A stretch of DNA of 64,000 nt from Bryobacterales bacterium (GTDB taxonomy: Bacteria; Acidobacteriota; Terriglobia; Bryobacterales; Bryobacteraceae), in NCBI GenBank assembly GCA_947446025.1, contig CANFEY010000015.1:1-64000 (forward strand), in the 5' to 3' direction. The notes below the pieces were generated by a model. The model saw only the letters and a program-made list of their open reading frames with translations. It was not told the origin of the DNA and did not search any database. Below, one piece after another: positions 1 to 64,000 of this stretch (positions are counted from its first letter, which is position 1; each line of letters starts with the position of its first letter). The position numbers and the translations under genes were made by a program.

Positions 1-135
1 AGCCTCTACCAAATCCTACAGGTTGTCAGCGTCACCATTTTCGAGCGGACGCCCATTCTACAGGCCCTTCAGCTACAACATACCGGAGAAAAATCAGACC
101 CATTTTTCAACCAGCTGAATCTGTTCGACTTATAG
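1..135 (+). CDS. IS4-like transposase, C-terminal end (partial)
   Basis: Frame 1 is open from the window edge to a TAG at 133-135 and encodes 44 residues ending in NQLNLFDL. That ending, preceded by a segment reading LYQILQVVSVTIFERTPILQ, is the usual C-terminus of IS4-family DDE transposases, which cut and paste their own element. Only the tail is visible, so the catalytic residues and the left end of the element lie outside. The AT-richer stretch just after the stop probably holds the right end of the insertion sequence, but I cannot fix its terminal repeat without the other end. Confidence 0.7.
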   Translation, partial: SLYQILQVVSVTIFERTPILQALQLQHTGEKSDPFFNQLNLFDL

Positions 136-273
136 CCGGACACTACTGCTCATGTAGCCGTACTGAGTATACTTTTGCGATTTCTTTTTGAGAAAAAACT
201 GTAAGATAGGACACTAATTGGTTGTCGCCAGTTCGCTGAGTATGGCGGCAGATCAAGAGGGGTCCTTCCGATT

Positions 274-1245
274 ATGCGCGCACAGACAGTCGACATCCGT
301 GAGTCCACCGGCAGAATGCTTTGCTGCACCATTTTCCGCAGCGGGGGCAAGAAGCTGCTCTCAAAGGGCCACACACTGAATGATGAAGACGTCCGGCTGC
401 TGGAGACCGAGGGACTTGGCCAGGTCTGGGTCACCGAACTCGAAGACGGCGAGATCGGCGAGGACGCCGCGGTGGCGCAGGTCTCGACGGAGATGGGATG
501 CGGGTGCCTCGAAATCCGCGTCGCCTCCGGTGGACGCGCCAACCTGTTCGCCACCGAAGACTGCTGCATCCTAGTCGACGACGACCTGCTGCGCCAGATC
601 AACTGCACCGGCAGCATGGTGATCTCGACCACTCCGAATTTCAGTTTCTCCCGCGCCGGCCAGCGCGTAGCCACGGTGAAGAGCACCCCATTTGCGGTGG
701 CCTCGGCGCACCTCGAAGCCGTGATTTCCATCCTCAAGGAGCGCGGCCCCATTTTGCAGGCCCGCGCGGTGCGCCAGCCGAACGTCGCCGTCCTCTACAC
801 CGACCCGATGCACGGCGACCGCGCGCGCCAGCTGTTTGAACCGATTGTCCGTCAAAGATTAGACCGCCTGGGCATCTCTCCCGCGTACGCCCTGGCGGTC
901 ACCGAGGAGGAGGGTTCCGTGGTCAAGGGCTTGACCCACCTGCTCCGAGCCAACCCGACCTGCGTGCTGATCGCCTCCACCACCGCCCCCGCCGGGCCCG
1001 AAGATTGCGTGGGCCAGGCGATGACCGCGGTGGGTTGCCACATAGAGCGCTTCCTCGCCCCGGTGGAACCCGGCAACCTCATGCTGCTCGCCTACAAGGA
1101 TGAGATCCCGGTCCTTAGCGCCCCAGGCTGCTTCCGCTCGGCCAAGCCGAATGTGGTGGATTTGGTACTGCCTCCGATGCTCGCACGCTACCGCGTCTCC
1201 GGCTGGGAGATTGCGTGTTTGGGGCACGGCGGGTTGCTGGGATAG
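274..1245 (+). CDS. Molybdopterin-binding domain protein (MoeA/MogA-like)
   Basis: A 323-residue protein resembling stand-alone molybdopterin-binding proteins of molybdenum-cofactor handling. The N-terminal part (about 1-150) has the hydrophilic start and the STPFAVAS segment common in these proteins, and the C-terminal half (about 165-320) has the Rossmann-like MoCF fold pattern with VAVLYTDP, CVLIAST and a loop near residues 286-300 (PVLSAPGCFRSAKPN) that resembles the cofactor-binding loop. In other bacteria the same domain is fused to a MobA-like nucleotidyltransferase; here it stands alone. It lies just downstream of an IS end and has no molybdoenzyme gene beside it. It could be a regulator or carrier of molybdopterin rather than an enzyme. 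The ATG at 274 follows a GGGGTCC stretch that is a weak ribosome site. Confidence 0.65.
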   Translation: MRAQTVDIRESTGRMLCCTIFRSGGKKLLSKGHTLNDEDVRLLETEGLGQVWVTELEDGEIGEDAAVAQVSTEMGCGCLEIRVASGGRANLFATEDCCILVDDDLLRQINCTGSMVISTTPNFSFSRAGQRVATVKSTPFAVASAHLEAVISILKERGPILQARAVRQPNVAVLYTDPMHGDRARQLFEPIVRQRLDRLGISPAYALAVTEEEGSVVKGLTHLLRANPTCVLIASTTAPAGPEDCVGQAMTAVGCHIERFLAPVEPGNLMLLAYKDEIPVLSAPGCFRSAKPNVVDLVLPPMLARYRVSGWEIACLGHGGLLG

Positions 1246-1283
1246 GCGTTGGCAAGCTTTGCTTACAGTGTCACAATAGCTCC

Positions 1284-1526
1284 ATGCCGACCCGCAACGT
1301 GAACCTCACACCGCAGCTCGATTGAAAAAGGTCAAGAGCGGACGCTTCGACAACGCCAGCGAAGTGGTACGCCGCGCTTCGCACGCTGGAGCGCGAAGAC
1401 CAGGAGTTTGACGCCAAGCTCACCGCGCTGCGGGCCGCCATCCGCGAAGGAGAAGCCAGTGGGTTCGCCGCAGGGGACGCGTTCGGGCGGGTGAGGAACA
1501 CTTTGAAGCTCGCCAAAGGCGCTTAG
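1284..1526 (+). pseudogene. parD-type antitoxin, frameshifted remnant
   Basis: Starting at ATG 1284 the sequence reads MPTRNVNLTPQLD, the typical opening of a ParD/CC2985-family antitoxin, and hits TGA at 1323. The homology then continues in another frame with KVKSGRFDNASEVVRR and, after a second shift near 1370, with LEREDQEFDAKLTALRAAIR up to TAG 1524-1526. Two frame changes within 80 codons mean no functional antitoxin is made. Intact ParD binds and neutralises ParE and represses its own operon. The downstream remnant supports this reading. Confidence 0.8.
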
Positions 1527-1530
1527 CCGC

Positions 1531-1560
1531 GTGGCCCGATTCCGCCTCACCGTGCGCCGA
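1531..1560 (+). pseudogene. parE-type toxin, N-terminal stub
   Basis: Immediately after the parD remnant a GTG at 1531 opens VARFRLTVR, which matches the first residues of many ParE/RelE-fold toxins. The similarity stops after about nine residues, where the neighbouring gene on the other strand ends. The toxin appears to have been deleted apart from its start. Very short, so identification rests on position behind parD. Confidence 0.5.
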
Positions 1561-1563
1561 GGC

Positions 1564-1998
1564 TCACGTCCGTACCGCCGCCGCTTTCCGATCCTTCGTC
1601 TTGAGCACCTTTACCAAAAGCGCCCATAGTTCGCGTTGCTGCTTGAGGTCGACCGCAAGTGCTCGTTCGCGCAGGTAGAAATCAGATTGGAAGTCGTCTA
1701 TAAAGTCTGTGCAGTCGCCTGGCGGGACAAGTTCGTAGCAGATTTCCAAGCCGCGCTCGACATTGCGAATCGACTTTGGCCCTGTCAGGTAGGAAAAAAA
1801 GCAAGAGTGGGGTGACGCGAAACACTAGTTGCAGACCGACAGCCTTGCTATTGCCTTTTTTAGGGTACGGACTGCGAGTTGGGCTCGGTCTCGGGCCAGT
1901 TCGGAGGCCTGAACGCTGGAGGTGGCTGTGGGGACCGTGGGTGTCTGCGCGGCTAGCATGACGGCGGATAGAATCTGGAGTCCGATGCGCTGAATCAT
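1564..1998 (-). pseudogene. Small secreted protein interrupted by in-frame TAG
   Basis: Reading down from ATG 1998, preceded by an AAGGA ribosome site, gives a signal-peptide-like start (MIQRIGLQILSAVMLAA), then about 57 codons to a TAG at 1827-1825. The same frame continues open for 86 further codons with acidic and helical sequence (for example RNVERGLEICYELVPPGD) to TGA at 1566-1564. The total would be about 144 residues, probably exported. I do not recognise the family. A single nonsense mutation or a sequencing error explains it; readthrough is possible but unsupported. If the first stop is real, only a 57-residue peptide is made. Confidence 0.5.
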
Positions 1999-2095
1999 GC
2001 CATGATTCCTTCGCCTTTTCTGACTCGCCTCACGGGAGGGTCTGTACGGCTTGTTCTCGAGTTTGGAGGAAACGGAGATGAGTCGCGGCGCTGGG

Positions 2096-3013
2096 CTAGC
2101 GGGGGGGGGCTGCGGCGTCTAGCGGGTTCAGGCCACGGGGGTAGCCGGGGTCCATGGCAGCGATATCGGAGCGATAGCTGACCGAGTTGGCAGTGGGGAA
2201 ATTGGCGGGGAGCTTCTGCGTCACCTTTCCGGTGGCGGCCCATTCGGTGCCGCGCTGGAACGTGGTGATGAAGCCAACTGAGCTTAGGGCGTTGACGTCG
2301 TGGCCTAGCGTGGTGTGGAAGACGCGGCCTTTGCCGTAGGTGAGCGTCATGAGAATGGGCTCGTCGCGGCCGGTGCCGGCGTTGGCGGGGTCCGAGTATG
2401 CTGTCGCCAGGACGGTCATGTTCTTGCCGGGGCCACGGAGGCGGGCGTAGAGTTCGTCGCCTTGGTGCATCCACTGTTTGGGGAGGCCGGCGGTGATGGG
2501 GTGTTCGGCGCGCATGGTGATCTGGAACGGGGTGCGCTGGCCGTGGCTGCCGGTGGGTCCGGGGACAGCGTCAGAGGTAAGTTTGCCGTCCTTGAAGAAC
2601 CAGTAGGGGCCGTCCTTTTCGGTGCGTCCGCGCCAGCCGCCGATGCCCACCATTTCGTTGAAGGCGGACCAGCCTGGGAACGCGTTGTCGACGGCGTGGA
2701 CAGCTACGAAACCTCCTCCAGCCTTCACGTACTCTTCAAACGCCGCCTTGGTTTCGGCGGACCAGCGGGCGTCTGGAACATCGTAGTTCCATACGATGAC
2801 AGCGTAACCTTTGAAGCTCGGCTTGACAGGGTTGGTGGCTGCGTCCACCTTGAACAAGCCGGTCTCTTCCAGTTGCTTCTTGAGTACCGGCGTGGTGAGT
2901 TCCCACTTGTGATACGTGCCGCCGCTTTCGCCATCGAGCAGCATGACTCGGATAGGGTCCGCCGCGAAGGCCACACTGGCAATGAGAACGAATCTAAGGC
3001 AGTGAAAACGCAT
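2096..3013 (-). CDS. Secreted ThuA-domain protein
   Basis: A 305-residue protein with a short signal peptide (about residues 1-17, ending AFA) followed by a ThuA domain, a class I glutamine-amidotransferase-like fold first named for trehalose utilisation. Supporting segments are VIVWNYD, the glycine-rich GGGFVAVHA near residue 100, HPITAGLP and KGRVFHTTLGHD. Such proteins are common beside PQQ dehydrogenases and c-type cytochromes in Acidobacteria and Planctomycetes and probably act on sugars or sugar conjugates in the periplasm; the reaction is not established. It is the last gene of a three-gene operon, its start overlapping the end of the PQQ dehydrogenase gene by 20 bases. Confidence 0.85.
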   Translation of the reverse strand: MRFHCLRFVLIASVAFAADPIRVMLLDGESGGTYHKWELTTPVLKKQLEETGLFKVDAATNPVKPSFKGYAVIVWNYDVPDARWSAETKAAFEEYVKAGGGFVAVHAVDNAFPGWSAFNEMVGIGGWRGRTEKDGPYWFFKDGKLTSDAVPGPTGSHGQRTPFQITMRAEHPITAGLPKQWMHQGDELYARLRGPGKNMTVLATAYSDPANAGTGRDEPILMTLTYGKGRVFHTTLGHDVNALSSVGFITTFQRGTEWAATGKVTQKLPANFPTANSVSYRSDIAAMDPGYPRGLNPLDAAAPPR

Positions 3014-4484
3014 AGAGTGAACTCCCTGCTCCCATCAACACATACTGCTTGCCGTCGAGCTCATACATGATGGGCGCGTTTTGCATGCGTCCGACGGGGT
3101 CGTGCCAGAGCGTGGTGCCGTCGATGGTGCGCAGCGCCAGCAGATTATTGGAATTGTCGCCGGTGAAGGTGATGCCGGTTTTGGTGGTGAGGACGCCGGC
3201 GGTGCCTGCTCCGTCGCCGATGGGATGGCTCCAAGCGATGCCGCCGGTGCGGTAGTCGATGGCGCGTATGAAGGAGCGGCCTGTGATGTTGTAGTCGGCG
3301 CCGGCCCAACCGTAGGAGCCGTCTTCGGGCTTATAGAAATAGATGCCGTAGCCGTCTTGCGCGTTGACGATGAAGAGTCCGCTGACGGGGTCGAAGCTGG
3401 GCGGGCGGAAGTTGGTGGCTCCGGCTTCGTTGGGTGCGACGAGGACGCCGTCGCGGGAGGGTTCTTTCGCCGGGTCAGGGATGGGGCGGCCTTGCGCGTC
3501 GATGCCGGTGGCCCAGTTGACTGCGGCGAAGGGCTTGGTCAGCAGGCTCTTGCCGTTGGTGCGGTCCAGCACGAAGAAGAAGCCGTTGCGCGAGGCCTGC
3601 ATCAGCATCTTGCGGGGCTGGCCGTTGAAGTTGGCGTCCACCAGCACGGGGATTTCGTTGGCGTCCCAATCGTGAGTGTCATGCGGCGAGGCTTGGAAAC
3701 CCCACACGAGTTTGCCGGTGTCTGGATTGAGGGCGACGATACTGCAGGTCCAGGGATTGTCGCCGGGGCGGTTCTTGCCGTTCAGCACGGGCGTGGGGTT
3801 GCCGGTGCCGACGAAGACCAGATTGAGCGCGGGATCGTAGGTGCCGGTGGTCCACATCTGTCCGCCGGTTGCACCGCCGCTTTTGGGTTCGGTGGCTCCC
3901 GGAGGGGGCGTGCTGTAGAAGATCCACTGGGTCTTGCCGGTGTCGGCATCGACGGATTTGAGTTGGCCGGGGACGTTATCGAAGTCGCCGGAGACGCCGA
4001 CCAAGACGTGGTTGCCGACGATCAGCGGCGCGTTGGTGGACCAGTAGCCTTTCTTCGAATCGGCGATGATTACGTCCCATTTCACTTTGCCGTCTTTCGC
4101 GTTGAGCGCGATCAAGTGGCAATCGGGGGTGGTGAGATAGACGGTGTCTTTGTAGACGGCGGCTCCGCGGTGGCCGATGTGGAAGGCGTTGTTGGGCGGG
4201 TAGGTGTAATGCCACAGCTCCTTGGCGGTGCGCGCGTCGATGGCCCAGATGTTGTCGGGCGTGGTGAGAAAAAGTACGCCGTCTTTCAGGATGGGCGAGG
4301 CCTTGATGGCCTGGTTCTGGCCGGTCTGGAAGCGCCAGACCTGTTTCAACTGGGCGACGTTGGCGGGCGTGATGGCGGAGAGTTCGCTGTGGCGGCGGCC
4401 GGAGTAATCGCCATGGTAGGTGAGCCACGAATCGGATTGCGCAGCGGCTAGACCGGCGATGCAGAGTATGAGAAGTGCGCGCAT
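2994..4484 (-). CDS. PQQ-dependent dehydrogenase (quinoprotein)
   Basis: A 496-residue periplasmic quinoprotein. A signal peptide (MRALLILCIAGLAAAQ) precedes repeated beta-propeller blades with tryptophan-docking motifs such as KVKWDVI, KLVWGFQ and TTLWHDP. The motif HDWDAN at residues 271-276 is the region carrying the catalytic aspartate of methanol/alcohol dehydrogenases. The adjacent cysteine pair usual in that family is absent: the equivalent segment reads NNAFHIGHRG. It oxidises an alcohol or aldose with PQQ and should pass electrons to the cytochrome encoded seven bases upstream. The reading frame is open far upstream, but ATG 4484 is chosen because it begins the signal peptide. The substrate cannot be told from sequence. 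Confidence 0.85.
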   Translation of the reverse strand: MRALLILCIAGLAAAQSDSWLTYHGDYSGRRHSELSAITPANVAQLKQVWRFQTGQNQAIKASPILKDGVLFLTTPDNIWAIDARTAKELWHYTYPPNNAFHIGHRGAAVYKDTVYLTTPDCHLIALNAKDGKVKWDVIIADSKKGYWSTNAPLIVGNHVLVGVSGDFDNVPGQLKSVDADTGKTQWIFYSTPPPGATEPKSGGATGGQMWTTGTYDPALNLVFVGTGNPTPVLNGKNRPGDNPWTCSIVALNPDTGKLVWGFQASPHDTHDWDANEIPVLVDANFNGQPRKMLMQASRNGFFFVLDRTNGKSLLTKPFAAVNWATGIDAQGRPIPDPAKEPSRDGVLVAPNEAGATNFRPPSFDPVSGLFIVNAQDGYGIYFYKPEDGSYGWAGADYNITGRSFIRAIDYRTGGIAWSHPIGDGAGTAGVLTTKTGITFTGDNSNNLLALRTIDGTTLWHDPVGRMQNAPIMYELDGKQYVLMGAGSSLYAFSLP

Positions 4485-4491
4485 GGTTCCT

Positions 4492-5349
4492 TTATTTGAG
4501 CGTGGCCAGGAAGGCGTAGACGTCGTGCATGTCTTTGTCAGTGTACTTGGCGAGTTCGTCGAAGTGGGCGGACAGGGGGTCGTCGATGCTGAACTTGACG
4601 TCGCGTTTCTCAAAGACCTGGCGCACTCCAGCGGCATCGGTGATGGCGATGGAGAACTCGTCATCGGTGGCGAGGGGTCCGCTGACGACTTGGCCGGAGG
4701 CAAGCGTTATGGTGGCTTTCGGGCGGGCGGGCGCGGGGCGGCCTGTGGGATAGAGCAGGCGCTGGAGGAGCGCGAGTCCTTGGAACTTGCCAGCGATGCC
4801 GGCGAGGTCTCCGGTGGCGGAGTGGCAGCGGGCGCACTGGGCGGTGAAGTAGGTTTTGCCCTCGTTGGCATTGCCGGAGGCCAGGTCAGCGGCTTCGACA
4901 TCGCGCCGGCCGCCGCCGACGGCTTCAAACTTGGTCTTCTGATCGTGGATGAAGGCGATGATAGCGGTTAAGTCAGAGTTGCTGAGCTTGAAGGCGGGCA
5001 TGCCTTTGTCGGGCCGGCCAGCGGCGAGGAAGGGGCGCAGTTTGTCGCCACGATTATCGGCGGCGACGATTTCCGAGCGGGTGAGATCGGGTCCGCCTTC
5101 CCCGCCCGTGGTGTCGCGTCCGTGGCAGAAGCCGCACTGGCCGACGAAGCGCTGCGAGCCGGTCTGCACCTGCGCGATGGGATACGTCTGCGGAGTGGCG
5201 GTGGGCGGAATGGGTCGCGAGGCGGGGCTCTGCGCGGGGGCTGCTTTGGCCTTGGCTTTGCCTTTTACTGGCGCAGCGGGGGGGGCCTGGGCGGTCAAGA
5301 GTGCGGCGGCCATGAGCGTGGCGGCTGCGATGCAAACGATGTATCTCAT
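4492..5349 (-). CDS. Di-haem c-type cytochrome
   Basis: A 285-residue exported cytochrome. After a signal peptide (about 1-20) and an alanine/lysine/proline-rich linker come two haem-binding sites, CGFCH at 72-76 and CARCH at 172-176. GMPAF near 117 is the likely methionine ligand of the first haem. The C-terminal 100 residues resemble the extra domain found in cytochromes paired with PQQ dehydrogenases in Acidobacteria. It is the first gene of the operon with the PQQ dehydrogenase and ThuA protein and is the probable electron acceptor. ATG 5349 is chosen over an upstream TTG at 5388 because it begins the signal peptide, although its GAGAGG ribosome site lies unusually close. Confidence 0.88.
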   Translation of the reverse strand: MRYIVCIAAATLMAAALLTAQAPPAAPVKGKAKAKAAPAQSPASRPIPPTATPQTYPIAQVQTGSQRFVGQCGFCHGRDTTGGEGGPDLTRSEIVAADNRGDKLRPFLAAGRPDKGMPAFKLSNSDLTAIIAFIHDQKTKFEAVGGGRRDVEAADLASGNANEGKTYFTAQCARCHSATGDLAGIAGKFQGLALLQRLLYPTGRPAPARPKATITLASGQVVSGPLATDDEFSIAITDAAGVRQVFEKRDVKFSIDDPLSAHFDELAKYTDKDMHDVYAFLATLK

Positions 5350-5404
5350 CCTCTCAGCAATACTGGCGGATATGGAGGGGAAATGCAACTGGTGGGTGTG
5401 GGCG

Positions 5405-5736
5405 TTATCGGGTGCGGACCTGGGACTGCATCTCGCGCCGAAGGACTTCGTTCATGTAGGTCTGGTACTTCCGTCCGCGCTCACGGAACCAGCGAGAACT
5501 TCGGCGTCCACACGAATGCTGACCAGTTGCTTGATGGGCCGGTAGAAACGCCCCATCTGAACATCGGTAAGCCGTGGAATGACTTCCGGGGTGCCCGTGT
5601 AGTCGATCTTCGAATCGGGAAGCGCAGAGACGGCCCGCAACTCCCGCCGCTGACGTTCAGTGAGAGGCGTGGTAAAGATCGCGCTCGCGGCGGTTCGCTT
5701 TTCGTGCGGAGATGATGCGGATTTCTTCTTCGCGAT
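5405..5736 (-). pseudogene. brnA-type antitoxin, frameshifted remnant
   Basis: On the minus strand the sequence encodes TERQRRELRAVSALPDSKID, then FYRPIKQLVSIRVDAEVLA, and, after a one-base frame change near 5495, WFRERGRKYQTYMNEVLRRE ending in TAA at 5407-5405. This is the BrnA (DUF4415) antitoxin layout, a ribbon-helix-helix DNA-binding protein that neutralises BrnT. There is no ATG at the expected start; ATC sits there instead. With the missing start and a frameshift, the gene is dead. Confidence 0.8.
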
Positions 5737-5943
5737 GATTTACCTTGCTTGTGTGAACCACCAAAAGGATCGTGACAGCGCTTGAGAGGCCGACTGCGTG
5801 CCAACGCTCTTTGGTGAACTGTGCGCTCGGGGGTAGCAGACCAGATTCGGGTCGTCAAAGATTCCTGCGGCTGTCTCGAAGGACAGCCCGTGTCTACTCT
5901 TGTTGCTTCGGTTCTTGGTTTCATCCCAGACGAAAACGATTAG
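5657..5943 (-). pseudogene. brnT-type toxin, frameshifted remnant
   Basis: Upstream of the brnA remnant the minus strand encodes FVWDETKNRSNKSRHGLSFE and then TAAGIFDDP, followed after a frame change near 5830 by ERWHAVGLSSAVTILLVVHT and EEEIRIISARKANRRERDLY, ending in TGA at 5659-5657. This is the complete BrnT toxin pattern, a RelE-fold ribonuclease. The frameshift and the missing start codon show it is no longer functional. It overlaps the 5' end of brnA, consistent with an ancestral brnTA operon. Confidence 0.8.
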
Positions 5944-6112
5944 GCTGGCAAATTAGACGCATCGATTAGAAGAGACGCGCGCCCAGAACGCTGCTCCCGT
6001 CCACGGTGAATGAGATTCGATGATGCGGTACTGTATCCGCTGCTCCGCTAACCCCCGGGCAATAAACAGTTGCACCGGTGCTGACTCTCGGCATCCTTCT
6101 ATCCTAGTCCGC

Positions 6113-7036
6113 CTACTCCACCGGAGCCTCACACAACATATCCAAAAACGCCTGCAACGCCGGGTGAAACTGCTTCTTCTTGCGGTGGATGATCCCCAAC
6201 GGGCGGTACAGCGCCGAGCCGGCCAGCCGGATCGCGGTGAGGCGCTTCTGGCGGAGGTCGTCGCGCATGACGCGGTGGGGGAGGATGCTCACGCCGGCCT
6301 TCTGCGCCACGGCTTCCTTCACCATCCCAATGTTGTCGAAGTGAAGCGTTTGATTCACCTCGACGCCCTTCTCCTTGAAGAAGCGCTCGACGTGGTGGCG
6401 GATGGGGAGCTCTTCGTCGAAGCCTACGAAGTCGGCTCCGTTGAGGGCGCTGGGGGGGATGGGGCCTTGCATGACGGCGGCGAGTTTGGCTAGGGGGGAA
6501 TCGGGGGCGGCGGCGACCACCATTTCTTCCCTGCGCCAGGGGATGACGGTGAGCTCGCGGGTCGGCTCGGGGTAGCTGACCAGGCCGAGGTCGGCTTCGT
6601 CGTTGAGGACGGCTTCGTAGACTTTGGCGGGTTGGCGGTAGGTGACGGAGACGTCGGCGTGGGGGTGGGTCTGGATGAAGCGGCGCTCCAGCTGGATGAG
6701 TTCGCTGACGCCGACGGAGTAGATGGAGGCGACGCCGATGACGCCGTCGATCTCGCCGGCGAGTCGGTTGAGGGCGTCGTCCAATTCTTTGTCCCGTCTT
6801 AGGATTTCGCGGCAGTATTCGGCGTAGAGCTCGCCGGCGGGGGTGACGACCAGGGGGCGGCGGGTGCGGTCCAGAAGGCTTACCTGAAGGGTGCGCTCCA
6901 GTTCCTGAACTTGTTGACTGGCAGCACTTTGGGTCACCTGGTTCATGGCTGCGGCACGGCTGAAGCTGCGGGTTTGAGCGATGTCGCGGAAGAGCTTGAG
7001 GTTGTCGTGGGCCACGGGATGATGATAAATCAGCAC
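6113..7036 (-). CDS. LysR-family transcriptional regulator
   Basis: A 307-residue LysR-type regulator. The N-terminal winged helix-turn-helix spans about residues 10-68 (LFRDIAQTRSFSRAAAMN, VTQSAASQQVQELE, LLDRTRRPLVVTPAG), followed by the periplasmic-binding-like effector domain (about 95-300). It is divergent from gltB with only 64 bases between the starts, the arrangement of LysR regulators and their targets, so control of glutamate synthase is the likely role; the effector is unknown. GTG 7036 is the longest start; GTG 7015 would give a more standard N-terminus, and neither has a strong ribosome site. Confidence 0.85.
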   Translation of the reverse strand: MLIYHHPVAHDNLKLFRDIAQTRSFSRAAAMNQVTQSAASQQVQELERTLQVSLLDRTRRPLVVTPAGELYAEYCREILRRDKELDDALNRLAGEIDGVIGVASIYSVGVSELIQLERRFIQTHPHADVSVTYRQPAKVYEAVLNDEADLGLVSYPEPTRELTVIPWRREEMVVAAAPDSPLAKLAAVMQGPIPPSALNGADFVGFDEELPIRHHVERFFKEKGVEVNQTLHFDNIGMVKEAVAQKAGVSILPHRVMRDDLRQKRLTAIRLAGSALYRPLGIIHRKKKQFHPALQAFLDMLCEAPVE

Positions 7037-7100
7037 GGCTTATAATGCAACCGTCTTATTGTGTTTGCGGTGATAGTAGGTCTGCGCTATCCTGGTCACT
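7037..7100 (+). promoter_or_regulatory. Divergent gltB / LysR control region
   Basis: The 64 bases between the two starts contain a consensus TATAAT at 7041-7046 oriented toward gltB, without a recognisable -35 box, as expected for an activator-dependent promoter. ATAA at 7042-7045 and TTAT at 7056-7059 form an inverted pair ten bases apart, fitting the T-N11-A pattern of LysR operators. This is a pattern match only. Confidence 0.4.
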
Positions 7101-10100
7101 ATGCAGTCCCCTCTCACAAAGCAAGGCTTATACGACCCCCGGTTCGAGCACGATAACTGCGGCATGGGATTTATCGTCAACTTGGACGGTTCAAAGACCC
7201 ACGACGTGATCAAAAAGGGTATGGAGATCCTGATCAATCTGACGCACCGCGGGGCATGCGGCTGCGATCCGGAGACGGGTGACGGGGCGGGCATCCTGAT
7301 TGAGATCCCGCACGACTTCTTTGCGAAGGAGTGCACCAAGCTGGGGTTCAGCTTGCCGGAAGCGGGACAGTACGGTGTGGGCATGGTGTTCCTGCCTGTG
7401 GAACCGAAGCAGATGCTGGTGTGCCAGGGGATTGTGGAGCGGGTTGCGTCGGAAGAGGGGCTGCATGTTCTCGGATGGCGGGATACGCCGGTGGATGCGA
7501 ACGCGATTGGGCGGCATGCTCGGGCGTCGCAACCGTATATTGAGCAGGTGTTCATCCGTGCAGCGGCGGGGATGACGCAGGACGAGTTTGAGCGCAAGTT
7601 GTACGTGGTGCGGCGGCGGGCGGAGACGGAGATTTCGGAGACCGAGCTGCGGGAGAAGGAATTTTTCTATATTCCGTCGTTGTCTTCGCGCACCATCATT
7701 TATAAGGGGCTGTTGCTGGCTCCGCAGATTTCGCAGTTCTACAAGGAACTGAAAGATACCGATACGCGCAGCTCGATCTGCATGGTCCACCAGCGGTTTT
7801 CGACGAACACGTTCCCGACGTGGCCGCTGGCGCATCCGTATCGTTATGTGTGCCACAACGGCGAGATCAATACGGTGCGCGGCAACGTGAACTGGATGAA
7901 CGCGCGGCAGAGCGTGTTGCGGTCTGAGCTGTTCGGCGCGGACCTGGTGAAGACGTTTCCGGTGATTCGTCCGGGGTTGAGTGATACCGGCTCGCTGGAC
8001 AACGCGGTGGAGATGTTGACCATGGCAGGCCGCGAGTTGCCGCACGTGATGGCGATGCTGATCCCGGAAGCTTGGGACGCCGATACGACGATGCTGCCCG
8101 AGAAGCGGGCGTTCTACGAATATCACGCGACGCTGATGGAGCCGTGGGATGGTCCCGCGGCGGTGGCGTTCACGGATGGCAAGTGGTTGGGCGCGACGCT
8201 GGACCGCAACGGTCTGCGGCCGGCGCGTTACGTGGTGACCAAGGATCAGCAGATGATCATGGCTTCGGAAACCGGCGTGTTGCCGGTGAAGGCGGAGAAC
8301 ATCGCCTATCGCGGCCGGCTGCAACCGGGCAAGATGCTGCTGGTGAACCTGCAAGAGCACCGCATTGTGCCGGATGAAGAAATCAAGGCGATGCTTTCTT
8401 CGCGGCAGCCTTACGCCGAGTGGCTGAGGGAGAACCAGATCACACTCGATTCCCTGCCCGAGCCGGCGCGCGTGCATGGCTTCGACCAGGACAGCCTGCT
8501 GATGCGGCAGCGCGCCTTCGGGTATAGCGAAGAAGAGCTGAAGATGATTCTGACTCCGATGGCGGAGGACGGCATGGAGCCGGTGGGGTCGATGGGTACG
8601 GACACCCCGCTGGCGTGCTTGTCGAACAGGCCACAGTCGTTGTTCAACTACTTCAAGCAGATGTTTGCGCAGGTGACTAATCCGCCGATCGATCCGATCC
8701 GCGAAGAGCTGGTGATGTCACTGACCAGCTACATCGGCACGGAGCGCAACATTTTCGACGAGACGGCGAAGCAGTGCCACCTGCTGAAGTTGGCGCATCC
8801 CATCCTGACGAATTACGATTTGGAAAAGCTGCGGCGCGTGAGCCAGGGTGACTTTCTGGCGACGACATTGCGTGCGATGTATCCGGTGGCAGACGGCGGG
8901 GCCGGGCTGGCGCGGTCACTGGAAGGCCTGTGCAAGCGCGCGGCCTTGGCGGTGGACGATGGCTACAACGTGGTCATTCTGTCTGACCGCGGCATCGACC
9001 CGGAGCTGGCTCCGATTCCCAGCCTGCTGGCGCTGAGCGCGGTTCACAACTACCTGGTGCGGGAGCAGAAGCGCACGCAGGTGGCGCTGATCATTGAATC
9101 CGGTGAACCTCGAGAGGTTCACCACTTCGCGGTGCTGATCGGGTATGGCGCGAGCGCGGTGAATCCGTATCTGGCGATTGAAACGCTGGAGGACATGGTC
9201 AACAAGGGCCGCCTCAAGGTGGACTTCCCGCACGCGCTGAAGAACTTCAAGAAGTCGATTAATAAGGGACTGCTCAAAGTCTTCTCAAAGATGGGCATTT
9301 CCACGTTGCAGAGTTACCGCGGCGCGCAGATTTTCGAGGCCATTGGGCTGGATGATTCCTTGATTGAGCAGTTCTTCACCGGCACGGCGTCGCGCATCAG
9401 CGGCGTGGGGCTGGACGTGCTGGCGAAGGAAGCTTCGATGAAACACGCGCACGCCTTTGAGCCGGCCACCGAATCCTACACCGAACTCAAGCCCGGCGGC
9501 ACGTATCATTACCGCGTGGGAGGCGAGTTCCACATCGTCAATCCGCAGACGGTTTCGAAGTTGCAGCATGCGGTGCGCAATGAGCAGCATGAGACGTTCA
9601 AAGAATTCACGGACATGATCGACCAACAGTCGAAAGAACTGGCGACGCTGCGCGGGTTGATGCAATTCAAGGAAAGCTCAAAGCCGGTGAAGCTTGAAGA
9701 AGTGGAACCGGCCAGCGAGATTGTGAAGCGGTTCGCTACGGGCGCGATGTCGTTCGGGTCGATTAGCAAGGAAGCGCACGAGACGCTGGCGATCGCGATG
9801 AACCGCATGGGCGGGCGTTCGAACACAGGCGAAGGCGGCGAGGATGCGGCTCGCTTTACGGCGGACCCCAATGGGGACTTGCGGCGCAGCTCCGTCAAGC
9901 AGGTGGCCAGCGGACGCTTCGGCGTGACCGCGCATTACCTGGTCAACGCGGATGAGTTGCAGATTAAGATCGCGCAGGGGGCGAAGCCCGGTGAGGGCGG
10001 TCAGTTGCCGGGGCACAAGGTGGATGAGGTGATTGCGCGGGTGCGTTATTCGGTTCCGGGAGTGGGTCTGATTTCCCCGCCCCCGCATCACGATATCTAC

Positions 10101-11618
10101 TCCATCGAGGATCTGGCGCAGCTGATTTACGATCTGAAGAACGCGAACCCTCGGGCGCGGGTGTCGGTGAAGCTTGTGGCCGAGGCGGGCGTTGGTACGG
10201 TGGCCGCGGGTGTCGCAAAGGCGCATGCTGACGTGATTCTGATCAGCGGCTATGACGGCGGCACGGGCGCTTCGCCGCTCACGTCGCTGAAGCATGCGGG
10301 CGGGCCGTGGGAACTTGGACTCGCTGAGACGCAGCAGACACTGGTGATGAACGACCTGCGCAGCCGCGTCATCCTGCAAACCGACGGCAAGCTGCAAACT
10401 GGACGCGACGTGGCTATCGCCGCGCTGCTGGGAGCCGAGGAATTCGGCTTCTCCACCGCGCCTCTGGTCGCCTTGGGCTGTATCATGATGCGCAAGTGCC
10501 ACCTGAATACCTGCCCGGTGGGCATCGCCACGCAGGATCCGGTGCTGCGCGCGAAATTCAACGGCAAGCCGGAACACGTCATCCAATACTTCTTCTTTGT
10601 GGCCGAGCAACTGCGCGAGATCATGGCGAAGCTCGGGTTCCGCAAGGTGGATGACATGGTGGGCCGGTCAGACAAGCTGGAAATGAAGGCGGGCGTGGAG
10701 CATTGGAAGGCTCGCGGCCTGGACTTCTCGCAACTGCTGCATCATCCGCAGGTGCCTGGGAGCGTGGGCAAGCGCTGCATGATCGCGCAGGACCATGGAC
10801 TGGAAGCGGCGCTCGACGCCAAGATGATCGACCACGCCAAACCGGCACTCGAAGACAAGACTCCGGTGGAGTTTGTGTTGCCCATCCGCAACGTGGACCG
10901 CACGGTGGGCGCAATGCTCTCGGGCGAGATCGCGCGCAAGTATGGTGCTGAGGGACTCGATCCGGGGACGATTCATTTCCGTTTCAACGGGTCCGCTGGA
11001 CAGAGTTTCGGTGCGTTTTTGGCTCGCGGCGTGACGTTGGAGCTGGAAGGCGACGCAAACGATTACGTGGGCAAGGGTCTTTCGGGCGGCAAGGTGGTGG
11101 TGTATCCTCCGCGCGAGTCGACCTTCAAGCCGGACCAGAACATTCTCGTCGGCAACGTGGTGCTGTACGGGGCCACGTCGGGCGAGGCGTTCTTCAATGG
11201 GCGCGCGGGTGAGCGATTTGCGGTCCGCAACTCGGGCGCGACGGCGGTGGTCGAAGGCGTGGGCGACCACGGCTGCGAGTACATGACCAAGGGCCTGGTG
11301 ATCTGCCTGAGTGACACGGGGAAGAACTTCGCCGCGGGGATGTCGGGCGGCATCGCGTTTGTGCTCGACGAGACGGGCGAGTTCAGGAAGACGCGCTGCA
11401 ACATGGCGGGCGTGGATCTGGAGAAAGTCGACGACCCGCAGGACATCGAAACGTTGCGCTATTGGATCGCGCGCCATGCCGAGGAAACCGGCAGCGTGCG
11501 CGGCAACTGGATACTGGACAACTTCGAGGCTCTGCTGCCGAAGTTTGTCAAGGTGTTCCCGCACGAATACAAGAGAGTGCTGGGCGTGGCCCGGCAGGAG
11601 GCTTCCAGCCGTGGGTAA
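7101..11618 (+). CDS. gltB: Glutamate synthase, large (alpha) subunit
   Basis: A 1505-residue protein that transfers the amide of glutamine to 2-oxoglutarate, making two glutamates. The N-terminal type II amidotransferase domain uses Cys20 as nucleophile after removal of a 19-residue propeptide (HDNCGMGF), and NGEIN, TRGA-like HRGACG and GDGAG segments are present. The central domain and the FMN-binding synthase domain (about 800-1180) follow, with the [3Fe-4S] cysteines 1127, 1133 and 1138 in [12 protein letters not shown]. The C-terminal GXGXG helix domain covers about 1230-1480. Length and domain order are normal for bacterial NADPH-GOGAT. Its end overlaps the start of gltD by eight bases. 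Confidence 0.98.
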
Positions 11619-13002
11619 GCACACAGGATTTATTGAGTATCAGCGCGAAGTGCCGCAGAGGCGCGATGTAGCGGAGCGCGTTCAGGACTGGTTTGAGATC
11701 TACAAGCCGTTCCCGGCGGAGAGCGTCCGCACGCAAGGCGCGCGCTGCATGGATTGCGGCGTGCCGTTCTGCCACACCGGCTGCCCGCTCAACAACATCA
11801 TTCCCGATTGGAATGATCTGGTGTACCGGGACCGCTGGCGCGATGCGATCCGCGTGTTGCATGCGACGAATAATTTCCCGGAGTTCACGGGGCGCATCTG
11901 TCCGGCTCCGTGCGAAGCGGCGTGTGTACTGGGGATCAATGAGCCTCCGGTGACGATCAAGGTGATTGAGCGCAGCATCATCGATCACGCGTGGGAGCAG
12001 GGCTGGATCTTGCCGGAGCCGCCGCTGGTGAAGAGTGGTAAGAGCGTGGCGGTGGTGGGCTCGGGTCCGGCGGGCATGGCGGCGGCGCAGCAGCTTGCGC
12101 GTGCGGGTCATGCGGTGACGCTGTATGAGAAGGCGGACCGGATCGGCGGGCTGCTGCGTTACGGCATCCCGGATTTCAAGATGGAGAAGCAAGGCATCGA
12201 CCGCCGTGTGGAGCAGATGGCGGCGGAGGGCGTGGATTTCGTTACTAATTTTGCGGTGACGGACCTTGATACGCTGCGCAAGGAGTATCACGCCGTGGTG
12301 CTGGCGATGGGTGCGGAGGCTCCGCGCGATATTCCGATTCCGGGGCGCGAGTTGAAGGGCGTTCACTACGCCATGGATTACCTCACGCAGCAGAACAAGC
12401 GGGTGGCGGGCGATGGGGAAACCGGTGAGCCGATTCTGGCCACCGGCAAACACGTCATCATCATCGGCGGCGGCGACACGGGCGCGGATTGCCTGGGCAC
12501 GGCGCATCGTCACAAGTGCGCCAGTGTGCATCAGTTCGAGATCATGCCGATTCCTCCGGCGGAGCGTTCGCCGTCGACGCCATGGCCGCTGTGGCCGCTG
12601 CAACTGCGCACCGAAAGCGCGCACGAAGAAGGCGGCCAGCGGGAGTTCGCGGTCAACACGACGCACTTTGAAGGCGACGCGCAGGGCAACGTGAAGAAGC
12701 TGCACGCGGTACGCGTGGGTCCGGCACCGAAGTTCGAGAAGGTGAAGGGCAGTGAGTTCACGCTGGACGCGGATTTGGTTCTTCTGGCCATGGGTTTCAC
12801 GGGTCCGGTGCAGGCCGGGTTTGTGCAGAAGTCCGGGTTGGCGCTGACCTCGCGCGGCAATATTGAGACGGACAATTACCAAACGTCGATTCCGGGTGTG
12901 TTCGCGGCGGGGGATGCCCGGCGGGGGCAATCGCTGGTGGTGTGGGCGATTGCGGAGGGCCGGCAGGCGGCCGCGGCGGTCGATGAGTACTTGCGGGGGT
13001 AG
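11611..13002 (+). CDS. gltD: Glutamate synthase, small (beta) subunit
   Basis: A 463-residue FAD/NAD(P)H oxidoreductase that supplies electrons to GltB. Two N-terminal cysteine groups for iron-sulfur clusters are visible (C46, C49, C54, C58 in [13 protein letters not shown] and C97, C101, C105 in CPAPCEAAC). An FAD-binding GSGPAG motif lies near residue 150 and an NADPH-binding GGGDTG near 286; the C-terminal ATG motif region ends [13 protein letters not shown]. The frame is open upstream inside gltB, but GTG 11611, followed by [10 protein letters not shown], matches the family N-terminus and overlaps the gltB stop, indicating translational coupling. Confidence 0.97.
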
Positions 13003-13089
13003 GGGATGCTTCGGGTAAGACCGGAGAACGGAACAAAAAACTCCGCGATCCGTTATCCCTGCATGTACGGCGAGACCAAACTTTCCCCC

Positions 13090-13305
13090 ATGGACTGCCC
13101 AGCCTGCGAGATGATCTCACCGGGGACGGCAAACCGCTGCGATTGTGGCTGCGATTTCGTGACTGGGGAACGGGATGTGCGGCAATTCTTGCTTGTCGAG
13201 CATCGACAGCACTGGGCTGTAGAGATGATTGAACCCGGGTGTATTGAAGTTGCTTGGGAGTTCGCTGGGGCAACTCTGGGACTGATCCTGCATGGGTTGT
13301 TCTAG
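13090..13305 (+). CDS. Small zinc-ribbon protein
   Basis: A 71-residue protein beginning MDCPACEMISPGTANRCDCG: paired CxxC and CDCGC groups form a predicted zinc ribbon like those at the N-terminus of many small uncharacterised proteins. The rest (about 30-71) is a mixed segment without recognisable motif, ending hydrophobic. The frame is open back to ATG 13006, four bases after gltD, and to ATG 13063; I prefer 13090 because the ribbon usually starts at the first residues, but no good ribosome site precedes it. A start at 13006 would make it a coupled third gene of the gltBD unit. Function unknown. Confidence 0.4.
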   Translation: MDCPACEMISPGTANRCDCGCDFVTGERDVRQFLLVEHRQHWAVEMIEPGCIEVAWEFAGATLGLILHGLF

Positions 13306-13307
13306 GT

Positions 13308-13326
13308 CGCAGGTCGGGGACCTGCG
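13308..13326. repeat. Short stem-loop, REP-like (copy A)
   Basis: CGCAGGT at 13308-13314 pairs with ACCTGCG at 13320-13326 around a five-base loop, directly after the zinc-ribbon stop and followed by CCAC. Related hairpins occur at 26602-26621 and 37198-37214. It may act as a terminator, but there is no T run after it. Confidence 0.5.
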
Positions 13327-13437
13327 CCACAGGCTGCACAAAAAGAGTTGAAACCTACCCCTCGCCCCCTGCGTCCACCATGCGAGGCTTGACCTTCGCC
13401 TGCTTAGGGTGCAGACTGTTAACGGAGAGGGAACTTT

Positions 13438-14448
13438 ATGCGCAGCAACATGTTAGCTCTGATGGCAGCGCTGGCGGTTTCGGCCGGGGCACAGGACATT
13501 GTTTCGGCTCGCGCGGGGCTGATCCATTATATGGAGGGCACCGTCCTGATCAACGGCGAGGTGCTGCAGGATCATGGGGACACCTTCCAGAGCATGAAAC
13601 AGGGCGAAACGCTTTCCACGCAACGCGGTCGCGCGGAGGTGCTGCTGAATGCGGGCACGTATCTGCGCATCGGCGAGGCGAGTTCGTTCAAGCTGGACGT
13701 GGCGGATCTGGACAACACCAAACTCACCGTGCTTTCCGGCACCGTGCTGGTGGAGGTGGGGGACCTTCCCAAGGACACCTCAGCGACGCTGGATTTGCTG
13801 GGGTCGACCGTGGCGCTGAAGAAGCGCGGGCTGTACGAGTTCTCGGCGGACGCTCCGGGCCGGGTTCGCGTTTATGACGGCGAAATCGCGCTGACGGCGT
13901 CCGGGGCTACACCGGTGAAGGTGGGCAAGGGCCGGCAGCTGGCGTTCAACGGATTCGCGGCGGGGGCGGTAAAGTTCGATGAGAAGGAAACCAGCGAGTT
14001 GTACAACTGGGGTTCGCGCCGGGCGATCTACATTGCGCAGGCGAACCAGTCTCTCGCGCGCACCGTGTACGCAGACGCCCGCAGCCAGGGCACCATGCGT
14101 TCCGGCTTTGGGTATACCGCGTTGGGCGGGTATCGGGGCGTGTGGGTGTTCAATCCGTTCTTCGGCATGTACACGTTTCTGCCTTTGAATGGATACGGGT
14201 ACAGCCCGTACGGCTTTATGCTCTATAGTCCGCAGACGGTGTACGTGCAGCAGCAGTCGCGTCCGGACTCGAGCGGCTTTGATGCTTCGACAGGTTCGAT
14301 GCAACGGTCGGCGGTGGATTCTTCGGCGTACTCGAATTCTTCGGCTGTCAGCAGTTCCGCGGGAGCTGTGGCTGTGCCTGCGGCAACCGCGCCAGCGGTC
14401 TCCACGCCGAACACCGGCGGTGGCGGCGAAGAAGGCCGCCGGCGCTAA
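13438..14448 (+). CDS. Secreted FecR-domain protein
   Basis: A 336-residue exported protein. A signal peptide (about 1-18, ending AGAQ) precedes a FecR-like beta domain (about 20-165), with repeats such as GTVLINGEVL, GRAEVLLNAGTYLRIGE and TVLSGTVLVEVGD. Residues 175-270 are aromatic and glycine-rich (for example GGYRGVWVFNPFFGMYTFLP), and the last 60 residues are serine/alanine/threonine-rich and probably disordered. Such proteins are plentiful in Acidobacteria; unlike true FecR there is no transmembrane anti-sigma part, so an envelope or surface role is more likely than iron signalling. ATG 13438 has a good GGAGAGG ribosome site. Confidence 0.75.
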   Translation: MRSNMLALMAALAVSAGAQDIVSARAGLIHYMEGTVLINGEVLQDHGDTFQSMKQGETLSTQRGRAEVLLNAGTYLRIGEASSFKLDVADLDNTKLTVLSGTVLVEVGDLPKDTSATLDLLGSTVALKKRGLYEFSADAPGRVRVYDGEIALTASGATPVKVGKGRQLAFNGFAAGAVKFDEKETSELYNWGSRRAIYIAQANQSLARTVYADARSQGTMRSGFGYTALGGYRGVWVFNPFFGMYTFLPLNGYGYSPYGFMLYSPQTVYVQQQSRPDSSGFDASTGSMQRSAVDSSAYSNSSAVSSSAGAVAVPAATAPAVSTPNTGGGGEEGRRR

Positions 14449-14996
14449 CGCGCCAGTCCGAGCGCGGTGCGCATCTCCAATATCAGCCGCATGACGTGTC
14501 TCTCGATTTGGTCCGCAACCGCTTCGTAGACCTCTTCGGATAGGCCGATGGGGTCGCGCACTTTCCATTCCACGATGGGTCCGGACATTTTCGGCAGCGC
14601 AAAGCCGCTCATGTTCACGATGAGGTCGAAGGGGTCGCGGGCCAGCAGTTCCACGCCTTTGGGAAACTGACCTTCCAGCACCACGCCGCGCGCGAGCATG
14701 GTGCGATGCGTGTCATCCTGGACGATGCTGGCCGGACTTAAGCCCGCGCTTTGCGCCGCAATGCAATCGTTGCCGTACTTGCGCGCGAAGCCTTCGGCCA
14801 TCTGGCTGCGGCAGGAATTCCCGATGCACACAAAGAGCACGCGTTTCTTGCCTGCCACGGGCTTGGATGGAGGCAGATGATGATAGAGCATGGTTCCGGA
14901 GGGCGGCGCTCCGGGTACGGCAGTTGCTCCCGGGCGGGCACGCAACCGCGAACTGCCCCGCATGCTCGGTCTTCCGCCTCGGATTCCCTCGCTCAT
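14445..14996 (-). CDS. Low-molecular-weight phosphatase / ArsC-like protein
   Basis: A 183-residue protein whose core (from about residue 50) carries the phosphotyrosine phosphatase loop CIGNSCRSQMAE, with the nucleophilic cysteine, and a DPFDLIVNMSG segment. The family includes tyrosine phosphatases and thioredoxin-coupled arsenate reductases. The later part (PIVEWKVRDPIG) resembles the arsenate-reductase subgroup, but the extra N-terminal 45 residues and coupling to a sugar epimerase leave a phosphatase role in polysaccharide control possible. ATG 14996 overlaps the epimerase stop (ATGA); an internal ATG before LYHHLPPSK would give a standard length. It converges with, and overlaps by four bases, the FecR gene. 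Confidence 0.75.
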   Translation of the reverse strand: MSEGIRGGRPSMRGSSRLRARPGATAVPGAPPSGTMLYHHLPPSKPVAGKKRVLFVCIGNSCRSQMAEGFARKYGNDCIAAQSAGLSPASIVQDDTHRTMLARGVVLEGQFPKGVELLARDPFDLIVNMSGFALPKMSGPIVEWKVRDPIGLSEEVYEAVADQIERHVMRLILEMRTALGLAR

Positions 14997-15964
14997 GGTG
15001 TATTGGCCGTCTGGCCGCGATACCACTCTAGCGTACGCTTCAGGCCGTCTTCAATGGAAACCTGCGGGTCGTGCCCGAGGTAGCGCTTGGCGGCCACGGT
15101 GTCCGCCATGGAAGCGCGCACATCGCCGGCGCGGGGTTCGCCGTAGGTGGCAGGAAGCTCCACACCTTCCATGCGCTGCAGCAGCGCCCAGATTTCGTTC
15201 AGGGTGTAACAGCCGCCGTTGCCGCCGTTGTACATTTTGCCGGAGACACCGGTGGCTTGCGAAGCTTTCCAGCACAGCTCGGCCACGTCTTCGACGTAGG
15301 TAAAGTCGCGGGACTGCTCGCCATCGCCAAAGATCTGGGGGCGGGTGCCTGCCAACAGGTGACGCATGAACAGACTCAGCACGCCGGAATAGGCGCTGGA
15401 TGGGTCTTGCCTGGGACCGTACACGTTGAAGAAGCGCAACGCGACGGTCTCAAGGCCGTAGCATTTGGAGAACGCCGCGGCGTACTGTTCGCCGACCAGC
15501 TTTTGGACCGCGTAGGGCGACAATGGCTGGGGCAGCATGCCTTCGGACTTGGGCAGCACTTCGGTGTCTCCGTAGGCTGACGACGATGCCGCGTAAACCA
15601 CGCGCCGTACTTTGGCCAGCTGCGCGGCGCGCAGCACGTTGAAAGTTCCGTCGATGTTGACGGAGTGCGAAGGAATCGGATCGTCAATGGACCGCGGCAC
15701 GGAAGGGATCGCGGCAAGGTGGAACACTGTGTCCGCTCCCGCCATGGCCGGTGCAAGACTGTCCGCGTCGCGGATATCGAGTTTGTGCCACTCCACGTTG
15801 TCGCGCACTTCTTCGAGATTGGCGGCATTGCCTGTGAGCAGATTGTCGATCACCGTGACAGAACCACCGCCTGTCTGGACGCGCTGCAACAGTGTCCGCA
15901 CGAGCGCGGAGCCAATAAATCCGGCACCGCCGGTGACTACATATTTTTTTAGAGAAGAAGCCAT
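14993..15964 (-). CDS. NAD-dependent sugar epimerase/dehydratase
   Basis: A 323-residue extended short-chain dehydrogenase. The NAD-binding TGGAGFIG motif is at about residues 10-17, DNLLTG follows the second strand, HLAAIPSVPRS the fourth, and the catalytic SSSAYG plus YAVQK (YxxxK) are present. Best match is the UDP-glucose 4-epimerase or dTDP-glucose dehydratase-like group that remodels nucleotide sugars for cell-surface polysaccharide. It sits downstream of a glycosyltransferase-methyltransferase fusion and is coupled by ATGA overlap to the phosphatase gene. ATG 15964, with a GATAGGA ribosome site, is preferred over a TTG at 15985. Confidence 0.88.
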   Translation of the reverse strand: MASSLKKYVVTGGAGFIGSALVRTLLQRVQTGGGSVTVIDNLLTGNAANLEEVRDNVEWHKLDIRDADSLAPAMAGADTVFHLAAIPSVPRSIDDPIPSHSVNIDGTFNVLRAAQLAKVRRVVYAASSSAYGDTEVLPKSEGMLPQPLSPYAVQKLVGEQYAAAFSKCYGLETVALRFFNVYGPRQDPSSAYSGVLSLFMRHLLAGTRPQIFGDGEQSRDFTYVEDVAELCWKASQATGVSGKMYNGGNGGCYTLNEIWALLQRMEGVELPATYGEPRAGDVRASMADTVAAKRYLGHDPQVSIEDGLKRTLEWYRGQTANTP

Positions 15965-15998
15965 GGTCCTATCTTTATTCGACAAAAAGAGCCGCTTC

Positions 15999-17420
15999 CT
16001 ATAGAATTTCGCTACGCTTCGAACGCGCCACTACGATCAATGACAACCCATTCCACGGAAGCAGGACGTCGACTCGGCGCCAGAACCACACCGTCTTGTC
16101 CCACAGCTTGAGCAACACCCGGTTCATTTTCTTCTGGCCTAACACTTTTCCGGAAAGCCACCAGGAGAAGGATCCAATCTTGTTGAACGCGCGTTCCTCC
16201 ACCACTTCCAGTCCGGCCGCTTCCATCAGCCCGCGCATTTCGCTGCGGGAAAAGCGCCGCTTCTGGCCCAGCCCCTGATCCAGAGGACCAAACAAGCCCG
16301 GACCCTGCGGCACCAGTACCACCAGGTTGCCGCCCGGTTTCAAACAGGCAGCCAAGTGCGACACAACCGCGGCGGGGTCCCTCACTGTCTCCAAGAGATT
16401 TACGCACAGAGCGCTTTCGAATTGCCCAGCCCAACCCGCGTACCCCGCCCCGTCTTCAGGATTCAGCTCCGCCACCGACACGCTCGGGGTCTTCAGAAAG
16501 CGGTTCCGCAAGGCGTGCAGATAGAGCGCGTCACTTTCCGCGGCGACGTAGTTGAGCTTCTTGCCCATCAGCCGCCCGGACCAATTTCCCAGGCCCGCAC
16601 CGATCTCAAGTACCGTCGCCCCAAGGTGCGGACGCAGCAGGCTGGTTACCCAGTTGACGTACTGCGGCGTGCCAGTGAGGCTATTCAACAATCCGCGGCC
16701 GTAGTCTTCGGTGTAGAGATCATCCACCGCCCAGAAGTACAACACGACTCCCAGAGCCTTCGCGCCGTCTTTCCAGCCGATCTTCTTCCCCTCTTCGTAG
16801 GTGCGCCCGTGGTAGCTGATGGGGACTTCGTATACCCGCAGCTTGCGTTTGGAGACCTTCATGGTAATCTCCGGCTCAAAGCCGAAGCGGTCGCTGCGGA
16901 TGGGAATGCTCTTCAGTAGATCAGTGCGGAACACCTTGTAGCAGGTTTCCATGTCCGTCACGTTCAAGTTGCTGAACATGTTGGAGACAAGGGTTAAAAA
17001 CTTGTTGATCATGGAATGCCAGAACGGCAGCACGCGGGACTGATCGCCGGCCAGATAGCGGGAACCGAAGACGGCGTCGGCGTGGCCGTCCAGCAGGGGC
17101 TTGAGCAGTTTCGGATACTCGGCTGCGTCGTACTCCAAGTCGGCGTCCTGAATCAGGCAGAAATCGCCCACGGCCTCTTGGATGGCGCGGCGGACGGCGG
17201 CCCCTTTGCCTTGGTTGACGTTCTGGCGGAACAGGCGGATTTCAGAATGTTCAGCCGCGATCCGTTCCAGAATCGCGGAAGTGCCGTCGGTGGAATGATC
17301 GTCGACAATCACCAGCTCCCGATCCATGTTCTCGGGAAGCGGTGCGGCCAGCACCATTGCCAAACTCCGCTCTACAACAGTGCGCTCGTTATAGACGGGT
17401 ATCAAGATGGAAAGAAGCAT
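15999..17420 (-). CDS. Glycosyltransferase family 2 fused to SAM methyltransferase
   Basis: A 473-residue two-domain protein. Residues 1-235 are a GT-A glycosyltransferase of the dolichyl/polyprenyl-phosphate mannosyltransferase type: IPVYNER near 7-13, acidic VDD at 39-41, DAD at 92-94, and GFEPEITMKVSKR. There are no membrane helices after it. Residues 255-473 are a class I methyltransferase with motif I LEIGAGLGNW at 271-280 and LKPGGNLVVLVPQ later. The fusion suggests that a polyprenyl-linked or nascent sugar is both transferred and methylated at the membrane. It heads the minus-strand group with the epimerase (34 bases away) and phosphatase, and is divergent from purC with 18 bases between starts. 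Confidence 0.88.
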   Translation of the reverse strand: MLLSILIPVYNERTVVERSLAMVLAAPLPENMDRELVIVDDHSTDGTSAILERIAAEHSEIRLFRQNVNQGKGAAVRRAIQEAVGDFCLIQDADLEYDAAEYPKLLKPLLDGHADAVFGSRYLAGDQSRVLPFWHSMINKFLTLVSNMFSNLNVTDMETCYKVFRTDLLKSIPIRSDRFGFEPEITMKVSKRKLRVYEVPISYHGRTYEEGKKIGWKDGAKALGVVLYFWAVDDLYTEDYGRGLLNSLTGTPQYVNWVTSLLRPHLGATVLEIGAGLGNWSGRLMGKKLNYVAAESDALYLHALRNRFLKTPSVSVAELNPEDGAGYAGWAGQFESALCVNLLETVRDPAAVVSHLAACLKPGGNLVVLVPQGPGLFGPLDQGLGQKRRFSRSEMRGLMEAAGLEVVEERAFNKIGSFSWWLSGKVLGQKKMNRVLLKLWDKTVWFWRRVDVLLPWNGLSLIVVARSKRSEIL

Positions 17421-17438
17421 ACAATCTTTTCAGTATAA

Positions 17439-18350
17439 TTGGATTTGGCTCCCACACCGCACTCCCAACCCGAGGCCCAATCCGGCGTCGTCCGCGAAAC
17501 ATCGCTTGCCGGCATGAAACTGTTCGGCCGCGGCAAGGTTCGCGACGTATATGCGGGACCGGTCGGCGACCGTCTGCTGATCGTCACCACGGACCGCATT
17601 TCCGCGTTCGACTACATTCTGCCGACGGGGATTCCAGACAAGGGACGCGTGCTGACGCAGATGACGCTGTTCTGGCTGGAGTTCCTGCGCGACATTGTCC
17701 CCAACCACTATCTGAGCAGTTCCATTGAAGGCCTGCCGCCGGAAATGGCGGGGCGTTCGATGTGGGTGAAGCGCTGCGAGATGTTCCCGGTGGAGTGCGT
17801 GGTGCGCGGCTATCTTTCCGGCTCCGGCTGGAAGGATTACCAGAAGACCGGTTCGGTGTGCGGCATCGCGCTGCCTGCCGGGCTGCGCGAATCCGACAAG
17901 CTGCCCGAGCCCATTTTCACGCCGGCGACCAAGGCCGAAAGTGGGCACGACGAAAATATTTCGCTGGAGGAGGCGGGAAAACTCATCGGCATGGAGACCG
18001 CCGCCAGGCTGCGCGACCTCACGCTGGCGGTCTACCGGAAAGCTTCCGCATATGCGTTGACGAAGGGGATCATCATCGCCGATACGAAACTCGAATTCGG
18101 CACCGTGGATGGTGAGATCACTTTGGCGGATGAAGTTCTGACGCCGGACTCCTCCCGTTTTTGGCGCGCGGACGCTTACGAGCCGGCCCGTGCGCAGCTG
18201 TCCTTCGACAAGCAATTTGTCCGCGATTATCTGGAATCGATTCACTGGAACAAGCAACCTCCTGCTCCGGCGTTACCGGCGGAGGTGGCGGCCAAGACGG
18301 CAGAGAAATACAAAGAGGCGTACCGCATCTTGAGCGGGCGCGAGCTCTAA
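17439..18350 (+). CDS. purC: SAICAR synthase
   Basis: Phosphoribosylaminoimidazole-succinocarboxamide synthase, a cytosolic enzyme of purine synthesis joining CAIR and aspartate with ATP. The 303 residues contain [47 protein letters not shown] and IADTKLEFG, all hallmark segments. The start is uncertain: TTG 17439 gives the length shown, TTG 17445 is two codons later, and ATG 17514 would cut the family N-terminus short. A TATAAT at 17434-17439 overlaps the first TTG, so the transcript may begin near TTG 17445 and be leaderless. It is followed at two bases by a CvpA gene. Confidence 0.95.
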
Positions 18351-18352
18351 CC

Positions 18353-19024
18353 ATGAATCTACTGGACTTGCTGCTTGCGGTGATTGTCGGTGGCTCGGTC
18401 ATCGCCGGGTTCATGTCTGGTTTCACCCGGGCGGCGCTGGGCTTGGTTTCGGCGTTCGCCGGCGTGATTCTGGGTTTCTGGTTTTACGCGGTTCCCGGCG
18501 GATGGTTTGTGGGCATCACGGGGTCGCAAACCGTGGCGAATCTGTTCGGATTCTTCGCGGTGTTTTTGCTGACATTGGCGGCGGGAGCGTTGGTGGCGCG
18601 GGCGATTTCCGGGCTGTTCAAGTTGGTCGGTCTATCGGGTCTGGATCGCTTGATGGGCGCGGGCTTCGGGTTGGTGCGCGGAACGTTTGTGGCCGCGGCC
18701 GCGGTGGCTGTCCTGGTGGCCGCTACGCCACGCCCGGTACCGAATTGGATGCAGGGGTCTTCGCTGCTGCCCTACGCGCTGGGCGCCTCGGACTTGGCCG
18801 CATCGTTGGCTCCGCAGTCGCTGAAGGATAGCCTCACCGGCAGCATCGGCGAGATCCGCAAGGCGTGGTCGGATGAAGTGGAGAAGGCCAAGCGTAAAGC
18901 CACCGGCGCGTTCACGCCGGAAGCGCCGCCGAAGGCCGTTGAGCCCATTCAGATCATTGCCCCGCAGCCCAAGGCTAAACGCAAGGCGCCCAAGGGAGCG
19001 CCGCCCAAGCCCGTGAAGCAATGA
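18353..19024 (+). CDS. CvpA-family membrane protein
   Basis: A 223-residue inner-membrane protein with about four hydrophobic segments in the first 125 residues (starting LLDLLLAVIVGGSVIAGFMS) and a charged, lysine/proline-rich C-terminal tail. This fits the CvpA family, tied to colicin V production in E. coli and more broadly to envelope maintenance. The link with purine genes is classical (cvpA-purF) and is echoed here by purC two bases upstream. Its TGA overlaps the ATG of the following phosphatase gene. Confidence 0.8.
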   Translation: MNLLDLLLAVIVGGSVIAGFMSGFTRAALGLVSAFAGVILGFWFYAVPGGWFVGITGSQTVANLFGFFAVFLLTLAAGALVARAISGLFKLVGLSGLDRLMGAGFGLVRGTFVAAAAVAVLVAATPRPVPNWMQGSSLLPYALGASDLAASLAPQSLKDSLTGSIGEIRKAWSDEVEKAKRKATGAFTPEAPPKAVEPIQIIAPQPKAKRKAPKGAPPKPVKQ

Positions 19025-19668
19025 GGTCCGCCGAACTTTTCGTCTTTGACCTGGACGGCACACTCATCGACTCGAAGACCGACCTGGTGAATTCGGTCAA
19101 TGCCACGCGCGCTTCGATGAACCTGGGCGCGCTCTCTGTGGAGACCATCTCTTCGTATGTCGGCGACGGTGCTGCTACGCTGATCAAGCGTGCCCTGCCC
19201 TCCGCGACGGAGGCGCAGCTTGAAGAGGCTCTGCGCTATTTCCTGGCCTACTACCGCGAACACATGCTGGATGCTACGACGCTTTATCCCGGCGTGCGGG
19301 AGGCGCTGGATGAACTGCACGCCGCGGGCAAGCCCATGGCGATCCTCACCAACAAACCGGTCAAGTTCAGCGTGACGCTGATTGAGCGGCTTGGCTTGCG
19401 CGGGCATTTTTTCAAGATCTATGGCGGAAACAGCTTTCCCGAGAAGAAGCCGCATCCGGGGGGGCTGCAGGCGTTGATGGAGGAGCGCTCCACGGGGCCG
19501 GAGCGTACGGTGATGATCGGGGATAGCGCTGTGGATGTGCAGACGGCTCGCAATGCGGGGGCACTGGCGTGCGGGGTGACGTGGGGGTTTCAGCCGGAGA
19601 CGCTGGTGACCACACCGCCGGACTTGACGATCAGCGACCTGCGGGAACTCTCGTTGCTGGTTTGCTAG
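19021..19668 (+). CDS. gph: Phosphoglycolate phosphatase-like HAD hydrolase
   Basis: A 215-residue HAD hydrolase. Motif I FDLDGTLIDS carries the nucleophile Asp10 and acid Asp12; motif II is ILTNKP, the lysine is in FPEKKPHPGG, and motif IV is MIGDSAVDVQTA. The alpha-helical cap between motifs I and II matches the Gph/PGP subgroup, which removes phosphate from 2-phosphoglycolate, a DNA-repair and oxygenase by-product. The start ATG overlaps the CvpA stop, so the three genes purC-cvpA-gph are probably one transcript. Other sugar phosphates cannot be excluded as substrates. Confidence 0.85.
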   Translation: MRSAELFVFDLDGTLIDSKTDLVNSVNATRASMNLGALSVETISSYVGDGAATLIKRALPSATEAQLEEALRYFLAYYREHMLDATTLYPGVREALDELHAAGKPMAILTNKPVKFSVTLIERLGLRGHFFKIYGGNSFPEKKPHPGGLQALMEERSTGPERTVMIGDSAVDVQTARNAGALACGVTWGFQPETLVTTPPDLTISDLRELSLLVC

Positions 19669-19673
19669 CGTCT

Positions 19674-19718
19674 GGCGTGAGCCTGGGGCCCCAAAAGTCG
19701 AAGCCCCAGGCTTACGCC
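19674..19718. repeat. 16-bp inverted repeat, dispersed-repeat type
   Basis: GGCGTGAGCCTGGGGC (19674-19689) pairs with its near-perfect complement at 19703-19718, one mismatch, across a 13-base loop, six bases after the gph stop. It can serve as a terminator. Its sequence resembles dispersed repeats I associate with Acidobacteria and Planctomycetes intergenic regions. The rest of 19669-19916 shows no gene. Confidence 0.6.
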
Positions 19719-19916
19719 GTGGGGCTACAATTCAAGCGATCAGGCCCTCTAGCAGGCTGCTGACAAACCGGAAATGGGCCGTCATCCATCCGCCGCCGCC
19801 CCAGTCGACCACGCCATCTGTCTAGGTGATGCGGTCATGCACGGCTGAGATGGTCACCGGCGGAGCTTTTCTGCATCAGCGATTGAATGGGGTAGAGTAC
19901 GCTAGAATCGTCCAAG

Positions 19917-20255
19917 ATGGCCTTCGACGAGACCTTGGGACAGCGCCTGCGCGCCGCGATGGAAGCCGAGTGCGGGCACGACACTCTGACCGAGAAGCGC
20001 ATGTTCGGCGGGCTGGGCCTAATGGTCAACGGCAACATGGCGTGCGGCATTATCGGCTACAACCTGATGGTGCGCGTGGGTCCTGGCGCGCATGAGGAAT
20101 GCATTGCTCTGCCCCACGCTGGTCCCATGGATTTTACCGGCCGGCCGATGAACGGGTATGTGTACGTCTATCCCGAAGGGCTGACGGCAGACCGGGAATT
20201 AAGGACGTGGGTGCGGCGAGGCTTGGCCTTTGTGCGGACGCTGCCTCCAAAGTAG
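19917..20255 (+). CDS. TfoX N-terminal domain protein
   Basis: A 112-residue protein matching the TfoX/Sxy N-terminal domain: TEKRMFGGLGLMVNGNMACG, then LMVRVGP and DFTGRPMNGYVYV are characteristic. In gammaproteobacteria TfoX activates competence genes, but stand-alone N-terminal-domain proteins are widespread and of unknown function. It is monocistronic and converges, with no gap, on the minus-strand gene that follows. Confidence 0.85.
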   Translation: MAFDETLGQRLRAAMEAECGHDTLTEKRMFGGLGLMVNGNMACGIIGYNLMVRVGPGAHEECIALPHAGPMDFTGRPMNGYVYVYPEGLTADRELRTWVRRGLAFVRTLPPK

Positions 20256-20621
20256 TCAGGCTGCTTGCGACAGCATCTTGATGTCCACGATCGGGGACGT
20301 GATGACGACGCCGGGGAAGCCGGGATGGCAGAACTCCATGTGCATGCCGCGGCCCAGGTAGTGCGTCCTGATCATAGAACCGCCCCAGGTGGAGCCGGAA
20401 ATCCGGACGAGCACCGGCTCGGGGCAGATTTCAGGGTGGCCGGCGATCCAAGCTTCGCCGTCGCGATCGAGCACGATTACGTAGTGGTGGTTTTGGGTTT
20501 CCACTTCGAGCGTGGACATGCGCGGCAGGAAGCGCAGGTCGACTCCGCCCTCGATCTCACTCTGAATGATGTTGCGGTTGATCTCGTCACTCAGATTTTG
20601 ATGTGGTTGAAACATCTCCAT
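20256..20621 (-). CDS. Conserved protein of unknown function
   Basis: A 121-residue soluble protein without signal peptide or membrane segment. A well-formed central part (YVIVLDRDGEAWIAGHPEIC, RISGSTWGGSMIRTHYLGRG) alternates hydrophobic residues as a beta-rich domain would. I do not recognise the family. Its stop abuts the TfoX stop on the other strand, and its start is divergent from the MATE gene across a region with a 12-bp inverted repeat. Confidence 0.6.
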   Translation of the reverse strand: MEMFQPHQNLSDEINRNIIQSEIEGGVDLRFLPRMSTLEVETQNHHYVIVLDRDGEAWIAGHPEICPEPVLVRISGSTWGGSMIRTHYLGRGMHMEFCHPGFPGVVITSPIVDIKMLSQAA

Positions 20622-20646
20622 AAAGTCTACCCTACTATTATGATGC

Positions 20647-20704
20647 TAACGCGGCCCGATGGTTTCACAAGTTCGGGGAAGCGCTTAAGTTCCGGGCCGC
20701 GTTA
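20647..20704. promoter_or_regulatory. 12-bp inverted repeat in divergent leader
   Basis: TAACGCGGCCCG at 20647-20658 is perfectly complementary to 20693-20704, enclosing 34 bases that contain a near-repeat (AAGTTCGGGG / AAGTTCCGGG). It lies 36 bases before the transporter start. It could be an RNA structure in the transporter leader or a regulator site; no riboswitch class is recognised. Confidence 0.45.
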
Positions 20705-20739
20705 AGCTTAGAAGACCGTAGATCTGAGGTTCTATTCCC

Positions 20740-22134
20740 CTGACTCCCGCAAATTCCTGGTGGGCCGCGCTGCGCGATGCCATCCGGGGCGTACATCACG
20801 ACTATACCGAAGGCAGCCTGAACAAGGCCATCGTGCTGCTGGCCGTGCCCATGGTGCTGGAAATGTGCATGGAGTCTCTGTTCGGGCTGGTGGACGTTTT
20901 CTGGGTCGCTCGGCTGGGCCCGGACGCGATTGCCACGGTGGGGCTGACCGAGACGGCGCTGACGCTGGTGTTCGTCATCGCGATTGGGCTGGCGACGGGG
21001 GCTGCGGCCGTGGTGGCCCGGCGGGTGGGAGAGAAGGATCCGGCGGCGGCGGGCGAGGCTGCAATTCAGGCGATCCTTCTGGGGTTGGTCATTTCGACGA
21101 TTGTAGCGGTGGTGGGCTTCATCTACGCGCCGGGAATACTGCGCATCCTGGGCGGGTCGGATGCTGTGGTGCGGACCGGCACGAGCTATACGCGGATCAT
21201 CATGTCCGGCAGCGCGACGGTGTTTCTGCTGTTTCTGATCAACTCCGTGTTCCGGGGCGCTGGCGACGCGGCGATGGCGATGCGGGTGTTGTGGGTGGCG
21301 AATCTGGTCAATATTTGCCTCAATCCGTTTCTGATCTTCGGGTGGGGGCCGTTTCCGGAGATGGGCGTGGCGGGTTCGGCGATCGGCACGACGATTGGGC
21401 GCGGTACGGGCGTGCTGCTGCAGTTGTGGATTCTGTTCAGTCCGCATGGACGCATCACGGTCCGACGGGATTTGATCCGCGTGGATGTCGCGGTGATGAC
21501 GACGATGCTCCGGCTGTCCGTGAGTGCGATGTTCCAGTATCTGGTGCAGATGGCGAGTTGGATCGCGGTGGTGCGCATCATCGCGGGCTTCTCCAGCGCC
21601 GCGGTGGCGGCCAACACGCTGGCCATCAAGATCGTGCTGTTCGCCATTCTGCCCAGCTGGGGTATGAGCAACGCCGCCGCAACGCTGGTGGGCCAGAACC
21701 TGGGTGCGAAGAAACCCGAACGCGCCGAGCAGGCCGTGTGGCGCACAGGCCTCTTCAATATGTGTTTCCTGGGGGCCATCGGCGTAGTGTTCTTCGTCTT
21801 CGCCGGCCCCATCATCGCGATCTTCACCGAGGACACTGAGGTAACGCCGATCGCCATCAACGGCCTGCGGATGTTGGCGCTGGGCAACGTGTCCTACGCG
21901 TACGGCATGGTGCTGACGGCGGCCTTCAACGGGGCCGGCGATACATTCACGCCCACGATGCTGAATCTGGTGTGCTTCTGGGTGGTGCAGATCCCGCTGG
22001 CGTATTTCCTGGCGATCCCGATGGCGATGGGTCCCGTAGGGGCGTGGACGGCGGTTTTGGTGGCGGACACGCTGCTGGCCGGTCTGGCGATGGTGATCTT
22101 CCGGCGCGGGAAGTGGAAGTTGACGAAGATTTAG
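20740..22134 (+). CDS. MATE-family efflux transporter
   Basis: About 464 residues with twelve hydrophobic segments typical of MATE antiporters, which export cationic drugs or metabolites with Na+ or H+ influx. Segments such as PMVLEMCMESLFGLVDVFWV, TGAAAVVARRVGEKDP, FRGAGDAAMAMRV and the second-half GAKKPERAEQAVWRTG match the family. No ATG, GTG or TTG occurs in frame between an upstream TGA and GTG 20833, yet the intervening residues (ALRDAIRGVHHDYTEGSLNK) look like the conserved N-terminus. I place the start at CTG 20740; ATT 20734, nearer a GAGG ribosome site, is an alternative. Confidence 0.85.
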   Translation: MTPANSWWAALRDAIRGVHHDYTEGSLNKAIVLLAVPMVLEMCMESLFGLVDVFWVARLGPDAIATVGLTETALTLVFVIAIGLATGAAAVVARRVGEKDPAAAGEAAIQAILLGLVISTIVAVVGFIYAPGILRILGGSDAVVRTGTSYTRIIMSGSATVFLLFLINSVFRGAGDAAMAMRVLWVANLVNICLNPFLIFGWGPFPEMGVAGSAIGTTIGRGTGVLLQLWILFSPHGRITVRRDLIRVDVAVMTTMLRLSVSAMFQYLVQMASWIAVVRIIAGFSSAAVAANTLAIKIVLFAILPSWGMSNAAATLVGQNLGAKKPERAEQAVWRTGLFNMCFLGAIGVVFFVFAGPIIAIFTEDTEVTPIAINGLRMLALGNVSYAYGMVLTAAFNGAGDTFTPTMLNLVCFWVVQIPLAYFLAIPMAMGPVGAWTAVLVADTLLAGLAMVIFRRGKWKLTKI

Positions 22135-22190
22135 GCGGGCAGCGTTCCTTTGGCACCTGCCGCCCGCCAGCGCCGCTCAGCCGAGCCTGC

Positions 22191-22390
22191 TCCTACGTCT
22201 ACCACACAGCGCAACAGATGGAGGTCTCCGCGCGTAGAGCGGGGATATCCAAGAGCCGCTGGATCGCTGAGGCAGTTCGCGGCAAAAGTGCCGATGAATG
22301 GCCCCAGGCCGTCAGGGACCTGAGCGGTGCGTGGCAGAACTTCCCCGAGGCCTCGGAGATTCGCAAGGCCGTCGGCACCGGCGGCGAACC
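22191..22390 (+). pseudogene. Ribbon-helix-helix antitoxin remnant
   Basis: The frame reads SYVYHTAQQMEVSARRAGIS followed by KSRWIAEAVRGKSADEWPQA and VRDLSGAWQNFPEASEIRK, the pattern of a CopG-like ribbon-helix-helix antitoxin. There is no start codon before the conserved part (the ATG at 22218 falls inside it), and the frame then runs on into unrelated sequence without a proper end. No toxin gene follows. I take it as a broken antitoxin left from a toxin-antitoxin pair. Confidence 0.6.
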
Positions 22391-22877
22391 GATTTGCCAA
22401 CCAGCGGTGACCCGCTTGCTCCGCCGAGACTGGAGCGGGAAATTCACACGCTCCTGCGCATGCAAGTGCGCGGCCACCCCGAACGCGGCCGCCGCAAAGA
22501 GGTTTCTCGCAGACGGGTGGCCGTTAGGTCCGAACATGCCCATGAGCCTATTAGCCGGAATTGACGTAGCCTGCTCGAGCTGCTGGACCCCAACCGTAGC
22601 GCTGGTGAATACTTTTGAAGAGGTCCTTCTAATTCTTGGCAGCAATGCCATGCTCCTTGTCGTTCCCGTCCAGACAAGTAGTTGCATCGGCGCACGGCGT
22701 TCACCGATGCCGCTAAAGCGTAGATTCCGTGACTTGATCGCTATATCTAGTGCCCTCTGCCACCGACCCCCAACCCCCAGTATCCGACCCGCTTTACTTT
22801 CCTTCCGATTCAGTCTAAGATAGTCCGGTACCTTCCCCCGAGGTTGTCCGTGTTCCACTCCATAAAAAGGCTCCTTC
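22391..22877. other. Intergenic region before smc, no gene recognised
   Basis: About 490 bases with broken open frames on both strands and lower GC toward the right. It may contain the decayed partner of the antitoxin remnant, but no motif of a PIN or RelE toxin could be read in any frame. Confidence 0.5.
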
Positions 22878-25800
22878 ATGCTGAAGCTCAAACGCGTTGA
22901 TATCCAAGGGTTTAAGTCCTTCTACGACCGCACCGACATGAAGTTTCATGGGTCGGGGATTGCGGCTATTGTGGGACCGAATGGGTGCGGGAAATCGAAC
23001 ATTAGCGACGCGATCAGCTGGGTGCTGGGGGAGCAGTCGGCCAAGTCGCTGCGCGGGGCGCGGATGGAAGACGTGATCTTCGCGGGCACGCGGGAGCGGA
23101 AGCCGCTGGGGATGGCGCAGGTCACGCTCACCATGGTCGGGGTAGAACCGCTGGCGCACTCGCTGCTACAGGGCGAGCCCATTGGCGACACCGCGCCCAC
23201 CGACAAGCCCGCCATCGCAGAAGATGTCGTCATCACCCGCCGTTTGTACCGGTCCGGCGAATCCGAGTATCTGGTGAACGGCAAGCAAGCCCGCCTCCGC
23301 GACATCCAGGACCTATTCAGCGGCACCGGCCTTGGGCCCGAGTCCTACGCCATCATCGAGCAGGGCCGCATCGGGCAGATTCTGTCGAACAAACCGGCCG
23401 ACCGCCGGGCCATCATCGAAGAAGCCGCCGGCATCGGCAAGTACAAGACCCGCAAGCGCCTCGCCGAATCGAAGCTCGAATCTTCGCGGCAGAACCTTGC
23501 CCGTGTGTTTGACATCCTGGAAGAAGTCAGCCGGCAGGTGAACTCGCTCAAGCGGCAGGCTTCGAAGGCCAAGCGCTACGAGGAACTGCGTGGAGACATG
23601 ATCGGCCACCTGCGCCGAGCAGTATCCGGCCGCTTCGTCGTGTTGCAGCGCGAAGCCACGGTGCTCACCACCGATCTCGCCCAGGCGCAGGCGAATTTTC
23701 AAGAACTCTCCACCAAGTTGATGGAGCAGGAGCGTGACCACGCTCAAACCCAAGAAACGTGTTACCGCACGGAAGCCGAGCTGACCACCGCTCGCGCGCG
23801 CGTCGCCGAACTGAACCTGGAGTCGGAACGGACACGCGGACGTCTGGAATTGCAGGCCAAGCAGATAGGAGGAATCGACGAACGCATGGCAGCGGGGGAG
23901 GCCGAAACACAGGACCTCGACGCACGCCGCCAACGCGAACAAGCCGAATTCGATGCCCATGCGCAGCGCGTGGCGGAACTCGAAGCCGGAATTTCGTCGA
24001 TGCGCGAACGTCTGCAATCGAAGACCGGAGAGCGCGACGCGCTGCAAGCCGAACTACGGCAGCGCGAGCGCGGCATTGATGAGGCACGTCAGGTGGTGCT
24101 GCGCCTGGTGAACGAGGCGTCCACACTGCGGAATCAGGTGGTGCAGATCGACGAGTATCTGGCGGGCATCGAGCGCGACACGGCTCGCAACAAGCGCGAT
24201 GAAGACGCGGCTGTGATGGACCTGGCGCGGCTCGATCACGTAAAAGAAGCGCTCTCCGCCAAATTGTCGGAACGGCAGATGGAGCTGGAATCCCTGGCGG
24301 ACCGCCGCAAGCGGGTCGATGAAGACCTGCAGTCGCGACGGGCGCAGATGCACGCTTCGCGGCAGCAGCTGGAAGCGATCCGGGCCAACTTGGCCAAGCA
24401 GAAAGCCCGGCGCGATTCGCTGGATGAGATTCTTTCGCACCGGGCATACACCACCGAATCGGTGAAGCGCCTCTTCACGGCCATTGAGCGCGGCAACGTC
24501 GGCGGCTTCAAGCCGATGGGCGTGTTGGCTGATTTCGTGGAACTCACCGACCCCACCTGGGAAAAAGCGTCGGAAACCTTTCTCCACGAAGAACTGGAAT
24601 TTGTTGTCGTAAAAGATTGGTCCGAGGCCAACACCGGCATCAGCGTGATGAGCGCCGAGGCCGACGGGCGGGCGACGTTCCTGGTTCACCACAGCGATCA
24701 GCAGGTGGCACCGGCGTCGCAGCGGCCTGACGATGCGGCCATCGTGGCGCGGCTCAGCGATTCACTGCGCCTGACCAATGGATTCTCGCAGGCTCCGCAG
24801 GGACTGCTTCCCCGCCTGGCGAATTGTTTTCTGGTTCATGAACATTCAGATGCGCAGCGGCTTGCGGGGCTGCATCCTGAGTCGCACTTCCTGCTGCAGG
24901 ATGGCACCAGCTACCACGGGTCGGCTGTAACGGGCGGACGGAAAACGGGTGGCGGTCCGCTGGCGCTCAAGCGCGAACTGCGCGAACTCAACACGGTGGT
25001 GGAGCATCACCAGCGCGATCTCGACATTCTCACCGCAAATCTGGAAGAACTCGAACAAGGCGCGGGCCGCTTGGCGGAAGAGCTGGAACACGTCCGCACG
25101 CAGCAGCAGAATCAGGAAAAGGACGCGTTGGCGCTGGACCACGAACAGCGCAAGTTGGCCGAAGAGAGCGCGCGTGCAGGCTCGCGGCTGTCGACGGCGC
25201 GCTTGGAACTGGAGCGCCTCACGCGCTCTGAAGAACAATCCCGTGCGAAGCGCGAAGAGAGCTACGGCCTGGTGGCAAGGCGCGAGGAACAGCGCTTCGA
25301 ACAGGAGAAGGTCCTGGAGGCCGTTCGCGCTGAGATCGAAGGCCTGCAAGCCCGCGTTCATGCGCTCAACGAGGAGCATTCCAGCCTGCGCTCTGAGCTG
25401 GCCAGTGTGGAAGAGCGGCAACGTGCCGAAAAGGGCGCGACGAATCGGGTGCAGGAGCAGATCCGGCAGATCGAGTTCCGCCGTGAGGAACTGGCGCGGA
25501 ACATTGAACGCATGGGCCTGGAACGCGCGCGCCTGTTGGGCGACAACGTGGAGCTGGACAAGCGAGCTGCGGAACTGGGCGAAGCCACCGGTATCGCGGT
25601 AGCCGACGTCGCGCGCTTGCATGCCTTGGAGACGGAAGGCCGGGCCGCACTGCTGGCGTTGGACGAATCACTGCGCAACCTGCGCAATGAATCGCAATCG
25701 GCGCAGGAACGCCGGGCCACTATCGAGCTCGAACTGGTCAAGAAGCAGAGCGACCTGAAGCATTTGGATGAGACCAGCCGCAAGGATCTGAACGTGGCCG

Positions 25801-26531
25801 CTTCGGAAATCGAAGTGGAAGGCGAGATGGACGAGGCGGCGGTGCTGGACGCCGAGGAACAATCCAGCGCGGTCCGCAACCGCATTGAAGCTTTGGGCGC
25901 GGTCAACCCGCAGGCGCTGGAAGAGTTCGAGGAAGCCAGCCAGCGCTATGAATTCCTGAACACGCAGCGCCAGGATCTGCTCGACTCGATTCGCGATACG
26001 GAGAAGGCGATTCAGGAGCTGGACAACGAATCCCGCCGGCGGTTCAAGGAGACGTTCGACATCGTCAACGAGAACTTCCGCGGGATGTTCAAGACGCTGT
26101 TCGGCGGCGGTGAGGGCGAGATGCGCCTGACCGACGAGAGCAACCTGGCCGATAGCGGCATCGACATCCTGGCGTCGCCCCCCGGCAAGAAGCTGCAAAA
26201 CGTGGCGCTGCTATCGGGCGGCGAAAAGTCGCTCACCGCGATGGCGCTGCTGATGGCGATTTTCAAGTACACGCCCAGCCCGTTCTGCATCCTGGACGAA
26301 GTCGACGCCCCGCTGGACGAATCCAACATCCAGCGCCTGGCGCGCCTGATCAAGGAGATGTCCACCGAGACGCAATTCATCGTGATCACGCACGCCAAGC
26401 GGACGATGGAGATGGCGCAGTCGCTTTACGGCGTCACCATGCAGGAGCCGGGCTTGTCCACGCTGGTAAGCGTCCGCTTTGATGCGCCGCAGCCGGTGGT
26501 GGAGCAGGCCGCGCAATTGGCCGCGGTCTAA
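22878..26531 (+). CDS. smc: Chromosome segregation ATPase SMC
   Basis: A 1217-residue SMC protein that, with ScpA and ScpB, compacts and resolves chromosomes. Walker A GPNGCGKS lies at residues 33-40; a long coiled coil (about 170-500) leads to the hinge (about 510-680, with FKPMGVLADFV and GSAVTGGRKTGGGPL); a second coiled coil (about 690-1010) returns to the C-terminal head with signature LSGGEK at 1112-1117 and Walker B CILDEVD near 1137. Length is normal. ATG 22878 follows an AAAAAGG ribosome site. No scp gene is adjacent. Confidence 0.97.
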   Translation: MLKLKRVDIQGFKSFYDRTDMKFHGSGIAAIVGPNGCGKSNISDAISWVLGEQSAKSLRGARMEDVIFAGTRERKPLGMAQVTLTMVGVEPLAHSLLQGEPIGDTAPTDKPAIAEDVVITRRLYRSGESEYLVNGKQARLRDIQDLFSGTGLGPESYAIIEQGRIGQILSNKPADRRAIIEEAAGIGKYKTRKRLAESKLESSRQNLARVFDILEEVSRQVNSLKRQASKAKRYEELRGDMIGHLRRAVSGRFVVLQREATVLTTDLAQAQANFQELSTKLMEQERDHAQTQETCYRTEAELTTARARVAELNLESERTRGRLELQAKQIGGIDERMAAGEAETQDLDARRQREQAEFDAHAQRVAELEAGISSMRERLQSKTGERDALQAELRQRERGIDEARQVVLRLVNEASTLRNQVVQIDEYLAGIERDTARNKRDEDAAVMDLARLDHVKEALSAKLSERQMELESLADRRKRVDEDLQSRRAQMHASRQQLEAIRANLAKQKARRDSLDEILSHRAYTTESVKRLFTAIERGNVGGFKPMGVLADFVELTDPTWEKASETFLHEELEFVVVKDWSEANTGISVMSAEADGRATFLVHHSDQQVAPASQRPDDAAIVARLSDSLRLTNGFSQAPQGLLPRLANCFLVHEHSDAQRLAGLHPESHFLLQDGTSYHGSAVTGGRKTGGGPLALKRELRELNTVVEHHQRDLDILTANLEELEQGAGRLAEELEHVRTQQQNQEKDALALDHEQRKLAEESARAGSRLSTARLELERLTRSEEQSRAKREESYGLVARREEQRFEQEKVLEAVRAEIEGLQARVHALNEEHSSLRSELASVEERQRAEKGATNRVQEQIRQIEFRREELARNIERMGLERARLLGDNVELDKRAAELGEATGIAVADVARLHALETEGRAALLALDESLRNLRNESQSAQERRATIELELVKKQSDLKHLDETSRKDLNVAASEIEVEGEMDEAAVLDAEEQSSAVRNRIEALGAVNPQALEEFEEASQRYEFLNTQRQDLLDSIRDTEKAIQELDNESRRRFKETFDIVNENFRGMFKTLFGGGEGEMRLTDESNLADSGIDILASPPGKKLQNVALLSGGEKSLTAMALLMAIFKYTPSPFCILDEVDAPLDESNIQRLARLIKEMSTETQFIVITHAKRTMEMAQSLYGVTMQEPGLSTLVSVRFDAPQPVVEQAAQLAAV

Positions 26532-26601
26532 TCGGCACGCTGAAGGCCTTTCCCGGCAGTGGAATTTCTGGGCTGCTGAAAAGTCAGTGAGGACCGCAGG
26601 T

Positions 26602-26621
26602 CGCAGGCGAAACCGCCTGCG
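26602..26621. repeat. Short stem-loop, REP-like (copy B)
   Basis: CGCAGGCG at 26602-26609 and CGCCTGCG at 26614-26621 form a perfect eight-pair stem with an AAAC loop, 70 bases after smc. It resembles the hairpins at 13308 and 37198 and may terminate smc transcription. The rest of 26532-26768 holds no gene. Confidence 0.5.
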
Positions 26622-26768
26622 CTAACTTCTAGAGACTCTCCGGGCATTTGGCGAGGCGATTCCAATGCCCTCAAGCTTAGCCGGAGAGGTCGAGATCAGC
26701 ACCTCGGCATAAATCGATGCAAGGAACTCCGGGGTGGTAGCATTCCCTCAGTGAGAGGATTTTCGATC

Positions 26769-28595
26769 ATGCGAAAACAGTGCTTCCTGTTGTTCCCCCT
26801 GCTGGTGTCCGCGGCGGATCTGCCGATTCGCGAGGTGGTGCTGTTCAAACACGGCGTCGGATATTTCTCCCGCGCGGGCGAGCTGCCGGCGGGCGAGACC
26901 GCGCAGATGGCGTTCAAGGCGTCTGAGATGAACGACGTGTTGAAGTCGCTTACGATCATCGATGCCAGCGGGGCTCCGGTTGCGGGGGTACGCTACGACG
27001 CGAGCGAGCCGGTGGAGCAGCGGCTGGCGGATTTCCCGTTTGAAGTGGCGAAGGGTGCTTCGCTGGCGGCGTTTCTGGATCAGATGAAGGGGGCTCGGTT
27101 GGAGCTGGGTCCTGTGGCGGGGGCGATTGTGAGCGCTCGGCTGGTGCAGGCGGGGGATGCGACGCGGCCCACGGAGCGTGAGGTGGTGGTGCTGCTGACC
27201 GACGCGGGCGACATCCGCTCATTCGACTTGAGCACGGTCCCGGCGGTGCGGTTGAGCGATCCGAAGTTGCAGGCGATGTTGCGAGACTACTTGGCGGTGG
27301 TCAGCGGCGCGCGGTCGCGGGACCGGCGGAACGTGTACATCGACGCGTCCAAGCAGGGAGCGCGGAGGGTGACGGCGAACTACATGACGCCCTCTGCGGT
27401 TTGGAAGTCGAGCTACCGGCTGCTGTTCGGGCCGGTGGGGGATCCCACGCTGGAGGGTTGGGCGACTGTGGACAACACGTCTGGGGATGACTGGACGAAC
27501 GTGAATCTAGCGGTAGTGAGCGGGCGGCCGACCTCGTTCATCACACAGTTGTATGAGCCGAGGTATGTGGACCGTCCGACGGCGGAGTTGGCGGAGAATC
27601 GTCCCGTGGGGCCGCAGGTTTTTCAGGGCGCGCTCAGTGGTCTCGCGGATCGCGGGGAAGCGCGGGCAATGTTCGCGGCTGCGCCCCCGGCGGCCAAGGC
27701 TGCCCAAATGATGGAGGCATCATCGATCGCACCGGACACGGTCGCGCGTGATCTCGGCGAACTTTTTGAATACCGCTTCGCGACTCCGGTGACGGTGAAG
27801 CAAGGCCAGTCCGCCATGCTTCCGTTCCTGCAACAGAAGCTGGGCGCACGCAAGCTGCTGATTTACTCAGAAAGCTACGGCCTCAATCCGATGAATGCAG
27901 CCGAGCTCACCAACTCCACCGGTAAGACGCTCGACGGCGGACCCATTACGGTCTACGACGCCAGCTCTTACGCGGGGGAGGCGCTGGTGGAAACGCTGAA
28001 GTCCGGCGACAAGCGGCTGATCAGCTATGGCGTTGACCTGGGTACGCGCATCACTACGAAGATCGATTCGAGCGCCGCCAATGTGCGGGAGATCCACATG
28101 CGCCGGGGGATTCTGACCACACGCAACGCGATTCAAGAAACCAAGACCTACACCATCAACAACGTGGACGCGGCCCGCAAGACGCTGATCATCGAGCATC
28201 CGCTGCGCCAGGGCTATGCGTTGCTTTCCGAAATCAAACCTAAGGAGCTGACGTCCACGGCGCAGCGCTTTGAAGTTGCCATAGGCGGTAAGGCGACCGA
28301 GACGTTCGTGGTGCGCGAAGAGCGCGTCTACGACCAGACCAGCAGCGTCACGAACGCAACTCCCGATGTATTGGTGGCGATGACGCAGGGCCGTCCCTTG
28401 AGCGCCGCTGGCCGCACGCAACTGGACCGCATCCTTGCCAAGAAGCGCGAGATCGCGGCGAACCAGGCGCAGGTTCAAACTGCGCAAACCGCGCTGACGA
28501 ACCTCACGAACGACCAGAAGCGCTTCCGGGACAATATCGGCAGCCTGCGGGGCGTGGCGGGGCAGGAGCAGCTGGTGCAGCAGTACGCAAGGTAA
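26769..28595 (+). CDS. Exported DUF4139-type protein, C-terminus cut by in-frame TAA
   Basis: A 608-residue exported protein starting MRKQCFLLFPLLVSAA, with N-terminal segments VVLFKHGVGYFSRAGEL and EMNDVLKSLTIID and a long DUF4139-type beta domain (about 190-560: TPSAVWKSSYRLLF, NTSGDDWTNVNLAVVSGRPT). The C-terminal 60 residues begin a coiled coil. TAA at 28593-28595 interrupts that coil; the same frame is open for 38 more codons of coiled-coil sequence to TGA 28710-28712. The original codon was probably CAA. The family has no firm function; envelope or adhesion roles are suggested. ATG 26769 has a GAGAGG site, better than GTG 26751. Confidence 0.8.
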   Translation: MRKQCFLLFPLLVSAADLPIREVVLFKHGVGYFSRAGELPAGETAQMAFKASEMNDVLKSLTIIDASGAPVAGVRYDASEPVEQRLADFPFEVAKGASLAAFLDQMKGARLELGPVAGAIVSARLVQAGDATRPTEREVVVLLTDAGDIRSFDLSTVPAVRLSDPKLQAMLRDYLAVVSGARSRDRRNVYIDASKQGARRVTANYMTPSAVWKSSYRLLFGPVGDPTLEGWATVDNTSGDDWTNVNLAVVSGRPTSFITQLYEPRYVDRPTAELAENRPVGPQVFQGALSGLADRGEARAMFAAAPPAAKAAQMMEASSIAPDTVARDLGELFEYRFATPVTVKQGQSAMLPFLQQKLGARKLLIYSESYGLNPMNAAELTNSTGKTLDGGPITVYDASSYAGEALVETLKSGDKRLISYGVDLGTRITTKIDSSAANVREIHMRRGILTTRNAIQETKTYTINNVDAARKTLIIEHPLRQGYALLSEIKPKELTSTAQRFEVAIGGKATETFVVREERVYDQTSSVTNATPDVLVAMTQGRPLSAAGRTQLDRILAKKREIAANQAQVQTAQTALTNLTNDQKRFRDNIGSLRGVAGQEQLVQQYAR

Positions 28596-28712
28596 TTAGC
28601 GGACAGCGAAGCGCGGTTTGCGGCGACTCGGGATCAACAGGTGCAGTTGGAGCGGTCGGCACAGACGCTGCAGGCTGAGCTGAACGCGCTCATCGAGAAC
28701 GCGGACTTTTGA
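28596..28712 (+). pseudogene. Detached C-terminal coil of the DUF4139 protein
   Basis: In the same frame as the preceding gene, 38 codons read LADSEARFAATRDQQVQLER then SAQTLQAELNALIENADF before TGA. The heptad pattern continues the coil that starts before the TAA, so this was part of the protein. It has no start codon or ribosome site of its own and is not expected to be translated unless the stop is read through. Confidence 0.65.
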
Positions 28713-28718
28713 GGCGGC

Positions 28719-29153
28719 TTAGAGGCGGTCGTGGTCGGCGCGCCAGCTCTTGATGCTCTTCTTGATGTCGGCCTGCGAAAGGCCGTCGGCCGCGGCTTTG
28801 GCGGCCAGCGCAACGAATTCCTCATCGGAGGCGAAGCGGAGGGCGACGATCTGCTTCACGGTGATGCGACGGTCGAGGAGTTTGCCGGCGATGACGAAGT
28901 GGCGGAGATTTTCTTCGGCGCGAATCGCGCGGTCCTGGGCCTTCAACGGAAAGATGCGCGTGAGGAAGGTGTTCAGGAATAGCGCCAGCGCCATCACCGC
29001 GATGAGCGAAGCGTTGTAGAGGCGAGAGTGGTCATCGAAGGATTGAAACAAGTTGTAGACTGCACCGATCAGCAGGACCAGCGTCATTGGCGCTAGGATG
29101 AAATGAAACGGCGGGTCGAATTTCGTGTGCTTGGCGTAGCTTTGTTGTTCCAT
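28719..29153 (-). CDS. DUF6526-like membrane protein
   Basis: A 144-residue protein beginning MEQQSYAKHTKFDPPFHF with two adjacent membrane helices (about 20-42 and 48-70) and a soluble C-terminal half containing AQDRAIRAEENLRHFV and LSQADIKKSIKSW. This matches small DUF6526-type proteins seen in Acidobacteria and Bacteroidetes; function unknown. ATG 29153 is taken because the conserved start is MEQQ; the frame is open to 29165. It converges with the DUF4139 gene. Confidence 0.65.
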   Translation of the reverse strand: MEQQSYAKHTKFDPPFHFILAPMTLVLLIGAVYNLFQSFDDHSRLYNASLIAVMALALFLNTFLTRIFPLKAQDRAIRAEENLRHFVIAGKLLDRRITVKQIVALRFASDEEFVALAAKAAADGLSQADIKKSIKSWRADHDRL

Positions 29154-29302
29154 AGGTAGAGTCATTATAGACCCTTGACAAGGGGCTGATGCGGGAGGAT
29201 GATTGGGCCGTACAATTCACCGCGTACGTGCGACGCGCATGTGGCGGCGAACGGCTTGAGTCTCAGTGGCTGCGGACCAGGATGTCCGCCAGGGAGGCAA
29301 GT

Positions 29303-29428
29303 ATGTTCGAGAATCTGCATTGGTCGGTTCAGGCAATTCCCATCGTTGTGGTGGGCGGGGTCATTCTGACTTGGCTGTTGGGGCGGCACAAAGAGAAGAA
29401 GTCGAGCGACCACATTTTCAAGATTTGA
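29303..29428 (+). CDS. 41-residue single-span membrane protein
   Basis: MFENLHWSVQAIPIVVVGGV continues as ILTWLLGRHKEKKSSDHIFK: one hydrophobic helix (about residues 10-26) followed by a basic tail. GGAGG six bases before ATG 29303 is among the best ribosome sites in the window, which supports this short frame as real and decides against the longer upstream GTG/ATG choices. Orientation is probably tail-inside. No family recognised. Confidence 0.5.
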   Translation: MFENLHWSVQAIPIVVVGGVILTWLLGRHKEKKSSDHIFKI

Positions 29429-29478
29429 GCGTTTGTCCGCTCCCATATTTTTACGAATTGAGCGTTTGTCTGCTTCCT
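29425..29478. repeat. Imperfect direct repeat
   Basis: TTGAGCGTTTGTC recurs at 29425 and 29458, each followed by a GCT(C/T)CC-like run, 33 bases apart. The second unit continues into CTTACGGTCGCGG. It lies at the end of the small membrane-protein gene and looks like an intergenic repeat unit. Confidence 0.4.
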
Positions 29479-29566
29479 TACGGTCGCGGTTCAGTGCTGG
29501 GGTGAGAAGCACGGAGCAGTGGGCCGGGGACCAGGGGGCGGTAGGGCGGCGCGGTAAGCTACTTAC

Positions 29567-32500
29567 ATGAGTGACGCGTTGGCGGCTTTTGATGCGTTGA
29601 CGCGTGCTTGGTTTGGTGCGCGTTTTGGCACGGTCACCGAGCCGCAGAGGCTGGGGTGGCCGGAGATTCAGGCTGGGCGGAACGTGTTGATCTCAGCTCC
29701 GACCGGGTCGGGCAAAACGCTGGCTGCGTTTCTGACGGCGATTGATTCGTTGGTTCGGTTGGCGCGCAAGGGTGACCTGCCGGATGAAACGCGTGTGCTC
29801 TATGTATCGCCGCTGAAAGCACTCTCCAACGACGTTCATAGGAATCTGGAGATTCCGCTGGCGGGAATTCGCGAGCTTGCGCCGGAGTTGGAGCAGATTC
29901 GGACGGCGGTGCGCACGGGGGATACGCCTGCCTCAGAACGGGCGCGCATGGGACGGTCTGCACCACACATTTTGGTGACGACGCCGGAGTCGCTCTACAT
30001 ACTCCTCACTTCTGTTGGCGGGCGGAAGATGTTGCAGCATGTGCGGACTGTAATTATCGATGAGATCCACGCGGTGGCGGATGATAAACGCGGGTCGCAT
30101 TTGGCGTTGTCAATTGCTCGGCTGGAGGCTCTGACGAAGGCTCCGTTGCAGAAGATTGGGTTGTCGGCAACGGTAAGTCCGATAGAAGAGGTCGCACGGT
30201 TCTTGAGTCCGACCGCTCGGGTGGTACAGGTGGGGCACCGGCGGGCGATGGATCTGGCGGTGGAGGTTCCGCGGGACGAGTTGGGGGCGGTGGCTTCCAA
30301 TGAGGCCTGGGGCGAGATCTACGATCGCATTGCGGCGCTGGCGGGGGAACATCGGACAACTCTCGTTTTCGTGAACACACGCAAGATGGCGGAGCGGGTG
30401 GCTCACAATCTATCGCAGCGGCTCGGTGAGAATTTGGTTCTGCCGCATCATGGAAGTCTTTCTCGGGAACTGAGGCTCGACGCCGAGCAACGGCTGAAGA
30501 ACGGCGAATTACGGGCTGTGGTGGCGACGGCTTCGCTGGAGCTTGGCATCGACATCGGGACCGTCGATCTGGTGTGTCAGATCGGTTCGCCGCGGTCATT
30601 GGGCGTGGCATTACAGCGGGCTGGACGCGCGGGACATTGGGTGGGAGCGCTGCCGAAGGCTCGGTTCTTTGCGACTACTCGGGATGAGTTGGTGGAGTGC
30701 GCGGCGCTGGTGCGGGCAATTCGGCAAGGGGAACTCGACAAGTTGGAGATCCCTGAGGCGCCGGTGGATATCTTGGCGCAGCAAATTGTCGCGATGGCGG
30801 CCTGCGAGGAGTGGAGTGAAGACGGTTTGTTTGCCCAAGTGCGGAGCGCGTATCCGTATCGGGTACTTCCCCGCCCTGTGTTTGATTCGCTGATGGAGAT
30901 GCTGGCCGAGGGGATTTCTACTTCGCGGGGGCGCAGCAGCGCTTACTTGCATCGGGATCAAGTCAATGGGCTGGTGCGGGGGCGGAGGAACGCTCGACTG
31001 GCAGCGATCATGAGCGGCGGGGCGATTCCGGATACGGCGCAGTATCAAGTGGTGCTGGAGCCTGAAGGGACGGTGATCGGGTCGCTGGATGAAGACTTCG
31101 CGATTGAGAGCATGGCGGGGGATATTTTCCTGCTGGGCACTACGTCGTGGAAGATTCGGCGCATTGAACCGGGGCGCGTGCGGGTGGAGAATGCTCGGGG
31201 GGCTGCGCCGTCGATTCCGTTTTGGTTGGGCGAGGCTCCTGGGCGGACTCGGGAGTTGTCGGCTGCGGTGTCGGAGTTGCGGGTCGATATCGCTGGCGGC
31301 ACGGATGTGGCCGAAGAATGCGGGCTGGATCGAGCGGGGGCTGAGCAGGTCGTCGCTTATGTGAAGGCGGGGGCGGTGGCGTTGGGCGTGGTCCCGTCGC
31401 AGGATTGCGTGGTGGCGGAGCGGTTCTTCGACGAAGCGGGCGGGATGCAGTTGGTGATTCATTCGCCGTTCGGGGCTCGGATCAACAAGGCTTGGGGGCT
31501 CGCGCTGCGGAAGAAGTTTTGCCGGACGTTCAATTTCGAGCTGCAGGCGGCGGCTACGGACAACGGGCTAGTGTTGTCGTTGAGTGATCAGCACTCGTTT
31601 CCGTTGGAGGTGGTGTTCAGCTTTTTGAATCCGACCACCGTGACGCATGTGCTGACGCAGGCGTTGTTGGGCTCGCCGATGTTTGGGGCTCGGTGGAAAT
31701 GGAACGCTTCTCGGGCGTTGGCTGTGCCGCGGTTCAGCGGAGGGCGGAAGGTGCCACCTCCTATACAGAGGATGCGGGCCGACGATTTGCTTGCGAGCGT
31801 GTTCCCGGACCAAGCTGCGTGTGCGGAGAATTTGTCGGGCGAGTTTCGGATTCCGGATCATCCGCTGGTGAATGAGACGATTTCGAATTGTCTGCATGAG
31901 GCGATGGATGTAGACGGGCTGATCGATATTTTGGATCGGATGGGCGAGGGGATGCTGCGGACTGTGGCGGTGGACACGCGGGAGCCGTCGCCATTTTGTC
32001 ACGAGATCTTGAATTCGAATCCTTACTCGTTCTTGGATGATGCTCCGCTTGAAGAAAGACGTACGAGGGCGGTGCAGTTGCGGCGGACGTTGCCGACGGA
32101 TGCATCCGAGTTGGGGGCTTTGGATGCGGCGGCGATTGCTCGGGTGGCGGAGGAGGTTTGGCCGGTCGTCAGGGATGAGCATGAGTTGCATGATGCGCTG
32201 CTGACGTTGGTGGTCTTGCCTCCGGTGGAGGAATGGTCGGGGTGGTTTGAGGTGTTGGTGAGCGGGGGACGCGCCTCGGCGGTGGACGGGATGTGGGTCG
32301 CAACAGAGCGGTTGGGTGTCGTCGGCGACGTGCTGCTGATCTTGCGTGGCTGGATGGACTCACTGGGGCCGGTGGCTTCGTCCGCATTGGCTGCGCGGTT
32401 GGGGTTGCCGTTGGATGCGGTTGAGATCGGGCTCGCGCAGTTGGAGGGTGAGGGCTCGGTGTTGCGGGGTCGGTTCTCAGGTACCGACGAAGAGTTCTGT

Positions 32501-33571
32501 CATCGGCGGGTATTGGCGCGGATTCATCGGATGACGCTCGGGCGGTTGCGCAAGGAAATCGAGCCGGTCACTGCGGCGGACTTCATGCGGTTCCTGACGC
32601 GGTGGCAGCACACCGAGCCTGGGACTCGGCTACATGGGGCGGATGGGTTGCTGCAGGTGCTGCGGCAATTGCAGGGATATGAGATTTCGGCGGCGGCTTG
32701 GGAGGCTACGGTGTTGCCGCAGCGGGTCGCGAAGTATGAGCCGGAGTTGCTGGATCGGTTGTGTCTCGCGGGTGAGGTGATGTGGGGACGGTTGTCGCCG
32801 CATCCGGCGCTCGAGACTCCGACGGGTCGGCGGGTGCGGCCGACTCGCGTGGCTCCGCTGGCGATTTTCTTGCGGGAGGATGCGGGGAAGCTGTTGCCTC
32901 CGGCGTCGCAGCAGGTGCCTGTTTTGTCGCCGGGGGCGCAGGATGTGCTGACGGCGCTGCAGGCTCGCGGGGCGCTGTTCTTCAATGAGCTTTTGCGGGC
33001 GACGGGGCGGCTCGCGAGTGAGGTGGAGGACGGGTTGTGGGAGTTGGTCGCGGGCGGGCTGGTCACCGGCGACGGATTTGAGAACTTGCGGGCGTTGATC
33101 GATCCGAAGCGGAGGAAGGGTGAGGGTCGAGGGCGGTCGGCGAGGCCGAGGCATGCGGCGGGGCGCTGGGCCCTGATGGAACGCGCTTCGTCAGCGGTCG
33201 ATGTGGAATTCTTCGCGCAGCAGTTGCTGACGCGGTGGGGCGTGGTGTTCCGCGACATGTTGGCTCGGGAGACGTTGGCTCCGACGTGGCGGGAGTTGTT
33301 GCAGGTCTACCGGCGAATGGAGGCTCGGGGGGAGATTCGCGGGGGGCGGTTTGTGGCGGGGTTCCTGGGCGAGCAGTTCGCGCGACCCGAGGCGCTCGAC
33401 ATGTTGCGGCATGTGCGGCGGTCGGAGAAGAGCGCGCTGCATTTCGATATTGCTCCGGCGGACCCGCTGAATCTGACGGGAATCATTTTGCCGGGGGCGA
33501 GGACGGGAGCGTTGACGCAGGTGGCGGTGCGGATTGTGGAGGGTGAGGAGCGGGAGCACGGGGCAGCGTAG
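29567..33571 (+). CDS. lhr: Lhr-family DEAD/DEAH helicase
   Basis: A 1334-residue superfamily 2 helicase of the Lhr (large helicase-related) type. Motif I APTGSGKT is at 44-51, Ia VSPLKALSN, II DEIH near 165, III LSATVSP, IV FVNTRK, V ASLELGIDIG and VI QRAGRAGHW. A winged-helix segment and the long Lhr C-terminal region (about 850-1334) follow, so this is a full-length protein, not Lhr-Core. Lhr unwinds DNA-DNA and RNA-DNA duplexes 3' to 5' and is linked to repair of mitomycin or alkylation damage. It is monocistronic. Confidence 0.92.
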   Translation: MSDALAAFDALTRAWFGARFGTVTEPQRLGWPEIQAGRNVLISAPTGSGKTLAAFLTAIDSLVRLARKGDLPDETRVLYVSPLKALSNDVHRNLEIPLAGIRELAPELEQIRTAVRTGDTPASERARMGRSAPHILVTTPESLYILLTSVGGRKMLQHVRTVIIDEIHAVADDKRGSHLALSIARLEALTKAPLQKIGLSATVSPIEEVARFLSPTARVVQVGHRRAMDLAVEVPRDELGAVASNEAWGEIYDRIAALAGEHRTTLVFVNTRKMAERVAHNLSQRLGENLVLPHHGSLSRELRLDAEQRLKNGELRAVVATASLELGIDIGTVDLVCQIGSPRSLGVALQRAGRAGHWVGALPKARFFATTRDELVECAALVRAIRQGELDKLEIPEAPVDILAQQIVAMAACEEWSEDGLFAQVRSAYPYRVLPRPVFDSLMEMLAEGISTSRGRSSAYLHRDQVNGLVRGRRNARLAAIMSGGAIPDTAQYQVVLEPEGTVIGSLDEDFAIESMAGDIFLLGTTSWKIRRIEPGRVRVENARGAAPSIPFWLGEAPGRTRELSAAVSELRVDIAGGTDVAEECGLDRAGAEQVVAYVKAGAVALGVVPSQDCVVAERFFDEAGGMQLVIHSPFGARINKAWGLALRKKFCRTFNFELQAAATDNGLVLSLSDQHSFPLEVVFSFLNPTTVTHVLTQALLGSPMFGARWKWNASRALAVPRFSGGRKVPPPIQRMRADDLLASVFPDQAACAENLSGEFRIPDHPLVNETISNCLHEAMDVDGLIDILDRMGEGMLRTVAVDTREPSPFCHEILNSNPYSFLDDAPLEERRTRAVQLRRTLPTDASELGALDAAAIARVAEEVWPVVRDEHELHDALLTLVVLPPVEEWSGWFEVLVSGGRASAVDGMWVATERLGVVGDVLLILRGWMDSLGPVASSALAARLGLPLDAVEIGLAQLEGEGSVLRGRFSGTDEEFCHRRVLARIHRMTLGRLRKEIEPVTAADFMRFLTRWQHTEPGTRLHGADGLLQVLRQLQGYEISAAAWEATVLPQRVAKYEPELLDRLCLAGEVMWGRLSPHPALETPTGRRVRPTRVAPLAIFLREDAGKLLPPASQQVPVLSPGAQDVLTALQARGALFFNELLRATGRLASEVEDGLWELVAGGLVTGDGFENLRALIDPKRRKGEGRGRSARPRHAAGRWALMERASSAVDVEFFAQQLLTRWGVVFRDMLARETLAPTWRELLQVYRRMEARGEIRGGRFVAGFLGEQFARPEALDMLRHVRRSEKSALHFDIAPADPLNLTGIILPGARTGALTQVAVRIVEGEEREHGAA

Positions 33572-33808
33572 TCAGGAGGCAGGATCATGCCAAAGGTAGA
33601 CGGTTAGCAGCGGGATCGCCGCCCTTACATCGCGGGCGCGCGTTCGACTTCTAGTCGATGTGCCGGAGCTGAAGATTCTGCGTTACGACGAGTCGACGTT
33701 GCGCTTGGCGTCGACATCCGGTGCCGCGACGCGGAAGAGTCCGCGCGCGGCCTTCATTGAAAACCGGGCAACTTTCTGACCTGACGTAGCTGGAAGGAGG
33801 GATCAGCG

Positions 33809-34294
33809 CTATCGGCCGAGAGGCGTCCACCGCATCTGAACGACGGGGTATTCGCGCACCCCTGCGGTGTCTTGCTTACATTTCACCTTCCAGGTAGCGC
33901 CCTTGGGCACAGGCATCATGAAGCTGTTTGTCCAAATGGGCCAATCCTCATTTGCTACACCGTTGACCGAGGCTGCACCCATCAAAAGATCGTTCACGAA
34001 GCCTTCAACATAGCAATCGGTGTTATCCCTATTGGTCAACGTTACGATCACGCTCAAAAACCCGTCTTGGGTGGCAACACTATCTCGGAAAGGCGAACCG
34101 GCGCTAGGCGTCCAATCCTCGACAAGCTGTGGCCCGGCAAACATTTGCACCGTACCAACAAAATCGACATTGCCGCTAATGGTGAGGGTGCCATCGCCGT
34201 TGCCCTGAAGACGCGAGGCTTTGATCTGCCCGCCAACCTCTATGTCCCTTTGGGCCTTCATGTTTCCGGCGGGATTGATCTCAAGAAGATTCAT
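33809..34294 (-). CDS. Orphan protein of unknown function (low-GC)
   Basis: A 161-residue protein from ATG 34294. The first half has a repeated glycine-containing beta pattern (IEVGGQIKASRLQGNGDGTL, TISGNVDFVGTVQMF) and the second half ends in VVQMRWTPLGR. No signal peptide or membrane helix. The pattern resembles structural or fibre-like beta proteins, but I do not recognise a family. Its base composition is clearly lower in GC than the flanking lhr and citrate synthase genes, suggesting recent arrival. The frame is open upstream to 34633, but that part looks non-coding. Confidence 0.5.
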   Translation of the reverse strand: MNLLEINPAGNMKAQRDIEVGGQIKASRLQGNGDGTLTISGNVDFVGTVQMFAGPQLVEDWTPSAGSPFRDSVATQDGFLSVIVTLTNRDNTDCYVEGFVNDLLMGAASVNGVANEDWPIWTNSFMMPVPKGATWKVKCKQDTAGVREYPVVQMRWTPLGR

Positions 34295-34797
34295 TTCTTT
34301 ACCTATTCCTTTTCTAACTATGTTTCTCTGCTGACGGGCTGCCACACGCGCGTGGGGGGAGTGCGTGCCCCGGAGCGTAGTCACTATACACGAATGTGAG
34401 ATGGATCGTACTGCTCCAGCGCGCGCTGGTCCCGAATCGTTCATCCCAGGATGAAGCTTTGGGCCGCCGCGACGCGTGAGTCCACAAGATGCGGGCCGAA
34501 CGTGTGAGTCACTGAGCATCCAAATAGGGTGAGGAATTTGTGGCTTCTGCGGGAACGTGGGAGACATTTCCCCACGCTTGAACTGACCGACAGCCCCTCG
34601 GCTGACTGTGGGTTGCACCTCCAAGGCAGCCATTTCGCGGGGCGAGATCGGTGACTTTTTTCCACAGCCATGCAGTCTCGGTTAACGCCGAATGGAAGCA
34701 ACATCGCCCATGGCGTCTACGCTAGAATGAAAGTTCGCGCGACCCACTCCGGTCTGGCGTGTGTCGTGAATCCAACAATAGGGGCGAGAACGAAAAA
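34295..34797. other. Intergenic region, no gene recognised
   Basis: About 500 bases between the orphan gene and citrate synthase. Open frames on both strands show no coding character or ribosome sites. It must contain the promoter of citrate synthase; no clear -35/-10 pair was picked out. Confidence 0.5.
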
Positions 34798-35916
34798 ATG
34801 GCGACAGGTGCGGGTCTGGAAGGGGTGGTCGCGACGCAATCGCGGCTTTGCTTTATTGACGGCGATGCGGGGTTGTTGAGCTACCAAGGCTTCCGGATTG
34901 AGACGTTGGCGGAGAACGCCACGTTTGAAGAGACCGTGTATCTGTTGTGGCACGGGCGGTTGCCGAAGGCTGCGGAGCTCGCTGAGTTAAAGGCTGGGCT
35001 GGTTGCGAATCGGGTGTTGCCTGCGGCTGTGGACGCGTTCCTGAAGGCGAATCCGAAAGCTGCGCCGATGCATGTGTTGCGGACTGCGGTGTCGATGCTC
35101 GCACTGGACGATGCGGACCCGAACAATGTGACTGTGGCGGAAGCGGCTAAGAAAGCCATCAAGTTGATGGCGCAGACCGCGACCATCGTCACCAGCTTTG
35201 ACCGGCTGCGCAATGGCAACGCTGTGGTCCCGGGCGATCCCTCGTTGAGTTTTGCCGCGAACTTTCTCTACACTCTGACGGGCAAGGATCAGGACGACGT
35301 GATGGAGCGCGTCTTCGACATCGCGCTGACTCTGCACGCGGAGCACGAGTTGAACGCCTCCACATTTGCTGCGCGCGTTACGGCGGCTACGCTCAGTGAC
35401 ATTTACTCGGCTGTGACTTCGGCGATCGGCGCGTTGCGCGGACCGCTGCATGGCGGCGCGAATGAAGATGTCATCAAGCTGCTGCTGAAGGCTGGGAATC
35501 CGGCGAATGCGCTGGCCATGGTGAAGGAGATGCTCGCCAACAAGCAGAAGGTTCCGGGCATGGGGCATCGTGTGTACCACACGCTGGATCCGCGGGCGAT
35601 CAGCTTGAAGGGCATGGCGGCGGATCTGGCGAAACGCACCGGGCACACCGAGCTGTACGAAGCTTCGGAACAGATTCAGGCCTATATCAAAGAGACGAAG
35701 AACCTCAATGCGAACGTCGATTTCTTCTCGGCTTCGATGTATTACTCGCTGGAGATTCCAGTGGACCTCTTCACGCCTGTGTTTGCGGTGAGCCGCATGT
35801 CGGGATGGACGGGGCACGTGCTGGAGCAGTATGAGAACAACCGGCTGATTCGGCCTCGGGCGGAGTACCTTGGACCTGAAGTCGGGCAGAAGTGGGTTGC
35901 TATCGGCGATCGATAA
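34798..35916 (+). CDS. gltA: Citrate synthase (citrate/methylcitrate synthase family)
   Basis: A 372-residue short-form citrate synthase that condenses acetyl-CoA and oxaloacetate at the entry of the citric-acid cycle. The three catalytic residues are in [17 protein letters not shown] and [11 protein letters not shown]; substrate-binding GPLHGGANE and SRMSGWTGH are also present. The N-terminal [11 protein letters not shown] segment fits the bacterial short type, which also includes 2-methylcitrate synthases; with no prp genes nearby the housekeeping function is preferred. ATG 34798 follows GGGGCGAG; the upstream frame from 34759 has no better site. The stop overlaps the serS start. Confidence 0.92.
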
Positions 35917-37190
35917 TGTACGATCTCGGATACTTTCGGAATCATTTAGACGCGATCACGGCTCGGCTGGCGGATCGACCGTTTTCTGTTGACGTGGACG
36001 CGTTCCGCAAGCTGGATGGGGAGCGGCGCGCGGCTGTTTCCGAAGCTGAGGCGCTGAAGGCGCAGAAGAACGCCGAGTCGGCTGAGATCGGCAAGCTTAA
36101 GCGGGCTGGGCAGGATACTGCCGACAAGCAGCAACGCGTGCGCGAACTGGATGAGTTGATTGCGAAGCTGGATGATCGGGCTTCGGCGCTCGATACCGAG
36201 TTCCGGGATTTGATGTCGGGGATTCCGAACTTGCCGCATGAATCGGTGCCAGTGGGCAAGAGCGCGGCGGACAATCTGGAGGTGCGGCGCTGGGGGGCTC
36301 CGACGGAGTTCAAGTTTGAGCCGAAACCGCATTGGGATTTGGGGCCGGACCTGGGCATTCTGGATTTTGAGCGGGCGGCGAAGATTACCGGTGCTCGGTT
36401 TGTAGTGTACATGGGGCTAGGCGCGAAGCTGGAGCGCGCGCTGATCAACTTCATGTTGGACGTGCATACGAAGGAGCACGGGTATACCGAAGTGCTGCCT
36501 CCGTTCGCGATCAACTCGGCGAGTCTGTATTGCACGGGGAACCTGCCGAAGTTTGAGGCGGATCTATTCAAGCTGCAGGGTACGGACTACTATTTGGCTC
36601 CGACGGCTGAGGTGCCGGTTACGAATCTGTATCGGGATGAAGTGCTGGATCTCGATTCCCTGCCCATCAAATTGTGTGCGTACACACCGTGTTTCCGTAG
36701 TGAAGCCGGGTCCTATGGACGCGACGTCCGCGGGATTATTCGGCAGCATCAGTTTCAGAAGGTCGAGTTGGTGAAGTTCTCGAAGCCGGAAGAGAGCTAC
36801 GCGGAACTGGATAAGCTGACGGCGGATGCGCAGGATATTTTAGAACGGCTCGGGCTACCGTATCGCACGGTGGTCTTATGCACGGGCGATATGGGTGTGA
36901 ACCCTGCGAAGACCTACGACATTGAGGTATGGTTGCCGGGGCAGAACGAGTACAAGGAGATTTCTTCTTGCTCAAACTTTGAAGGCTATCAGGCTCGGCG
37001 GGCGTCGATTCGCGCCAAGTCGGGCAAGAGCAAGGCGGAGCATGTCCACACGTTAAACGGCAGCGGGCTCGCGGTGGGGCGGACTTGGCTGGCGATTGTG
37101 GAGAACTACCAGCAGGCCGATGGGAGCGTGGTGGTCCCCGAGGCGTTGCGGTCGTACATGGGCACGGATATCATCCGCGGCGTGAAATAG
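35916..37190 (+). CDS. serS: Serine--tRNA ligase
   Basis: A 424-residue class II aminoacyl-tRNA synthetase. The N-terminal antiparallel coiled coil (about 25-105) grips the tRNA-Ser variable arm; motif 2 is [14 protein letters not shown] with the following HQFQKVE, and motif 3 is [26 protein letters not shown]-like [10 protein letters not shown] and [14 protein letters not shown] are standard active-site segments. ATG 35916 overlaps the citrate synthase stop (TAATG), implying co-translation with that gene, an uncommon pairing. Confidence 0.97.
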
Positions 37191-37197
37191 TTCAGTA

Positions 37198-37214
37198 GCA
37201 GGACGGGAACCTGC
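37198..37214. repeat. Short stem-loop, REP-like (copy C)
   Basis: GCAGG at 37198-37202 pairs with CCTGC at 37210-37214, followed by GCCAC as in copy A. It sits between the convergent ends of serS and the secretin-like gene, a terminator position. Confidence 0.4.
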
Positions 37215-37218
37215 GCCA

Positions 37219-37869
37219 CTAGATCACTTCGGGCGTCACTATTACCACCAGCTTGGTATTCGTGGTGCCGTTCTTCAGAATCGCGTCTAGGATTTCGTTG
37301 CGGGGGATATGACGCAGCAGCGCGCCGGCGGCCTCATCGAGAAGACCGTCGATCACGATGCTTTGGCCAGGGACCAGGGTCAACTCTACCGCGCTTGTAC
37401 GGGTCCCGAACTCCGGGATCGTGAGGCTGACCGTCGAAGGACCTTGCGAAGTGAGGGTTGAGACTGAGGGCTTCACGGACAGACGGATACCGTCCGCATG
37501 GATCGCGGGTTGCAACGTCAGACGGATGCCCAGGTCGCGATACTGGATCGACACCCCGCCATCGTGCAGCACCGGGATGGGCACTTCGCTCCCCGCCAGC
37601 AGCGTAGCAGATTGCGCGTTGCCGGTGAGCATGGTGGGCTCCGCCAGAATGCGCACGCCGCCGCCGCGGGCTCGCAGGTCTTCAAGGAAGGTCACTAGGT
37701 CCAGGCCTGGACGCAGCATGCGGATTTCTTGGTTCGCCGTGGCGGTGAGGTTCTGCGCCAGCATGGCCTGGGCCGCCGGATCCAGTTGAGCAAAGCGGAC
37801 ACGCAGCAACACCTGCTGCCCCCACAATCCGGAGGCGGCCAACCAACCGAGCAATAGAACCGTGCGCAT
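37219..37869 (-). CDS. Short secretin-domain protein (GspD/CpaC-like)
   Basis: A 216-residue exported protein: signal peptide MRTVLLLGWLAASGLWG, then a secretin-type domain with RILAEPTMLTGNAQSATLLA, GSEVPIP, YRDLGIRLTLQPAIHADG and a final QSIVIDGLL and LVVIVTPEVI. This is the core that forms the outer-membrane ring of type II secretion and pilus secretins, but the N0/N1 domains that dock to the inner-membrane machine are missing. It may be a truncated or regulatory form. A full-length relative is encoded at 54596-56212. ATG 37869 is chosen for the signal peptide; the frame is open much further upstream. Confidence 0.75.
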   Translation of the reverse strand: MRTVLLLGWLAASGLWGQQVLLRVRFAQLDPAAQAMLAQNLTATANQEIRMLRPGLDLVTFLEDLRARGGGVRILAEPTMLTGNAQSATLLAGSEVPIPVLHDGGVSIQYRDLGIRLTLQPAIHADGIRLSVKPSVSTLTSQGPSTVSLTIPEFGTRTSAVELTLVPGQSIVIDGLLDEAAGALLRHIPRNEILDAILKNGTTNTKLVVIVTPEVI

Positions 37870-37914
37870 GAGTTTCTTAAGCAATGCATCGGCGGAATGG
37901 GCCGGGGACCGTAG

Positions 37915-38568
37915 GTGTGGTATCGTGTTCGTTTGGTAGAACCACAGAACTTCCAAGAAATCCTCGACCGCGGCATGATGCCGGGGCGCGACATCCGCAT
38001 TGCGTTCGGCGATGCCAACATCGGCAAGTGCCTGATCGTGGCGCCGCACGGGGGCGGGATCGAACCCGGCACCTCTGAGCTCCTGCGCGCCGTGGCGGAG
38101 CTTGGCAATTGGGCGTGGTATGAGTTCGCGGGCTTCCTGCGCAAGGGAAACGTCGAGGGGCTGCACATCGCCAGCGCGCGCTTTGATGAGCCGACGCTGA
38201 CGAAGCTGCTGCCGAAGACGAATTTCGTGCTGGCGCTGCATGGGTCGCAGGAGATGGGCGATCCGGTGGTCCACGTGGGCGGGTTGTGGGAGGAAGGGCG
38301 CTCGGGGATCACGGCGGCGATCAACGCTGCCCGCTCGGCGCATGGCCTCCAGGCTTCGGAAGCGCCGCCACACTTGAGCGGGACGGATCCGGCCAGCGTC
38401 ACCAATCGCGGCAAACTGGGCCGCGGCATTCAGCTCGAGTTTTCCCGCAGTGCTAGGAACCTGTTGTTCCCGCCGGATTGTTCGCGGGAAGCCCGGGGCC
38501 GACGGAGTCCTGCGCTGGGAGCGCTGGCCAAGGCGATGCACGCCGGGCTGAAGCAACTTGCTGGTTAA
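37915..38568 (+). CDS. Poly-gamma-glutamate hydrolase-like protein (YjqB family)
   Basis: About 217 residues of the PGA-hydrolase/phage-replication-related family (YjqB, zinc carboxypeptidase fold). APHGGGIEPGTSEL contributes the predicted zinc-binding His and Glu, and FVLALHG and GRGIQLEFSRSAR are conserved. The family cleaves gamma-glutamyl polymers in capsules. Start uncertain: GTG 37915 or TTG 37933, neither with a clear ribosome site; the TTG version (LVEPQNFQEIL) is close to the usual N-terminus. Its TAA stop is the first three bases of the palindrome at 38566-38588. Divergent from the short secretin gene. Confidence 0.75.
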   Translation: MWYRVRLVEPQNFQEILDRGMMPGRDIRIAFGDANIGKCLIVAPHGGGIEPGTSELLRAVAELGNWAWYEFAGFLRKGNVEGLHIASARFDEPTLTKLLPKTNFVLALHGSQEMGDPVVHVGGLWEEGRSGITAAINAARSAHGLQASEAPPHLSGTDPASVTNRGKLGRGIQLEFSRSARNLLFPPDCSREARGRRSPALGALAKAMHAGLKQLAG

Positions 38569-38588
38569 ATGGTGTCTGACACCATTTA
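38566..38588. terminator. Palindrome spanning a convergent junction (copy 1)
   Basis: TAAATGGTGTC at 38566-38576, a single T, then the exact complement at 38578-38588. The left TAA is the stop of the hydrolase gene, and the right end read on the minus strand is the TAA that ends the metallo-beta-lactamase pseudogene. A bidirectional terminator or a small mobile repeat is likely. A second copy is at 54573-54601. Confidence 0.75.
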
Positions 38589-39565
38589 GGGCCGGCCGTT
38601 GCCGATGGCGAGCCAGGACTTCGCACGTTCCTGCACCACGGAGAGATAGTTCTGGACCTCCGCCTTGCCCACAACCCACGGATGCGGCTCGCCGGTCTTT
38701 CCGCGCTTTGGTTTGCGCCAACAGGGTGAGCGCGTCATTGTAAGCGGTGTGGTTGACGATGATCACGTCGGCTCCTGAGCCGCTGGTGATATCCATGAAG
38801 CGGCTGGCGTTAGAGATGTAGGACTGCAGTATTTCCTTGGACGTCGCGCCGCTGAGCGCGGTGCCTCCCCACTCCATCGCCATGTGCGGTACGCCGTGAT
38901 CTTTAACCGGGACCAGCACGGAGAGCGTTCCGCCAGTGTGGCCGGGAGTGATGTAGATGGTGACAGTGGTGTCTCCGAGCGTGAGCTTCATGCCGTCGGT
39001 GGCTAAGATGCTTTGCGTGGAGGATCGGCTTCGCGGGCGGCCAGGTCCCAATCGGCGGGTCCCATGATGATGCGCGGTTTGTAGGTATCTTGCAGGAATC
39101 TGACGCTGCTGTCGTGATCGCCGTGGGCGTGGCTGACGACGATGTACTTGATGTTCGCGGCATCGAGGCCGGATTTCTTGAGGCCGTCGACGATGGCGTC
39201 CTGCGCGGCGTAGCCGAAGAGCGTGTCGATGAGGATGATGCCTTCGGAAGTCGTGACCGCCCAGGCGCTGTTGGTCTTGGTGGTGAGCAGGGTCAGGTTG
39301 TCGAAGACTTGGCCGCCCTCGGCGTACCAGGTGTCGCGCGCGGGTGTGGCGGGCGGTCCGCCCTTGCCTTTGGCTGCGCCCTTCGCGGCTCCGGCACCTC
39401 CTGGCGGAGTCGCGGTGGAGACCGCCCCGATGGTGTCTGGGCGAGCCAGGGCCGCAGCACCTCAGTTATTCGAATTCAGCAGCGCAGTGGCGGCTGCCTT
39501 GTGCGCGCTGCCGGTGTCGGCGGTCTGCGCAAAGAGGGTGGCGGAGAGGGAGATGTGGAGGAGGA
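38586..39565 (-). pseudogene. Metallo-beta-lactamase-fold hydrolase, multiply disrupted
   Basis: On the minus strand a secreted metallo-beta-lactamase-fold protein can be followed: leader ending LFAQ, DTWYAEGGQVFDNLTLL, EGIILIDTLFGYAAQDAIVD, zinc site SHAHGDHDSS, then after a frameshift near 39010-39035 TVTIYITPGHTGGTLS, and after another near 38710-38718 KRGKTGEPHPWVVGKAEVQN to TAA 38588-38586. There is also an in-frame TGA at 39464-39462 before the domain. Three lesions make it non-functional. The zinc ligands that remain match class B3-like enzymes, but most such secreted acidobacterial proteins are not proven lactamases. The start is not defined. Confidence 0.8.
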
Positions 39566-39960
39566 TGGAAGGGCGCCTGGCGAATTTGGTCTATCGCAGG
39601 TCGGCGGCAATTACCTGTGGCGTGTTGGGTCAGCCCAATTTGGCAAGAATGTACGGAATCCCCGGAAATCCGGGAGCAATGTAGAATTCATCATCTCTGC
39701 TGGAAGGGTGTTTGAGGTTCCTTGCGCCTCCACGAATACTCTACAAATACCGATATCTGGGAGCCGGGACGAGTCACCAGATGCCAAGTGGCTCAGCAGA
39801 TCGTGAAGACTCCTGCGTCTGACGTAGAGAATCGGGTTCGACACGGAGGCCGTCCAATTCGCGGAGAGCGAACTCTGATCCGCTGCGACGACTAGGGATA
39901 TCGGCTGTATTTGATCCTTCGATTCGATGGCGGTAATCGAGTCATCAGGGGGCACGTCAG
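39566..39960. other. Intergenic region, no gene recognised
   Basis: About 395 bases, lower in GC than average. One minus-strand frame stays open (ending near 39611) but has no start and runs into the tRNA fragment, so I do not call a gene. It may be sequence brought in with the tRNA duplication. Confidence 0.45.
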
Positions 39961-40014
39961 TTCCCCAGCGTGGATTCGAACCACGATTCACGGCGTCAAA
40001 GGCCGTCGTCCTAC
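39961..40014 (-). other. tRNA-Gln 3' fragment (54 nt, attachment-site-like)
   Basis: These 54 bases repeat, with one mismatch, the region of the tRNA-Gln gene at 41120-41173, from the discriminator base through the T arm and anticodon arm into the D arm. The 5' part of the tRNA and the CCA are absent, so it is not a tRNA gene. Same strand as the intact gene. Partial duplications of tRNA 3' ends are the usual scar of integrase-mediated insertion. Confidence 0.85.
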
Positions 40015-40042
40015 ACCGCGCGTGGCGGCATGCGTCCCGCAA

Positions 40043-41074
40043 CTAGGGCTTCGACGGCAGTGCGGCCTGCATTTCGAGGAGCAATTCCTCGGTAGCTTCC
40101 CAGTTGATGCACGCGTCCGTGATAGATACGCCGTGCTTGAGATCGGCGGTGATGGGCTGGTTGCCCTCATGCAGATGGGATTCGACCATCATGCCGATGA
40201 TTGTGGGGCTGTCGCGAAGCTGCTCCACCACATCGCGGAACACGATGGGCTGTCGGCGGTAGTCTTTGTTGGTGTTCCCGTGGCTACAGTCGACCATGAT
40301 GCGCGCGGGAAGTCCGGCTTTGGTCAGCTTCTCGGCCGCCTTGGCGACGCTATCGTGGTCGTAGTTGGGCTTTTCGCCGCCGCGCAGAATGATGTGGCCG
40401 TGGGCATTGCCGGTGGTGGAGACGATGGAGGTTCTGCCGTCCTCATCCATCCCGAGGAAGGTATGGGGGACTTGTGAGGCCTTGATGGCGTTGATGGCCG
40501 CGTCGATGTTGCCATCAGTGGTGTTCTTAAATCCTACCGGCATGGAAAGCCCGGAGGCCATTTCGCGGTGGGTCTGAGATTCGGTGGTGCGCGCGCCGAT
40601 GGCGGCCCAAGCAATGAGGTCGGCGAAGTATTGGATGGTGATGGGGTCCAGGGCTTCGGTGCCCGCCGGCATGCCCATCTGGTCTAGCTGCACCAGCAAC
40701 TTGCGGGCCTGCATGAGCCCCTCTTCCATCTCAAACGTTCCATTATGCCGGGGATCGTTGATGAAGCCCTTCCACCCGACGGTGGTGCGCGGCTTCTCAA
40801 AATAGGCGCGCATGACGATCAGCAGCTTGTCGCACTTGTCCGCGACGGCCTTGAGTCGCGTGGCATACTCGATGGCGGCTTCCGGATCGTGGATCGAGCA
40901 CGGTCCGACGACGATGAGCTGCTTGCGGGATTTGCCCTCCAGGATCTGCTGGATCTCCTGCCTGGCGTTGAGGACGGTCTTCTGGCCTAGGCCGAGAGGC
41001 AGTTTTTTGTTCAGTTCCTTGGGAGAAACGATGGGGTGATAGCCCTTGATGTGTTGGTCGTAGATGCGTTCCAT
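40043..41074 (-). CDS. 3-deoxy-7-phosphoheptulonate (DAHP) synthase, type I
   Basis: A 343-residue AroF/AroG/AroH-type enzyme joining phosphoenolpyruvate and erythrose 4-phosphate, the first step to aromatic amino acids. VVGPCSIHDPEAAIEYATRL, FEKPRTTVGWKGFINDP, GARTTESQTHREMASGLSMP, GFKNTTDGN and MVDCSHGNTNKD are the classical motifs with metal and substrate residues. The N-terminal extension (about 1-45) is that used for feedback inhibition in this type. ATG 41074 is chosen because the family start follows; upstream frame reads into the tRNA region. It is flanked by tRNA-Gln and its 3' fragment. Which isozyme (Phe, Tyr or Trp sensitive) cannot be read. Confidence 0.95.
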   Translation of the reverse strand: MERIYDQHIKGYHPIVSPKELNKKLPLGLGQKTVLNARQEIQQILEGKSRKQLIVVGPCSIHDPEAAIEYATRLKAVADKCDKLLIVMRAYFEKPRTTVGWKGFINDPRHNGTFEMEEGLMQARKLLVQLDQMGMPAGTEALDPITIQYFADLIAWAAIGARTTESQTHREMASGLSMPVGFKNTTDGNIDAAINAIKASQVPHTFLGMDEDGRTSIVSTTGNAHGHIILRGGEKPNYDHDSVAKAAEKLTKAGLPARIMVDCSHGNTNKDYRRQPIVFRDVVEQLRDSPTIIGMMVESHLHEGNQPITADLKHGVSITDACINWEATEELLLEMQAALPSKP

Positions 41075-41116
41075 GCTAGGGGAGTGCCGTTGCCACGCCG
41101 AGGTTTGCACCAGGTG

Positions 41117-41190
41117 TGGTTCCCCAGCGTGGATTCGAACCACGATTCACGGCGTCAAAGGCCGTTGTCCTACCATTGAACGACCGGGGA
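41117..41190 (-). tRNA. tRNA-Gln (UUG)
   Basis: Minus strand: acceptor TCCCCGG pairs with CTGGGGA, anticodon stem ACGGC/GCCGT encloses loop CTTTGAC with anticodon TTG, and the T arm CGTGGTTCGAATCCACG is perfect. Discriminator A and an encoded CCA follow at 41120-41117. The anticodon reads CAA (Gln). 43 bases upstream of the DAHP synthase start and on the same strand. Confidence 0.95.
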
Positions 41191-41238
41191 GTGCGGTGGC
41201 GGGCAGACAAAGCTAGTTTATCACGCCACCGCGTCCTG

Positions 41239-42042
41239 TTAATAGCGCAGCGAGCCCATTTTCTGGCGGACGGTGTAACCGAACTGGATGAAGTAGTCGG
41301 GGCCGATGGGGCCTACGCGGTGTCCCCAGGTGGCGTCCCACTGGGCGTTGGGTCCTGCCATGCGGGTGAGGCCCATGTCGTAGACCCAGTTGGGGCCGGT
41401 GCCGTTGTCGAACGGCGCGAAGGCGAAGGCTTCCCAGAAACCTGCGAAACCGGCGATCAGATCGTGTCCCACCGAAATTGTCACGGCTTTCTGCGTGAAG
41501 CGGGCCGAGCTACCGGTTACGCGCGCCGCGTTGAGGTTCCCGGAGAGGCCGAAACCCAGCGGCACATCCTTAGACCAGGTGAGCTTGAAGCCGGGATCGA
41601 ACTTGCCGCTGGTGAAGGCTTGCGCCCCGGTGGGTATACCGACAGAGGGAATCACGCCCAGGGCGGGCAGCCACTTCGATTCCCGGCGGAACTTGTATTT
41701 GAAGCCGAACTCGATGTCACCCAGTCCGCGCAGGCTTGCGCCCCCGCCGCGTTGGCTGACGAAGCCGTCGCCGGCGACACGCAGTTCCCATTTCTTGGAG
41801 ACGCCGAAGCGAAGCAGCGGCGTGCCCATGGAGAGGGTCTTGGTGCCCGCCGCCCGGTCCATTTCAAAGACCGTGCCCATTTCGTTCTGCATGACGCCCT
41901 TACCGACCACCTCGCTTGACTCGGTGTAGTCGGGCCGGTCTGTAACCAGTTCGCCCAGAGCGCCACCGGGAAGCTCAGCTTGGGCCTGCGCCAAAGAGCC
42001 GAGCAGAGCGGCGAGGGAAAGCATACGGAATTTCTGATGCAT
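41239..42042 (-). CDS. Outer-membrane transporter of the phenol-MetA type
   Basis: A 267-residue protein with a signal peptide (about 1-22, AQAQA) and alternating beta strands to a C-terminal aromatic strand (YFIQFGYTVRQKMGSLRY), as in outer-membrane barrels. LVTDRPDYTESSEVVGKGV is the signature opening of the MetA-pathway-of-phenol-degradation family, a loosely named group of outer-membrane channels. Substrate is unknown; there is no catabolic operon nearby. Monocistronic and divergent from the chemosensory operon with 149 bases between starts. Confidence 0.8.
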   Translation of the reverse strand: MHQKFRMLSLAALLGSLAQAQAELPGGALGELVTDRPDYTESSEVVGKGVMQNEMGTVFEMDRAAGTKTLSMGTPLLRFGVSKKWELRVAGDGFVSQRGGGASLRGLGDIEFGFKYKFRRESKWLPALGVIPSVGIPTGAQAFTSGKFDPGFKLTWSKDVPLGFGLSGNLNAARVTGSSARFTQKAVTISVGHDLIAGFAGFWEAFAFAPFDNGTGPNWVYDMGLTRMAGPNAQWDATWGHRVGPIGPDYFIQFGYTVRQKMGSLRY

Positions 42043-42143
42043 TAGCTTAGATCTCCTGGAACCGTAGTGGTTCAGTAGGACTCATCGATCAGAGTTGTCC
42101 GGGATGAGAGAGGATTGTTCTGAGGTAGCGTTCCCGTCCCAGT

Positions 42144-42151
42144 ACCGATAA
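42144..42151 (+). promoter_or_regulatory. Possible FliA-type -10 element
   Basis: ACCGATAA at 42144-42151 matches seven of eight positions of the sigma-28 -10 consensus, 40 bases before the first gene of the chemosensory operon. The matching TAAA at the -35 position is not present, so this is weak. Confidence 0.25.
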
Positions 42152-42191
42152 GACCCTTGTCTAGCGCTGGGCGCGACGAGGGAAATCACCG

Positions 42192-43613
42192 ATGTCCATG
42201 ATTCGCAATGCATCGATCCGCACACGGATCGTGTTGTTTGGGGCCGCTACGGTCACCTTGACTGCCGCCTTAGGTTTGTTCTCGTACTTTACGATGAGCG
42301 GGCTCAACGAGGTTTCGCGCCAGATGGTGGTCAGCGGGCATGCGATCCGGAATCACATGGACGCCGACATGATGCACGACGCGGTACGGGCGGATGTGCT
42401 GAGTGTGTTGGCGGCTGGCACGGATACGGAACGGACTGCCGTGCGTCAGGATCTGGACGAACATCTAAAGTTGTTCCGTGAGGCGATGGCGGAGAATGTG
42501 AAATTGGATCTGCCGCCGGCGATCCGGGAGGCTCTGGACGCCATCGGCCCGGAACTCAACCGGTATGCCGACGCGGCCGGATCGATCTTTGAGACGGCGG
42601 ACCGCAACCACGCCGCCGCGGAGGAGGAATACCCGGCATTCCTGGCCGCCTTCGAGGCGCTAGAAGGGAAAAACTCCGGTGCGACGGATCTGATTCAACG
42701 CGCCGTGGAGGAGAGCGAAGCCGGACAGCAGGCAGCCTTTGAACGCGGGACCTGGACCTTGCTGCTGGGCGTACTGCTGGGGGTGGGATTCACGGCAGCG
42801 GCCAGCTGGCTTACTTCCCGCAGCGTTTCAACGGTGCTGCGGCGTCTGGATCACGAACTTTCGGCGACTGCGGAGGGACTGACTGCGGCCTCCACGCAGG
42901 TTGCCTCCGCCAGCGAGGCCATGGCGCAGGGGGCCTCGTTCCAAGCCCAGTCGGTGTCGAGCGCGGCGGCTTCGAGTGCCGATGCCAGCCAAACAGCGCG
43001 CAACAACGCAGCTTCCTGCCAACGTTCCGCCGGACTGGTAGAGGCGTTGACAACCAAAGCCAGTCAGTCGCAACGTGCGGTGGAAGAACTGAACTCCGCC
43101 ATGGGGGCCATTGCGCAGTCGAGCGGCAAGGTGGCCAAAATCGTCAAACAGATTGAAGAAATCGCGTTCCAGACCAACCTGTTGGCGCTCAACGCCTCGG
43201 TGGAAGCGGCGAGGGCGGGGGCTGCCGGAACCGGCTTCGCGGTGGTGGCCGATGAGGTGCGCAATCTGGCGCAACGTTCCACCGACGCGGCCCGGGAAAC
43301 GGCGGAATTGATCGAAGAGTCGTCGACCTTGTCGGTCGAGGGCAGTACGCGGGCACAACAGGTCTCGCTGGTCATTCACGACCTGCTCGCCGACTTTGCG
43401 GGCGTGCGCTCGGTGATTGACGAGATCAACCATGCTTCCCGGACTCAGGCGCAGGGCATCGAGCAGTTTTCTGCCTCGGTGCAGAAGATTCAGGATGTAA
43501 CGCAAAGGAACGCCGCCAGCGCCGAGGAGAACGCGGCGGTATCGCGAGAGCTCGAAGGACAAGCCAAATCGCTCGGCTTGGTGGCGGACCAGCTGCGCGT
43601 GTTGGTGGGGTAA
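42192..43613 (+). CDS. Methyl-accepting chemotaxis protein (first of two)
   Basis: A 473-residue membrane chemoreceptor. A helix at about 14-33 and another at about 187-207 bracket a 150-residue helical periplasmic domain (four-helix-bundle type). No clear HAMP domain follows. The signalling hairpin tip carries EEIAFQTNLLALNASVEAAR and [15 protein letters not shown], the invariant CheA/CheW contact region. It lacks a C-terminal CheR tether. First gene of the operon; the CheW gene follows after ten bases. Confidence 0.93.
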   Translation: MSMIRNASIRTRIVLFGAATVTLTAALGLFSYFTMSGLNEVSRQMVVSGHAIRNHMDADMMHDAVRADVLSVLAAGTDTERTAVRQDLDEHLKLFREAMAENVKLDLPPAIREALDAIGPELNRYADAAGSIFETADRNHAAAEEEYPAFLAAFEALEGKNSGATDLIQRAVEESEAGQQAAFERGTWTLLLGVLLGVGFTAAASWLTSRSVSTVLRRLDHELSATAEGLTAASTQVASASEAMAQGASFQAQSVSSAAASSADASQTARNNAASCQRSAGLVEALTTKASQSQRAVEELNSAMGAIAQSSGKVAKIVKQIEEIAFQTNLLALNASVEAARAGAAGTGFAVVADEVRNLAQRSTDAARETAELIEESSTLSVEGSTRAQQVSLVIHDLLADFAGVRSVIDEINHASRTQAQGIEQFSASVQKIQDVTQRNAASAEENAAVSRELEGQAKSLGLVADQLRVLVG

Positions 43614-43623
43614 GGAGATTCAT

Positions 43624-44157
43624 ATGGCAACAGCACTGTACGAGAGGCAAGAGAACGTGGTGGTGGATAACCGGGCGGGCAAGTATCTGACGTTTTGCCT
43701 GGGCAAGGAAGAGTTCGCTGTACGCGTGCTGCACGTGCGCGAGATTATCGGCATCCAGGACATTACCACGGTACCGCAGACCCCGGCCTGTATTAAGGGA
43801 GTGATCAACCTGCGCGGAAAAGTGATCCCGGTTGTGGATCTGCGGCTGAAGTTCGGCATGCCCGAACAGGCCCACACCGAGCGTACCTGCATCATCGTCA
43901 TTCAAGTGGAAGGAGCGGCGGGGGCGATGAACACGGGAATCATCGTGGATGAGGTGTCCGAGGTGTTGAACCTTTCGGGCAGTGAAATCGAACCCACTCC
44001 CGATTTCGGCGATGGCGCGGACACGCCGTATCTATTGGGCCTGGCGAAGGTAAAAGACAAAGTCAAGATCCTGCTGGACATCGGGCAGGTGTTGAAAGAT
44101 CAAGAGCTGAGCGGCATGCCCGCGCTGCTCGAAGGAAACGGGGCCTCCTCACTATGA
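43624..44157 (+). CDS. cheW: Chemotaxis coupling protein CheW
   Basis: A 177-residue CheW-domain protein linking receptors to CheA. Conserved segments are [40 protein letters not shown] and DLRLKFGM, then [14 protein letters not shown]. About 20 extra residues precede the domain and the C-terminus is slightly extended. GGAG lies six bases before the ATG. The stop overlaps the next receptor gene (ATGA). Confidence 0.96.
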
Positions 44158-45764
44158 TGACGACGATGAAGGCGACAATGACCATTGGAAAGCGCGTGGC
44201 GCTGCTGGCCGGAGTATTGATGACGCTGGCGGTGATCATGGGTGGGCTGACCACCCTCCAATTGCTTCGCGTGGACGCAGGGATTCGCAGCGTGACCGCG
44301 GACGCGATGCCGGGCCTGGCGTTCATCGCCGATGTGGACAACAACACCCGCTGGCATCAGGCTTTGAGCTGGCAACATATCGCCTCACCGGCTTCCAAGG
44401 ACAGAGACCAACTGGACAGCAGTCTGGCCCAGGTCAAGGTCAAGATCGGCAAGGGCCTCGACGACTACGAGGGCACCATCACACAGGCGGACGACCGGGC
44501 CAACTTCCAGCGCCTCAAAAGCTCGTTCGAGGCCTACTTCGCGGCTTGGGAGAAGCAGGTCCATCCGCTGAGCGCGCGCGGGGCGTCGAGCGAGGCGGCG
44601 CGCCGCTATCAAAGCTCGGTCGTGCCCGTGTCGGAACCCTTGATGGACGCTCTCGGTGTGATGCAGCAATGGAACAGCGACTGGGGCAGCACGGCGGCAG
44701 GGGTGGCGACGCAGACTTCCGTTTCGGCCAAGTGGTGGACCGGAGGCATGCTGGCTGCGGTGTTGGCGGTGGGGTTCGGGTTTACAGCCTACCTGCTGGG
44801 GGGGCTGAACCGTGCCATGGGCCAGATTACTCTGCAGATTGCCGATAGCGCCGAACAAGTGGCAACGGCGGCGAGCGAGGTGGCGGCCACCAGCCAATCC
44901 TTGGCCCAGGGGGCCAGCGAACAGGCGGCGTCGCTCGAGGAAACCTCGGCGTCGAGCGAGGAGATCAATTCGATGGCGCGCAAGAATGCCGAGAATTCCC
45001 GCGCCGCGATGGGCCTGGTCAGCGGCAATCAGCAGACGTTTGCCGAGACCAACAAGAAGCTGGATCAGATGGTGGTGGCCATGGACGAGATCAACACGTC
45101 TTCGGGAAAAATCTCGAAGATCATCAAAGTCATCGATGAGATCGCTTTCCAGACGAACATTCTGGCCTTGAACGCGGCGGTGGAGGCGGCCCGGGCCGGG
45201 GAGGCGGGCATGGGCTTCGCGGTGGTGGCCGATGAGGTGCGCAACCTGGCGCAACGCTGCGCGCAGGCGGCGCGCGACACCTCGGCGCTGATCGCTGAAT
45301 CGATCAGCAAGTCGAATGACGGCAAGACCAAGGTGGATCAAGTGGCCGGCGCCGTGCGGACAATCACTGAGGAGTCGGCCAAGGTCAAGGTGCTGGTGGA
45401 CGAGGTGAGCGTGGGCAGCGAAGAGCAGACGCGCGGCATCGAGCAGGTGTCCAAGGCCATCACGCAGATGGAGCAGGTAACGCAGCGTTCGGCGGCCAGC
45501 GCCGAGGAGGGAGCAGCGGCTGCCGAGGAGCTAAACGCACAGTCTGCCACCATGCGGGAACTGGTGGAGCGCCTGGCCGAGTTGGCGGGCACCGAGGTGC
45601 GCCCGAGTGCAAGCGGTCCAGGACGAACTGGCGGGCCTCGGGCGGCAGCCCCCGCCCGCCAGTCCAGCAACGCGGGAGCCGCTCGCATAGCATGGCAGCA
45701 GCACGCCGGCACGCCTACGGCGTCTTCCGAGATACCGATGGACGAGTTTGAGGAAATCCGTTAA
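44154..45764 (+). CDS. Methyl-accepting chemotaxis protein (second)
   Basis: A 536-residue receptor with the same plan as the first: helix at about 13-33, periplasmic four-helix-type sensor with HQALSWQH, second helix about 196-217, then the cytoplasmic coil with [20 protein letters not shown] and [16 protein letters not shown] 50-residue proline/serine/alanine-rich tail ends DEFEEIR, unlike the CheR-binding pentapeptide. Glutamine/glutamate-rich [18 protein letters not shown] near 265 probably contains methylation sites. Its start overlaps cheW and cheA follows nine bases later. Confidence 0.95.
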
Positions 45765-45773
45765 GGAAGCGCC

Positions 45774-47771
45774 ATGCCCAGCCTCAGTCAAGACCAGCCG
45801 ACGTCGGCCCAGTTGCGCGCGCAGGTAGACCGAATGGCGGCCTGCCTGATGGTGGAAGGCCCGGTAGAGGGCGAATGGCTCGGCATCCTGCAGGAGATCT
45901 GCGAGCAGACGCGCGAATCGGCCACCGATGCAGCGGCGCGGGCGCTGGAGCTGAAGCTCAGACTACAGGCCATCGAGGCCCCGGAGGTGCGGGAAAACGT
46001 GCTCACCGCGGGCATCGAACAACTACGGCGGGCGATAGACGCCGAGGAGATGGCGTCGCCCGGCAGGGCGGTAGGGGGTGCGGGGGACCTGCCTCTGGCC
46101 TCGGATCCCGAGCTGATGCAGGACTTCGTCATGGAGGCCCGGGAGCATCTGGACCGGGCGGACGTGGAATTGCTGACGCTCGAAAAGGAGCCGGACAACA
46201 AAGAGGCCATCAATTCAGTTTTCCGGGGGTTCCACACCATCAAGGGACTGGCCGGTTTTCTCGAGTTGGACGAGATCCGGGCGGTGGCGCATGAGAGCGA
46301 AAGTCTGCTGGACCGGGTCCGGCAGAACAAGCTGCGGTTTTCGCCGGGCATCGCCGATGTGGTGTTGAGCGCGGCGGATTTTCTGCGCACCTGGTTGCTG
46401 CGCGTGGAGGCTTCGCTGCGGGGCGAAGCTCCGGGCACGCCTCCGGACAGTCTGCCGCTGGTGGCCAGCATTAAGGCGGCAGCCAGGAACGAGGCTGTTC
46501 CCGAGGCTCCTGCAACGGCTGCGGCACCGGTCGCAATGGAGGTCCCGGATAAGGTCGAGGAAACCAAGGCCGATCCAAAACAGGCGGCAGCCATCGAAGC
46601 GCGCTCCGTGCGCGTCGACACCGAGAAGCTGGACTACCTGGCGGACATGGTGGGCGAGCTACTGATTGCCGAATCGATGGTGCGGCATTATCCCGAGATC
46701 GCGGGGCTGCAGAATCCGGCGCTAGTGCGGGATCTCTCGCAACTCGGACGCATCACAGCGGAGTTGCAGCGCACGGCGATGTCGATGCGCATGATGCCGA
46801 TTCACGGCATGTTTCAGAAAATGTCGCGGCTCGTCCGGGACCTTTCGCGCAAAAGCTCGAAGCAAGTGGAGATGGTGGCGATCGGCGGCGACACCGAGCT
46901 CGACCGCAACATTGTCGAGCAGTTGGCCGATCCGTTGATGCACATGATCCGGAATTCTGTGGATCACGGGATTGAATCGATCGGCGACCGGGCCAAGACC
47001 GCGAAGGGTCCGGTGGGCAAGGTGACACTCTCGGCGGGCCACCAAGCGGGTTGGATCGTGATCACGATTGCCGATGACGGCAAGGGGTTGGATAAGGCCA
47101 AGATTCTGGCGAAGGCGCGGCAGCAGGGCGTGGTGGATGACAACGCCGTGTTGAGCGACAGTGACACCTTCAATTTTATCTTTCATCCGGGACTTTCGAC
47201 AGCCGCCAAAGTCACCGATATTTCGGGACGCGGCGTAGGTATGGACGTGGTACGCAAGCAGATTCAGAAGCTGCGGGGGCGCATCGACATCCACTCGGTT
47301 CCCGGGGAGGGGACCACGTTTCATCTGCGGCTGCCGCTCACCCTGGCGATCATCGACGGACTGGTGGTGGGGGTGGGCAAGGAACGTTTCATTATCCCGC
47401 TGTTTTCGGTGCGGGAGATGCTGCGGCCGACCGCGGAAATGGTGTTCCAGGTGGACCGGCACGAGGTGGCGATGGTGCGCGGAAACCTGCTGCCGATCGT
47501 GCGCTTGTCGCAGCGGTTGGGGATTGAGGCGCGATCCGAACGCCCGGAGGAGAGTTTGCTGATCGTTGCCGAGGCACGCGGCGCTACCTTCTGCGTGATG
47601 GTGGACGAGTTGGTGGGCAAACAAGAGGTCGTCATCAAAGGCCTGGGTGAGCTACTGAAAAACACCCCGGGCATTGCGGGCGGGGCGATTTTGGGGAACG
47701 GGCAGGTTGGACTGATCCTGGACTTGGACGCGATTCACGCTCCCATGGAGGCGCGCGGACAGGATGCCTAA
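45774..47771 (+). CDS. cheA: Chemotaxis histidine kinase CheA
   Basis: A 665-residue kinase. The P1 phosphotransfer domain has His154 in FRGFHTIKGLAGF; the dimerisation domain starts near 280 (RVDTEKLDYLADMVGELLIA), the ATPase domain holds HMIRNSVDHGIES, DDGKGLD and GRGVGMDVV, and a CheW-like domain (about 525-660) ends the protein. The P2 CheY-docking domain seems to be only a short linker. About 110 residues before P1 are helical and unusual. It phosphorylates the CheY-like protein and CheB of the same operon. The end overlaps cheR by eight bases. Confidence 0.96.
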   Translation: MPSLSQDQPTSAQLRAQVDRMAACLMVEGPVEGEWLGILQEICEQTRESATDAAARALELKLRLQAIEAPEVRENVLTAGIEQLRRAIDAEEMASPGRAVGGAGDLPLASDPELMQDFVMEAREHLDRADVELLTLEKEPDNKEAINSVFRGFHTIKGLAGFLELDEIRAVAHESESLLDRVRQNKLRFSPGIADVVLSAADFLRTWLLRVEASLRGEAPGTPPDSLPLVASIKAAARNEAVPEAPATAAAPVAMEVPDKVEETKADPKQAAAIEARSVRVDTEKLDYLADMVGELLIAESMVRHYPEIAGLQNPALVRDLSQLGRITAELQRTAMSMRMMPIHGMFQKMSRLVRDLSRKSSKQVEMVAIGGDTELDRNIVEQLADPLMHMIRNSVDHGIESIGDRAKTAKGPVGKVTLSAGHQAGWIVITIADDGKGLDKAKILAKARQQGVVDDNAVLSDSDTFNFIFHPGLSTAAKVTDISGRGVGMDVVRKQIQKLRGRIDIHSVPGEGTTFHLRLPLTLAIIDGLVVGVGKERFIIPLFSVREMLRPTAEMVFQVDRHEVAMVRGNLLPIVRLSQRLGIEARSERPEESLLIVAEARGATFCVMVDELVGKQEVVIKGLGELLKNTPGIAGGAILGNGQVGLILDLDAIHAPMEARGQDA

Positions 47772-48606
47772 CGCTCGATCACTGCGGGAGTCGGCGGACA
47801 AAGGCGTGCAAACGATGGCTCGCCTGGCCTATGACCAGTTTGGGCTCGATCTGGGCGAGGGCAAGGAAGGGCTGATTGAGTCGCGGCTGGGAAAAAAATG
47901 GAAGCAGCGCGGCCTTGCTTCGCTCAGCGAGTATTGCGCGTTCGTCGAGAGCGACCAGACCGGGCAGGCGTTGACCGAACTCATCGACGCGCTGACCACC
48001 AATCACACCAGCTTTTTCCGCGAGAGCAAGCACTTCGACTTCCTGAAGGCCACGGTCTTTCCGCTGTGGCGGGGCAGGCGGGAGATTCCGATTTGGAGCG
48101 CGGCATGTTCGAGCGGGGAGGAGCCCTACTCGTTGGCGATCACGCTGCTGGAGGAACTCGGGGCAGACGCCGCGGGGGCTTCGATTCTAGCCACCGATAT
48201 ATCCACCCGCGTGCTGGCTGCGGCGGGCAAGGGACTGTATGCCAGCGAAAGCTTTCCGCGGCCCATGCCGGCGTGGCTGGGCAAGTATCTGTTGCGCGGC
48301 AAAGGCAGCTACGAGGGTTGGATCCAGATCAAGCCCGAGGTCCGGCGTCTGGTCCGCTTCGGGCAGGTGAACCTGATCCAACCTCTGCCGAAGATGCAGC
48401 TCTTCGCGGCGATCTTTTGCCGCAACGTGATGATTTACTTTTACAGGCCAACGCAGGAGCAGGTGGTGAACCGGCTGGGAGCGTGTCTCGAACCGGGGGG
48501 CTACTTATTTGTGGGCCATTCAGAAAGTCTTTCCGGCATCGAACACGGATTGGAATACATCTGCCCTGCGACGTACCGGAAGCCCGGCGGAAGGAGATCC
48601 AGATGA
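47764..48606 (+). CDS. cheR: Chemoreceptor methyltransferase CheR
   Basis: A 280-residue SAM-dependent glutamate methyltransferase acting on the receptors. The N-terminal helical domain is followed by TNHTSFFRESKHFDFL, motif I in WSAACSSGEEPYSLAI, LATDISTRVL, and FCRNVMIYF, all standard. The C-terminus is GGYLFVGHSESLSGIEHGLE. The stop overlaps the cheD start (ATGA). Confidence 0.96.
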   Translation: MPNARSLRESADKGVQTMARLAYDQFGLDLGEGKEGLIESRLGKKWKQRGLASLSEYCAFVESDQTGQALTELIDALTTNHTSFFRESKHFDFLKATVFPLWRGRREIPIWSAACSSGEEPYSLAITLLEELGADAAGASILATDISTRVLAAAGKGLYASESFPRPMPAWLGKYLLRGKGSYEGWIQIKPEVRRLVRFGQVNLIQPLPKMQLFAAIFCRNVMIYFYRPTQEQVVNRLGACLEPGGYLFVGHSESLSGIEHGLEYICPATYRKPGGRRSR

Positions 48607-49127
48607 GCTTGGTGGTGGTGGGGATTGGAGACTGCCAGGTGAGCAATGACCCGCGCTCGACACTAGTGACCTACGCGCTGGGGTCGTGCATTGCGCTGAT
48701 TGCGCATGATCCGGTGAGCAAGATCGGCGGGCTGCTGCACTACATGCTGCCGGAGTCTTCGCTCAACATGGAGCGGGCGCGAACGCATCCAGCGGTGTTT
48801 GGGGACACGGGGATACCGTTGTTGCTCGAGGCCGTGCTTCGAAAGGGAGCGAGCCGGCTCCACCTGACGCTGCGGGCGGCGGGCGGAGCGCAGGTGATGG
48901 ATCAGCAGGGGGTCTTCAACATCGGCAAGCGCAATCAGCTGGTCTTGAAGAAAGTTTTGTGGAAGCGCGGACTGATGTTCCATGCCGAAGAAACCGGCGG
49001 CATGCAGCCACGGACGGTGCGGATGGAGGTGGGCAGTGGGAGGACATTTCTGCGCACAGGCGGGGATGGCGAGCGTGAGTGGCCCTTTGAACAGCGGTCC
49101 GCGGCGGACAGGGGAGGCTTAAGATGA
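48603..49127 (+). CDS. cheD: Chemoreceptor glutamine deamidase CheD
   Basis: A 174-residue deamidase that converts receptor glutamines to glutamates and may work with a CheC/CheX protein. The catalytic Cys29 in YALGSCIALIAHD and His46 in GGLLHYMLP are present. The C-terminal about 30 residues are a charged extension. ATG 48603 has a strong AAGGAG site and overlaps the cheR stop; the frame is open far upstream inside cheR but that part is a shadow. The stop overlaps the next gene by four bases. Confidence 0.93.
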   Translation: MSLVVVGIGDCQVSNDPRSTLVTYALGSCIALIAHDPVSKIGGLLHYMLPESSLNMERARTHPAVFGDTGIPLLLEAVLRKGASRLHLTLRAAGGAQVMDQQGVFNIGKRNQLVLKKVLWKRGLMFHAEETGGMQPRTVRMEVGSGRTFLRTGGDGEREWPFEQRSAADRGGLR

Positions 49128-49507
49128 CGAACATCCTGATTGTGGACGATTCACCGGTCATGCGCACCTTCATCAAGCGTGTGCTTAGCGTTTCCGGCAT
49201 AGATGCGGGCACTCCCTTTGAGGCGGGCCACGGCAGAGAGGCTCTGGAGGTGTTGCGGGCGTATCCGGTGGATCTAGTTCTCTCCGATATCAACATGCCG
49301 GAGATGAACGGTGAGGAGTTGATGCGGGCGATGCAGCAGGACGAGGCGCTGCGGAAAATACCGGTGGTGGTGATTTCGACGGATGCGCGCTTGGACCGGG
49401 TGGATCAGATGATGGGGATGGGAGCGCGGGGATATATCACCAAGCCGTTCAACCCGGAACGGCTGCGCACGGAACTCGATCGGGTACTGGGGGTGGCGCA
49501 TGCCTGA
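49124..49507 (+). CDS. CheY-like single-domain response regulator
   Basis: A 127-residue receiver domain: acidic Asp8/Asp9 in LIVDDSPVMR, phosphorylated Asp55 in LVLSDINMPEM, Ser85/Thr86 in VVISTDARLD, and Lys107 in YITKPF. With no output domain it is a CheY-type protein that should receive phosphate from CheA; its target could be a pilus or flagellar motor or a further partner. It overlaps both neighbouring genes. Confidence 0.93.
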   Translation: MTNILIVDDSPVMRTFIKRVLSVSGIDAGTPFEAGHGREALEVLRAYPVDLVLSDINMPEMNGEELMRAMQQDEALRKIPVVVISTDARLDRVDQMMGMGARGYITKPFNPERLRTELDRVLGVAHA

Positions 49508-49943
49508 ACAGGACTTGCACGCATCGATCAATGACGCCGTGGAGCAGGTACTCGAGACGATGTGTTTTTCCGCAGTGCTGGGGCCATGCGAGACGGCGCA
49601 GGCGCAGCCGTTTCTGGACCGCTCGGCGGTGGTGGATTACAGTGGGGCAAGTGTGGGGTCCGTGCTGATCGGCTGTGATGAAGCGGGGGCGCGGGGGCTG
49701 GCTGCGAATTTTCTGGGTTCGGAAGATGCCAGCGAAGAGCAGGTTTCGGGATTTTTGGCGGAGCTAGCGAATATGCTGTGCGGCGCTGTGGTGAGCACCC
49801 TCAATGGCGGAGGCAACTACAGTTTGGGCACGCCGCGCGTGGTGCCGCCGGCGGCGTTGACCGAGACGGGTGGAGTCCGCTGCGACTTTGAGATTGATGG
49901 CGGAATCCTGTCGGTGCTCGCCTTGCGGCGGGAAGCGGCATGA
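49500..49943 (+). CDS. cheX: CheX-like chemotaxis phosphatase
   Basis: A 147-residue protein with the CheC/CheX fold pattern and one ExxN active-site motif, Glu88-Asn91 in FLAELANMLCG. A single motif and length point to CheX rather than CheC. It should dephosphorylate the CheY-like regulator encoded just upstream, its start overlapping that gene by eight bases, and could also bind CheD. Identification is by motif and context. Confidence 0.8.
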   Translation: MPEQDLHASINDAVEQVLETMCFSAVLGPCETAQAQPFLDRSAVVDYSGASVGSVLIGCDEAGARGLAANFLGSEDASEEQVSGFLAELANMLCGAVVSTLNGGGNYSLGTPRVVPPAALTETGGVRCDFEIDGGILSVLALRREAA

Positions 49944-51001
49944 ACGCGCCTTCCCTGAACCCACCCTCGAAGATACGGGTGCTGGTGGTCGACGATTCGG
50001 CCATCGTCCGCAAGATCCTCACCGATGCCTTGTCGACCGAGCCGGACATCGAAGTTGTGGGGGCGGCACCGGACCCGTTTGTGGCGCGCGACAAGATCCT
50101 GGCGTTGCGGCCGGATGTGTTGACGCTGGATATCGAGATGCCGCGCATGGACGGGGTTTCGTTTCTGCGCAAGCTGATGCGTTATCACCCCATTCCGACG
50201 ATCATCATCAGTTCGCTGACGCAGGCGTCCTCGCAGGCTGCGGTGGAAGCCCTGCAGGCCGGAGCGGTGGAAGTCCTGGCGAAACCGGATGGGCCCTATT
50301 CGGTGGGGGAGTTGCGGCAAGTCTTGGCAAGCAAGATACGGGCGGCTGCGGCGTCGCGGCCGCGGCGTCCGTCAGTGGAAGAAGCTCCGGCAGCGCCACC
50401 GGTGCAGCCCCAGTTGCGCGCGCCTTCGGCCTCGGCGGTCACGATGATTGCGATTGGAGCGTCCACGGGCGGCACCGAGGCGATTCTGGAAGTCCTCACC
50501 CACCTGCCGGGCAACGCGCCGCCGATTGTGATTGTGCAGCATATTCCAGCGGTGTTCTCCAAGGCCTTCGCCGACCGGTTGAATGGACTGTGCGCGATGG
50601 AAGTTAAAGAAGCCTGCCAGGGCGATGAGCTGCAGCCCGGCCGTGCCCTGATTGCTCCGGGCGGATTCCACATGTTGGTGAAGCGGCATCCGGGCGGGCA
50701 CCACGTGGAGCTGACGGCGACGCTCCCTCCGGTTTGCTACCAGAGACCGGCGGTGGATGTGCTGTTCCAGTCCGTGGCGGAAATCGCGGGGCCCTCCACG
50801 GTGGCGGCGATCCTCACGGGCATGGGCTCGGATGGTGCTCAGGGACTGGCGGCGCTGAAGAGTGCGGGAGCCAAGACCATAGCCCAGGATGAGGCCTCCT
50901 GTGTTGTCTTCGGGATGCCGAAGGAAGCCATTCGTTTGGGGGGCGTCGATTCGATCCTGCCGCTGGATCGAGTAGCAGCGGGAATTCTGCGCTGGTGCTG
51001 A
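49940..51001 (+). CDS. cheB: Chemoreceptor methylesterase CheB
   Basis: A 353-residue two-domain protein. The receiver domain has Asp64 in LTLDIEMPRMDG; the esterase domain holds the catalytic triad Ser175 (GASTGG), His201 (QHIP) and Asp298 (GMGSDGA). It demethylates and deamidates receptors, opposing CheR. It is the last gene of the operon, overlapping cheX by four bases and converging on the threonine dehydratase gene with a one-base gap. Confidence 0.97.
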   Translation: MNAPSLNPPSKIRVLVVDDSAIVRKILTDALSTEPDIEVVGAAPDPFVARDKILALRPDVLTLDIEMPRMDGVSFLRKLMRYHPIPTIIISSLTQASSQAAVEALQAGAVEVLAKPDGPYSVGELRQVLASKIRAAAASRPRRPSVEEAPAAPPVQPQLRAPSASAVTMIAIGASTGGTEAILEVLTHLPGNAPPIVIVQHIPAVFSKAFADRLNGLCAMEVKEACQGDELQPGRALIAPGGFHMLVKRHPGGHHVELTATLPPVCYQRPAVDVLFQSVAEIAGPSTVAAILTGMGSDGAQGLAALKSAGAKTIAQDEASCVVFGMPKEAIRLGGVDSILPLDRVAAGILRWC

Positions 51002-51002
51002 T

Positions 51003-52211
51003 CTACAACACTCGCTCGAAGGTGTAGCCGGCGCGTTGCAGATCGGCCATCAATTCTTCCGCGTGGGCTGCTCCGCGCGTTTCCATCGTCACGTCGATTT
51101 TGGCTTCGCCCAGGTGGACGCCGAAATAGGTCCGGTCATGGATCACCTGGACGATGTTCGCGCGGCCTTGCGCGATGACCGCAGTCAAGCTCTGCAAGCC
51201 GCCGGGATGGTCGGAGAGCGTGACGCGCAAGCGCACCAAGCGCCCATCCTTCACTAGGCCGCGTTCGATGATGTGGGCCAGCAGGGTGACGTCGATATTG
51301 CCTCCGGTGATGATGACAGCGGTGCGTTTGCCGCGCAGGGTGGTGCGGTGCTGCAACAACGCAGCGATCCCGATGGCTCCCGCGCCTTCGGCCAGCGTCT
51401 TTTGCTTCTCGAGCAAACGAAGGATCGCCATGGCGGTCTCTTCGTCGTCCGCGGTCACCATTTCGTCCACGTACTTTTCGGCCAACGCCAGCGTCAGGTC
51501 GCCGACCTTGCGCACCGCCACTCCGTCAGCAACGGTCGGACTGGCAGGGATCTCGACGGGCTGATGCGCGGCGAGCGCGGCAGCCATGGACGGCAGCGCC
51601 GCGGGTTCCACACCGATGATGCGGACGCCGGGACGGGACTCCTTGATCGCGCAGGCGATTCCCGAAATCAAGCCGCCACCTCCGACCGGGACAACAACGG
51701 CCTCCAGGTCTGGAATCTGATCGAGCAGTTCGAGGCCCACAGTCCCCTGCCCCGCGATCACCGCCGGGTCGTTGAAGGCGTGAAGGAAGGTGGCTCCATC
51801 GGCTTCGGACCTACGGCGGGCTTCGGTAAGCGCTTCGTCGAAATTCTCGCCGTGCAGGACAACCTCAGCGCCCCAGCCTTGCGTGGAGGAGACTTTCACC
51901 AAAGGCGTGTAGAGAGGCATGACGATGGTCGCGCGGACGCCCAATCGGCCCGCGTGGTAGGCCACACCCTGCGCGTGATTTCCGGCCGAGGCAGCGATGA
52001 CACCACTGGCGCGTTGCTGCGGGCTCATGCACAACATGCCGTTCAGCGCACCGCGCTCCTTGTAGGATCCAGTGACGTGCAAGTTCTCCAGCTTGAGCAG
52101 CACGGTGTTGCCGGTTTCGCGCGAAAGAATCTCGGAGTAGGCAGCTGGAGTGATGCGAATTCCGTCGCGGATGCGTGCGCGCGCGGCTTCGATGTCAGCA
52201 AGGGTTACCAT
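51003..52211 (-). CDS. ilvA: Threonine dehydratase (threonine ammonia-lyase) with ACT domain
   Basis: A 402-residue PLP enzyme converting threonine to 2-oxobutyrate and ammonia, supplying isoleucine. The PLP lysine is Lys51 in [25 protein letters not shown] and the glycine loop [12 protein letters not shown] hold the cofactor phosphate. A C-terminal ACT domain (about 325-402) suggests allosteric control. Length fits the short (one ACT) biosynthetic or catabolic form; gene symbol is therefore tentative. ATG 52211 is chosen for the conserved start [11 protein letters not shown]. Divergent from the hydrolase gene with ten bases between starts. Confidence 0.92.
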
Positions 52212-52221
52212 TGATTCCAGT

Positions 52222-52851
52222 ATGGACGGTCCAAGGCGGATTGAGCAGCAAGGGGTGCGGGGATGGTTGCACCTGCCGGAAGGCCTGCCCTCGGCGGCAT
52301 TGGGTCTCACCCACGGGGCCGGCGGGAATTGCGAGGCGGCGCTGCTGCTGGCAGTGGCGGAGGCGTTCGCGAGTTGCGGGTGGGCGGTGTTGCGCTACGA
52401 TCTTCCATTCCGGCAAGCGAGGCCGCATGGACCACCGGCGGGCGCGCAGAGCCGTGACCGCGACGGCATCCGGAACACCGCGGTGGCACTCCGCGAGTTG
52501 GTTCCGGGGGTTCGGTTGTACCTGGGCGGGCACTCCTACGGAGGGCGGCAGACCACGATGCTGGCGGCGGAAGATGCTTCGGTTGCGGACGCATTGCTGC
52601 TGCTCTCCTATCCTCTGCATCCTCCCGCGCAGCCCGAGAAACTGCGCACCGAACACTTCCCTGCCCTACGGATTCCTTCGCTGTTCGTGCATGGCACGCG
52701 GGATGAATTCGGGTCGCTCGAAGAGATGGAAGCGGCGCTGGGGTTGGTTCCAGGGCCCACCGGGCTGCGCAGCATCCCCGGTGGGCACGGACTGGCCGCC
52801 AAATCCGCCGCGCAGATTGCCGAGTTGTTTGTTACCTTCACAAGTAAGTGA
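52222..52851 (+). CDS. Alpha/beta-hydrolase (KANL3/Tex30-like)
   Basis: A 209-residue cytosolic hydrolase of the dienelactone-hydrolase-like KANL3/Tex30 group. ALGLTHGAGGN forms the oxyanion region, the nucleophile is Ser105 in LGGHSYGGRQ, FVHGTRDEFG gives the acid and PGGHGLA the histidine. Substrate unknown. The GTG of the next gene overlaps its stop (GTGA), so the two are coupled. Confidence 0.85.
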   Translation: MDGPRRIEQQGVRGWLHLPEGLPSAALGLTHGAGGNCEAALLLAVAEAFASCGWAVLRYDLPFRQARPHGPPAGAQSRDRDGIRNTAVALRELVPGVRLYLGGHSYGGRQTTMLAAEDASVADALLLLSYPLHPPAQPEKLRTEHFPALRIPSLFVHGTRDEFGSLEEMEAALGLVPGPTGLRSIPGGHGLAAKSAAQIAELFVTFTSK

Positions 52852-53513
52852 CTCTTCGCGACCGAATTATCCAAGTGGAAGCCCGCATCGAGGCCGCCGT
52901 GCGCAGTAACGGACGGAGACGCGAGGAGATCACGCTGATCGCGGTCTCAAAGAAGTTCCCGGCGTCCGCCATGCGCGAGGCCTACGGCCTGGGGTTGCGG
53001 ACCTTCGGCGAGAACTACGTGCAGGAGTTCGCGGACAAGCAGCCCGAGTTGGTGGACATGCCGGAGGCCGCGTATCACCTCATCGGACACCTGCAATCGA
53101 ACAAAGCCCGCGTGGCGGCCGAGCTATTCGGCGTGGTGCAGACAGTGGATTCAGTAAAGCTCGCCCGGCGGCTGAATGAAAACGCCACGGGTCCGCTGGA
53201 AGTGATGATCGAGGTGAAACTTTCCCCGGAGGATTCCAAGTCCGGCAGCGCGGCGGAGGATCTGCCGGGATTGATGGAAGCCGTTCAAGCCTGCCCGCGG
53301 CTGCGGCTGACGGGGTTGATGACGATGCCTCCGTGGAGCGCTGATCCGGCGGAGACGCGGCCGTATTTCCGGGAACTGGCGGCGCTGGCCCGGCGGCATG
53401 GGCTGCCCAAACTGTCGATGGGAATGTCGCACGATTTTGAAGCGGCGATTGAGGAAGGCGCGACCCATATCCGTGTGGGGACGGCGATATTCGGGGCGCG
53501 GCCGAAGCCATGA
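52848..53513 (+). CDS. yggS: PLP homeostasis protein (YggS/PROSC family)
   Basis: A 221-residue fold-type III PLP-binding protein. The cofactor lysine is in LIAVSKKFP (Lys35), and [38 protein letters not shown] and IRVGTAIFG are invariant family segments. It controls free PLP and amino/keto-acid balance; the divergent threonine dehydratase is a PLP enzyme whose loss of balance is linked to YggS defects in other bacteria, so the neighbourhood is sensible. Starts with GTG and overlaps the following gene. Confidence 0.95.
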
Positions 53514-54589
53514 CCGTCGGATACTTTTCGCCCATGCCGCCGGCCGCGACCGGGGTGGCGGACTACAGCGCCGCGCTGCTTCCCTATCTGGGACCGGTGC
53601 GGCTGAATCAGAGCGGCGATGTGAATCTCTACCACATCGGCAACAACGCGCTGCACCGCGACATCTACCAGCGCGCGCTAGCCGAGCCGGGAGTGATTGT
53701 GCTGCACGACGCCGTTTTGCAGCACTTCTACTTGGGAATGCTGAGCGAAGACGCCTATGTGGACGAGTTCGTGTACAACTACGGCGAATGGTCGCGCGGG
53801 GAGGCCCAGGAGTTGTGGCGCGAGCGGGCGCGGTCGGGGGCGGATGCGCGGTACTTCGCCAGGCCGATGTTGCGGCGGATTTTGGAGGGCGCACGCGCGG
53901 TGATTGTACACAATCCGGCGGCGGCGGCGATTGCCCGGGCGCATGCGGCATGTTTGATCGCGGAGATTCCGCACCTCTTTGTCGCGCCGGAGTTGCCGGA
54001 TCCGGTGGAGATCGTCCGGCTGCGGCACAGCATAGGCGTAGGGGCACGGACATTGCTGGTGGGTACGTTTGGGCATCAGCGCGAGACCAAACGGCTGGGA
54101 GTGTTGCTGCGGGCGTTCGGGCGGGCGGTGGATCAGGGGGCGGATGCGAGGCTCCTGGTGTCCGGCGGGTTTGTGTCCGAGGCATACGCGAATACGATGG
54201 AGCCTTTGTTGCGGCAACCGGGGATCGTGCGGACGGGGCATCTGAAGGAAGCGGATTTCTGGAAGTATCTCGTGGCGACGGATCTGTGCGTGAATCTGCG
54301 GTATCCCTCGGCTGCGGAGTCGTCGGGGGTGGCGGTGCGGATGATGGGGATCGGCAAGGCCGTGGCGTTCAGCCTTGATGCCTCGGTTGGCCGGATTCCG
54401 CGAAACGCGTGCTTGCGGGTGGATACGGGTCCAGCGGAGGAGGAACTGCTGGCGGAGTACATCGTTTGGCTGGCGAAGGAGCCGGGGGCGGCGGCGGCGA
54501 TCGGGCGCAGAGCGGCGGAGCATATCGTAAGAGAGCATGCCCCGGAAAAAGTCGCGGCGGCCTACCTTCGGGTTTTAAATGGTGTCTGA
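53510..54589 (+). CDS. Glycosyltransferase family 1/4-like protein
   Basis: A 359-residue GT-B glycosyltransferase. [20 protein letters not shown] is the donor-side glycine-rich start of bacterial GT4 proteins, [14 protein letters not shown] follows, and the C-terminal domain has [26 protein letters not shown] and [17 protein letters not shown] with the nucleotide-sugar-binding glutamate. No membrane segments. It probably adds a sugar to a surface glycan. Coupled to yggS by ATGA. The last codons (LNGV) and the stop are contributed by the palindrome at 54573-54601. Confidence 0.85.
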
Positions 54590-54601
54590 CACCATTTAAA
54601 A
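54573..54601. terminator. Palindrome spanning a convergent junction (copy 2)
   Basis: TTTTAAATGGTGTC at 54573-54586, one T, then the exact complement at 54588-54601: 14-pair arms, the inner 11 identical to the copy at 38566-38588. It supplies the TGA of the glycosyltransferase gene (54587-54589) and, on the other strand, the TAA of the secretin gene (54598-54596). The A/T ends would suit a bidirectional terminator. Confidence 0.8.
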
Positions 54602-56212
54602 GAACACTGCCGGCTTAGTTTCGGTGCCTATCCAAAAGGGTTCGCTGGGGTGTTCCCAGGCGGGTTCGCTGAGCAGGCGGGGCTTGAGGATGATCAGGAT
54701 TTGGCTGCCGTCATCGGTGGTGGTATCGCGGCGGAAGATGCGGCCGATTCCGGGCAGGGCGCTGAGGCCGGCGATTCCGGTGGTGGTCACCGAGGACTGA
54801 GCTACGGCGAGGCCGGCGATGATCGCCCACTGGTCCGTACGCGTGCGGACGGTGCCGGTAAACTTGCGCTGTGAGATGATCGGGATGCCGTTGTTCGATG
54901 CGCCGCCCAGCACGTTGTAGTCAGCCTCCACCAGCATGGTGATTTCTCCGTCGGCGTGAACCGTGGGGGTCACCTCAAGGTTCAGTCCCAGGTCCTGGAA
55001 TTGAATGACCGGGACCGAAGTGTCGCCGAAGCCACTGAGACCGCTGATGATGGGGTAGCGGTCGCCGATGTGCAACTGGGCTTGCTGGCCGTCCAGAGAT
55101 ACGATCTGGGTTCGCAGCGTCGCTTGCGTGGAGCTGCGGCTGAGCGTGGCAAAGGCCCCAGCGTTGGCCAGACCCAGTCCAAACCAGGACGTGCTCAGCT
55201 GGGCGAGACGCGCCAGCGTAGAAGGCGCGCTGAAGTTCACGATGGAAGCAGCGTTTTGCAAGCTGAGGCCGATACCTAACGTGGAGCTTTTTGATACGGA
55301 TAGAAGCTCTACCTCAATGGAAACTTGAGGCCGCAGGCGGGCCAGATCGCCAATCATACGGCGGGCGGCGATCAACTTGTACTCCTGATCGCGCAGGAAA
55401 ATCACCCGGCGTCCGGCGTCAACGGCGATGTGGCGCAGCTCCAGAATTTGCTGAACGCCGCTGGCGAGTTCCTGAGCTTCCTGGACGTTCATCCGCTGAG
55501 GAATGGGGATCGCAACGGCCATGACCGGGGAGTTGGTGGTGCGCTTGTCGGCGGTGTCGGTGAAAACCAGCATGGTGTCCCCGCGAACGGGCACGAAGAA
55601 GGTGTTGGTGACAGCCTCAATCGCCCGGAAGGCCTCCTCCCGAGTCAGTTCGCCGGTACGGAAAGTGAGGGCCTGACCGGGCGGAAAATCGGCCTCGAAG
55701 ACCGTCTTCACGCCGAATGCCTGGGCGACTTCTTCGATGACCGGGCGGGCGGTGCCACGCAGATCGAAGGGCTTGCGGCCTTCGGAGGGCAGTAGGCGGG
55801 GTGGGGCCAGAGCCGCGTCGCTTTCGATGGCATCGGTGGGGCTCAACTGTTCCAGGGCGATGCGGTTGACCATATCGGTCTGCGGATCGCGGGCAGGATC
55901 GAGGCCGAGGTTGGTTGCGGAGGTCTGCAGCAGGCGTTGGCCCAGGGAACGGTTCTGCATCGCCAGAACTGCGTTACCGGGGTCGGCAGCGGCGGCCCGG
56001 GCGTAAAGGAAGAAGGCGTTGAGGGTGTCTCCGGCGGCTTCGGCGTTACGGGCGGCCTGGGCCAAGGGTTGGGCAAGGGGCTGGCCCGAGGCCAAACCCA
56101 AAGAAATCAGCGCTATGGAGATGCACTTCACCACTAGGGTCTGACGCGTTAGAGCGAGCCGGCGTGCAGTAATCCTGCGGGCAATTTCGGTCGATAGATC
56201 GCCTGGAGACAT
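54596..56212 (-). CDS. Secretin (GspD/PilQ-like outer-membrane protein)
   Basis: About 538 residues. A hydrophobic leader (VVKCISIALISLGLASGQ) is followed by a tetratricopeptide-like helical stretch (AARNAEAAGDTLNAFFLYAR), a short N-domain (about 150-260), and the secretin core: VSIEVELLSVSKSSTLGIGL, GDRYPIISGLSGFGD, FQDLGLNLEVTPTVHADGE and LPGIGRIFRRD. Such proteins form outer-membrane rings of type II secretion or type IV pili. Start unclear: ATG 56212 with GAAGG upstream overlaps the divergent ATPase leader; a GTG near 56134, directly before the hydrophobic leader, would give a more usual signal peptide. Divergent from the AAA ATPase. Confidence 0.82.
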   Translation of the reverse strand: MSPGDLSTEIARRITARRLALTRQTLVVKCISIALISLGLASGQPLAQPLAQAARNAEAAGDTLNAFFLYARAAAADPGNAVLAMQNRSLGQRLLQTSATNLGLDPARDPQTDMVNRIALEQLSPTDAIESDAALAPPRLLPSEGRKPFDLRGTARPVIEEVAQAFGVKTVFEADFPPGQALTFRTGELTREEAFRAIEAVTNTFFVPVRGDTMLVFTDTADKRTTNSPVMAVAIPIPQRMNVQEAQELASGVQQILELRHIAVDAGRRVIFLRDQEYKLIAARRMIGDLARLRPQVSIEVELLSVSKSSTLGIGLSLQNAASIVNFSAPSTLARLAQLSTSWFGLGLANAGAFATLSRSSTQATLRTQIVSLDGQQAQLHIGDRYPIISGLSGFGDTSVPVIQFQDLGLNLEVTPTVHADGEITMLVEADYNVLGGASNNGIPIISQRKFTGTVRTRTDQWAIIAGLAVAQSSVTTTGIAGLSALPGIGRIFRRDTTTDDGSQILIILKPRLLSEPAWEHPSEPFWIGTETKPAVFF

Positions 56213-56215
56213 CCC

Positions 56216-57472
56216 ATGGCTACCTTCGCCCCTGTCCGGTCCGCCTTTCACCCATCCATCCCGCAAAACATGAAGGATCTGGGCATCCCCGAATCCCTGG
56301 TGCTGGATCTGGTGCTGCGGCGCATGCTGATTGAGGGGTATTCGAATCTGGGAGGATTGAGCCGGTCGCTGCGCATCTCAGTGCCAGTCATCGACATTGT
56401 TTTCAAACACATGCGGTCCCAGCAGCTGGTTGAGATCAAGGGCATGGCGGGGAACGACTACAACTTCACCCTGTCACAAGCGGGCAAGCAGTTGGCGGGG
56501 GAGCGGTTTCAGGTGTCGCAGTACGCAGGGGCGTGTCCGGTTTCACTGAACGACTACCACGCCGCCACGAAGGCGCAGTCGGCGAAGGTGCAGGTGGACC
56601 GAAGGATACTCCGGCAAGCGTTTTCGGATCTGATTGTGAGTGACCGCATGCTGGATCAGCTGGGTCCGGCGATCATTTCTCAGACTTCGATCTTCGTTTA
56701 CGGTCCCACGGGCAACGGTAAGACCAGTCTGGCGGAGCGGATGTTGCGGGTGTACCAGGACGCGATCATGATCCCCTACGCGGTGGAGGTGGATAGCCAG
56801 ATTATCAGCGTGTATGATCCGGTGGTGCATCAGCCGGTGGAGAATTTCGACGACGAAATCGACCCGCGCTGGATCCTGTGCAAGCGCCCGTGCATCCTGG
56901 TGGGCGGCGAGTTGATCCCCAGCATGCTGGAGTTGCGGCTGGATGAATCATCGGGCATCTACGCGGCTCCGCTGCAGATGAAGGCCAACAACGGCATTCT
57001 GCTGATTGACGACTTTGGGCGTCAGTTGATGAGTCCGCGCGACTTGCTGAACCGCTGGATTGTGCCGCTCGACCGGCGGGTGGACTACCTGATGCTGCGT
57101 TACGGCGTGAAGTTCCAGATTCCGTTTGAGCTGATGGTGGTATTTTCAACCAATCTGGAACCGTCGGACCTGGCGGACGAGGCGTTCCTGCGCCGCATCC
57201 ACAACAAGATTTACGTGGAGGCGGTGGACCCCAACAGCTTCGATCAGATTTTCACGCGCGTGGTGCAATCACGCGACATGCAGGTGGAGCCGGATAGCGC
57301 CGAGTATTTGCGCAAGCTGTGCCTGCGCGAGGGGCGTACGGAGCTGCGCGCTTGTTACCCCTCGGACATCTGCAACATTCTGACGTCCATCGGGCGGTAT
57401 GAGGGGCGTCCGCCGTTGATGACCAAGCCGGAGATGGAGCGGGCTACTTCGTTGTATTTTGCGAAGAATTAG
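56216..57472 (+). CDS. AAA ATPase with N-terminal winged helix
   Basis: A 418-residue cytosolic ATPase. Residues 25-100 look like a winged-helix domain (LIEGYSNLGGLSRSLRISVP), Walker A GPTGNGKTS is at 163-171, Walker B ILLIDDFG ends near 267, and a sensor-1 asparagine lies in VVFSTNLEPSDL with arginine-finger-like DEAFLRRIHNKI. A large part (about 200-250) is specific to this group. It opens four bases from the divergent secretin gene, so a role with secretion or pilus assembly is suggested, but it is not a PilB/GspE-type ATPase. Function unknown. Confidence 0.75.
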   Translation: MATFAPVRSAFHPSIPQNMKDLGIPESLVLDLVLRRMLIEGYSNLGGLSRSLRISVPVIDIVFKHMRSQQLVEIKGMAGNDYNFTLSQAGKQLAGERFQVSQYAGACPVSLNDYHAATKAQSAKVQVDRRILRQAFSDLIVSDRMLDQLGPAIISQTSIFVYGPTGNGKTSLAERMLRVYQDAIMIPYAVEVDSQIISVYDPVVHQPVENFDDEIDPRWILCKRPCILVGGELIPSMLELRLDESSGIYAAPLQMKANNGILLIDDFGRQLMSPRDLLNRWIVPLDRRVDYLMLRYGVKFQIPFELMVVFSTNLEPSDLADEAFLRRIHNKIYVEAVDPNSFDQIFTRVVQSRDMQVEPDSAEYLRKLCLREGRTELRACYPSDICNILTSIGRYEGRPPLMTKPEMERATSLYFAKN

Positions 57473-57477
57473 TGCTT

Positions 57478-57492
57478 GGAGGGCGGGCCTCC
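57478..57492. terminator. Short stem-loop between convergent genes
   Basis: GGAGG at 57478-57482 and CCTCC at 57488-57492 form a five-pair stem just after the ATPase stop. A similar seven-pair hairpin, GCCGGAG with its complement at 57522-57542, lies inside the end of the next gene. Both are GC-rich and lack a T run, so terminator function is only possible. Confidence 0.3.
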
Positions 57493-57497
57493 GGCCA

Positions 57498-57914
57498 CTA
57501 ATCCAGCGGCGTAGGAGCGGAGCCGGAGGGCAGGACTCCGGCGGAGATGGCTTCTTCCACAGTGCCATTCCGGCGGGGACCCAAGCCCAGCGCCGTCAGG
57601 GACAGCGCGCCCAACTTGCCGTCCACCGGGAGTCCCTGTTCCAGCTGAAATTTCTTGAGCGCAGCGACGGAATCGGCTCCCCAAGCGCCGTTCGCCTCGC
57701 TCAGGTACCCGCGCTCCATCAAGGCTTGTTCGATCTTCGTGTAGCGCTCCGGCGAGGGATGCTGTTGAACGTAGCGGGTAGGTGCGGGCTTCTTGACCGC
57801 TTTAGACTTAGACTTGGCATTCGACTTCGCCGGAGCCGGCTTCTTCTGTGCCGCCGCTAGCGGGAGGCTGGCGGCCAGACCGAGGCTGAGGAGAACTGCT
57901 GCTAGGTTCCGCAT
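57498..57914 (-). CDS. Exported peptidoglycan-binding domain protein
   Basis: A 138-residue protein with signal peptide (about 1-22), a lysine/alanine/proline linker (KPAPAKSNAKSKSKAVKKP) and one PG_binding_1 domain (about 55-110: YTKIEQALMERGYLSEANGA, VAALKKFQLEQGLPVDGKLG). Such domains anchor proteins to the cell wall. No catalytic part. It starts two bases after the HtrA stop and is probably co-transcribed with it. The last residues come from a GC-rich hairpin and look non-conserved. Confidence 0.85.
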   Translation of the reverse strand: MRNLAAVLLSLGLAASLPLAAAQKKPAPAKSNAKSKSKAVKKPAPTRYVQQHPSPERYTKIEQALMERGYLSEANGAWGADSVAALKKFQLEQGLPVDGKLGALSLTALGLGPRRNGTVEEAISAGVLPSGSAPTPLD

Positions 57915-57916
57915 GT

Positions 57917-59581
57917 TTACTCCGGCACCGTTCCGGTGAGGTAGTAGACTGCAACGGCGGGGCCAGTGGGCTGGCGGCCTTTGCCGCGCCCGGCACCCAT
58001 GGGGCGCGGTCGATAGATGTGGAACGCCACGGCGTCCCCCGGTTTCAGCGTCGCCCGGACCTTGTTGATGTCATCCACCGAGTTCACCGGAATGCGGTTG
58101 ATGCTCTCTACGATGTCATTGTCGGCGAGGCCCAGTTCGGCGGCGAAGGTGTCCGGCTCCACGCTGGCAATGACGATGCCGTGGCCGGAGGGGACCAGTT
58201 CCTTTTCCTGCGCGGTGATGGGGCCCCGCACGCGGAAGCCGAAGCGAACGTCGCCGGTGGCCTTGGGCTTGGCCTGGGTAACTTCGACAGGCTTCCCGTT
58301 GCAGGCGATTTCTTCCCTGTCTTTATACATATCGAGGCGATTCTGAATGGTGACCTTCAGGTCGATCAGTTTGCGGTCGCGGTCGATGTTGAACGTAGCC
58401 GGGCGGCCGACGGGCAGCTCGGCGACGATTCCGATGAGGTCCTGATTGTCTTTGACGCGTTTGCCGTTGATGGTAAGCACGATATCCCCGGCGCGGATGC
58501 CGGCGGCCTGCGCGGGGAGCCCTTCGGTGGCGGCTTCGATGAGCGCGCCGTGGTCAAGTCCAAATGCCTTGAGGACCAACTCCGGGCGATCCGCGTTCGA
58601 GAGGCTGACGCCGATGGAGCCGCGGGAAACCCGGCCTTCGCGAATGATGTCGTTGTATACCCGCGCCCCCATATTCATCGGGAGGGCGAAGCCGATGCCG
58701 TCCGACCCGCCGCTGCGCGTTTCAATCATCGTGTTCACGCCGATGACTTCGCCGCGGATGTTCAGCAAGGGTCCGCCGCTGTTGCCGGGGTTGATGGCGG
58801 CGTCGGTCTGGATGAAACTCTGGAAGGGCTTGGATTCGCCTTGCAACTGATCCGGCCCCCGGCCGATGGCACTGACGATTCCGGCGGTGACACTGGAAGC
58901 CAAGCCGAACGGAGAACCGATGGCCACCGCCCAGTCGCCCACTTGAACAGAATCCGAATTGGCGATGGTGACGGGCTTGAGAGGTTTGCGGGCTTCAATC
59001 TTGATGATCGCGATGTCGCTTTCGCAGTCCGTGCCCAACAGGCGGGCGCGGTATTCGGTGGAATCGTTGGTCAGGGTAACGGTGATCTTGGTGGCGTTTT
59101 CGACTACATGGTTGTTGGTCATGATGTAGCCGTTCTTATCCACGATGAAGCCTGTGCCGGACGCCTGCCGCGGCGGACCTTGGGGCGCTTCCAGAGGATT
59201 CGGCTGATCGCCGTCGCCCTGGTCGGGCAGGAAGCGGCGGAACATTTCCGGGATATCGCCGCCCTGGCCGCCCGGTGCTCCGGGACCACCGGGACCACCG
59301 GGTCCGAACTGCAGCTGGCTATTGGCGGGAGCCGGAGGCAGCTCCACGCGGATGGCGACCACGCTTTCTTCAAGCTTCTTGGCCAACTGGGTAAACTCAT
59401 TGCCGATGTTGGCCACCGGGGGCACGGTGAGCGGAGTGGCGTCGCTCGCGCCGGTCTGGGCGTTGATGGCACCCCACTCGCTATTGAGCACAGTGCCGAT
59501 CAGGATGCCAACGGCAAGCGTACACAGAATCAGAAATGCGGAGCTGGGTCGCTGCTGGCGGAGCTTCTCTAAGAGAGTCAT
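57917..59581 (-). CDS. degP: Periplasmic serine protease HtrA/DegP family
   Basis: A 554-residue Do-type protease and chaperone that clears misfolded envelope proteins. One N-terminal hydrophobic anchor (about 15-32), a glycine/proline-rich loop with repeated GGPGG (about 93-107), then the trypsin-like domain with His158 (TNNHVVEN), Asp189 (CESDIAII) and Ser268 (NPGNSGGPL). PDZ1 (about 310-400) and PDZ2 (about 430-535) follow. Cys in CESD and ACNG could form a bond. ATG 59581 is preferred to ATG 59596 because a TATAAT overlaps the latter. Confidence 0.95.
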   Translation of the reverse strand: MTLLEKLRQQRPSSAFLILCTLAVGILIGTVLNSEWGAINAQTGASDATPLTVPPVANIGNEFTQLAKKLEESVVAIRVELPPAPANSQLQFGPGGPGGPGAPGGQGGDIPEMFRRFLPDQGDGDQPNPLEAPQGPPRQASGTGFIVDKNGYIMTNNHVVENATKITVTLTNDSTEYRARLLGTDCESDIAIIKIEARKPLKPVTIANSDSVQVGDWAVAIGSPFGLASSVTAGIVSAIGRGPDQLQGESKPFQSFIQTDAAINPGNSGGPLLNIRGEVIGVNTMIETRSGGSDGIGFALPMNMGARVYNDIIREGRVSRGSIGVSLSNADRPELVLKAFGLDHGALIEAATEGLPAQAAGIRAGDIVLTINGKRVKDNQDLIGIVAELPVGRPATFNIDRDRKLIDLKVTIQNRLDMYKDREEIACNGKPVEVTQAKPKATGDVRFGFRVRGPITAQEKELVPSGHGIVIASVEPDTFAAELGLADNDIVESINRIPVNSVDDINKVRATLKPGDAVAFHIYRPRPMGAGRGKGRQPTGPAVAVYYLTGTVPE

Positions 59582-59596
59582 AGGCGCTACCCACAT

Positions 59597-59602
59597 TATA
59601 AG
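59597..59602 (-). promoter_or_regulatory. Probable -10 box of the htrA gene
   Basis: A perfect TATAAT on the minus strand ends one base before the upstream ATG of the protease gene, placing the transcript start near 59590 and leaving a leader of roughly ten bases before ATG 59581. No good -35 hexamer is seen at 17 bases. Confidence 0.45.
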
Positions 59603-59631
59603 CGCGTCCGGGGGACGGATGGGGCGCAGGT

Positions 59632-60789
59632 TTACGCCAGTAGGCGGCGTTCGGCCTCAGCCAGGGTCTCGTCCTTCTTGGGAAAGCAGAAGCGGACCCA
59701 GTTGCGGCCCAGCTCGGGGTCTGAGAAGAAGCTGGAGCCGGGGACGGCGGCGACGCCTACGCGCTCCACCAGGTCTTTGACGAAGGCCACGTCGTCACCG
59801 CGATTCAGGGCGCTGATGTCGGCCATGACGTAGTAGGCTCCCCTTGGAACCGAGCAACGGAATCCGGCGCGGGAGAGCATCCCGAGCATGCGGTCCCGGC
59901 GGTCTTTGTAGTGGGCGGCGACTTCGGTGAAGTAGGAATCGGGCAGGCCGAGCGCGACGACGCCGGCGGCTTGCAAGGGGGCGGCCGCGCCGACGGTCAG
60001 GAAGTCATGAACCTTGCGGATGGATTCGGTGAGATCCGGACTACCCAGCACCCAACCGACACGCCAACCGGTGACAGCGTAGGTCTTGCTCATGCTGTTG
60101 ATGAGCAGGGTGCGGTCGCGCATGCCGGGCAGGCATATCATGGGGATGTGTTGTGCGCCGTCGTAGAGGATGTGTTCGTAGATCTCGTCGGTAATGGCGA
60201 TGGCGTCGAATTCCTGGCAGAGTTCGGCGATGCAGGTGAGCTGCTCGCGGTCGAGCACGTGGCCCGTGGGATTGCCGGGGGAGTTGATGATCACCGCCTT
60301 GGTCTTCTTGGAAAACGCGCGGCGGAGTTCAACGGGGTCAAAGCGCCAGTCGGGAGGATGCAGCGTGACGAATTTGCGGTCCGCCGCGCACAGCATAGTG
60401 TCGGGGCCGAAGTTTTCGTAGAACGGCTCAAAGATGATGACCTCATCGCCGGGGTTGGTGATGGCGAGCAGCGAGGCGATCATGGCTTCGGTGGAGCCGC
60501 AGGTCACGGTGATTTCGCGTTCCGGGTCGACGTCGAGCGCGTAGTGGCGCTTGTACTTTGCCGCGATGGCGTCGCGGAAGGGTTTCGCGCCCCAAGTGAT
60601 GGCATACTGATTGATGTCGTCGGCGATGGCGCGCTGGGCGGCGTCCTTGATGATGGCGGGGGCGGCGAAATCCGGGAAGCCTTGCGCCAGGTTGACCGCG
60701 TTGTGCTTGGCGGCGAGACGCGACATCTCGCGGATGACGCTTTCTGTAATGGCGTGGGTGCGTTGGGCGCGGAAGCGTTCCCGAATCAA
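59632..60789 (-). CDS. Class I/II aminotransferase
   Basis: A 385-residue fold-type I PLP enzyme. The Schiff-base lysine is Lys235 in SMSKTYAVTGWRVG; NSPGNPTGHVL, ITDEIYEHILYDG and the terminal WVRFCFPKKDE with substrate-binding arginine are typical. It resembles kynurenine/glutamine or methionine aminotransferases (YbdL/KAT group), with LAQGFPDFAAP near the start. TTG 60789 overlaps the stop of the transglycosylase gene; no other start fits the conserved N-terminus better. Confidence 0.9.
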   Translation of the reverse strand: MIRERFRAQRTHAITESVIREMSRLAAKHNAVNLAQGFPDFAAPAIIKDAAQRAIADDINQYAITWGAKPFRDAIAAKYKRHYALDVDPEREITVTCGSTEAMIASLLAITNPGDEVIIFEPFYENFGPDTMLCAADRKFVTLHPPDWRFDPVELRRAFSKKTKAVIINSPGNPTGHVLDREQLTCIAELCQEFDAIAITDEIYEHILYDGAQHIPMICLPGMRDRTLLINSMSKTYAVTGWRVGWVLGSPDLTESIRKVHDFLTVGAAAPLQAAGVVALGLPDSYFTEVAAHYKDRRDRMLGMLSRAGFRCSVPRGAYYVMADISALNRGDDVAFVKDLVERVGVAAVPGSSFFSDPELGRNWVRFCFPKKDETLAEAERRLLA

Positions 60790-62843
60790 TTTTTGCTGGC
60801 TCCGTAGATCTCGCGGTAGGCGGTGGCGTTGCGGCGGACGGCTTGGACGTAGTCGCGGGTTTGGGTGATGGGAATGGTTTCGATGAACTCCGCGGGTTCA
60901 CGGAAGTCCCCCCACTTTTGCCATTGCTTGGCTCGTGACATTCCCGCATTGTACGACGCCAAGACCGCTTCCAGGTCACCGTTGAGTTGTTTGCTGAGCC
61001 AGTCGAAGTAGAAGGTGCCGAGTTGCAGGTTGAAGTCGGGCTGAAAGAGTTTCGCAGGGGTGAACACCAGCTTCAGCTTCTGTGCCTGTTCGCGTCCAGT
61101 GGTGGGCTGAATCTGTGACAAGCCCCGCGCGCCGGTCACTGAAACGGCTTGCGGATCGAACTCCGATTCCTGGCGGATAAGAGCGGCCATCAGGAACGGA
61201 TCGATGTTGTACTGCGCGGTGAAACGTTCCAGCGACGCGCGATACGGCAAGGGAAACGCCAGCCGCCAGAATTCCTTGGGCGCCGTGGTGATCGGCATCA
61301 GCAGATATCCTTTGGCGTAGCGCTTGATGTAGCGCATGCCCTTGGCGGGGTCGCCGTCGCTGAGGAGTTTAGCTAGCTGCATTGCCAGCAGTTGGGGCTG
61401 CTCACCGGCGTCGGCACCGAAACGCAGTTCTGCTTCCGCCAGGTCCTTCAGGCTGGCCTTGGCGAAGATTTCGGCGCGCTCCATGCGCGACTTGGCCACG
61501 GGGGTCACGGTGAATTCCCCTGCGCGCGAACGCAGCGGGAACGCGACGGTCTGCAGGAACGCAGCGACCGATTCGGCGGGTTGCGCAGGGGCAAGCTTGG
61601 CTAGGCGCTCCTTGGCAAGGCTTGCGTAGAAGACGTTGGGATACTCGGTGGCGGCTTCGTTGAAGTATGTCCGTGCCGCGCGGGCGTCACCGGAGTTCTG
61701 CGCCAAGCGGCCCAGAAAGTAAAGCGCCGCGGACGCCTGGTCGGACGCCGGGTAACCCTTCAAGTGTTCGCGCAACATCTGCTCGGCGTCGGCTTCGCGG
61801 CGCATGTAGTGTTGCCAGGTGACCTTCCAGTGGCACAGGCCGGCGTCCGGATCGGTGGGCGCGCCTTCGTAGCAGGCCTGATAGAGCGGCTCAAACTTCG
61901 TCACTTCGTTTTCCGTGAGATGGCGGTTGGCGGCGGCGATGAGGGCGTCCACCGTCCATTGCGACTTGGGGTGCAACTCCGAGGCCCGCTGGGCGAACTC
62001 ATCCATGTCAGAAAAGCGGTTCAAGCGGCGCGCGCTTTGCGACATATAGAGAAGACGTTCGGCGTCGGGCTCGTCGGCTTGGACTTCGAGTTTGGACAAG
62101 TAGTCGAGCGCGGCGGTTTCCTGCTTGGCGGCGTACATCGCGACGCCGATGCGGACGCGGGCGAGGTCGCGTTCCGGGCCGCCGAGCTGCGGGATGAGAG
62201 TTTCGAACTCCTTGCGGGCGGCCGCGGTTTGTCCGGCATCCAGCAGCTTGACCGCGCGGCCCAGCATGGAGAATGGCATGGCGGGCGGATAATCGCCGCC
62301 CATCTCCGCTTTCAACTTGTCCATTGCGGCCAGCGCGCGAGGGCCTGCGGGAGACTGCGGGTAGCCGAAGTAAACACGCTGATAGTAGACGGCGGCGTTG
62401 ACCTTGTCTCCAGCGGCGAGGTAGGCGTCGGCCAGCAGCATGTCGCTTTGCGGAGCGGTGGTCTCCGCGTAGTAATCGCGCAGTATATGGATGGCATCTT
62501 CGGGCTGGCCGAGTTTGAGGTAGGCGTCAGCCGCCAGCAGCGAGGCCCGGCCACGCAGCGGCGACCGCGGCGTCTGCTGGAACACGGCATCCAGGGAGGG
62601 CCGGACAGCGGCGTAATTCTTCAGTTCGCTCTGCGTGGTCGCGAGGTACCATCCCGCATAGTCCGCCAACTGCGGCAACCGCGCGCGGAGGTCGCTCAGC
62701 AGAGGCGCGGCCACGGCGAAACGCTTGGCGTTCACGGCCTCAATGGCGGTTCTCAGGTCCGCGGCAGGGTCGCTGGCGGCGCGCAGTCCTACCAGGACCG
62801 AACCGGCGGCGGCCATTAATAGAAGCGCGTACCTCACAAACAT
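60786..62843 (-). CDS. slt: Soluble lytic transglycosylase (Slt70-like)
   Basis: A 685-residue periplasmic enzyme that cleaves the MurNAc-GlcNAc bond of peptidoglycan with anhydro-ring formation. Signal peptide (about 1-23), a long superhelical part of TPR-like repeats (about 30-520), then the C-type catalytic domain (about 545-680) with Glu559 in ALIRQESEFDP, GARGLSQIQPTTG and VLASYNAGMSRAKQW. The layout matches Slt70. ATG 62843 is chosen for the signal peptide; the upstream frame to 62912 has no leader character. It is coupled with the aminotransferase gene downstream. Confidence 0.93.
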   Translation of the reverse strand: MFVRYALLLMAAAGSVLVGLRAASDPAADLRTAIEAVNAKRFAVAAPLLSDLRARLPQLADYAGWYLATTQSELKNYAAVRPSLDAVFQQTPRSPLRGRASLLAADAYLKLGQPEDAIHILRDYYAETTAPQSDMLLADAYLAAGDKVNAAVYYQRVYFGYPQSPAGPRALAAMDKLKAEMGGDYPPAMPFSMLGRAVKLLDAGQTAAARKEFETLIPQLGGPERDLARVRIGVAMYAAKQETAALDYLSKLEVQADEPDAERLLYMSQSARRLNRFSDMDEFAQRASELHPKSQWTVDALIAAANRHLTENEVTKFEPLYQACYEGAPTDPDAGLCHWKVTWQHYMRREADAEQMLREHLKGYPASDQASAALYFLGRLAQNSGDARAARTYFNEAATEYPNVFYASLAKERLAKLAPAQPAESVAAFLQTVAFPLRSRAGEFTVTPVAKSRMERAEIFAKASLKDLAEAELRFGADAGEQPQLLAMQLAKLLSDGDPAKGMRYIKRYAKGYLLMPITTAPKEFWRLAFPLPYRASLERFTAQYNIDPFLMAALIRQESEFDPQAVSVTGARGLSQIQPTTGREQAQKLKLVFTPAKLFQPDFNLQLGTFYFDWLSKQLNGDLEAVLASYNAGMSRAKQWQKWGDFREPAEFIETIPITQTRDYVQAVRRNATAYREIYGASKN

Positions 62844-62920
62844 ATTATGCCCCGCTTGGGGCCGAGATTGTGTAGAATGATTTTTCAAGCTTTTCTCACT
62901 TGCAAAGAACAAGAGGTGAC

Positions 62921-64000
62921 ATGAGCCAGACGACTGCGATTCTGGAAGATAACGCTCTGCACGCGGCGGAACCCCCGCCGGATGGAGGCAGACTGATCGT
63001 GATCACAGCTCCGTTTTCGGAGATCATCGATCACGCGGGATATTTCATCCAAATGAGTCTGGCTTCCCTGCCCGTCTGGCTGGAAGGCATCATCAACCGC
63101 AAGTATCCGACGTGGAAAAACCTCGAATACAACGAGGACGGGTCGGCGCGCTACATGCCGGCCGGATGCCGCGCGGTGGAGGCGGCCCTGCTGCGCGAGT
63201 ATGACTCACGCGACGTGGTGTGCTGTTACCCGGATGACATCGACAAGTTCTGCGGCCCGAACACACGCGTGGTGGCGATCTCCACGCACAATCCGCTCGG
63301 TGTGACGTTCGCGGCAGGCGTGTACGCCTCGATCTTCGGATCTTCGCAGGAGCCTATCAATTCCCATTACGCGCGCAAGATGTTCGCCAAGGTCAAGGCG
63401 AATCCGTTCCGCAAGAACTTCAAGGTGATGCTGGGCGGGTCCGGCGGCTGGCAGATTCAGAAGACCAACGGCTACGAGGAGTTCGGTGTGGACTGCGTCG
63501 TCGAAGGGCGCAGCGAATCGAACGATACGATGGAGCTGTTCCGCAAGGCGGTTCGCGGAGAAGAATTGCCGCGCGATGTGGAGGTGGCGCACCCAAAGGA
63601 TCGCGACCAAATTCTGCTGCCGGACAAGCGCACCACGTTCGACGTTGTGGAGATGACCACCGGCTGCGGCCGACGCTGCCAGTTCTGCGTGCCGGACCTC
63701 AATCCACAAATCGACGTGCCGAAAGCGAAGATGATGGCGGCGGTGCGGGCAAACGTCCGCGACGGCAACAAGCAGATTTCTCTGGCGACGGAGGACATGT
63801 TTATCTGGGGCCAGGTGCATACGGCCACGCCGTTCTACTTCCCGAATCGCGAGGCGCTGGTGGACCTGTATTCGGAGATCTGCAACACGCCCGGAGTGGA
63901 GCAGCACGTGCTGAGCCACTGCACCATCGCGCCCGCCGTGGTGGACCCGGTGATGATCGAGAAGCTGACCGAGATCATGATCGACAAGAGCCCCATCCAC
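62921..64000 (+). CDS. Radical SAM protein, N-terminal part (runs off window)
   Basis: From ATG 62921, with an AAGAGGTGA ribosome site, the frame stays open for 360 codons to the window end. Residues 20-215 look like a B12-binding-type Rossmann domain (RLIVITAPFSEII, DVVCCYPDDIDKF, FKVMLGGSGGWQI, VDCVVEGRSE). The radical SAM cluster motif is TGCGRRCQFC with Cys249, Cys253 and Cys256, followed by KQISLATEDMFIWG. Such proteins carry out methylations or rearrangements by radical chemistry; the substrate is unknown. Divergent from slt with 77 bases between starts. Confidence 0.85.
   Translation, partial: MSQTTAILEDNALHAAEPPPDGGRLIVITAPFSEIIDHAGYFIQMSLASLPVWLEGIINRKYPTWKNLEYNEDGSARYMPAGCRAVEAALLREYDSRDVVCCYPDDIDKFCGPNTRVVAISTHNPLGVTFAAGVYASIFGSSQEPINSHYARKMFAKVKANPFRKNFKVMLGGSGGWQIQKTNGYEEFGVDCVVEGRSESNDTMELFRKAVRGEELPRDVEVAHPKDRDQILLPDKRTTFDVVEMTTGCGRRCQFCVPDLNPQIDVPKAKMMAAVRANVRDGNKQISLATEDMFIWGQVHTATPFYFPNREALVDLYSEICNTPGVEQHVLSHCTIAPAVVDPVMIEKLTEIMIDKSPIH

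Follow-up and report, generated by a model that had tools for sequence, protein, structure and literature searches.

How does one short palindrome come to supply the stop codons of two genes that converge on it, and what is its role there? The question arises in a 64,000-nucleotide stretch of a Bryobacterales genome (the window), where the 23-mer TAAATGGTGTC-T-GACACCATTTA is present in exact form at 38566-38588 (copy 1) and at 54576-54598 (copy 2), against 0.00 occurrences expected from 100 shuffles. A/T ends extend the second copy to a 29-bp palindrome at 54573-54601. Both copies had been pointed out in a preliminary description of the window, and they are real, as are the four stop codons that it assigned to them.

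The left outer triplet of copy 1 is the TAA (38566-38568) of a plus-strand poly-gamma-glutamate hydrolase gene (37915-38568; PF05908, E = 9e-37), and its right outer triplet is the TAA (38586-38588) of a minus-strand metallo-hydrolase-like gene, the 3' part of which spans 38586-38730 (upper limit approximate). The last codons of this frame-shifted gene align with those of relatives that stop at the equal residue. Its earlier description as a pseudogene is fair, because the earlier part of the gene sits in another frame and the frame that holds the stop has no Pfam match. Within copy 1, a constant 21-mer with the ends AAAT and ATTT occupies 38567-38587, and taking it out leaves TTAG, a 4-bp overlap of the two stops. 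Copy 2 contains the TGA (54587-54589) of a plus-strand glycosyltransferase gene (53510-54589; PF13692, 24.2 bits, below the 27-bit cut-off), and its right outer triplet is the TAA (54596-54598) of a minus-strand secretin gene (54596-56134; PF00263, E = 5e-29). The glycosyltransferase ends in LNGV here and in LNRS in the nearest relative found (G014), where the secretin ortholog stops at the equal residue, as TGA. A 610-aa minus-strand open reading frame (37219-39051) also runs through copy 1 opposite the hydrolase gene and joins a metallo-hydrolase-like start to a secretin-like end; a classification of copy 1 as lying inside a gene was based on this chimeric frame and was set aside by hand. 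An Rfam scan of 36000-56500 returned nothing but a tRNA gene (41120-41190, minus strand; RF00005).

The palindrome is a dispersed element, as had been supposed. Searching the 4.43-Mb genome of the window (G000) for ATGGTGTC(T/A)GACACCAT returned 36 copies, and the pattern ATGGTGTCNGACACCAT likewise has 36 matches, with T or A as the centre base every time; a control pattern read backwards has none. The 36-copy pattern has 0 matches in 60 relatives, including 0 exact copies in G014, and it is present in one of 395 further genomes of the phylum, as a single copy. We refer to these untagged copies, which consist of a core with the arms AAAT and ATTT, as class A. Their unit is the 21-mer AAATGGTGTCTGACACCATTT, which is exact in 34 of the 36, has one base altered in L059 and one in L064, and has no match in viral contigs.

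The 13-bp core, GGTGTCTGACACC, has 61 copies in G000 and 20 in G014; seven of the other 59 relatives carry one copy each, and none carries more. Reading the flanks divides the 61 cores into the 36 class A copies, 15 tagged copies, and 10 other untagged copies. In the tagged form, the core and a 9-nt 5' bulge (GGGAGTTRT) are enclosed by an outer stem (e.g., AGATC/GATCT), which is complementary at 11-15 of 15 positions per pair in G000, with A-T / T-A changes in one pair, and is weaker in G014 (4-11 of 14). Coding sequence contains some of the other untagged copies, of which L080, at least, is probably a chance match. Class A is linked to the tagged form by a repeat in G014, AAATT-GGGATTTAA-core-ATTTA, which has both class-A-like outer arms and the bulge. 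One tagged copy in coding sequence (L075, 2501) has a degenerate counterpart at the matching place in G014, so some copies predate the split of the two genomes. G000 and G014 also have, at an equal coding place (L081, 2501, and L106, 2501), a core whose 5' arm is AATTC in both; this is either conserved or due to chance.

In G000, a Y1 (HUH) transposase gene lies between two tagged copies of opposite orientation (L016, 1399-2166), which form 32-bp inverted repeats (1399-1430 and 2135-2166) that are 100% complementary, and G014 has a like unit (L044) with inverted repeats that are 94% complementary. The two transposases share 63% identity and match Y1_Tnp (PF01797; E = 8e-15 in G000 and 2e-15 in G014), with the HUH and tyrosine motifs appearing as NHAH and YVEQNP. 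Their best NCBIfam model is NF047646, REP_Tyr_transpos (REP-associated tyrosine transposase), at 66.2 and 73.2 bits, below the cut-off of 80. A second Y1_Tnp match in G000 (C43, L017) was rejected as a partner, with 21.1 bits, below the cut-off, and no core at its locus. The G000 unit starts at the stop of an aminotransferase-like gene; in G014, this gene and its neighbour have no transposase unit between them and are separated instead by an ordinary long-stem terminator with T5. The unit is thus located differently in the two species, and its absence from this place in G014 is possibly due to loss. Six other relatives were scanned for transposase genes: in four of them (L046, L048, L050, and L051) the genes have inverted flanking repeats of 20-32 nt that are at least 90% complementary, at L049 the flanks are 86% complementary, and L047 has no inverted repeats. 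The transposases at L048 (1901-1958), L050 (1334-2180), and L051 (1388-2236) have hairpin repeats of their own, such as AAAAGTGCCTGTCACTTTTTC and TGGGGACAGTCCCCGAACTC. Expansion of the core follows the type of transposase, with 61 and 20 copies in the two genomes whose units share the core versus at most one in each of the 59 others.

For the placement of class A, genes were called with an ad hoc caller, and the hydrolase gene and the opposite fragment at copy 1 were added by hand; stop codons were counted for class A only, the 10 other untagged copies having been set aside beforehand. Gene 3' ends lie on both sides of 19 class A copies, on one side of 14, and on neither side of 3, and in 33 of the 36 a gene 3' end is at most 45 bp away. 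The copies are not spread without regard to gene orientation but prefer convergent ends: 19/36, whereas in the G014 stretches 253/1408 junctions between genes are convergent (p = 2.5e-6). Genome-wide, the earlier observation that two of two copies sit on convergent junctions turns into a strong preference. Among the 51 gene 3' ends near class A, 41 stop at the outermost TAA, 4 at the inner TGA, 1 further in, and 5 before the palindrome, and the use of the outermost TAA compares with one third expected (p = 7e-12). That the element brings stop codons is correct insofar as these 41 ends use a TAA of the palindrome, but where orthologs were present in the G014 stretches, they often stop at the equal residue already: many of these proteins end there without a palindrome, by TAG, TGA, or TAA, and others end a few residues apart.

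The two outer TAAs serve as the stops of both genes in 13 convergent pairs, and the base that precedes these 26 stops is C in 13, T in 11, and G in 2, so that C or T precedes 24 of 26 stops compared with 24 of 52 other TAA stops (p = 4e-5). Without the 21-mer, 11 of the 13 pairs (exceptions: L015 and L056) read YTAR, two stops overlapping by 4 bp, and 6 of 10 one-sided stops (not L001, L011, L059, and L063) are restored. A gap of -4 is the most frequent convergent gap in G014 (36/188). Over all class A copies, YT is found 5' of the 21-mer in 25 of 36 and, on the other strand (3' flank), in 32 of 36. At L089 (1773), a class-A-like TAAAT..AATTA covers one gene's stop together with the region where a murB-like gene (named by eye) probably starts.

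We compared these sites with about 1.7 million bases, nearly all from G014 and none from a closely related strain. Four of the 36 class A copies have both flanks matched in the G014 stretches (copy 2, L011, L061, and L068/2501), and the 21-mer is absent from all four places. Copy 2 represents a net gain of 20 nt relative to G014 and also to G007, with the 23-mer in the position of their 3-nt stop. The sequence here is longer than that of G014 by about 34 nt at L061 and by about 24 nt at L068, and it is about 2 nt shorter at L011, where G014 has a different hairpin-like sequence. At L006, the G014 ortholog has TAATTGGTGTCAGACACCAATT at the corresponding stop, its arm altered yet self-complementary and its centre base opposite, which reflects a copy common to both genomes that has co-varied, or else a separate event in each genome at this stop.

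Two copies lie in conserved coding sequence. An exact 21-mer is found inside an sdhA/frdA gene (L009, 1503; NCBIfam PRK07803), where 13 relatives align ungapped and KFALAPF of G014 reads KWCLTPF here, and another copy lies inside a squalene/phytoene synthase gene (L083, 2501; PF00494), around which eight relatives are ungapped. The corresponding G014 sequences match the palindrome at 12 of 21 (L009) and 11 of 21 (L083) positions, and random G014 21-mers have 12 matches in 0.09% and 11 in 0.4% of cases. Judged from these alignments, replacement would fit the two copies better than insertion; selection on the enzymes, or insertion plus deletion, is also possible.

We think it probable that the palindrome belongs to a REP-like family, linked to a RAYT, that is placed at stop codons with unusual precision and provides a hairpin at mRNA 3' ends. 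This reading starts from what the sequences show: the family itself, the core that it shares with the transposase ends, its positions at stop codons, the Y/R flanks, and the absence of copies at syntenic places in the relative. The palindrome would be the untagged, perfectly self-complementary branch of a REP-like family of a RAYT/TIRYT-type HUH transposase, the tagged branch being the one of which two inverted copies bound the transposase gene. Copies would be placed as the 21-mer, with a preference for YT 5' on either strand, and stop codons (T^AR) would be the most frequent target. Where two genes converge, the 21-mer would split the 4-bp overlap of their stops (YT^AR), after which both proteins would keep their ends, both genes would stop at TAA, and a hairpin would lie between them. 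We infer that the copies arise through single-stranded DNA by the action of the transposase or of a related enzyme; the E. coli enzyme TnpAREP is described as cutting at CT (PMC8266576). A hairpin that acts on RNA at gene 3' ends would presumably favour retention between overlapping convergent genes. One argument against a RAYT origin is that the 5' tag on which RAYT substrates usually depend is missing from class A; nor did we find a transposase with class A ends. Against the splitting of YT^AR, 2 of the 13 convergent pairs and 4 of the 10 one-sided stops are not restored. An insertion of 21 nt also does not correspond to the gain of 20 nt at copy 2 or to the length differences at L061, L068, and L011, and the two coding copies show no gain in length whatsoever.

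As RNA, the 23-mer folds into a 10-bp stem with a 3-nt loop at a modest -9.7 kcal/mol (z = -4.3 versus shuffles), and as DNA it has the same fold at -7.7. Most likely the palindrome acts on RNA at gene ends, through 3'-end protection, ribosome stalling, or assisted termination, and a classical intrinsic terminator is just one possibility, as the U-tract is absent. The preliminary description had taken it for a bidirectional intrinsic terminator, in which the hairpin ends transcription of both convergent genes and selection for that sets the places of the copies. The convergent setting of 19 copies points in this direction, as do the symmetry of the hairpin, which is A-rich at its 5' end and U-rich at its 3' end whichever strand is read, its advantage over shuffles, and the T run of at least four that follows 6 of the 15 tagged copies. 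However, TTTT is found close downstream of only 1 of the 36 class A copies on each strand, the intrinsic-terminator pattern of a G+C-rich stem with a U-tract behind it is absent from class A, and a terminator scan of 36000-55600 called neither window copy. The stop codon, moreover, is part of the stem and would be covered there by the last ribosome, for 14 copies just one side has a gene end, and the long stem with T5 in G014 means that the lineage has classical terminators; the claim is not supported in this form, and we consider such a terminator unlikely. Alternatively, the family would be kept as a post-transcriptional element, its stop-codon hairpin either stalling ribosomes at termination or protecting mRNA 3' ends. 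This is plausible, although we stop short of calling it probable: the distance from stop to stem is zero at 41 of the 51 gene ends, but a ribosome easily melts a 10-bp, A/T-ended stem. For E. coli, REPs at most 15 nt from a stop codon are reported to stall ribosomes (PMC12306157, citing Liang et al. 2015).

Other readings concern how the copies arrived. Single-stranded palindrome DNA might anneal to partly similar chromosomal sequence and overwrite it in place, in a gene-conversion-like manner, without insertion. The ungapped copies in sdhA/frdA and in the squalene/phytoene synthase gene would follow naturally, together with the resemblance of G014 to the palindrome at both sites, and the copy at the murB-like start (L089) likewise leaves net length unchanged relative to G014. 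Copying in place is nevertheless doubtful as a general account, since copy 2, L061, and L068 gained about 20-34 nt relative to G014, and selection on two conserved enzymes, or insertion followed by deletion, could explain the resemblance. We are similarly hesitant about a composite in which a RAYT-linked palindrome spreads by overwriting, its single-stranded hairpin annealing to partly matching sequence and replacing it, also within conserved enzyme genes such as the two above, while being targeted to or selected at stops, where it would separate overlapping convergent genes. A near-exact dispersed palindrome that is present in coding sequence too could also be a site for a chromosome-organising or regulatory protein, of the kind represented by Noc, SlmA, and matS, or a DNA-uptake sequence. 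We regard this as very unlikely, given that the nearest relative has no exact class A copy, that the arms differ among genomes with self-complementarity kept, that copies at gene ends bring length changes, and that the core forms transposase ends; DNA-uptake sequences, in addition, occur in hundreds or thousands of copies. The TA flanks on both sides of many copies could suggest a miniature element derived from an IS630/mariner-type DDE transposon, which duplicates a TA target. But the flanks vary independently, with a non-T 5' of AAAT or a non-A 3' of ATTT on one side in 11 of 36 copies, no direct duplication fits all copies, and the core matches the ends of an HUH transposase, which makes this origin highly improbable.

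The RAYT-linked family that we favour is an unusually clean record: its copies are near-identical and exact at their edges, YT^AR is a defined target, and for each of the two coding cases there are many ungapped relatives. It makes testable whether such palindromes insert or overwrite, and whether a mobile hairpin is kept for separating overlapping convergent genes. Overwriting, if true, would be direct sequence evidence for conversion-like spread, an idea that Higgins et al. (1988) reportedly posed as a question in their title. The way in which REP-type repeats move is still described as unresolved (PMC8266576). No paper on stop codons as insertion targets, or on insertion at convergent genes that overlap, came up in a literature search, and in those parts of the REP, RAYT, and TIRYT literature that the search covered we did not meet the exact split of YT^AR, an untagged branch on stops, or length-neutral coding copies. 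The family is not a new kind of element, because Di Nocera et al. (PMC3733652), in the sections relevant here, report REPs that adjoin both 3' ends of convergent ORFs, termini that give TAG stops, intragenic REPs, and, in Acidobacteria, transposases bounded by TIRs together with repeat families made of such TIRs.

Like REPs with their RAYTs (GTAG families, groups 2 and 3, as described in PMC2817692 and PMC8266576), the family consists of many dispersed, mostly extragenic palindromes in the 20-40-bp range that form hairpins, lie mostly at gene 3' ends, and are enriched between convergent genes. Its hairpin also flanks a transposase gene in inverted orientation, in the tagged form, which has nothing but the 13-bp core in common with class A. 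It differs from REPs in the foot of the hairpin, where class A has AAAT and no 5' GTAG, GT[AG]G, or GGAG, and where the tagged form has GGGAGTTRT, bulging from within a stem. The copies are also few for a REP family (61 cores) and single rather than paired, and they supply both stops together, as TAA. REPINs, as presented in PMC3116915, are similarly non-autonomous palindromic units tied to a RAYT, but the unit here is one 21-mer and does not need inverted doublets. Rickettsial palindromic elements and intragenic REPs, in the account of PMC3733652, are likewise palindromes in coding genes that keep the frame; those add residues, whereas the copies at L009 and L083 replace residues at constant length. 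REPtrons are said in a general statement not to transpose as a unit (PMC6006769), and the unit described here is at different places in G000 and G014, with loss in G014 possible. In gene layout, the unit resembles TIRYTs, or TnpAY1 subclass 2.1, which the sources characterise as Y1 genes with a C-terminal extension and inverted repeats of about 30 bp that contain a hairpin (PMC3733652; PMC6006769). TIRYTs are described in Acidobacteria, and some of their TIRs, with those of Koribacter ORF1552 as an example, make up families of repeats (Di Nocera 2013, PMC3733652); the portion of PMC6006769 that deals with subclass 2.1 states that no REP-like sequences were found. Long TIRs surround the transposase gene here too, although they read ..CGGGAGTTGT.. 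in place of the TIRYT motif GGGGWSAS; what sets this family apart from TIRYTs is the untagged, perfectly palindromic branch that has spread onto stop codons.
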